This document shows positions 1 through 33,669 of a stretch of DNA of 33,669 bases, piece after piece. Source of the stretch: an uncultured bacterium (GTDB lineage: Bacteria; Verrucomicrobiota; Kiritimatiellia; RFP12; UBA3636); the NCBI GenBank assembly GCA_902793555.1, contig CADBEF010000003.1, forward strand, positions 1 through 33,669. Reading direction: 5' to 3'. The stretch's first letter is position 1, and each line of letters opens with the position of its first letter. The notes beneath the pieces are model-generated. The model saw only the letters and a list, made by a program, of their open reading frames with translations. It was not told where the DNA came from and did not search any database. Position numbers and translations under genes: made by a program.

Positions 1-669
1 GATGTCGTCGGCGAGCACGGACGCGTCGCCCATCTCGCCCATCGCGGCGACGGTGCCGAACGCGCCGAGGAGGCCGACGACGGTGCCGAAGAGGCCGAGG
101 AGCGGCGAAAGCGTCGCGGCGGTCGAGATCATCGAGGCCTTGCGGTTCTCGAGGCGCAGCTCGCGGGCGAGCTTGTCCTCGGCGATCGTCTTGGCCTCCT
201 GGTAGCCCGCCTTTTCGCGGTGCCGGAAGACGGTCTCGACGACGCGGGCGAGGATCGACCCGGACGTGCGGCACAGCTCGGCCACCTCGTCGGTCTTGCC
301 GGCCTTCCAGAGCTCGACGACCCTGTCGGCGAACCCGTCGGGCGCCATGCGCGAGCGGCGCAGGTTGCAGAAACGCTCGAGCGCGCAGCCGAGGCCGAGC
401 ACGGACAGGAGCGCGATGAAGTACATCGTGTTGCCGCCCTGCTCCCAGTAGATGCGCCACCGCTCCGCGCCGGAGATCTCCTTCGTGGCTTCGGCCGCGG
501 CCCCCTCGGCCGCCGGCTCCGCTTCGGCCGGCTGCGCGGCTTCCGCCGCTTCGGCCGCCGCCGGCGCCTCGGCCGCAGGCTCGGCCTTGGCCGCCTCCTG
601 CGCCCACGCGGCCCTCAGGAACAGCACGCCCGCCAGCGCGAGCGCCGTCATTGCAAGTCTCGTCTTCAT
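1..669 (-). CDS. ExbB/TolQ/MotA-family proton channel protein (3' end outside window)
   Basis: The reading frame starts with ATG at 669 and stays open to the left edge, so 223 residues are visible and the C-terminus is missing. It opens with a signal peptide (MKTRLAMTALALAGVLFLR.., ending near AWA, residue 23). An Ala/Glu/Pro-rich periplasmic stretch follows to about residue 63, then a first membrane helix around residues 84-95 (FIALLSVLGLGC). A cytoplasmic domain contains RVVETVFRHRE. The second helix begins with the family hallmark LSPLLGLFGTVVGLL near residues 187-201. Such proteins form the inner-membrane channel that uses the proton gradient to energise outer-membrane transport or envelope processes, with an ExbD/TolR partner that would lie beyond the window. 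AAGGA sits 9 nt before the ATG and next to the stop codon of the upstream acyl-CoA dehydrogenase gene 16 nt away, so the two are probably cotranscribed. The family is clear, but ExbB, TolQ and other branches cannot be told apart here. Confidence 0.88.
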   Translation of the reverse strand, partial: MKTRLAMTALALAGVLFLRAAWAQEAAKAEPAAEAPAAAEAAEAAQPAEAEPAAEGAAAEATKEISGAERWRIYWEQGGNTMYFIALLSVLGLGCALERFCNLRRSRMAPDGFADRVVELWKAGKTDEVAELCRTSGSILARVVETVFRHREKAGYQEAKTIAEDKLARELRLENRKASMISTAATLSPLLGLFGTVVGLLGAFGTVAAMGEMGDASVLADDI

Positions 670-685
670 GTCGTCCGGTTTCCTT

Positions 686-1855
686 CTAGATCAGGCCGGC
701 GGCGGCTTCCTTCACCAGCTCGCGGCCGATGACGTCGCGCTGGATCTGGTTGGTGCCCTCGTAGATCTGCGTGATCTTCGCGTCGCGCATCATCTTCTCG
801 ACGGGGTACTCCTTCATGTAGCCGTAGCCGCCGAGCGCCTGGACGGCGTCGGTGGTGACGGACATCGCCACGTCGGAGGCGTAGCACTTGGCCATGGCGG
901 AGATCTTCGAGATGTCCTTCGCGCCGCTGTCCATGTACTGCGCGCAGCGGTAGACGAGCGCCTTGGCGGCCTCGACCTTCATCGCCATGTCGGCGAGCAT
1001 GAAGCGGTAGCCCTGGTTGGCGTTGAGCGGCTGGCCGAACTGGTGGCGCTCGCGCGAGTACTTGATCGCGCATTCGAGCGCGCCCTCGGCGATGCCGAGC
1101 GCCTGCGCGGCGACGGACGGGCGGGAGCGGTCGAGCGTCTTCATCGCGACGAAGAACCCGCGTCCCTCGCCCCAGATGACGTTCTCCTTCGGGACGCGGC
1201 AGTCCTGGAACACGAGCTCGCGCGTGGAGGACGCGCGGATGCCCATCTTGTTCTCCTTCTTGCCGTAGGTGAAGCCGGGCGTGCCGTCCTCGACGACGAA
1301 AAACGTCGCGCCGCGCGCGCCCTTGGCGCGGTCGGTCGTGGTGCAGACGGTGTAGATCTTCGCCTCGCCGCCGTTGGTGATCCACTGCTTGGTGCCGTTG
1401 AGGACGTAGCAGTCGCCGTCCTTCACCGCGGTCGTGGCGACGCCCGCGGCGTCCGACCCGGCGTTCGCCTCGGTGAGGGCGAACGCGGCGATCTCGCCGG
1501 CGGCGATGCGGGGCAGGTACTTGGCCTTCTGCTCGTCGTTGCCGCAGAGCAGGATCGGGAGCGTGCCGAGCGCGGTTCCGAAGAGCGAGAGGGCGATGCC
1601 GGCGCAGTACTTGGAGAGCTCCTCGACGGCGATCACCATGTCCATCGTGTTGCCGCCCATGCCGCCGTACTGCTCGGGGATGAACAGGCCGAAGAGGCCC
1701 GCGTCCGCGAAGTCCTTGACGATATCGTGCGGGAAGACGCCCTCCGCGTCGTACTTCTCGCGGACGGGGACGATCTTCTTCTCGCCGATCTCGCGGCAGA
1801 GGTTCTTGATTTCGAGTTGGAGTTCGGTCAGGCCGAAGTCGGCGGGTTTGTCCAT
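686..1855 (-). CDS. acyl-CoA dehydrogenase (short-chain/butyryl type likely)
   Basis: This 389-residue flavoprotein has the full family length. It is expected to oxidise acyl-CoA to 2-enoyl-CoA in the cytoplasm, passing electrons to electron transfer flavoprotein. The FAD/substrate signature FALTEANAGSD lies at residues 125-135. The catalytic base is the Glu of IYEGTNQ (Glu366), at the position used by short- and medium-chain enzymes. QALGGYGYMKEYPVEKMMRDAKI is another conserved C-terminal block. The ATG at 1855 was chosen because the family N-terminus aligns from MDKPADFGL; the 16 codons upstream look like leader. No strong Shine-Dalgarno site is visible. The gene is followed 16 nt later by an exbB-like gene, and no beta-oxidation partner or etfAB is adjacent. 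Substrate chain length is an inference from general similarity to butyryl-CoA dehydrogenases. Confidence 0.95.
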   Translation of the reverse strand: MDKPADFGLTELQLEIKNLCREIGEKKIVPVREKYDAEGVFPHDIVKDFADAGLFGLFIPEQYGGMGGNTMDMVIAVEELSKYCAGIALSLFGTALGTLPILLCGNDEQKAKYLPRIAAGEIAAFALTEANAGSDAAGVATTAVKDGDCYVLNGTKQWITNGGEAKIYTVCTTTDRAKGARGATFFVVEDGTPGFTYGKKENKMGIRASSTRELVFQDCRVPKENVIWGEGRGFFVAMKTLDRSRPSVAAQALGIAEGALECAIKYSRERHQFGQPLNANQGYRFMLADMAMKVEAAKALVYRCAQYMDSGAKDISKISAMAKCYASDVAMSVTTDAVQALGGYGYMKEYPVEKMMRDAKITQIYEGTNQIQRDVIGRELVKEAAAGLI

Positions 1856-1893
1856 GGCGTGGAGGGCGGGTTGGTGTGTTCGAAACGCCCGGA

Positions 1894-1921
1894 ATGCTAC
1901 CAAAAATCAGGCGGTTTGCAA
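1894..1921 (-). promoter_or_regulatory. candidate promoter for the acyl-CoA dehydrogenase gene
   Basis: TTGCAA (1916-1921) and TAGCAT (1894-1899) are 16 bp apart on the minus strand, each matching 4 of 6 consensus positions. The -35 element sits inside a perfect 10-bp palindrome, GTTTGCAAAC (1914-1923), which could also be a regulator site. The predicted leader is about 30 nt. Confidence 0.35.
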
Positions 1922-1939
1922 ACGGCAAAAATTTTCCGC

Positions 1940-1968
1940 TTGCATTCGTTCCGGGTTTTTGCTAGAGT
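1940..1968 (+). promoter_or_regulatory. candidate promoter for the tRNA pair
   Basis: TTGCAT (1940-1945) and TAGAGT (1963-1968) have an ideal 17-bp spacing. They lie about 50 nt upstream of the first tRNA, consistent with a short 5' leader removed by RNase P. The region 1856-2020 therefore holds divergent promoters and no gene. Confidence 0.45.
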
Positions 1969-2020
1969 TGCCACCCGTCTTCGCGACACACGGCCTTCGG
2001 GCCCGGTCGCCGGACCGCGC

Positions 2021-2097
2021 GCGTCTCTCGCCCAATTGGATAGAGCACCTGACTACGGATCAGGAGGTTGCAGGTTCGAATCCTGCGAGACGCGCCA
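2021..2097 (+). tRNA. tRNA-Arg (anticodon ACG)
   Basis: The 77-nt cloverleaf has acceptor GCGTCTC/GAGACGC, D-arm GCCC..GAGC, anticodon stem CCTGA/TCAGG with loop CTACGGA, and T-arm GCAGG TTCGAAT CCTGC. The discriminator is G and the CCA is encoded. Anticodon ACG, presumably edited to ICG, reads CGN arginine codons. The D-stem has one C12-A23 mismatch, where most tRNA-Arg(ACG) genes carry T12. It sits 4 nt before the next tRNA, so both are probably processed from one transcript. Confidence 0.93.
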
Positions 2098-2101
2098 TTC
2101 T

Positions 2102-2178
<77 letters not shown>

Positions 2179-2182
2179 ACTT

Positions 2183-2221
2183 GGAACCCGCCGCGGCGCA
2201 CGCCCGGCGGGTTCCCTTTTT
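2183..2221 (+). terminator. rho-independent terminator after the tRNAs
   Basis: A perfect 11-bp stem pairs GGAACCCGCCG (2183-2193) with CGGCGGGTTCC (2205-2215) around a 10-nt loop. It is followed by CTTTTT. It lies 4 nt after the second tRNA and just before the -10 of the next gene. Confidence 0.88.
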
Positions 2222-2231
2222 CGCGCGGACC

Positions 2232-2240
2232 TGCTAGAAT
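2232..2240 (+). promoter_or_regulatory. extended -10 promoter of the fumarase alpha gene, leaderless-type
   Basis: TGCTAGAAT is an extended -10 element (TG, one base, TAGAAT at 2235-2240). It ends 8 nt before the ATG at 2249, so transcription would start at or next to the start codon. No convincing -35 is seen because the tRNA terminator occupies that space. No Shine-Dalgarno sequence precedes the ATG. Confidence 0.45.
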
Positions 2241-2248
2241 GCGCCGCC

Positions 2249-3109
2249 ATGGACACGACGAAAGCCACCGACATCCTCGCGGACCTGATCCGCCGCGCCT
2301 CCACGGAACTGCCCGCCGACGTCCTCGACGCGCTCGCCCGCGCCGAAGAGGCCGAGGCGCCGGGCGGGCCGGCGCGCGCGTCGCTGGCGACGATCCGCGA
2401 GAACGCCCGCATCGCCCGCGAAGGCTCCGTTCCCGCCTGCCAGGACACCGGCACGCCGTCCTTCTGGTTCGACCTGCCGGACGGAACCCCCGTCCTGCCC
2501 CTGCGCGAGGCGGTCCGCGAAGCGGTCGCCCGGGCGACCGCCGCCGGGCACCTGCGCCTGAACGTGATCGAGGTGCCGTCGGGGCGGCAGGTTTCGTCCA
2601 ACTTCGCGGAGGGTTCGCCCGCGATCCATTTCCGCTTCGGTCCGCCGGAAACGACCGAGCCGCGCGCGACGGTCCTCCTGAAGGGCGGCGGCTCGGAGAA
2701 CCAGGGCCGCCAGTATTCGCTGCCCGATTCCGGGCTCGGCGCGGGCCGCGACGCGGAGGGCGTCCGCCGGTGCCTGCTCGACGCCGTCTGGCGCGCGCAG
2801 GGAGCTGGCTGCGCGCCGGGCGTGCTCGGCGTCTGCGTCGGCGGCGACCGCGCGGGCGCCTTCGCGTGCGCCAAGGAGCAGCTGCTGCGCCCGCTCGCGG
2901 ACGAATCGCCCGACCCGGCGCTGGCGGCGCTGGAGAAACGCGTCCTCGCGGAGGCGAACGGCCTGGGCGTCGGCCCGATGGGCCTGGGCGGCCGCACGAC
3001 GCTGCTGGGCGTCAAGATCGCGGCGAGGCCGCGCGTCCCGGCGTCGCATTTCGTCACGGTCGCCTACAACTGCTGGGCCGTGCGGCGCGCGTCCGCCCCG
3101 CTGGCGTAA
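2249..3109 (+). CDS. class I (iron-sulfur) fumarate hydratase/tartrate dehydratase, alpha subunit
   Basis: This 286-residue protein matches the alpha subunit of two-subunit [4Fe-4S] fumarases and L(+)-tartrate dehydratases. They interconvert fumarate and malate, or dehydrate tartrate. The three cysteines expected to hold the cluster are visible: Cys64 in ACQDTGT, Cys188 in GAGCAPGVLG and Cys275 in NCWAVRR. LLKGGGSENQ (residues 143-152) is the family substrate-binding block. The ATG at 2249 was preferred because the frame upstream runs through the terminator and the tRNA. The promoter places the transcript start next to this ATG. The beta subunit normally follows directly, but here the next gene is convergent, so beta must be encoded elsewhere. 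Fumarase is more likely than tartrate dehydratase on general grounds, but sequence alone does not decide. Confidence 0.92.
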   Translation: MDTTKATDILADLIRRASTELPADVLDALARAEEAEAPGGPARASLATIRENARIAREGSVPACQDTGTPSFWFDLPDGTPVLPLREAVREAVARATAAGHLRLNVIEVPSGRQVSSNFAEGSPAIHFRFGPPETTEPRATVLLKGGGSENQGRQYSLPDSGLGAGRDAEGVRRCLLDAVWRAQGAGCAPGVLGVCVGGDRAGAFACAKEQLLRPLADESPDPALAALEKRVLAEANGLGVGPMGLGGRTTLLGVKIAARPRVPASHFVTVAYNCWAVRRASAPLA

Positions 3110-3152
3110 CGCGGGTCGAAGCCGCCGCCCGCACTTGCCGCGGCCGGGGACG

Positions 3153-3192
3153 GAAAAGGAACGGGGCGGGCGCTCGACGCGCCCGCCCCGTT
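3153..3192 (-). terminator. terminator of the large surface-protein operon
   Basis: A perfect 13-bp stem pairs 3160-3172 with 3180-3192 around a 7-nt loop. It is followed on the minus strand by TCCTTTTCC. It starts 19 nt after the stop codon of the 4222-residue gene and lies between two convergent genes. The T-rich side favours the minus strand, but the hairpin may also stop plus-strand transcripts from the fumarase gene. Confidence 0.8.
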
Positions 3193-3211
3193 CAGCGGAG
3201 CCGGATCGTCC

Positions 3212-6200
3212 CTACCGGACGAACTTCCACTCGCCGTCGGGATCGCGGTAGAGCGTCCCGGAGGGCTTGGCGGCGCCGGGATCGACGAAGCGCCAGTTGC
3301 CGTCGGCGTCGCGCACGAGCGTGCCCTCGCCGCGGGCGGCCTCGCGGAAGGACCAGGTGCCGGTCGCGTCGCGGAGCCAGGTCCAGTAGGACCAGGTGCC
3401 GTCGCCGTTGTCGACCATCTTGCCGTAGTCGGCGTAGATCTTCACGCGGTAGAAGCCGGCGGTGAAGTCGACGCCCTCGGCCTGGTCGGCCGGCGTCATG
3501 CGGGCCGTGCCGGGCGCGGAGAGGTGGTCGTTGACGCCGTCGCCGGCCGCGTAGAAGACCGCGCCGTCGTCGTTGGCGACGTCGAACGTGGCGACGACGC
3601 CCCACGCCGGATCGTCGAGCGCGGCCTTGCGCTGCAGCTCGTACGTCAAGACGACGCCGGGCCGGAGGGCCGGGTAGGCGATGTCGACGTACGGAACGCC
3701 GTTTTCGTCGAAGGCGAGCGCGGGCACGGCGTAGGGCACGGCTTCGTCCGCCTTGTTCGGATCGGAGCCGGCGAGGAACTCCTCGAGGTCGCCGATGCCG
3801 TCGCCGTCCGTGTCCGTCAGGTGCGTGTCGGTGCCGGTCACGAGGATTTCCATCGCGTCCGTGAGGCCGTCCAGGTCCGTGTCGGGCGTGCGCGGGTCGG
3901 AGTCGAGGACGCCGTCCGCGTATTCCTCCCAGTAGGCGAGGCCGCCGGCGGAGGAGGTCTGGTAGCCGCTGACGGAGAGGGTTCCGCCGAGTTTCCACCA
4001 CTCCCACGCGTCGGGCAGCAGGTCGTTGTCCGTGTCGCGGTCGTGCAGGACGATCATGAGGCCCTTGACGTCGTCGCGGACGACGATCGGCGAGGCCGCC
4101 GGGTCGAGGTTCGGGCTGACGGTGCCGGTCTGGACGGCGACGCCCTGCGTTTCCCAGTCGTCCGCCACGCCGTTTCCGTTGGAATCGACGAACGCGCGGA
4201 TCGCGTAGACGCCGCCGACGAGGTTCGACACGGCGAAGGCGCCCTTTTCGCGGCGCACGGTCTGCAAGACCGGAACGCCGGAAACGGAGGTGCTCGTCTT
4301 CGCCTGGTCGGCGACCTTGAACACCTGGAGCACGAGGTCGTGCGGGAACGTCTTCTTGACGAGGACGATGCGCAGGCCGGACGCGGGCTTCTTGGCGAAC
4401 TCCAGGTGGATGTCGCCCGTCTCGTAGTCGATCGTGCCGGACCAGGCCGTGCTGGTGGCGTTGGTCGTGCTGGAGGCGTAGAGGATGCCGTCGGCGGCGG
4501 AGTCGTTGAAGAACTCCTCGGCCCACGTGCCCTCGCCCGCCTGCCAGTTGTCGGGCGTTTCCGTTCCCTGCGCCTGCGGCGCGCGGACGAGCAGGACGCC
4601 CATCGCGCCGGGCGCGACCAGGCCCGGATCGACGTTCGCCTCGAACGTGTTGTCGGCGGCGACGCCGGCGGTCGTTCCGAGTTCGGCGACGACTTCGCGT
4701 TCCATCACCTTTCCGTAGTACCGGATGGTTCCTTCGGCGGTGTAGAGACCGCGGTTCTCGCCGGAGTTGTCGAGGTGGAACTTCTCCTGGACGGCTTGCT
4801 GGCCGTAGACCGTCGTCTGCACGCGCGTGCGCTCGGTGATGCGGTACATGTAGTAGCCGTCCTCGAGCGCGAGGAACTTCTTGGGATCCTCGAGCTGCGG
4901 CGTGGCGGTGTAGTAGTAGAGGTCCGTGCCGGGCTTGCCGTGGCAGAGCGGGAATCCGACCGTGAGGTCCTCGACGACGGGCGTGCCCGTGTCGTCGTCC
5001 GGTCCGGAGAGCTTGTACAGGTCGAACCGGACGCCGGCGTTGCGGGAATCCATCTCCCACTCGAACTCGACCACGTTGCCGCGGACCTTCGTGAGCTGCG
5101 TCGGGTAGCGGGCCTTCAACGGGCGGCGGCTTTCGGGCGTGCCGCCGTAGACCTGGAACACGCCGCCGGCGAGGTCCTGCTTGCGCGGGCCGTCGGTGGC
5201 CGCGACCTTCCAGGTCACGTCGATCACGTTGGTTTCGCCGAGGAGGAAGCCGTACCCGATGCGGTTTCCGTAGTTCTCCACGGGCAGGATCTGCGTGGCG
5301 CGCAGGAGGTCGGCCTCGTGGAAGAAGGTACGCGGCGCGTCGACGACGCAGCGGTAGACGTTGCGCGTGATCGTCTGGCTCGACGAGGTCGTCGTGGACA
5401 CGTCCACGCGGGCGACGCGCGTCGTGGAGAACAGGTACGTGTTCACCCAGTCGTAGCCGGCGGGCACCGCGGCCGGCAAAGTGCGCAGGGCTGCGGCCTT
5501 CCACTGGGCGGCCGTTCCGGTGTAGCTCTGCGGCTTGCCGTCGCCGTCCGTGTCGCGGTCGCGCAGGACGACGTGGACGTCCTCCAGGTCGGCGGCCACG
5601 CGAAGGGTCGAGTTGGTGATCGCGAGCGGCGGGCACCAGGACGGGACCTGGATCGGGCAGGCCGAACCGCCGAGGAAGCCCCAGCCCTGCGTGTCGCCGG
5701 GACCGAAGCGTCCGTCGCCGTCCGAATCGACCCAGCCGACCACGGCGTAGTAGCCGGCGGAGAGGCCGTGCAGCTCGAAGTAGCCGTTCGCGTTCGGCGT
5801 CGCCTTGGCGACCGGGTTGCCGGAAACGCCGAGGCTCGTCGACGCCTTCGCGGGCAGCGGGTACGCCTGGACCACGGTCTTGCCGGGCACCAGTCCGGCC
5901 GCGAGGCGGCCGTAGTAGTGGACGTGGCCCTTGATGGCCGCGTACAAGCGGGAATCGTCCTGCGCGTTGTTGATCGCGAAGGAACCGTTCACGCTCTGCG
6001 CCGCGACGGACGACGGGCCGTTGTTGATGTTCTCCTTGATCGTGTACGTGTAGGTTCCGCTCGGCAGGTCGACGAGCGAGCGGCCGTTCTCCAGCTGCGG
6101 AACGTAGGTATAGTAGTAGTCGTCGTCCGTGACCTTGCCGTGGCGGACGGGGAACGGCACGTAGAGGTTGTCGATCACGGCCGTACCGGCGGCGTTCTTC

Positions 6201-9200
6201 ACGGTGAAGAACACGCCTTCGGTGCGCCAGTCCATTTCCCACTTGAACTCGACGAGCGAGCCGTAGACGGTGGAGCCGGCGACCGGGGAGACTGCCTTCA
6301 TCGTCCGGCGCGTGCCGGTGCCGGTGTAGCTCGTTTCGGTCGTGTAGTTGGGCTTCAGGGCGAGGACGAACGAGCCGGTCGCGAGGTCTTCCTCGCCGGT
6401 GGTGTTGTCCGCGTGGACCTTCCACGTGTAGACGCCCGACTCCTGGCCCTTCAGGTCGATGCCCTTGAGACCGGCCTCGACGTAGTCGCCTTCGTGGACG
6501 AAGGTGCGCGGGGCCTCGACCTTGAGCTTGGCGACGCGCGTGCCGGAGGAGTTCTCGATGAACACCTGGTAGGCCGTCACGTTCTCGTTCGTGCTCGCCG
6601 GCCAGGAGAAGCGCGGGAAGCCGAAGAGCTCGTCCGTCAGCGGAATCGTCGTTTCGACCGAATCGGGCCCGACGAGCACCGCGTCGTACAGCGAAAGGCC
6701 AGCGGGCTCCCCGCCGTCCCAGGTTCCGTTCCCGTTTCCGTCGAGCCAGCCGAAGAACCGGTTGTAGCCGCCGACGGCGTGGGTTCCCTTCGTGCGGATG
6801 AAGCCGCCGATCTCGAGCGGATAGGTGTACCCGTCGAGCTGGTATTCGATCGAGAACTGCTTGCCGACGAGGGGCCCGGTGCACAGGACGTAGCCGGCCT
6901 CCATCTCGAGGTAGAGCGCCAGGCCGTCCGCCTCGCTGGCGAACTGCAGCATCTCCGGGTTGAACGCGGAGGACGTGTACGTGACGTCGCTCGCCGGGTC
7001 GTCTTCGACCATGCGGACGGTGATCGTCGCGGACCGGACGTTCCCGTAGGGCAGCTTCGTCGCGGCGAAGGAGGAGCCTTCGACGACGCGCGTCCCGTCG
7101 GAACCGAAGACGAGGCCCGCGATGGCGACGCCGTCGCCCGTGGTGTACAGGCCGTCGGGCGAGCCGCCCATGTAGATCGTCTTGGCCCCGTCGCCGTTGA
7201 GGGTCGTGCCCTTGCGGCGCTCCGAATAGGTCGCGACGGTCGGATTGGCGGAGCCGAAGACGCCGCCGGTCCCGTCGCCGGCGCCTTCCGGTGCGGCGTA
7301 GTCGCCGGCGTAGAGGAACCGCAGCGACATCTTCGGCGTCGGGAACGAACTCGCGCTCCGGGGATCGCTGCCCGCGAGGTACTCCTCGTAGTTGGTCCAG
7401 CCGTCGTCGTCGAGGTCGCCCTCGGCGTCGTAGCGGTCGGGATCGAGGCCGTTGTCGATTTCCCAGCGCGCGGGCATCATGTCGCCGTCGTCGTGGAGCT
7501 CGCCCCAGGTGAGGGCGCCCGCGGCGGACTGGCTGTCGTAGTCCATGCGGCCGTCGCCGGCGGAGTCCATCTTGTCGTCGGAGGTGCCGGCGCGATCCTC
7601 CTGGTGCGGGTCGAGGCCGTCGCCGTCGCGATCGCCGTAGGCGCCGCCGCCGACCAGGTTGGTCGTCGAGTGGTGCTGGTCCGGGTCGTCCGACACGTCC
7701 GCGATGTACGAGAACGTGACTTCGTAGGCGGTCGGGACCATGTTGGTGAGCGCCCCTTCCGTGACGAAGGGGGACCAGTCAAGGCGCGGGTAGTCCCACA
7801 GCGAATCCGTGAGGGGAATCGTCGTCTCGACGTTGTCCCAACTCACGAGCGACGGACGCGGGATCGAGAGGCCCATCGGTTCGAAACCGGGGGTCCACTT
7901 GCCGTCGCCGTCGAGGTCCAGCCAGCCGAGGAACCGGTTGTAGCCCGACACCATGTGGTCGTGGGTGCCGGCCGCGATGCGGGTCATGCCCCTGACGGCG
8001 TACGGGAACGACCGTCCGCCGACCGTGTATTCGACCGTGAAGTTGCTCCCGACGACGTCCGTCCCCGGATCGAGGTAGATCGTTCCGGACGACAGGTGCA
8101 GCAGTCCGAGCGACCCTTTGGCCTTGTTTTCGAGGAAGACGCCGTAGTCCGGGTCCGTCTCGTACGGCTTGAGGGTCTGCGTGGTCGTGGACCCGTTCAG
8201 CAAGTACGAAATCTCGGCCGTGCCGATGTTGACGTTGTTGAGGGAGTGGATCAGGGAGAACGACCTCGTGACGCCGCCCAGGCTCAATCCGACGCCGTCG
8301 CCGGCCCGCGCGAACTCGCCGCTCTCGACGATCGTGCCGCGGTAGCGGCCGTCGTACCAGCCGCCCATCTTGGGGAGGCCCTTCAACGGATCGTCCTTTT
8401 CGACGCCGGTCGTCTTTTCGCTGTACGTCTCGAGGTACGGAACGCCGACGACGGTCTGGTCCTCGTCCGCGAACACGTTTTCCCCGTTGTAGTAGAACGT
8501 GGCGTTGAAGAGGGGCTGCGGGAAGATGTCGGCGCGGTCCGGCTCGGTGCCGGCCATGAACTCTTCCCAGTTGGTCCAGCCGTCGCCGTCGAGGTCGGCG
8601 TTTCCGTCGTGGCGGTTCGGGTCGATGCCGTAGCGGATTTCCCAGGCGTTGTCCATGCCGTCGCCGTCGTCGTAGAGCTCGCCGTAGGTGAGGCTGCGGC
8701 TGTCGGGACGGGAGTAGTAGTCGGAGTAGCCGTCCGAATCCGTGTCGTAGCGGAAGGGGCTCGTGCGGGCGAGGTACTCGGCGTAGTTGTCGAGGCCGTC
8801 GCCGTCCGGGTCGCCGTAGGCGCCGTTCCGGCCGTCCGCGGAGTTCGGATCGAGCCCGTAGGCGATTTCCCACCAGTCGGGCATGCCGTCGCCGTCGGAA
8901 TCGATGCCTTCGACCGCGGTTCCGCGGCCCTTGCCGTCCCACATTTCGACGTCGATGTCGGCCACCGCGTCCATGAGCGGGAGCATGTCGGAGAGGACGG
9001 GCACGCCGGTGTAGCGCCCGTAGAAGTCGAGCTTGCCGGCGAACGCGGCGGGGGCGATTTCCATCGGACCGCTGACCGCGGTGCGGTAGAACATCCCGTA
9101 CGGGTTCATCGAGTTGCGGATCTGTCCGAGCTGGACGTCGGTCGAGCCGGCCGCGGGAAGCTGGGCGGGAACGACGTCGTCCTGGCGGTACGGGATGAAA

Positions 9201-12200
9201 TTCGGCGCGATCATCGCGTCGTTGAGCCAGTCCAGCGGCGAACGGTAGCGGTAGGACGAAACCGTCCACGTGCCTTCGTTCCAGTTGGGGTGGAGGCCCT
9301 TCATGTCGAGCGCGGGCGTCTGCGGCATGTGCGCGACGGTGTTCTCGATCCACGGGACGTAGGAGTAGTCCGTGTAGACGTTGGACCGGTGCTGGGCCGT
9401 GTACCACCACGGGACCAGGTGCGGGAACACGAGCGAGCGGTAGTGGTACCAGAACGGCGCGGACCAGTACGGCGTCGGGCGGTACGCGGAGACGGTGTCG
9501 CTCTGCCAGCCGGCCGGGAACGCGTCGGCGTCGGACGTGAAGTACTCGGCGAACGACGTGTCGCGGTCGCGGGAGGGCAGCACGTCGGGCAGGTTGTCGA
9601 ACGCGAAGTGGTAGAGCAGCTTCTGCGGGAAGTCCGACATCGTGGTCGCCACGAGGAGGTTGGTGCCGACGCGGTCGGGCTCCCAGCCGTCGAGCTCCCA
9701 CGCGAGGCGACGGCGGTTGATCTCCTCGATGTCGTCCTTGGTGAAGCGCTTCGTCATCGAGTTCTTGATCTCGGAATGCGAGCGGCAGCGGTCCCAGATG
9801 CGGACTTCGTCCATCCAGCCGACGAAGTACTGGTCGGGATCGAAGTCGGGCTCGCTCTGGCCCATGACCGTCCCGGCCACGGCGGTGCCCCAGGGGAAGG
9901 TTTCGTAGGCGCCGCCGACGACGCCCCACGGGTTGCGGTCGTTGGCGCCGAGGACGATCGGCGCCGGGCTGTAGTCGTAGAGGTTGGCGGTCTCCCACTG
10001 GCCGTTCAGGCCGTTGGGCGACTGCCACTGGCGGCCGAAGAGCCCGCCCGTGCAGGGCTTGAGGCCCGCGCCGACGCTGCCGGCGTATTCGCCGTTGAGG
10101 TAGATGGCGAGCCGGTCGTCGACGGAGTCCATCACGACGGCGACGTGCGCCCAGTGGTTCGGGACGAGGCGGCCCGTGGAGACGGTCGTGGCGGACGACA
10201 CGGTCTCGAGCCCGTCGTTGTCGACCTGGGCGTGGACGCGGCCGAGGTCGTCGAGCTGGATCAGGAACGTGTTCCGGACGCGCCAATGCGTGGCGCCGGA
10301 CGAGTCGTCCACGGGCATGAGAACGGGACGCTGGACGAGCGTGGCGCGCTTGCCGGGGGCGGGCAGCTCCTGCGGACGGACCCAGAACTCGACCGTGTAG
10401 CTCGTGAGCGAGAACTTGTCGTGGTAGTACGGGTTGCGGGTGCGGGCGGCGGCGTGGCCGTCGAAGTAGAGCGCCTTGCGGTTGCGCGGGCTGTCGAGGT
10501 CGAGCGGGTCGGTGACGCCGCTGTTGTCCCCCTGCGAAAGCTCCTCGCGGTCGGAGATGTTGTCGTTGTCCGTGTCGAAGCCCTCGTTGACCTCGAAGTC
10601 GAAGAGGTACGTCGGGCCGTCGGCGTCGGTTTCGAGCAGGTCGAGATCCCACCACCAGTAGAGGGAACCGAGCTCGCCGTCGACCTTGTAGTAGAGGTTC
10701 ACGAGGGACTCGGCGTAGGTCGGATCGGTGAACCAGTAGGGCGAGGGATCGGTGTGGTGCAGGACGTCGTTGAGGAGGTAGTCGTAGCCTTCCTCCTCGT
10801 TGGCGAGGCCGTCCTGGTCCGGGTCGGCGAAGCGGTCGCCGGCGAGCCACGGGCGGGTCTTGTAGTCGAAGTGGGCGGCAGCCGCGACGGGGTAGCCCAT
10901 CGGCGTGTGGAACGGCGCATCCTCGCGCGGGACGGGCTGCAGGCCGGCGTCGGTCGGGTCGAGGATCCGGACGTAGGCCGGATCGGCGTTGATGATCCAG
11001 TCGCGCGTCGAGCCGTTGCCCCACGGGTGGACGTCGGCGCGGTCCTGCTCCGGGTAGCTGCCGGCCTTGCCGACGACGGGCGAACCGCCATAGAGCGGGT
11101 TGAGGCCGTGGTAGATCTCCCAGTAGTCGTCCATGCCGTCGTTGTCCGTGTCGGGCGAACGCGGCAGGCAGGTCGGGTAGATCGACTTGGTCCCCATGAA
11201 GCGCCAGAGCACGGGCGGACCCGGGTCGACGACCTGGACGTCCTCGGGCTCCCAGCCGGCCGGAGCGCGGCCGTAGGAGTACATGTAGTCGCGCAGGTCG
11301 TTCTCGGCGCAGGGCGTGCCGTCCCAGAGCGTGTAGAACTCCTCGATGCTGATGAACGCGGTGGGCAGCTCGGCGCCGGTCTCCGGATCGTGGTCGAGCA
11401 TGAAGCGGCCTTCGACGTCATGCGTGAGCGCGTAGATGCGCTGCATGTAGTTGGCAATGGGGGAGACCTTGAACTGCGGGTCCTCCTCGGCCTTCGCCAG
11501 GTCGTTCAGCGTGGGCGAATTGCTTTCGTCCCAGCCTTCCGCGGCCAGGATCCTGCCGTCTTCCTTGAACTCGTGCACGAGCGCGCGCTGCCAGCGCTTC
11601 TCGAGGCACTGGACGGTGGTGAGGATTTTGTTGATGCGCACGTCGCTCGGATTTGCGCGGAAGAAGTCGGACGGACGGTACGGCTGGAAGTGGACGGACT
11701 TGCCGTAGGGATAGCCGTCGGTCGCGATCGGGACGGGCGGGACGAACGTGTTGCAGACGTCGTAGAGGCGCAACGCGGCGCCGGGGATCGGGTCGATGCT
11801 GTAGTTGGCGGCGATCCAGGGGTCGGAGGCGATGCGGCCGGCGAGGTGGTCGTCCCGCATCGAGTAGGGGGCCTGATACGCGCCGAAGGGCACCCAGAGC
11901 TCCTCGTGGTCGGGGCTGTACCACTTGTCGTAGCGCCAGCCGTAGACGGCGCCCGCGAGGTACTCCTGATAGTTCGGAAGGCCGTCCCGGTCGGGGTCGC
12001 CGTAGGGGCCGAACTCGCCGAGCTTGCCGGCGCCGAGGGCGTTCTCCGTGTCGTAGGTGCCGGTGTAGTAGTGCCAGGCGTCGCCCATGCGGTCGAAGCG
12101 GGTGTCGGCCGAGGCGGGGTTGAGGTTGACGAGCGGATCGCCGTCGCCGTTCCAGTCATAGTCGCCCTCGCGGTATTCGGCGGCGTCCGCGACGCCGTCG

Positions 12201-15200
12201 CCGTCGGTGTCGCCGTGCCACGGGTCGGTCGGGAAGCGCTTGTTGGTCCAGGCCTCGGCGGTCGGCTTGTACCAGTCGGCGTTGTGGTAGTGGCCGACGC
12301 ACTGCTCCTCCTCCAGGTAGACGTTGCCCTCCTGGGCCTGGCGCGTCTCGTACATCGTCCAGTTCTCGAACTCCTGGCGCCAGCCGAGGCCGTCGCCGGC
12401 CATGTCGTCCGGATCGGGGCGGAGGGCGTCCGGGCAGAACGGGAAGGGGAACAGCGCGGCGAAGACGTGGTCGATCAGGTCGATCGAGCCGGCGGGCTTG
12501 TAGCCGGCGTAGAGAGCCCAGCCGTCGGGGATGTGGTCCTGGTTGGAGTCGTCGCTGCGGGGGTTGAGCGACTTGACCATGTTGCCCGCGGCGTCGACCC
12601 ACTGGGCCGGGTAGACCAGCTGGGTGAACATCGGATAGTTGCCGGAGTCGTCCTTGCCGATCATCCACTTCTGGACGTAGAACTCCTCGCGGGAGGTGAA
12701 GGCGATGTTGGGGTTGGCGATCGGAGCGGTGTGGGCGCCGGCGCCGGGAATGAAGCCGAGGGAGACGGCGCCGTTCCAGAAGAACTGCTGGAAGTAGTCG
12801 TAGAGGAAGGCGTCGCAGTGGCGGTAGGGCCCCGAGGCGTACATCATGTCGCAGTCGGGGTTCTTCGCGGCGTCGGTCGGGTCGTGCGGATCGAGGTCGA
12901 AGAGCAGCTCCCAGCCGTCGGGCAGACCGTCGTTGTCGGTGTCCCAGTGGAGCGGGTTGGTGCCGATGTAGAATTCGTCGATGTCGGGCACGCCGTCGCC
13001 GTCGAGGTCGTCGACGGGGTTCCACAGGGCGGGGGAGAGGCCGATCGCGCCGAGGATTTCGCCGAAATTGGGGTCGGCGATGTTGGGCGTCAGGCCGCCC
13101 TGCTCGCTGCGGGGGTCGAACTGGTTGAGCAGCCACGCCTTGGGGAAGAGGCCGTTGAGCGTGCGGTAGCTCGCGGAGAGCTCGGCGTCGCGGGCGCCGA
13201 TCACGTCCTGGATGTAGGTCGGGAAGGCGTCGTAGCCGGGCAGGAAGAACTGGCCGGTCCGGAAGTCGACGTAGGCGCCGGGGATCTCGCCGGGCTCGGT
13301 GTCGGCCCCGATGGCCGAGGGGTAGGTTCCCTCCTGGCCGGCATAGGAGATGTGGGGGTTGCCGTCGGCGTCGATGTAGTCCGCGAACTGGCGCGGGTCG
13401 AAGAAGAGCTTGGCGCGGCCGAGCGCGTCCACGTGGCCGTCGCGCGTGTAGACTTCGAGACCGCCCATCGTGAAGACGACGGCGGGGGTCGGTTCCTCGT
13501 CCATCGGATCGTCGTAGTAGGCGACGGCGGCGATGGGCGCGTTGGTGAGGTAGTTGGGCTTGTTGCTGCGGGTGGTGGGGTCGAGGTTCGGGCTGCCGTA
13601 GTAGCACTCGTCGCGGATGAGCTCGGGCTCGAAGGTCTGCGGGGCATAGCGGACGAAGAGCCCGCCGTCCCACTCGGCCTCGTAGCCCTCGAGGGCCTGG
13701 CGCAGCAGGGGGATGCCGGCCCCGCGGAAGTCGGCGGTGCCGCCGGGGGCGAGGTTCGGGTAGAGCGTGAAGGTCGGGTCGTAGGCGCGCCAGTACTCGG
13801 GGCGGTTCTCGTAGAGGATCGTGGTCCAGAAGTAGTACTCCCAGCCGTCCTCCATGCCGTCGCCGTCGGTGTCCGCGGCGGTCGGGTCGGTGCCGGGGCA
13901 GTTGCCGCGGACGGCGAGGTTCGTGCGGGAAAGGACGCCGGGGTAGCCGAAGGCGACCCAGTTCGGGGCGTTCTCGACGTCCGCGGAAATCTCGGACGAG
14001 GTCTGCTGGAGGCCGCGGAACTCGAGGATGTTGGAGAAGAAGGGCTTGGCGGCTCCGCTGCGCTTGCTGGCGAGCACGTCGTAGGTGCGGCCGGTGACGG
14101 ACGGGGAAACGAAGGGCACGTCCTCCTCGCCGACGTGCGTTCCGTAGTCGACGTAGTTGGCGCCGTTCACGAGCGGGTAGACGAAGACGCGGACCTTGTT
14201 GTCGCCGTCCGGGACGTAGTAGGGGTCCTCGGTCCAGACGTTGTCGATCTCCTCGTAGCGGGAGGTCGGGACGCGGTCGTTGTCGGCCGTGTCGTCGGCG
14301 TTGTAGAACGTGCCGCCGGCGAAGGCGGTGCCGGAGGAGCCGTAGATGCCCTTGCCGACGGTGACGGCGAGGGTCTGCCATTCCGTGAAGGAGTGGGTCG
14401 CGTTGTCCTTGCCGCCGTCCAGGTACCAGGCCTCCCATTCGTCGGACAGGCCGTCCTGGTCGAAGTCGCCGAAGTTGTCGATCCGCGCGAGGGTGAGCTC
14501 GTTCCAGTAGTTCTTGTAGGGATACGAGGAGAAGTAGCGGATCGTCGCGGCGCCGCCGGCGCCCGGCGTGTTGATCAGGATCGCGCGCGTGTTGGGGTTC
14601 GGGATGTAGAGGTCGGACGGCGCGGAGGCCAGGTTGAGCTGGTCGTCCGGGAACATCCAGCCGAAGGGATAGGCCACCGGCACGTCGGCGGCGTTCCGGG
14701 GGATGACCGCCTGGACCATCGTGTTGTTGTCCGCCTTGAAGTCGTTGCCCGTCTCCTCGTTCCAGGGATTGGACGCGTCGTCCATCCGGGTCGTGGCGGG
14801 ATTGATCACGAAGTCCGCGGGACCGTTGCCGCCGGCGGTGACGATGGCCGAGAGCGTGCACTCGTCGGTGAAGAGGATCTTGCTCGACTCGAGCAGCGTC
14901 ACCTCGAAATAGCCGGTCTCGGACGTGCCGCCGTCCTTGTCGGAGGCCGACACCGTGATGATTTCGCCGTCGGCGGAGACGCGCGCGGAGACGTTCGCGC
15001 CCGTTTCGGCGGAGTTGGACCAGTTGTAGACGAGCGACTGGCGGTCCACGGTCGAGGCGTCGGTCGCGGTGGCGTTGAAGTTGAAGGGGGCGCCGGCGAG
15101 CGCCTGGATCGGCGTGGGGTTCTCCGGGTCGCGGCTGGGGTACTGCAGCACGGGCGGGACGTTGGTGATCATGATCGTGGCCGAGGCGCCGCCCGTGTAG

Positions 15201-15880
15201 GCGGTGTCGCCGGTGAACGTGAACGTGATCGACGAGGGGTTGGCGCCGTCGAGGGCGTTGAACGCGAAGTCGGCGCCGGAGGAGCGCATCGGGGCGACGA
15301 GCGTCGCCTGGTCGAACGTGACGTGAGAGCCGTCGTCCGTCGACTGGATCTGGAACGTGACGGTCTGCGGCAGGTTGTAGCCGAAGTCGAGGTGGAGGGT
15401 CTGCTGCCCGCCCTCGGGGTAGTAGAGGACCGTGCTGCCGGCGCGCGTGAAGACGATGTTGTCCGGCTCGGAGACCGTGATTGGAAGCGTCGCGGTCGCG
15501 CCGCCGAGCGTCACCGTGAGCGTCACAGTTCCGGGCGAGACCGGCTCGACGAAGAACGAGCCGAAGACCATCGTCATCGGGATGGTCACCGACGGGCCGC
15601 CGCTCAGCGCCATCTCGCCGGTCGTGGCGTTGATCCCGTAGAGCTTGACGATGTTCGCGTTCGGGACGTAGGCCATCGCCGCGGCGCCCTGCACGAGGTC
15701 GGCGGGGTCGCACTGGAAGGAGACCATCTGCGGGTCGGCGTTCGCCGAAAGCGGCAGTTCCGTCATCATGAACGACGGCGCCGCGGCGGCCGGGGACGCG
15801 AAGAGCGCCCCGAACGCGAGCGCCAGCGCGGCGGACGCGAGGCGGGAGCGGAGGGAGGTGGCGTGGAGGAACTGCTTCAT
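3212..15880 (-). CDS. giant secreted surface protein with TSP3 repeats and a LamG-like domain (4222 aa)
   Basis: A signal peptide (residues 1-34, ending SPAAAA) is followed by Ig-like beta-sandwich sequence to about residue 330. Calcium-binding TSP3-type motifs of the form DxDxDGxxDxxE recur throughout, for example near residues 480, 676, 960, 1230, 1303, 1583, 1693 and 2327. A LamG/concanavalin-like domain spans about 1800-2040 (ALYFDGHAAA.., YTVEFWVRP, WAHVAVVMD). Two different modules are each duplicated between about residues 2400 and 3960. The last 65 residues hold short Trp repeats. The middle is unusually rich in Trp and Tyr. No LPxTG, PEP-CTERM or beta-barrel anchor is recognised, so attachment is unclear. 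A calcium-dependent structural or binding role at the cell surface is inferred. It is the last gene of a three-gene operon, 72 nt after the coiled-coil gene, and ends at a strong terminator. Confidence 0.93.
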   Translation of the reverse strand: MKQFLHATSLRSRLASAALALAFGALFASPAAAAPSFMMTELPLSANADPQMVSFQCDPADLVQGAAAMAYVPNANIVKLYGINATTGEMALSGGPSVTIPMTMVFGSFFVEPVSPGTVTLTVTLGGATATLPITVSEPDNIVFTRAGSTVLYYPEGGQQTLHLDFGYNLPQTVTFQIQSTDDGSHVTFDQATLVAPMRSSGADFAFNALDGANPSSITFTFTGDTAYTGGASATIMITNVPPVLQYPSRDPENPTPIQALAGAPFNFNATATDASTVDRQSLVYNWSNSAETGANVSARVSADGEIITVSASDKDGGTSETGYFEVTLLESSKILFTDECTLSAIVTAGGNGPADFVINPATTRMDDASNPWNEETGNDFKADNNTMVQAVIPRNAADVPVAYPFGWMFPDDQLNLASAPSDLYIPNPNTRAILINTPGAGGAATIRYFSSYPYKNYWNELTLARIDNFGDFDQDGLSDEWEAWYLDGGKDNATHSFTEWQTLAVTVGKGIYGSSGTAFAGGTFYNADDTADNDRVPTSRYEEIDNVWTEDPYYVPDGDNKVRVFVYPLVNGANYVDYGTHVGEEDVPFVSPSVTGRTYDVLASKRSGAAKPFFSNILEFRGLQQTSSEISADVENAPNWVAFGYPGVLSRTNLAVRGNCPGTDPTAADTDGDGMEDGWEYYFWTTILYENRPEYWRAYDPTFTLYPNLAPGGTADFRGAGIPLLRQALEGYEAEWDGGLFVRYAPQTFEPELIRDECYYGSPNLDPTTRSNKPNYLTNAPIAAVAYYDDPMDEEPTPAVVFTMGGLEVYTRDGHVDALGRAKLFFDPRQFADYIDADGNPHISYAGQEGTYPSAIGADTEPGEIPGAYVDFRTGQFFLPGYDAFPTYIQDVIGARDAELSASYRTLNGLFPKAWLLNQFDPRSEQGGLTPNIADPNFGEILGAIGLSPALWNPVDDLDGDGVPDIDEFYIGTNPLHWDTDNDGLPDGWELLFDLDPHDPTDAAKNPDCDMMYASGPYRHCDAFLYDYFQQFFWNGAVSLGFIPGAGAHTAPIANPNIAFTSREEFYVQKWMIGKDDSGNYPMFTQLVYPAQWVDAAGNMVKSLNPRSDDSNQDHIPDGWALYAGYKPAGSIDLIDHVFAALFPFPFCPDALRPDPDDMAGDGLGWRQEFENWTMYETRQAQEGNVYLEEEQCVGHYHNADWYKPTAEAWTNKRFPTDPWHGDTDGDGVADAAEYREGDYDWNGDGDPLVNLNPASADTRFDRMGDAWHYYTGTYDTENALGAGKLGEFGPYGDPDRDGLPNYQEYLAGAVYGWRYDKWYSPDHEELWVPFGAYQAPYSMRDDHLAGRIASDPWIAANYSIDPIPGAALRLYDVCNTFVPPVPIATDGYPYGKSVHFQPYRPSDFFRANPSDVRINKILTTVQCLEKRWQRALVHEFKEDGRILAAEGWDESNSPTLNDLAKAEEDPQFKVSPIANYMQRIYALTHDVEGRFMLDHDPETGAELPTAFISIEEFYTLWDGTPCAENDLRDYMYSYGRAPAGWEPEDVQVVDPGPPVLWRFMGTKSIYPTCLPRSPDTDNDGMDDYWEIYHGLNPLYGGSPVVGKAGSYPEQDRADVHPWGNGSTRDWIINADPAYVRILDPTDAGLQPVPREDAPFHTPMGYPVAAAAHFDYKTRPWLAGDRFADPDQDGLANEEEGYDYLLNDVLHHTDPSPYWFTDPTYAESLVNLYYKVDGELGSLYWWWDLDLLETDADGPTYLFDFEVNEGFDTDNDNISDREELSQGDNSGVTDPLDLDSPRNRKALYFDGHAAARTRNPYYHDKFSLTSYTVEFWVRPQELPAPGKRATLVQRPVLMPVDDSSGATHWRVRNTFLIQLDDLGRVHAQVDNDGLETVSSATTVSTGRLVPNHWAHVAVVMDSVDDRLAIYLNGEYAGSVGAGLKPCTGGLFGRQWQSPNGLNGQWETANLYDYSPAPIVLGANDRNPWGVVGGAYETFPWGTAVAGTVMGQSEPDFDPDQYFVGWMDEVRIWDRCRSHSEIKNSMTKRFTKDDIEEINRRRLAWELDGWEPDRVGTNLLVATTMSDFPQKLLYHFAFDNLPDVLPSRDRDTSFAEYFTSDADAFPAGWQSDTVSAYRPTPYWSAPFWYHYRSLVFPHLVPWWYTAQHRSNVYTDYSYVPWIENTVAHMPQTPALDMKGLHPNWNEGTWTVSSYRYRSPLDWLNDAMIAPNFIPYRQDDVVPAQLPAAGSTDVQLGQIRNSMNPYGMFYRTAVSGPMEIAPAAFAGKLDFYGRYTGVPVLSDMLPLMDAVADIDVEMWDGKGRGTAVEGIDSDGDGMPDWWEIAYGLDPNSADGRNGAYGDPDGDGLDNYAEYLARTSPFRYDTDSDGYSDYYSRPDSRSLTYGELYDDGDGMDNAWEIRYGIDPNRHDGNADLDGDGWTNWEEFMAGTEPDRADIFPQPLFNATFYYNGENVFADEDQTVVGVPYLETYSEKTTGVEKDDPLKGLPKMGGWYDGRYRGTIVESGEFARAGDGVGLSLGGVTRSFSLIHSLNNVNIGTAEISYLLNGSTTTQTLKPYETDPDYGVFLENKAKGSLGLLHLSSGTIYLDPGTDVVGSNFTVEYTVGGRSFPYAVRGMTRIAAGTHDHMVSGYNRFLGWLDLDGDGKWTPGFEPMGLSIPRPSLVSWDNVETTIPLTDSLWDYPRLDWSPFVTEGALTNMVPTAYEVTFSYIADVSDDPDQHHSTTNLVGGGAYGDRDGDGLDPHQEDRAGTSDDKMDSAGDGRMDYDSQSAAGALTWGELHDDGDMMPARWEIDNGLDPDRYDAEGDLDDDGWTNYEEYLAGSDPRSASSFPTPKMSLRFLYAGDYAAPEGAGDGTGGVFGSANPTVATYSERRKGTTLNGDGAKTIYMGGSPDGLYTTGDGVAIAGLVFGSDGTRVVEGSSFAATKLPYGNVRSATITVRMVEDDPASDVTYTSSAFNPEMLQFASEADGLALYLEMEAGYVLCTGPLVGKQFSIEYQLDGYTYPLEIGGFIRTKGTHAVGGYNRFFGWLDGNGNGTWDGGEPAGLSLYDAVLVGPDSVETTIPLTDELFGFPRFSWPASTNENVTAYQVFIENSSGTRVAKLKVEAPRTFVHEGDYVEAGLKGIDLKGQESGVYTWKVHADNTTGEEDLATGSFVLALKPNYTTETSYTGTGTRRTMKAVSPVAGSTVYGSLVEFKWEMDWRTEGVFFTVKNAAGTAVIDNLYVPFPVRHGKVTDDDYYYTYVPQLENGRSLVDLPSGTYTYTIKENINNGPSSVAAQSVNGSFAINNAQDDSRLYAAIKGHVHYYGRLAAGLVPGKTVVQAYPLPAKASTSLGVSGNPVAKATPNANGYFELHGLSAGYYAVVGWVDSDGDGRFGPGDTQGWGFLGGSACPIQVPSWCPPLAITNSTLRVAADLEDVHVVLRDRDTDGDGKPQSYTGTAAQWKAAALRTLPAAVPAGYDWVNTYLFSTTRVARVDVSTTTSSSQTITRNVYRCVVDAPRTFFHEADLLRATQILPVENYGNRIGYGFLLGETNVIDVTWKVAATDGPRKQDLAGGVFQVYGGTPESRRPLKARYPTQLTKVRGNVVEFEWEMDSRNAGVRFDLYKLSGPDDDTGTPVVEDLTVGFPLCHGKPGTDLYYYTATPQLEDPKKFLALEDGYYMYRITERTRVQTTVYGQQAVQEKFHLDNSGENRGLYTAEGTIRYYGKVMEREVVAELGTTAGVAADNTFEANVDPGLVAPGAMGVLLVRAPQAQGTETPDNWQAGEGTWAEEFFNDSAADGILYASSTTNATSTAWSGTIDYETGDIHLEFAKKPASGLRIVLVKKTFPHDLVLQVFKVADQAKTSTSVSGVPVLQTVRREKGAFAVSNLVGGVYAIRAFVDSNGNGVADDWETQGVAVQTGTVSPNLDPAASPIVVRDDVKGLMIVLHDRDTDNDLLPDAWEWWKLGGTLSVSGYQTSSAGGLAYWEEYADGVLDSDPRTPDTDLDGLTDAMEILVTGTDTHLTDTDGDGIGDLEEFLAGSDPNKADEAVPYAVPALAFDENGVPYVDIAYPALRPGVVLTYELQRKAALDDPAWGVVATFDVANDDGAVFYAAGDGVNDHLSAPGTARMTPADQAEGVDFTAGFYRVKIYADYGKMVDNGDGTWSYWTWLRDATGTWSFREAARGEGTLVRDADGNWRFVDPGAAKPSGTLYRDPDGEWKFVR
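4010..6525 (-). repeat. duplicated beta-sandwich module pair inside the giant gene
   Basis: Two diverged copies lie at about 6525-5530 and 5345-4010. Shared landmarks are APRTFVHEGD / APRTFFHEAD, VEFKWEMDWRTEGV / VEFEWEMDSRNAGV, PVRHGK..YYYTYVPQLE / PLCHGK..YYYTATPQLE, and HVHYYGR / TIRYYGK. Each copy ends with a carboxypeptidase-regulatory-like unit (SLGVSGNPV.. / STSVSGVPV..) and a TSP3 motif. Boundaries are approximate. The similarity is at protein level only. Confidence 0.75.
6600..8670 (-). repeat. duplicated module pair (TSP3 plus beta domain) inside the giant gene
   Basis: Copies at about 8670-7771 and 7480-6600 share the order WEIRYGIDPNRHD / WEIDNGLDPDRYD, then DGWTNWEEFMAG / DGWTNYEEYLAG, then a beta-rich domain. 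Both domains end with SGYNRFLGWLDLDGDG / GGYNRFFGWLDGNGNG and VETTIPLTDSLWDYPR / VETTIPLTDELFGFPR. Boundaries are approximate. Confidence 0.8.
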
Positions 15881-15952
15881 GGCGTTTCTTCTTTCTTCCG
15901 TAGGGGAGAGTGTGTCAAAAGGTCGAAGGGTCTGACGGTCGTACGGCTGCGA

Positions 15953-16702
15953 TTATTCGGCGGCGGGCGCAGGGGCCGGGGCGGGCGCGGACGGCGGCGC
16001 GGGACGCACCGGACGCGGGGCGTCCCGCCCGGGGGGAAGCGGGAACCCGGGAGCGGGGGAGCGGGGTTGCGCGGGCCCGGCGGAGCGCGCGCGTTCCATG
16101 AGGTTGGAGAAGGCCTCGGGCGTCATGCCGGCCGCCGCCGCCCGCTCTTCCGGAGTGGCGGGGACCGGATGGTCCTTGTCCCACGCGGCGCGCTGCGCGG
16201 CCATGCGCTTGTGCATCGCGGACACGACTTCCCCGTTGAGGGACCGCTGGCTGTCCTCGACGGTCTTGCGGGCGGGCTCGATCCGATCGGCGATCTTGCG
16301 GAGCTCTTCGTCCTCCCGGTAGATCGTCTCGAGCGCGTTGGTCGCGGCGGCGAATTCCGCCTGCAGCTCCGAGATGCGGGCGCGGAGCTTGCCGGCCTCT
16401 TCGTTCTCCTTGCAGATCGCCTCCTTGCGGGCCTGCGCCTCGTCGTCGAGGCGGAGCAGTTCCTGCTCGGCCGCGTCGCGGGCGGCCTTGAATTCGGCCA
16501 TCTTGCGGATGTGCTCCTTTTCGTCCGCCGGGAGCGCATCCCATTTCGGCCCATTCGGCAGCAGGACGCGGCCGGGCGCGGGGAGCGCGGGCTTCGCGGC
16601 GGCGGCAGGCGCCGCTTCCGGCGCGGGCGCGGCGGACGGCGCGGGGTCCTGCGCGAACGCGGGGATCGAGAGCAGGGCGAGGAGGGGGAATGTCGGTTTC
16701 AT
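15953..16702 (-). CDS. exported coiled-coil protein with Pro/Ala-rich ends
   Basis: This 249-residue protein is of no family I recognise. A short signal peptide (MKPTFPLLALLSIPAFAQ) is followed by an Ala/Pro-rich linker to about residue 45. A charged alpha-helical region from about residue 60 to 170 (KAARDAAEQELLRLDDEAQ.., KLRARISELQAEFAAATNA) reads as coiled coil. It continues with a segment of the form TPEERAAAAGMTPEAFSNLM and a Pro-rich tail. It lies 53 nt after the propeller gene and 72 nt before the giant surface gene on the same strand, so it is probably the middle gene of their operon. A periplasmic chaperone or tether for its large neighbours is conceivable by analogy with other coiled-coil periplasmic proteins, but nothing in the sequence proves it. 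No clear Shine-Dalgarno site is visible. Confidence 0.85.
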   Translation of the reverse strand: MKPTFPLLALLSIPAFAQDPAPSAAPAPEAAPAAAAKPALPAPGRVLLPNGPKWDALPADEKEHIRKMAEFKAARDAAEQELLRLDDEAQARKEAICKENEEAGKLRARISELQAEFAAATNALETIYREDEELRKIADRIEPARKTVEDSQRSLNGEVVSAMHKRMAAQRAAWDKDHPVPATPEERAAAAGMTPEAFSNLMERARSAGPAQPRSPAPGFPLPPGRDAPRPVRPAPPSAPAPAPAPAAE

Positions 16703-16755
16703 CGGGGTCTTGAAATCGGTGAGGCCGCGTATGCGCGGAACGGAGGGGATGGAGA

Positions 16756-20115
<3,360 letters not shown>

Positions 20116-20185
20116 GGGATTCCGAAGGCTGTGAGGGGACCGGAACAAGCGACACTGCGCCCTTGGGGCGCTCGTCATGTGGCGA

Positions 20186-20214
20186 ATGATAGCACATCCC
20201 CGTGCGCGGGGCAA
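20186..20214 (-). promoter_or_regulatory. candidate promoter of the three-gene surface operon
   Basis: TTGCCC (20209-20214) and TATCAT (20186-20191) are spaced 17 bp apart on the minus strand. The hexamers match 4 and 5 of 6 consensus positions. The predicted start of transcription is at about 20179. That gives either a 60-nt leader to the ATG at 20115 or a leaderless start at the in-frame ATG at 20178. Confidence 0.45.
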
Positions 20215-20457
20215 GGGAAACTTCTTCGCGCCCGCGTGAGACGGCGCACCCGGCTCGCCATGTGAGCCGCAATCCCGGTGGACGCCCGTCCTGCATCCAG
20301 AACCATTCAATCAACAATCTTCCTTTTTTGCAATATTCCGTCCGTATTTGCAAAATAGGCGGCCGTCCGGCTTCTGCCCCGCGGACGCCCAGTACCACCC
20401 CTTGAATCCGATTCCCGCAGAAAGGATGTAAAAATGGAGTCTCCGACCGTGCAGGAA
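20215..20457. other. intergenic stretch, no gene recognised
   Basis: Between the operon promoter and the candidate RNA there is no credible coding sequence. The stretch is patchy in composition, with an AT-rich core at about 20305-20360 containing two TTGCAA-type motifs. A short inverted repeat CGGCTC..GAGCCG also lies near 20261-20279. Frames crossing it on the minus strand are open but lack any recognisable protein feature. It may belong to a dispersed noncoding element, which cannot be tested from one window. Confidence 0.4.
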
Positions 20458-20513
20458 AAAAGGAAGCTTCGCAGGGTCTCCGGGGGTGCGGCGCGCGCCC
20501 CCGGAGACCCTGC
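20455..20513 (-). terminator. strong terminator-like hairpin reading leftward
   Basis: A perfect 16-bp stem pairs GCAGGGTCTCCGGGGG (20471-20486) with its complement (20498-20513) around an 11-nt loop. On the minus strand it is followed, after 8 nt, by CCTTTTTTCC. No annotated minus-strand gene ends here, which is why a small RNA is proposed upstream of it. Confidence 0.6.
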
Positions 20514-20551
20514 ATCGGCTCGGGCTCGCGGCCGTGCCGCTCGATGCCGAC

Positions 20552-20587
20552 ACGCAACGGATTCAAATGCGCCCGCGACCGTTGCGT
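20552..20587. promoter_or_regulatory. inverted repeat next to the -35 of the 286-aa gene
   Basis: Nine-base arms ACGCAACGG (20552-20560) and CCGTTGCGT (20579-20587) are perfectly complementary around 18 nt. They end one base before the TTGACA -35 box. The position suits a dimeric regulator site. Alternatively it is the first stem of the candidate RNA on the other strand. Confidence 0.35.
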
Positions 20588-20588
20588 C

Positions 20589-20617
20589 TTGACAAACAAC
20601 CGGATTCCAGCCATGAT
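20589..20617 (+). promoter_or_regulatory. promoter of the 286-aa gene, leaderless-type
   Basis: A perfect TTGACA (20589-20594) is followed after 17 bp by CATGAT (20612-20617), which matches 4 of 6 positions. The -10 ends 8 nt before the ATG at 20626, so the transcript would begin at or beside the start codon. Confidence 0.55.
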
Positions 20618-20625
20618 ACCTTCCG

Positions 20626-21486
20626 ATGTCCCGCCGCGACCACTACCTGCGCGAAAAAAAGGAGCGCGAACTGCGCGACCGGCTCCGGTCCACGGTTCTC
20701 GCGCTGGCCGAGCGCAGCGCCGGATCCCGCGAATACGCCGCCGCCGTGGCGGAGTTCCTCCGCGGGCGCGCGGAGCTCCGGAAGGAGCGCGAAACCCGGA
20801 CCAAATCCCGGTTGCGGCGCGAGGCGGGGCGTCCCGCGCCCTGGGATTCCCCGCGCGCACTCGCGCGGCGGCTCGCCGTCTGGGACGTGGCGGACGCGCG
20901 CTGGACCGACTGGGCCGAACGGACGGTCCTGGCCGCCCGCGCGGGCGCCGAACCGCCGCTCGCCCCCGGCGAGCACAGGCGCGCGGGCGTGGCGAGGGAC
21001 CGGCTCTGCAAGAAGTCCCTCGCCCAGCCGCCGACGCCGGACGCCCTCCGGTCGGCATGGGCGGCGGCGCGCGGCGGACGCGGTCGGACGGCGGAGGCGA
21101 TCCGCCTGGGGTCGCTCCTGCTCGACTTGGAGGCGTCCCTCGGGGCGGCCCGGACCCGCGGCGCGGACGGCCGGATTTCCGGCCGCCAGCCTGGACTGCG
21201 GGGCTGGCTCGCCGGCCACGCCCCGGATCTGGCGGTCCGCTACGATTCCCTTCTGCGCGCGCGCCGGCTCGCGCAGGCGGCGCGGCGCGCGTACGGGTTG
21301 CGGGACCCCCTTCCCGCCGCGCTCCTGCTCGACGACGGCGGGGACCTCCCCTTCCCCGGGCCGTTGCGCGACCGCATCGGGCGCGCGCGCGCGGCGGCGC
21401 GCGCGTTGTTCGCCTCGCCCGCGGGCCGCACGTCGTCCTCCCTCGCCCCCGCCCTCGCCAACCGCCGCGCGCCGCCGGCCGGGTAA
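20626..21486 (+). CDS. hypothetical basic protein (286 aa), no family recognised
   Basis: The frame is real by its codon usage, which matches neighbouring genes, and by the promoter directly before its ATG. The product is very rich in Arg and Ala and probably mostly helical. It starts MSRRDHYLREKKERELRD, and a likely helix-rich middle includes WDVADARWTDWAERTVLAAR. A second helical part lies around residues 190-230 (LAGHAPDLAVRYDSLLRARR) and the C-terminus is Ala/Pro/Arg rich. There is no signal peptide, membrane helix or catalytic motif that I recognise, so a cytoplasmic, possibly nucleic-acid-binding protein is only a guess from charge. It is transcribed away from the surface operon and converges on the lipoprotein gene. 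An inverted repeat beside its promoter suggests regulation. Confidence 0.7.
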   Translation: MSRRDHYLREKKERELRDRLRSTVLALAERSAGSREYAAAVAEFLRGRAELRKERETRTKSRLRREAGRPAPWDSPRALARRLAVWDVADARWTDWAERTVLAARAGAEPPLAPGEHRRAGVARDRLCKKSLAQPPTPDALRSAWAAARGGRGRTAEAIRLGSLLLDLEASLGAARTRGADGRISGRQPGLRGWLAGHAPDLAVRYDSLLRARRLAQAARRAYGLRDPLPAALLLDDGGDLPFPGPLRDRIGRARAAARALFASPAGRTSSSLAPALANRRAPPAG

Positions 21487-21509
21487 CCGGGCGCCTGCGG
21501 CGGAGACGA

Positions 21510-21562
21510 AGAGGGCCCAAAACGCGGAAACGCCGGGCCGCGCGGTTGCGCGGCCCGGCGTT
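21510..21562 (-). terminator. terminator of the lipoprotein gene (between convergent genes)
   Basis: A perfect 15-bp stem pairs AACGCCGGGCCGCGC (21529-21543) with 21548-21562 around a GGTT loop. On the minus strand it is followed by TCCGCGTTTTGGG. It lies 16 nt after the stop of the 322-residue gene and 42 nt after the stop of the convergent gene, so it may act on both. Confidence 0.65.
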
Positions 21563-21578
21563 CCGGACGGAATCCGGA

Positions 21579-22547
21579 CTAGTTGCCGTAGGTCGTCTCG
21601 GCCGCGGTGGAGTTGCCGGCCTCGGTCCAGGCCGGACCGGTCGCGTGGATGTCGAACGTCTTCTTGCCCCACGTCCACGTGGCGTCGAGAATGCGGTTGT
21701 GCGTCGGATAGTCGTAGTAGAGCGAACCGACCATCTTGCTCACGGAACCGGAGCTGACCTGGAACTGGGCGTTGTAGGTGTTCGCGCCGGCGCCCGTGTC
21801 TTCCGAGACGGCGGCCGTCTGGCGGACGGACGTGAACTTGCCGGACATCACGACGCCGTTGTTGAAGCTCATCGTGAGGTTCTGGCCGGTCTGCGAAACC
21901 GTGATGGCGGTGACCTGCGTCGGATCGAAGTTGTTCGTGTCCAGGCCGATCAGCTGCGTCGTCGTCGAGGTGGTGGTGCCGCCGGTAGCCGAAGACGACC
22001 CCTGGCCGGCGGCGCCCGTCGTGTCCTTGTAGTAGCGGTAGTAGGCCGTGATCGGAAGCCCGGAGGCGAAGGAGCCGGAAAGGTGGATCTGCACCGTGCC
22101 GGTCTGGTAGGTGACCGAACCGGTCCCCTGGATGCCGCTGGGCGTGAGGGTGCCGTTCTGCTGGAGGTCCTGGAAGGACATGCCGACGCCGCTGCTGCTG
22201 GACGTGGTCGGCTGGCCGATGACGATGGACACCGAACCGGGCACGATGTTGGCCTGGAGCGCGCCCTGGTAGTTCGTCTCGTCTTCGTCCGTCTTGCCGA
22301 TCTGCTTCACGCGGACTTCGGATTCGGAGGCGTTCTGGCTGGCGTTGTTGTTCGAGTTCTCGTTCTCGGTCGTCGACGTCGTCGTCGAGGTCATCGCGAC
22401 GGTCGAGATGCGGTACGTGCCGCCGAAGTTCATCGCGTCGTAGCTGCCGCTCCACGAGTCGCTGCCGGACGTGCTGCCCCATTCGCAGCCGGCGAAGAGG
22501 GCGGCGCAGGCGGCGGCGAGGGTCAGGGAAATGTGTTTCCGTTGCAT
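21579..22547 (-). CDS. putative lipoprotein of unknown function (322 aa)
   Basis: The N-terminus MQRKHISLTLAAACAALFAGC ends in a lipobox-like FAGC, with Cys21 the probable lipidated residue. A low-complexity Ser/Thr/Asn stretch follows (residues about 50-75). The rest is a beta-rich, polar sequence, including GSVTYQTGTVQIHLSGSF, LIGLDTNNFDPTQVTAITV and GSLYYDYPTHNRILDATW. No family or catalytic motif is recognised. It has a well-formed promoter of its own and GGAG about 11 nt before the ATG, and is transcribed alone up to a terminator. An outer-membrane or periplasmic-face lipoprotein is the likely location. Attachment is inferred from the lipobox only; the -3 residue is Phe, which is less usual than Leu. 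Confidence 0.85.
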   Translation of the reverse strand: MQRKHISLTLAAACAALFAGCEWGSTSGSDSWSGSYDAMNFGGTYRISTVAMTSTTTSTTENENSNNNASQNASESEVRVKQIGKTDEDETNYQGALQANIVPGSVSIVIGQPTTSSSSGVGMSFQDLQQNGTLTPSGIQGTGSVTYQTGTVQIHLSGSFASGLPITAYYRYYKDTTGAAGQGSSSATGGTTTSTTTQLIGLDTNNFDPTQVTAITVSQTGQNLTMSFNNGVVMSGKFTSVRQTAAVSEDTGAGANTYNAQFQVSSGSVSKMVGSLYYDYPTHNRILDATWTWGKKTFDIHATGPAWTEAGNSTAAETTYGN

Positions 22548-22600
22548 GGTCGTTAGTTCTCCGTTCTGGAGTCTGAAGATGTGTCGGGTGACGGGCGGGG

Positions 22601-22629
22601 ATTATAGCCCGAACCGCGCCGGAACGCAA
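22601..22629 (-). promoter_or_regulatory. promoter of the lipoprotein gene
   Basis: A perfect TATAAT (22601-22606 on the minus strand) lies 17 bp downstream of TTGCGT (22624-22629). The predicted leader is about 46 nt and carries CGGAGA before the ATG, so this gene uses a conventional ribosome binding site. Confidence 0.65.
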
Positions 22630-22641
22630 GGGATTTGTTTC

Positions 22642-23004
22642 TCAACCGGCGCCGCCGGCGGCGGCGAGCTCGTCCAGGATGCCGAGGACGCGCGCGCCCG
22701 CGCCGATCGCGTGCGTGGGCTTGAAGGACAGCACGGGCGTGTACTTGAGCCCCACGTTCTTCGCGACGTGCTCCTGGAAGTCCGCCCGGTGCTCCCGCAG
22801 CCACGCCAGGATCCGCGCCTCGTCCTCCGGCGTGCCGAGCACCGACACCGTCACGACCGCATTGTGCAGGTCCGGCGCCGTCTCGACCGACACGAACGAG
22901 ATCTTCGCGAGGTCCTGCGGCGAGCCCGGCGCGATCCGGTACAGCCCGGCCGCAAGCTCCCGCAGCATCCGCTCGTTGACCCTCTTGATTCTGTCCGTCT
23001 TCAT
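22642..23004 (-). CDS. rbfA: ribosome-binding factor A
   Basis: The 120-residue product has the usual length and features of RbfA, a KH-fold protein that binds the 30S subunit and helps mature the 5' end of 16S rRNA. Recognisable parts are the basic start MKTDRIKRVNERMLREL, then ISFVSVETAPDLHNAVVTVS and LREHRADFQEHVAKNVGLKY. The last matches the family pattern of a helix before a conserved Lys-Tyr-Thr-Pro (KYTPVLSF). The ATG at 23004 was chosen over a longer frame because the family begins there and a -10 element ends 8 nt upstream. In many bacteria rbfA follows infB directly. Here the two are on the same strand but about 8.5 kb apart, and rbfA appears to have its own promoter. Confidence 0.88.
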   Translation of the reverse strand: MKTDRIKRVNERMLRELAAGLYRIAPGSPQDLAKISFVSVETAPDLHNAVVTVSVLGTPEDEARILAWLREHRADFQEHVAKNVGLKYTPVLSFKPTHAIGAGARVLGILDELAAAGGAG

Positions 23005-23012
23005 GTCCGCCG

Positions 23013-23042
23013 ATTCTACCACACCCCTCCGCCCCGGCGCAA
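23013..23042 (-). promoter_or_regulatory. candidate rbfA promoter, leaderless-type
   Basis: On the minus strand TGGTAGAAT is an extended -10 (TAGAAT at 23013-23018). TTGCGC (23037-23042) lies 18 bp upstream as a weak -35. The -10 ends 8 nt before the ATG, so the mRNA would begin at or near the start codon. No Shine-Dalgarno sequence is present. Confidence 0.45.
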
Positions 23043-23048
23043 CCGGGT

Positions 23049-23123
23049 TCAAATCGTGCAGAGCCAGTTTGTCCCGCACCCAAGCCATTCTTCATTTTCC
23101 CAATGGGGAATGAATTCGATCAT
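23049..23123 (-). other. 24-codon frame overlapping the end of the 411-aa gene
   Basis: ATG at 23123 overlaps the TGA of the upstream gene as ATGA. It opens a 24-codon frame (MIEFIPHWENEEWLGCGTNW..) that stops at 23049. The same kind of overlap joins the other genes of this locus. PHWENEE weakly resembles HPDWEEYE of the hydrolase domain, so it could be a remnant of a further hydrolase copy, or chance. Confidence 0.2.
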
Positions 23124-24355
23124 TTCTTCAATTGATCCGGCGCTTCGACGTTTCGATCGCCGGGAACTGGATTCAGGAAATATTGAACGGAAAACGAGCA
23201 AAAGCCGCTCCCGTCTTCCCGGACATGGGCCTTTGGTGGCGAATAAAGGAATCCGTAACGGAAGGAACGTACTCCGTCCGAAGCAATGTCGGGAACACGC
23301 AAAGCGATGCACTCCCTCCCCGTCGGATCCGTATCAACTTTTTGAATGGAACCGCCAAGGTCAGTCCAATGCCATTCATGGAGGAATTCGTTTTTGAAAA
23401 TATCCCTGCCGATCCGTTTTGGATACATGTAGTGGCAAAACCCGTCTTTCGGAAACTTGGAAACACCTCCGCCGGCCAAGAAACGAAGCTCCGTGGTCAC
23501 GTGGACTTCTTCTTTTCGCGTGAATCCCGAGACCCGGACAAAGGCGTTCGTGGTTGTCCCATTTCCGAACGGCGGAAGAAAGTCGCCCGCAAGCAAATCG
23601 AACGGGATGTCGGAGTCAAGCGGAACGGACAAGTCTTCGCCATGAATGAATATGTCGTACTGTTCAAGCTTGATTGGATTGTCCTTGGATTTGAGCACCA
23701 AGTCGACATGGGGATTCCACGGAATCCACATCCCGTTTTCAACGCATCGGCTGTATTGAGCAAAGAAGTGCATTTCGACGAATAGCCCGTAATAGCCCGT
23801 TTTCGAGACGCCAATACGATATTGGTCCGCGCTTCGGTTTTCCAAAATAATGATTCCGTCATCTCCCGTCGTGAAATGTTCCGTCTTCACGAAATTCCAG
23901 TTCCGGCAGTGGACGGCGGAAACCCGGGCGTCGGAAACCGGTGTCCCGTTTTCGTCCACGATGCGGATGGTCACCTTGGAACGGGCGCCGTTGTTGTATG
24001 CGTTGACGGACGCTTTGTCCCTCTGCGGTGGACCAACGGCTTCTTGCAAACGGCTGAAGTTCATTTGGCTGATGTACAACGACTCGTTTTCTGGATCCGT
24101 TGCAGCTCGAATCCATTCCATTGGCCTTGTCTCTGCCGACGAATCGGACGAAACAGCATTCTCTTTTCCGACGGGAAAATTCGGCTGCGGCGGAGATGCG
24201 ATCCCGGACGACCGTTCGTCGACCGATGTGGAAGGATCTGTTTTCGGAACAGAAACCGTCTTTGTTCCGTTTTCGTTCGAGCTGCACTGAAGAGACCAGC
24301 AGGCAGAAAACACGAAAACGGCGACGAAAGCCGAGATCAAGGAACGTCTTGTCAC
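23120..24355 (-). CDS. putative lipoprotein, paralogue of the 404-aa hydrolase partner
   Basis: The 411-residue product starts with GTG at 24355, with AAGGG 9-10 nt upstream. Its N-terminus MTRRSLISAFVAVFVFSAC has a hydrophobic segment and a lipobox-like FSAC (Cys19). It is followed by a polar linker and a beta-sandwich of carboxypeptidase-regulatory type (TIRIVDENGTPVSDARVSA.., about residues 127-185). The rest aligns with the 404-residue neighbour: WNPHVDLVLK near 210, DLLAGDFLPPFGNGTTTNA near 255-275, DGFCHYMYP, and YFLNPVPGDRNVE near the end. No catalytic motif is recognised. Its start overlaps the stop of a decayed hydrolase tail (GTGA), reproducing the arrangement of the intact pair upstream. 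An immunity- or chaperone-like partner of the hydrolase is inferred from that arrangement. The DNA is visibly less GC-rich than most of the window. Confidence 0.85.
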   Translation of the reverse strand: MTRRSLISAFVAVFVFSACWSLQCSSNENGTKTVSVPKTDPSTSVDERSSGIASPPQPNFPVGKENAVSSDSSAETRPMEWIRAATDPENESLYISQMNFSRLQEAVGPPQRDKASVNAYNNGARSKVTIRIVDENGTPVSDARVSAVHCRNWNFVKTEHFTTGDDGIIILENRSADQYRIGVSKTGYYGLFVEMHFFAQYSRCVENGMWIPWNPHVDLVLKSKDNPIKLEQYDIFIHGEDLSVPLDSDIPFDLLAGDFLPPFGNGTTTNAFVRVSGFTRKEEVHVTTELRFLAGGGVSKFPKDGFCHYMYPKRIGRDIFKNEFLHEWHWTDLGGSIQKVDTDPTGRECIALRVPDIASDGVRSFRYGFLYSPPKAHVREDGSGFCSFSVQYFLNPVPGDRNVEAPDQLKK

Positions 24356-24791
24356 TTCAAATTTCCCTTCGTGCAGTACTCATTGAAAAGTCCGAACACG
24401 TTTGGAAGTGCAACTGCTTTGAAATCGCTGTGTAGCCACTAGCCTCGTTCATCATGGCAGGGTTCTCCAATAACACTACCACCCGAATCCTTCCAGATTT
24501 GGATCGTCCGGTGATTTGGTGACGCCATACCAGAACTTGACCGTCCGACGGGTCAAGCTGAACCCAAGAACGTTCATAAATCCATATCGAATCCGAGAGG
24601 GGCCATTGAGAACCGGTCGGATTCCGCCACGAAAAACTATTCAGATCGAAATCGTCGGATGCATTTCCTGAAAGCGAAATGTTGACCGCCCCCTTGAACC
24701 GTTCCTGCTTCTGCCAGGAGTGGTATCCCATGTTGGCGCCAACCGTGTTGACGAGACTGTGAGCGAATATTACCATGACTGTCTCATCAGA
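24352..24791 (-). pseudogene. decayed second copy of the hydrolase C-terminus
   Basis: The region retains three landmarks of the intact hydrolase in matching order. The first is SDETVMVIFAHSLVN (compare SGETTLMAHSLGN), whose first codons overlap the 3' end of the 404-aa gene. The second is YHSWQKQERFKG (compare HLAWQKQEFGKG). In another frame it ends with WLHSDFKAVALPNVFGLF..KGNLK (compare WLHSDWKNMALPYVIPLF..KGSLQ) and a TGA at 24352-24354. About 115 residues between the first two landmarks are missing, a frame change lies between the second and third, and a TAG at 24439-24441 interrupts the final frame. A 139-codon frame from ATG at 24776 to 24357 remains open and could still yield a peptide. 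It overlaps the 404-aa gene by 7 nt and is followed at once by the 411-aa gene. Confidence 0.8.
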
Positions 24792-25984
24792 AGTTCCGTC
24801 GATTCGACGACCCTGTTTCCCGGTTCGGGGTTGAGATAGCACTCAAGATAAAGAGTCCCCGTTCCCGGCTCGTCTCCGGAAATCGACGCAATGGGGCCTG
24901 CCAACGCAACTCCATAGCAGTAGTTCGTAATGCCGATGGGGTCGACGATGGGGATCTTCATGGCAAAGAACTCTTTGCAGGGAATTAAACCGCCAACGAG
25001 CCGCACGCCGCTTTGCCTGTTGGAATCTCTCTTGACGACAAGATCCGCGGAAAAATCCCCGTCGGCGATTTCACGCGGGAAAAGGAAATTGCAAAAACCA
25101 TCGGCCGTTTCCTTCCGGAATCCTCCACCGAACGGAAACGAGAGCATCGCCACGGAGTGCATTCCCTCGTCCGGATCATACGTTCCTTCAATTCTGACGA
25201 TGGCGTTGGTTTGCCTTCCCGTTCCGAATGGAGGGAGAAAGTCGAACGCCAGGAAATCGAAGGGGACGTCTTGTTCAACGGGAATGTCACCCAAGCGATC
25301 CCAACTATTTAACCAGTCAAGGGAGACATACTCTCCAATGGGTTTCAAGACCAATTCGACATGAGGATTCCAAGGCACCCATTTTCCATCCTCCACGCAG
25401 GAGTAGTGGTGGCGGAAGAACTGAATCGTTCCATCGGAATCGTAGTACCCCTTCTTTGAGGCATGAATGTGGTACTCGTTCGCATCATCATCCGCGATGA
25501 CGATGATTCCCGAGGAATCCGTAACACATTGCCGAAGAGGGAGCTTCGACCAGTTGAGGGAAGGACCGATGTCCACGGCGACCCCCGAAACGGGCAGACC
25601 GTGATCGTCCACGATTTCCAACGTAAACATGGATTGGTATCCGCCACGGTTATACGCTATTTCCGACGCCATGTGGCGGTTCGCCAGTCGTTCTGCGGGT
25701 TCTTGAAAAAACAGCTCGTTCCGAAAACCGTCTTTTAATGGAGCGGTTGCGGCAAGATAATACGAATGAGACATGCGCACGAGGCCGTTAGTCGTTCGAT
25801 GGCCCGTGTTGATGTCGTCCAATGCAGACCTATCATGGTTGTCTGTTCTGGCGGAAGATGAAGCATGTGGGTCTAAGTTCAAAAGACGAGAACAGTAAAG
25901 ACCGCGGATGGCACAGAACGCAATCACCAGAGACAGAGCACCGATGACGATTGTTGCCGGCAGTTTTGACCTTGTGAACTTCAT
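24770..25984 (-). CDS. membrane-anchored partner of the hydrolase, function unknown (404 aa)
   Basis: The ATG at 25984 overlaps the stop of the hydrolase gene as ATGA and has AAAGGA about 9 nt upstream. This start was preferred over a frame reaching back inside the hydrolase gene. An uncleaved signal or anchor (ATIVIGALSLVIAFCAI, about residues 10-26) is followed by a polar linker. A beta-sandwich of carboxypeptidase-regulatory type follows (LEIVDDHGLPVSGVAVDIG.., about 120-175). A C-terminal region is shared with the 411-aa protein: WNPHVELVLK near 205, DFLAFDFLPPFGTGRQTNA near 241-260, DGFCNFLFP and CYLNPEPGNRVVE. No enzyme motif is visible. Tight coupling to the hydrolase argues that the products act together, for example as immunity protein, inhibitor or foldase. 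Which of these applies cannot be told from sequence. Confidence 0.85.
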   Translation of the reverse strand: MKFTRSKLPATIVIGALSLVIAFCAIRGLYCSRLLNLDPHASSSARTDNHDRSALDDINTGHRTTNGLVRMSHSYYLAATAPLKDGFRNELFFQEPAERLANRHMASEIAYNRGGYQSMFTLEIVDDHGLPVSGVAVDIGPSLNWSKLPLRQCVTDSSGIIVIADDDANEYHIHASKKGYYDSDGTIQFFRHHYSCVEDGKWVPWNPHVELVLKPIGEYVSLDWLNSWDRLGDIPVEQDVPFDFLAFDFLPPFGTGRQTNAIVRIEGTYDPDEGMHSVAMLSFPFGGGFRKETADGFCNFLFPREIADGDFSADLVVKRDSNRQSGVRLVGGLIPCKEFFAMKIPIVDPIGITNYCYGVALAGPIASISGDEPGTGTLYLECYLNPEPGNRVVESTELLMRQSW

Positions 25985-28900
25985 TGGAGAGATCCTTTGA
26001 TCATGAAATGTTCGAAAAGGGGAATCACATACGGAAGTGCCATGTTTTTCCAGTCGCTGTGAAGCCAACGCACGTAAAACGGATAACCATTTCGTCCCCA
26101 TTCCTGATGGCTCGACCGGCAAGTATCCATGTCAATGTTTCTGGCCCCGTCGATTCCCGGCACATCGCTGAAATGCAACACCCGCGTTCCCGCAGGTCCA
26201 GACAGGGCCGGAATACCGTAGGCCAGAAGCTCGCATCGGTCCGTATATGGAATGGGCGAGACAAACATTGTGTCGGGACTGTGACGGAAAACGGGGGACG
26301 ACCGCAATTGCGCCTCCGTCATGGCATTGGCCGTGGTCGCCGGGACATTGTCACCTGAAAACCCCCAGCCGGCCCATGTTGTTCCGGCAACATGCCAGTT
26401 GATCGATGCCAAGCGTCCTTTTCCGAATTCCTGCTTCTGCCAGGCCAAATGTCCCGTTTCGATGGTCCAGGGAAACGAGTAGTGCAGGGCATCGATCATG
26501 TCCGGTCGATTGGCGTTCACTTCAAGAACTTGGTCGCCAACGGAATCTTCCGTCCCCGAGTGGAAATTGTATAGGGTCGTTCTGGAAAACACATCCGCGA
26601 ACCGCCCTCGCCACGCCAACCTGCGCCGTGAATCATCCGGATCGTGGAAGTTCGTGAACCATGCGGAACACCATGTCCGCGGTTCGTATTCTTCCCAGTC
26701 GGGGTGAAGCATTCGGTTCCCGACGGAATTCGTGTTCCATTGCGATCCATCATAGGCCTCCGCCGGTACGGCGGCATTCAGCATGAAGTAACGCGAGACG
26801 GAAAGAAACCAATCCTGAATGGCAGAACTGGCGACCATGTTGCCGAGACTGTGCGCCATGAGCGTCGTTTCTCCGGAAAGCCCAGAGATATAAGTCGCCA
26901 AATCGGCGGCCGTCAAAAAAGCGTTGTTGGCATCGCTGTGGTAGTACATCCCGTTCGGGTATCCCACGTCGCCATACCATGTAACGGCGTGGTATTTGGC
27001 GTTGCATCCCGATTGCCAAAGGCGTTTGAACATCTCGGCGTTCCAGCCGCGGGCTTCCCTTTCCGTGACGTTGAATCCGTGCACGAACACGACGTTCTTT
27101 CCATTGCTTTCCGAATCGGGAAAGCCCGGTGGGGGGAAAACGTCAGTGGATTTGGAAACGGGCCCGTCGGCAATTCCGCGGAAATTGATCCACCGGTAGA
27201 AGCCTTCAATGGGGACTATCAACAGAGGGAGCCGTGTCCGCAGCGCGGTTCTTCCGTCCAGAAACAACTCCAACACGATCGGCCGGTCGGTCGACTTCAA
27301 CCCTTCGACGAGGGAAACGCCCTTGTCCGGATTCGAGGTCAGCCGGGCGAAGTCCGAGGAAGGGTACTCCGTGCCGGCGGATCCGACGATGACATCCACG
27401 GCCGTGGCGTAGCCGGCGGCGACGGTCGGATTCCGCAGATAGGCGCCGGCAGTGGTTCTTGTCAAATCGGTGTTGACGATTCCGATCGCCGCGTCGGATT
27501 GGGTCAGCCGTAGGCTGATCCGCGAATCCGGACACGCCGACTGCAAGAGGGAGAGAGCTTCCGAAACGTCCAGCCAAACGGGAAAATAATCCTCAAGATC
27601 GGACATTCCGTTCACATGGTCGTCGGAGGCATTGCAGACGATGGGATTCCAAAAGGAGACCGTTCCGCCGGTCGGGACGTCGGATTCTCCGTCCGCGACC
27701 GAACCGTCATCGCGGTCGTCGTTGATCCACATGCGGAGCGGGCCGGGGACGTTGTCCGACGCGTCGATAACGCCGTCGCGGTTCTTGTCCGCGAGGAGGC
27801 GCGCGCGGACGATGGCGACGCGGGCGGTCTTGCCGAACTGCGAGCGCGGAACGTCGAAGTGCTCGCCCGCCAGTTCGTCCGGGTCGAGGAGAAGCGCCGC
27901 CAGCCCGGAGGCGGAATCCGAACCGGAAACTTCGAGCGTGTAGTCCGGATCCGGCGTCGGTTGGTTCGAGCCCAGATGCCGGAGGGAGATTTCGTAGACG
28001 GCATTGGAGACGAGAAAGACGGTCCATTCGTCCAGTTCTCCGAATTCGCGGTTGCGGAACAAGATCGGGGGACGGGAGTCGCCGGAGATGGGCGTGATGG
28101 TCGCTTCGTATTTCTCGGAAGAGCTCAGGCTGCCGTCGCCGAACCGGATCGTCGTTTCGACGGCGACTCGGGGGGCGAAGTCGGCCGCGTCGAGCGGGTC
28201 GCTCCCCTGCCGCCATTCGTCGCCGTCGGACACGCCGTCGCCGTCCGTGTCCGCAAGATGCCAGTCGGTTCCGAGGAACGATTCCATGCCGTTCGACAAG
28301 CCGTCTTCGTCCGGGTTGGAGTCGATGGCGTCGCCGCCTGCGTTCGTGGCGACGGGGTCCGTTCCGGCGGCCGCCTCCTCCGCGTCGGAAAGGCCGTCTC
28401 CGTCCGTGTCCGATTCGCACGGATTCGTTCCCGCCGCGATTTCCGCGGAATCGGAGAGCCCGTCGCCGTCGGTGTCGGCGAGCAGAGGGTCCGTGGCCGT
28501 CCCGAGATGGTAGACGATGCAGAGTCCGGGCGCGGCGACGGGCTCGTGGAACGAGAACGGAAGCTCCGTCCTCGGCGTTGCAGCCCCCAGGACGGCCAGG
28601 GAGCCACGCGCGCGGTCGGATAGCGGGGCGGCGCCGGGGCCGTCGCCGTCCGCACGGAAGAAGGAGACGCAAACCTCGTTCGTCGCGTTTTCGGCGAAGT
28701 CGATCTGGAACGAGACGGCGTTGGTCGGATCGGCGTCCTGCCAGAGGAAGCCCAACGACCACCATTCGACGACGAAATGCCTCGTTCCGTTCGTGACGAC
28801 CTCGGCCGCCCGGAGCGCGCTGCCGAGGTCCGCCGGGAAGGCTTCCAGATCGTCGTGGAACGCTTCGACGACCAGCGGATTCGATGCACCCGGACGCGAA

Positions 28901-31455
28901 GCGGACCCGGGGTCCCCTTCCGTCGAGAGGCTGACGAATCCATCCAGGTCGACGACCATGTTGGTGCAACGCCAGGCGCCTTGGACGAAGACCGGAAAGG
29001 AAAGAGGGACGGTTGCGAAACCGGAATCCGCGAAGGACGTATCGTCGAGCAGATTGGTCGCGCCGCCGAGCTCGAAGAGGGTCGCCGGGCCTTGGGATAT
29101 CCAGCCGACTTCCGTCCGGTCCGACAAGCCGTCGCCGTCCGTGTCGGCCGAAAACGGATTCGTCCCGAGCGCGGCTTCCCGCCCGTTCGCGAGCCCGTCG
29201 CCGTCCGGATCGGCCGAAAGAACTGGAGATGCCGGGGATAGGGGATCGAACCCGTGGGCGACCTCCCAGCCGTCCGGGCAGCCGTCGCCGTCCGTATCCG
29301 CCTGTTTCGGGTTGGTGCCGAGGGTCGTCACTTCGGAATCGGAAAGGCCGTCGTCGTCCGTGTCGGTTTTCACCGGATCGGTGCCGGCGACGATCTCCGC
29401 GGCGTCGGAAACGCCGTCGCCGTCCGTGTCGGTTTTGCGCCAATCCGTGTGCCGGAGCGTGACTTCGTCCTTGTTGGAAACACCGTCCCCGTCGAAGTCG
29501 GCGGTTCCGTCGGTCGGGTCGAGCGGATCGAACGGGGCATGGTCGTGCTCCCATTTGTCGTCCAGTCCGTCGTCGTCGGAATCCGAATCATTGGGATCGG
29601 TGCCGATGCGGACTTCTTCGCCATCGGAAAGGCCATCGCCGTCCGAATCCCGTGCACACGGATCCGTTTCCGCCGCGATTTCGGCTCCGTCGGACAGTCC
29701 GTCTCCATCGGCGTCCCAACATGCAGGATTCGTCCGGTGGACGGAAACTTCTTCGCCGAGCGTCAACCCATCGCCGTCCAGATCGGAATTGCCGTCGGCC
29801 GGATCGAGCGGATCCAGCCCCCGATCGGTTTCCCAGCCGTCCGGGAGCAGATCGCCGTCCGTGTCGGGATCGAGCGGATCCGTCTCGGCTGCGACCTCCG
29901 CACCGTCGGGAAGACCGTCGCCGTCGGTGTCCGACCGCGCCGGATTCGTTCCGAGTTCGAGCTCCGCGGAATCCGACAAGCCGTCGCCGTCCGTGTCCGT
30001 TTTCGACGGGTCCGAACCGAATCCGAAGTGGTATTCAAGGACGAGCCCCGGAAAAACGGCATCTGTTTCGTCGTAACCGTATTCAATGCCGCAGTCCCGG
30101 GAAGAACGGGCGCCAAGCGTAGCGGAAGTCCCCGTTCCGAGACCGGACGCGTCCGGAAACACGACGAAAACCGCGTTCGTGTCAGCCTCGGAAAACTGGA
30201 CTTGGAACGAAACGAAATCGTTGGTTCCGCCACAGCAGAAACCCACGCGAGAAAACTCGACCACCGCCGTCCGGGAGCCGTTGGTTCCCAAAACCGCCAA
30301 GGCAACGGCCGACGAAAGCGCGGGGTCGACGCGAAGGTCGTCCCAAAACGCCGCAACGGCCGCCGACGGATCGTCCGCGACGGGAATCCAGTCCGCGCGG
30401 TCGTTTGCGCTTTGCCCGCTCGAAAACGGCGGAGCTCCGGCGGACCAGCCGACGAGCCCGTTTGCGTTGACGGCGAGATTCGTCATCGACCGGCCGAACA
30501 GGCGGAACGGAATCGGGACGGGAAGCAGAACGGCGTCATCGTCCGCGTCCGTGAAGAGCACGGACCGGTTCGTGCATGCCGAAACGTCGATCCACCGCGC
30601 GAGTCCGTTCGTCCCGGCCCGTCCCCAGGAAATCTCGACGGCGTCGGGCAAACCGTCTCCGTCGGAATCGGTCGAGAACGGACTACTTCCGGCGAGAAGT
30701 TCCAAACCGTCCGGAACGCCGTCGCCGTCCGCGTCCGGATCGAGAGGATCGATCCCGAGACTCGTCTCGACCATGTCCGGCGCGCCGTCGCCGTCCGCGT
30801 CGTGCTGGTTGGCCGCCAGAAAAAAACCGGCGGCAGGCTCCGTCGCGACGGCCACCCGTGCGTAGACGTTCGTGTAAACGACGCCGAACGGAGAATCGAC
30901 TTCGTTCGTGGAAACGCGGAACCGGCGCGAAACCGCCTGTTCCCAATAGGGCAGTTCGTTCCCGAACACCTCGATCGTCCGGGACAAGTCGCCGGGATTT
31001 CCGATTTCCTCCCGGTGGATCCAGCGCCACGACGGATCTTCGAACCTGCGCTTGTGGAAGATGTCGACCGCCGCATAGTCCGCAAGGTTCGTCGCCGGCC
31101 ATTGAACCGTCATCTCGAATCGGTCTCCGTCGACGGTGAAGGTCGAGAACCGGAAGCCTTCGTTGGTGGTGCAGGAGACCGAATTCGTCCCCGATTGCCC
31201 CGTCTCCCGAATCCGTGGTATCCGGACGACCCCGGGCGGTTCTCCGCCGCGGTCCTTGCTTCCTCCCTGCACGGCGACGGCGGCGAAAAGAACGAAGGCG
31301 AACGCCCGAACCCACAACCGAGTCCGTTTCGCCCACGCGGAGAACCGGGGGAACAGACCGGACGCCTTGAGCAGCCATCCAAACCCGAACGCGCCCCAGA
31401 GAAACAGGACGAAGACGCCGAAAACGGACGCGAATTCCGGATGGCCGTTTCCCAT
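25981..31455 (-). CDS. membrane-anchored TSP3 protein with C-terminal alpha/beta hydrolase (1824 aa)
   Basis: Two N-terminal hydrophobic helices (about residues 9-29 and 50-63) flank a basic loop (KRTRLWVR), placing the rest outside the cytoplasm. Calcium-type TSP3 repeats occur in three blocks (about 215-275, 482-785 and 990-1090). Between them lie two copies of a nidogen-like beta domain (about 305-440 and 800-950; AAFWDDLRVDP.., EAFHDDLEAFP..). The C-terminal 370 residues form an alpha/beta hydrolase reminiscent of DUF900/PGAP1-like lipases. It has an oxyanion region VVFVHGFN (His1459) and nucleophile elbow LMAHSLGNMV (Ser1536). Possible acid and base lie in GTEDSVGD and ETGHLAW. An esterase or lipase acting at the cell surface or on another cell is inferred; the substrate is unknown. 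The gene begins 51 nt after infB behind a GC hairpin, with GAAGGGG before its ATG. GC content falls toward the hydrolase end. Confidence 0.9.
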   Translation of the reverse strand: MGNGHPEFASVFGVFVLFLWGAFGFGWLLKASGLFPRFSAWAKRTRLWVRAFAFVLFAAVAVQGGSKDRGGEPPGVVRIPRIRETGQSGTNSVSCTTNEGFRFSTFTVDGDRFEMTVQWPATNLADYAAVDIFHKRRFEDPSWRWIHREEIGNPGDLSRTIEVFGNELPYWEQAVSRRFRVSTNEVDSPFGVVYTNVYARVAVATEPAAGFFLAANQHDADGDGAPDMVETSLGIDPLDPDADGDGVPDGLELLAGSSPFSTDSDGDGLPDAVEISWGRAGTNGLARWIDVSACTNRSVLFTDADDDAVLLPVPIPFRLFGRSMTNLAVNANGLVGWSAGAPPFSSGQSANDRADWIPVADDPSAAVAAFWDDLRVDPALSSAVALAVLGTNGSRTAVVEFSRVGFCCGGTNDFVSFQVQFSEADTNAVFVVFPDASGLGTGTSATLGARSSRDCGIEYGYDETDAVFPGLVLEYHFGFGSDPSKTDTDGDGLSDSAELELGTNPARSDTDGDGLPDGAEVAAETDPLDPDTDGDLLPDGWETDRGLDPLDPADGNSDLDGDGLTLGEEVSVHRTNPACWDADGDGLSDGAEIAAETDPCARDSDGDGLSDGEEVRIGTDPNDSDSDDDGLDDKWEHDHAPFDPLDPTDGTADFDGDGVSNKDEVTLRHTDWRKTDTDGDGVSDAAEIVAGTDPVKTDTDDDGLSDSEVTTLGTNPKQADTDGDGCPDGWEVAHGFDPLSPASPVLSADPDGDGLANGREAALGTNPFSADTDGDGLSDRTEVGWISQGPATLFELGGATNLLDDTSFADSGFATVPLSFPVFVQGAWRCTNMVVDLDGFVSLSTEGDPGSASRPGASNPLVVEAFHDDLEAFPADLGSALRAAEVVTNGTRHFVVEWWSLGFLWQDADPTNAVSFQIDFAENATNEVCVSFFRADGDGPGAAPLSDRARGSLAVLGAATPRTELPFSFHEPVAAPGLCIVYHLGTATDPLLADTDGDGLSDSAEIAAGTNPCESDTDGDGLSDAEEAAAGTDPVATNAGGDAIDSNPDEDGLSNGMESFLGTDWHLADTDGDGVSDGDEWRQGSDPLDAADFAPRVAVETTIRFGDGSLSSSEKYEATITPISGDSRPPILFRNREFGELDEWTVFLVSNAVYEISLRHLGSNQPTPDPDYTLEVSGSDSASGLAALLLDPDELAGEHFDVPRSQFGKTARVAIVRARLLADKNRDGVIDASDNVPGPLRMWINDDRDDGSVADGESDVPTGGTVSFWNPIVCNASDDHVNGMSDLEDYFPVWLDVSEALSLLQSACPDSRISLRLTQSDAAIGIVNTDLTRTTAGAYLRNPTVAAGYATAVDVIVGSAGTEYPSSDFARLTSNPDKGVSLVEGLKSTDRPIVLELFLDGRTALRTRLPLLIVPIEGFYRWINFRGIADGPVSKSTDVFPPPGFPDSESNGKNVVFVHGFNVTEREARGWNAEMFKRLWQSGCNAKYHAVTWYGDVGYPNGMYYHSDANNAFLTAADLATYISGLSGETTLMAHSLGNMVASSAIQDWFLSVSRYFMLNAAVPAEAYDGSQWNTNSVGNRMLHPDWEEYEPRTWCSAWFTNFHDPDDSRRRLAWRGRFADVFSRTTLYNFHSGTEDSVGDQVLEVNANRPDMIDALHYSFPWTIETGHLAWQKQEFGKGRLASINWHVAGTTWAGWGFSGDNVPATTANAMTEAQLRSSPVFRHSPDTMFVSPIPYTDRCELLAYGIPALSGPAGTRVLHFSDVPGIDGARNIDMDTCRSSHQEWGRNGYPFYVRWLHSDWKNMALPYVIPLFEHFMIKGSLQ

Positions 31456-31470
31456 GCCGCCGCCCCTTCG

Positions 31471-31502
31471 GGCGCGCGCCGCGCGGCTGCGCGGCGCGCG
31501 CC
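31471..31502 (-). promoter_or_regulatory. GC-rich hairpin directly after infB
   Basis: A perfect 14-bp stem, GGCGCGCGCCGCGC (31471-31484) with 31489-31502, encloses a GGCT loop. It starts 4 nt after the infB stop and ends 15 nt before the ATG of the next gene. There is no T-tract on either side, so it is not a classic terminator. It could protect the infB transcript end, pause polymerase or reduce read-through into the accessory genes. Confidence 0.5.
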
Positions 31503-31506
31503 GGCT

Positions 31507-33669
31507 CTACAGAGTCTTGGGAAGCTCCTCGAACGCGAAGCACTCCAGGACGTCGCCCTCCTCGAAGTCGCCGAAGCCGTCGAGCAGGATGCCGCATTCC
31601 TGCGCCTGCTTGACTTCCTTGACGGTCTCCTTGAAGTGGCGGATCGTCGCGATCGGGCCCGTGAAGAGGAGCTTGCCGCGGCGCGTCACGCGCACCTTGC
31701 CGTCCGTCGTGATGAACCCGTCGTTGACGATCGAGCCGGCGACGACGCCCTCCTTGCCCAGGTCGAACACCTGCTTGACGAACGCGTGGCCGCGCACGAC
31801 CTCCTTGTATTCCACGGGCAGCAGCGCGAGCATTTCGTTCTTCACGAAGTCGAGCAGCTCGTAGATGATGCGGAACGTCTGCACGCGCACGCCGTCGTGG
31901 CGCGCGAGCGCGTTGACGCCGCTCTCGGGCGTGACGTTGAATCCGACCACGAGCGCCTTGCCGCTCGCGGCGCGCTCGATGTCGTTCACGGCGATCGCGC
32001 CGGTGCCGCTTTGGATGACGTTGCACGAGACCTTGTCGCTCTTGATCTGGGAAATCGAGTCGACGATCGCCTCGACCGAGCCCTGCACGTCGGCGCGCAG
32101 GACGAGGTTGAGAACGAGCTTCTCGGCGTTGTTCATCTGCTTGAAGATCTCGTCCACGCTGCGGGCCTGCGTGGCGCCGCCGAGGAGCTCCTCCTTGCGG
32201 GCCTGCGCGTACTGCTCCGCCAGCTCGCGGGCGCGCTTCTCGTTCTTCATCACGCGGAACTCGGCGCCCGCCTCGGGCACGCCCGAGAGGCCCATGACGG
32301 CGACGGCGCGCGAGGGACCGGCGCTGCGGACGCGGCGGCCGGTGCTCTCGGTGAGCGCGCGGATCTTGCCGTAGTGCTCGCCGCAGAGCATGACGTCGCC
32401 CACGTTGAGCGTGCCGCCCGTGACGAGGACGGACACGATCGGGCCGGAGCCCGGCGCCATCTTCGCCTCGATCACCGAGCCGTTCGCGCGGCGGTCCGGG
32501 TTGGCGCGCAGCTCGAGCACGTCCGCCTGCAGCAGGATCATGTCGAGGAGGTTGCCGACGCCGTCGCCGGTCACGGCCGAGACCTGGCAGACGACCGTCG
32601 AGCCGCCCCATTCCTCGGGGGTGAGGTTCTCGGCCTGCAGCTGCTGCATGACCTTCATCGGGTTGGCGGCGGGCAGGTCGCACTTGTTGATCGCGACCAT
32701 GATCGTCACGTGCGCGTCGCGCGCCTGCTGGATCGCCTCGCGCGTCTGCGGCATGATGCCGTCGTCCGCGGCGACGATGATCACCGCGATGTCCGTGAGG
32801 CTCGCGCCGCGGGCGCGCATCGCCGAGAAAGCGGCGTGGCCGGGCGTGTCGAGGAACGTGATCTCGCGCCCCTGGACGTCCACCGTGTAGGCGCTGATGG
32901 CCTGCGTGATTCCGCCGGCCTCGCCTTGCGCGACGTGCGCCTTGCGGATGTAGTCCATGAGCGTCGTCTTGCCGTGGTCGACGTGGCCCAGGAACGTGAC
33001 GACCGGCGCGCGCGGCACCATCTGGTCGGGACGGTCCTCGGGGATGTCGTCGTCCGCGCCCGGATCGCGCACGAACGGCTGCGCGGCGCCGCGGTTGCGC
33101 TTGGTTTTCTCGTGCTCGACCGTGAAGCCGTGGGCCGTGGCGACCTTCGTGGCGGTGTCCAGGTCGACGCTCTGGTTGATCGACGCGAGCACGCCCATTT
33201 TCATCAGCTCGGTGATGAGCTGGTTCGGGCGCAGGCCGAGGCGCTCGGCCAAGTCCTTCACGACGATCGTGCCGCCCTGCATGAGGATGGTCTTGCTCCC
33301 CGCGGCGGCGGCGGCCTCGGCGGCGCGTTCGGCGGCGCGCTCGACCTTGCGCTTGTCGCGCAGGTCCTTCTGCTTCTCGCGCTGGCGGTCGCGGATTTCG
33401 TCCGCGTTGCGGATGCGGGCGGCGTCCTTCGAAACGCCGCCGGCTCCCTGCAGGCCGCCCTTGGAGACGGCACCGGAGGGCGTGCGCTCGGCGTCCGCCG
33501 GGTGCAGCGCCGGCGCGGCCGGCTTCGGGGGCGGCGGCGCGGGCTTGATCTTGGGCGGACGGTGGAATTCGAGCACCGGCCGCGGCGCGGTGGCGCGGCG
33601 CACCGGAAGCGGCGCCAGGCCGGCGATGGCGCGCTCGGCGGCGCGGGGAACGTCCGGTTCGGCGGGGAC
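31507..33669 (-). CDS. infB: translation initiation factor IF-2 (5' end outside window)
   Basis: The frame is open to the right edge, so 720 C-terminal residues are visible and the start is missing. IF-2 is the GTPase that places initiator fMet-tRNA on the 30S subunit and promotes subunit joining. The variable N-terminal part is Pro/Ala- and Lys/Arg-rich (PPKIKPAPPPPKPAAPALHP), then comes an IF2-N type domain (VVKDLAERLGLRPNQLITEL). The GTPase motifs are all present: GHVDHGKT (near 32964-32987), GGITQ, DTPGHAAF and NKCD. Domains II-IV follow, ending DVLECFAFEELPKTL. A GTG within the frame at 33603 could be mistaken for a start, but coding clearly continues upstream. infB usually sits with nusA upstream and rbfA downstream. 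Here the downstream partner is replaced by the accessory locus. Confidence 0.97.
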   Translation of the reverse strand, partial: VPAEPDVPRAAERAIAGLAPLPVRRATAPRPVLEFHRPPKIKPAPPPPKPAAPALHPADAERTPSGAVSKGGLQGAGGVSKDAARIRNADEIRDRQREKQKDLRDKRKVERAAERAAEAAAAAGSKTILMQGGTIVVKDLAERLGLRPNQLITELMKMGVLASINQSVDLDTATKVATAHGFTVEHEKTKRNRGAAQPFVRDPGADDDIPEDRPDQMVPRAPVVTFLGHVDHGKTTLMDYIRKAHVAQGEAGGITQAISAYTVDVQGREITFLDTPGHAAFSAMRARGASLTDIAVIIVAADDGIMPQTREAIQQARDAHVTIMVAINKCDLPAANPMKVMQQLQAENLTPEEWGGSTVVCQVSAVTGDGVGNLLDMILLQADVLELRANPDRRANGSVIEAKMAPGSGPIVSVLVTGGTLNVGDVMLCGEHYGKIRALTESTGRRVRSAGPSRAVAVMGLSGVPEAGAEFRVMKNEKRARELAEQYAQARKEELLGGATQARSVDEIFKQMNNAEKLVLNLVLRADVQGSVEAIVDSISQIKSDKVSCNVIQSGTGAIAVNDIERAASGKALVVGFNVTPESGVNALARHDGVRVQTFRIIYELLDFVKNEMLALLPVEYKEVVRGHAFVKQVFDLGKEGVVAGSIVNDGFITTDGKVRVTRRGKLLFTGPIATIRHFKETVKEVKQAQECGILLDGFGDFEEGDVLECFAFEELPKTL

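Follow-up and report, generated by a model that had tools for sequence, protein, structure and literature searches.

The window (the whole stretch of 33,669 nt analysed here) forms contig 3 of a draft genome of 3.38 Mb that belongs to a genus of uncultured gut bacteria (Kiritimatiellae), has 325 contigs and is 89% complete. It contains four genes with a putative -10 box 7 or 8 nt before an ATG, an arrangement that we call a leaderless-type start. The first is a fumarate hydratase (fumarase) alpha-type gene on the + strand (2249..3109, 286 aa; Pfam PF05681, E 4.2e-67, residues 8-283) that has TAGAAT at 2235..2240, 8 nt before ATG 2249, with a score of 19.0 on the promoter matrix described below. 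A weak -35-like TTCCCT lies 17 nt from this box (2212..2217) and overlaps the end of a terminator-like hairpin of the upstream tRNA. The rbfA gene on the - strand (22642..23004, 120 aa; Pfam PF02033, E 1.9e-13, with profile position 1 at residue 5) has TAGAAT at 23013..23018, 8 nt before its ATG and after TGTGG, forming an extended -10. Its score of 27.6 is the maximum in the window and its -35, read from the sequence as are the two that follow, is TTGCGC (23037..23042) at 18 nt. There is another gene of 286 aa on the + strand (20626..21486) without a Pfam family. It has a perfect TTGACA (20589..20594), a 17-nt spacer, and a CATGAT (20612..20617) that departs from TANNNT, ends 8 nt before ATG 20626 and has the weakest score of the four (10.5). 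Lastly, a large propeller-type gene on the - strand, also without a Pfam family (16756..20178), has TATCAT at 20186..20191, 7 nt before the in-frame ATG 20178 (score 24.1), with TTGCCC (20209..20214) 17 nt from this box.

The window also contains promoters with a conventional layout. A lipoprotein gene on the - strand has TATAAT (22601..22606, score 23.1) 53 nt before ATG 22547, and an acyl-CoA dehydrogenase gene on the same strand, assigned by Pfam, has TAGCAT (1894..1899, score 23.1) 38 nt before its called start at 1855. On the + strand, TAGAGT at 1963..1968 (score 24.5) is the -10 of a tRNA-Arg/tRNA-Met promoter (tRNAs at 2021-2178). By the matrix, these two leadered genes and the tRNA promoter belong to the same promoter class as the leaderless-type genes. 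By eye, tRNA-Met is followed at 2183-2221 by GGAACCCGCCG ... CGGCGGGTTCC and a run of T, a terminator-like hairpin that adjoins the fumarase promoter and whose 3' end supplies the -35-like element; the same layout of a hairpin running into the fumarase promoter is present in a relative (G398, locus L186). In bacteria, rbfA is often a neighbour of infB. Here infB, encoding IF-2 (31507-33576), lies about 8.5 kb from rbfA (the two spanning 22642-33576), with an 1824-aa ORF and CarboxypepD_reg-type genes between them. This ORF (25981-31455), in which many short-motif repeats are visible in the DNA, is one of the very long ORFs in the window, another being 4222 aa long (3212-15880).

A sequence-only reading of this DNA had placed the end of the -10 exactly 8 nt before the ATG in the fumarase, rbfA and 286-aa genes, and we confirmed these coordinates. 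It had also proposed a possible case at 7 nt for the propeller-type gene. That spacing holds, and the ATG itself is less certain because a gene caller blind to upstream motifs put the start at 20055; the same caller agreed with the other three ATGs (2249, 20626 and 23004). The conventional leader that it had assigned to the lipoprotein gene is borne out by the box at 53 nt, and GGAG, AGGA and GAGG are, by eye, absent just before all four ATGs, as expected from its statement that none has a Shine-Dalgarno (SD) site. It had not mentioned the -35-like elements, which we found at 17-18 nt in all four genes, weakest for fumarase.

Using the reversed pattern in the same genome as a control, we counted 66 matches of TAGAATN8ATG against 0 reversed, and 128 against 0 for TAGAATN{7,8}ATG. 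By comparison, TAGAATN{17,18}ATG had 5 against 0 and TAGAATN{7,8}GTG 7 against 0. Among the 74 TAGAAT-to-ATG pairs with spacers of 0-30 nt in 775 kb, 18 were at 7 nt, 25 at 8 and 3 at 9. Every other spacer had at most 6, and spacers 2-6 together had a single pair, at spacer 6. Thus, the genome-wide count that had been proposed as a check gave a sharp peak 7-8 nt before ATG.

We then called genes in the same 775 kb (23% of this one draft genome) by coding statistics alone, without any upstream motif, which gave 472 genes. This caller replaced an earlier one based on fifth-order statistics that was too insensitive (353 genes). With these motif-blind starts, a TANNNT at a spacing of 7-9 nt was present in 40 of the 114 genes transcribed divergently from their neighbour. 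Where the upstream neighbour is on the same strand, it was present in 8 of 126 genes if the gap was at least 60 nt and in 2 of 132 if it was below 20 nt, the operon-internal genes (divergent versus operon-internal, Fisher p 3e-13). The remaining genes had less than 80 nt upstream (13), gaps of 20-59 nt (52) or no upstream neighbour (35). At control spacers of 13-15 nt the three classes had 0, 3 and 0 cases, and at 17-19 nt the divergent genes had 2. The rate in divergent genes was independent of the choice of contigs (20/54 and 19/56 in two sampling modes; 1/4 in the window). When 150 kb of E. coli K-12 was passed through the same pipeline, the motif stood 7-9 nt before the start in one divergent gene (of 32) and two same-strand genes (of 37). 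A 150-kb stretch of a D. deserti plasmid, from a known leaderless lineage, gave 4/32 and 5/37 at 6-8 nt, a signal below the third or so published for D. radiodurans in what is a small sample.

A promoter matrix was built from the 60 genes with a box at spacers 7-9, leaving out the bases 3' of the -10. This set admits only those spacers (35 genes at 8, 18 at 7 and 7 at 9) and keeps a few weak members that have no -35 or have TATTTT. By this matrix, the best promoter of 240 first genes was in the leaderless range in 58, a number that is not independent since the matrix was trained on that range, and at least 18 nt upstream in 89; in the other 93 it was at 4-5 or 12-17 nt, or no promoter reached the threshold. 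Counts of TANNNT and of TAGAAT do not depend on the matrix. Among divergent genes the matrix had a single hit at spacers 0-6 and no hit at 12-15, and leaderless and leadered genes thus form separate classes.

The promoters of the 60 genes have a clear anatomy. The -10 is mainly TAGAAT or TAGACT and is often extended by TGn (T in 70%, G in 75%). A TTG lies exactly 17 or 18 nt upstream of it in 43 of the 60, within the 17 +/- 1 nt of sigma70-type promoters, and every other spacing from 10 to 24 nt has at most 2 cases. The start codons are 58 ATG, one GTG and one TTG, as compared with 104 ATG and 26 GTG in operon-internal genes. The caller gives ATG an advantage of 1.5 log units relative to GTG and of 2.5 relative to TTG; the pattern counts, which lack that bias, have 7 GTG against 128 ATG. 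SD-like sequences (GGAG, AGGA or GAGG) were present in 6/60 leaderless-type genes, 51/192 other first genes and 50/130 operon-internal genes. The use of SD sites in operons suggests that the anti-SD is intact. We searched the assembly for SSU rRNA and found none; GGATCACCTCC occurred in 2 of 6 pattern matches and is left unassigned. No clear class effect was seen for N-terminal hydrophobic stretches (16/60 leaderless-type versus 74/192 other first genes) or for AAA as second codon, which is frequent in every class.

These results support the earlier reading of the promoters as leaderless-type through the -35, the extended -10, the few SD sites, the near-exclusive ATG and an estimate of the start offset made within the genome. 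That reading understated the extent of the pattern, which is genome-wide and goes beyond a few genes of the window.

The estimate of the start offset comes from the 89 leadered promoters. Of these, 78% have C as base 7 after the -10 and 15% have a purine there (p 2e-9); a YR step is found at bases 7/8 in 43 promoters (p 2.5e-7 versus other positions) and at 8/9 in 38%. Fifty-five leadered promoters from three sister genomes have YR at 7/8 in 56% and at 8/9 in 29%, and no sharp YR step was seen in 68 promoters taken from five genomes of other genera. These steps suggest that transcription in this genus begins with base 8 or 9 after the -10, which in spacer-7 and spacer-8 genes is the A of ATG. 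Transcription of the leaderless-type genes most likely starts on the AUG, with the 5' end placed by the signature of the 89 promoters.

We give a probability of about 0.9 to the reading that these are sigma70-type promoters whose distance from the gene makes the A of the start codon the first transcribed base, yielding leaderless AUG mRNAs without an SD. A promoter of the primary sigma factor would be placed for a start on this A, the mRNA would carry neither a 5' leader nor an SD, and translation would begin at the AUG on the very 5' end. The route is presumably one of those known for leaderless mRNAs, IF2/initiator-tRNA or 70S. The other first genes would have leaders of about 10-130 nt, and many operon-internal genes would use an SD. 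The leaderless arrangement is predicted for roughly one third or more of the divergent genes of the genome. For the 286-aa gene of the window, the weak -10 CATGAT counts against this reading.

Transcription could instead start 1-3 nt before the A and leave short leaders such as 5'-CCAUG, which we regard as unlikely. Most spacers are 8, so that the A is base 9, and the YR step of the leadered promoters is stronger at 7/8 than at 8/9. Also, the -10 of D. radiodurans ends 6-7 bp before the ORF, 1-2 nt closer than here (PMC12340547). However, the spacer-8 genes have purines in 35% at base 7 and in 3% at base 8, and because purines are scarce at these bases the A of the ATG is the favoured start. 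C at -1 is likewise found in 92% of the 60 genes versus 66% of the 192 other first genes (p 6e-5).

It is improbable that the promoter abutting the gene is a minor one and that a second promoter upstream makes the main, leadered mRNA. The matrix does find additional hits for the 114 divergent genes, 28 of them 16-60 nt and 21 of them 61-150 nt upstream, pooled over genes. Against this, 4 of the 57 divergent pairs are leaderless-type on both sides, and their intergenic gaps of 68, 78, 97 and 104 bp have little room for further promoters. In the 68-bp gap (L081, 19300-19367) a single palindrome, TTGCAA, has exactly 17 nt between it and each of the two -10 boxes and is a putative -35 for both directions. 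In the 78-bp gap (L072, 10509-10586) two -35 elements adjoin within a larger palindrome. We dropped an apparent excess of one-sided pairs (32/57, with 4 on both sides and 21 on none), which was not clearly beyond independence.

A true start further downstream, with an ordinary leader, is very improbable for these genes as a class. The caller's start 123 nt inside the propeller-type gene is a point in its favour. However, the other starts were called without regard to the motif, and wrongly placed starts would smear out a peak that here is confined to 7-9 (at most 11) nt. Pfam matches start close to the N-terminus (residue 3 in QueA, 5 in RbfA, 6 in GatB and 8 in fumarase; residues 3-12 in several proteins), which indicates that the ATGs are true starts. 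We hand-picked 10 of the 60 leaderless-type proteins across contigs for Pfam profiles, and each could be assigned to a family, for the most part one of housekeeping enzymes or envelope proteins. Five have a profile that starts by residue 20 (GatB, an FAD oxidoreductase, a family 2 glycosyltransferase, QueA and, less closely, dUTPase); it began later in the other five, which have no bearing on the start.

Orthologues are also informative. We examined 13 reciprocal pairs of first genes, setting aside 28 pairs that were not first genes, and no examined pair had two leaderless-type members. The leadered gene at L075 2902 (29 nt) and its leaderless counterpart in G107 (9 nt) encode proteins that are 93% identical and align from residue 1, which again argues against wrong start codons. 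A second pair, L075 4232 and L085 11098, has spacings of 19 and 8 nt and 57% identity, and aligns from residues 9 and 1. Thus, orthologues switch between leadered and leaderless within the genus.

Chance or base composition, against which four cases in one window would be a weak argument alone, is refuted by the counts of 66 and 128 against 0, the sharp peak and its restriction to a class of genes.

The pattern TAGAATN{7,8}ATG is enriched in 11/11 genomes of the genus, with 10-128 matches and 0 or 1 for the reversed pattern. Public records describe the relatives as MAGs from rumen, abomasum and other sources. With the matrix, on 75-200 kb from each relative, the proportion of divergent genes with a hit at 7-11 nt within the genus was 47/114 in the own genome, 7/24 in G107, 4/26 in G136 and 1/12 in G195. 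In other genera of the family it was 0/8, 0/22 and 0/10, and further samples gave 0/44 (G017, of another family, f2), 1/12 (G359) and 0/8 (G378). Because the matrix is tuned to the genus, absence elsewhere is less firm than presence. In G353, from another family of the order, 3/16 divergent genes had a hit and the pattern count was 51 versus 1; elsewhere in the phylum, in the f66 genomes, the pattern and its control gave 23 versus 3 (G213), 23 versus 3 (G385) and 33 versus 8 (G197). These are possible further leaderless lineages. A phylum-wide survey of TAGAAT in 387 genomes is biased to lineages that use this -10 and serves as a lead only.

The fumarase gene was followed across these relatives. 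Within the genus it is leaderless-type in the own genome (8 nt) and in G398 (7 nt). In G107 and G392 the box is 24 and 19-25 nt away and there is an SD-like sequence, and G395 is ambiguous, with a GTG at 8 or an ATG at 17 nt. We looked for a fumarase promoter in G195, G396, G136 and G402 and found none. In f2, another family of the order, the matrix had a hit 6-9 nt before the ATG in 6/10 fumarase loci, and three more boxes (TATCAT or TATACT) were seen by eye. The boxes in the f2 fumarase alpha loci (L194, L196, L200-L206) are TATCAT, TATACT, TACAAT, TATAAT and TATTAT. The f2 genome G017 had no general leaderless enrichment. Because short-spaced boxes are present in most f2 loci, the leaderless state of fumarase may be an older one within the order.

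Taken together, we tentatively propose, at somewhat less than even odds, that AUG-leaderless expression from full-consensus promoters rose recently at the level of this genus, outside the phyla classically known for leaderless genes. Transcription would start 8-9 nt after the -10, and leaders would be gained and lost between close orthologues while the start codon stays fixed. The palindromic TTGCAA of the 68-bp pair would serve as the -35 of two back-to-back leaderless promoters, the shortest layout without overlapping -10 boxes. The genus would join the few lineages that have leaderless genes as a main mode of expression, and since its near neighbours differ, closely related genomes could be used to study how this mode is gained. 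In annotation, starts of this kind may be misplaced by gene finders that look for an SD, and the promoter itself would mark the start codon.

Leaderless expression is well known in Actinobacteria and Deinococcus. In E. coli, leaderless mRNAs have a strict requirement for AUG, which fits the ATG starts of the genus. E. coli differs in having only a handful of leaderless genes (counts cited in PMC3898074); in our K-12 control 1/32 divergent genes had the motif. In M. tuberculosis, about a quarter of the genes with a primary start are leaderless, with TANNNT, C at -1 and a purine at +1, all of which resemble the genus. In contrast to the genus, with its marked -35, TGn and 58/60 ATG, the mycobacterial type lacks a consensus at -35, shows TGn in 7% of its motifs and has similar ATG and GTG frequencies in leaderless and leadered genes (PMC3898074).

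In D. radiodurans, almost one gene in three has a TANNNT adjoining its ORF and the mRNA is leaderless; this box, most commonly TACACT, stands 6-7 bp upstream of the ORF, and a -35 at 17 bp has been tested (PMC12340547). With a -10 next to the ORF and no SD, the arrangement in the genus works like the leaderless systems of Deinococcota and Actinobacteria (PMC12340547, PMC3898074). It differs from the deinococcal type in that its box is at 7-9 nt, 1-2 nt farther than the 6-7 bp found there, and is mostly TAGAAT or TAGACT with TGn rather than TACACT (PMC12340547). Starts with GTG made up 3/9 candidates in the small D. deserti sample and are hardly seen in the genus.

The TA-led genes of Zheng et al. 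(2011) have TANNNT about 12 bp before the start, and among related genomes the mode of initiation changes between genes of common descent (PMC3160421). The genus is similar in the placement of TANNNT, with a positional peak near the start and scarce SD sites as in TA-led genes, and in the switching of initiation mode between orthologues. The string 'Verrucomicrobi' is absent from the main text of that paper, and the genus lies outside the groups named there (PMC3160421). Among the openly available papers that we searched, we found no report of leaderless genes in Kiritimatiellota or Verrucomicrobia. The kind of leaderless expression described here is a known one, and it is the lineage that appears to be new.
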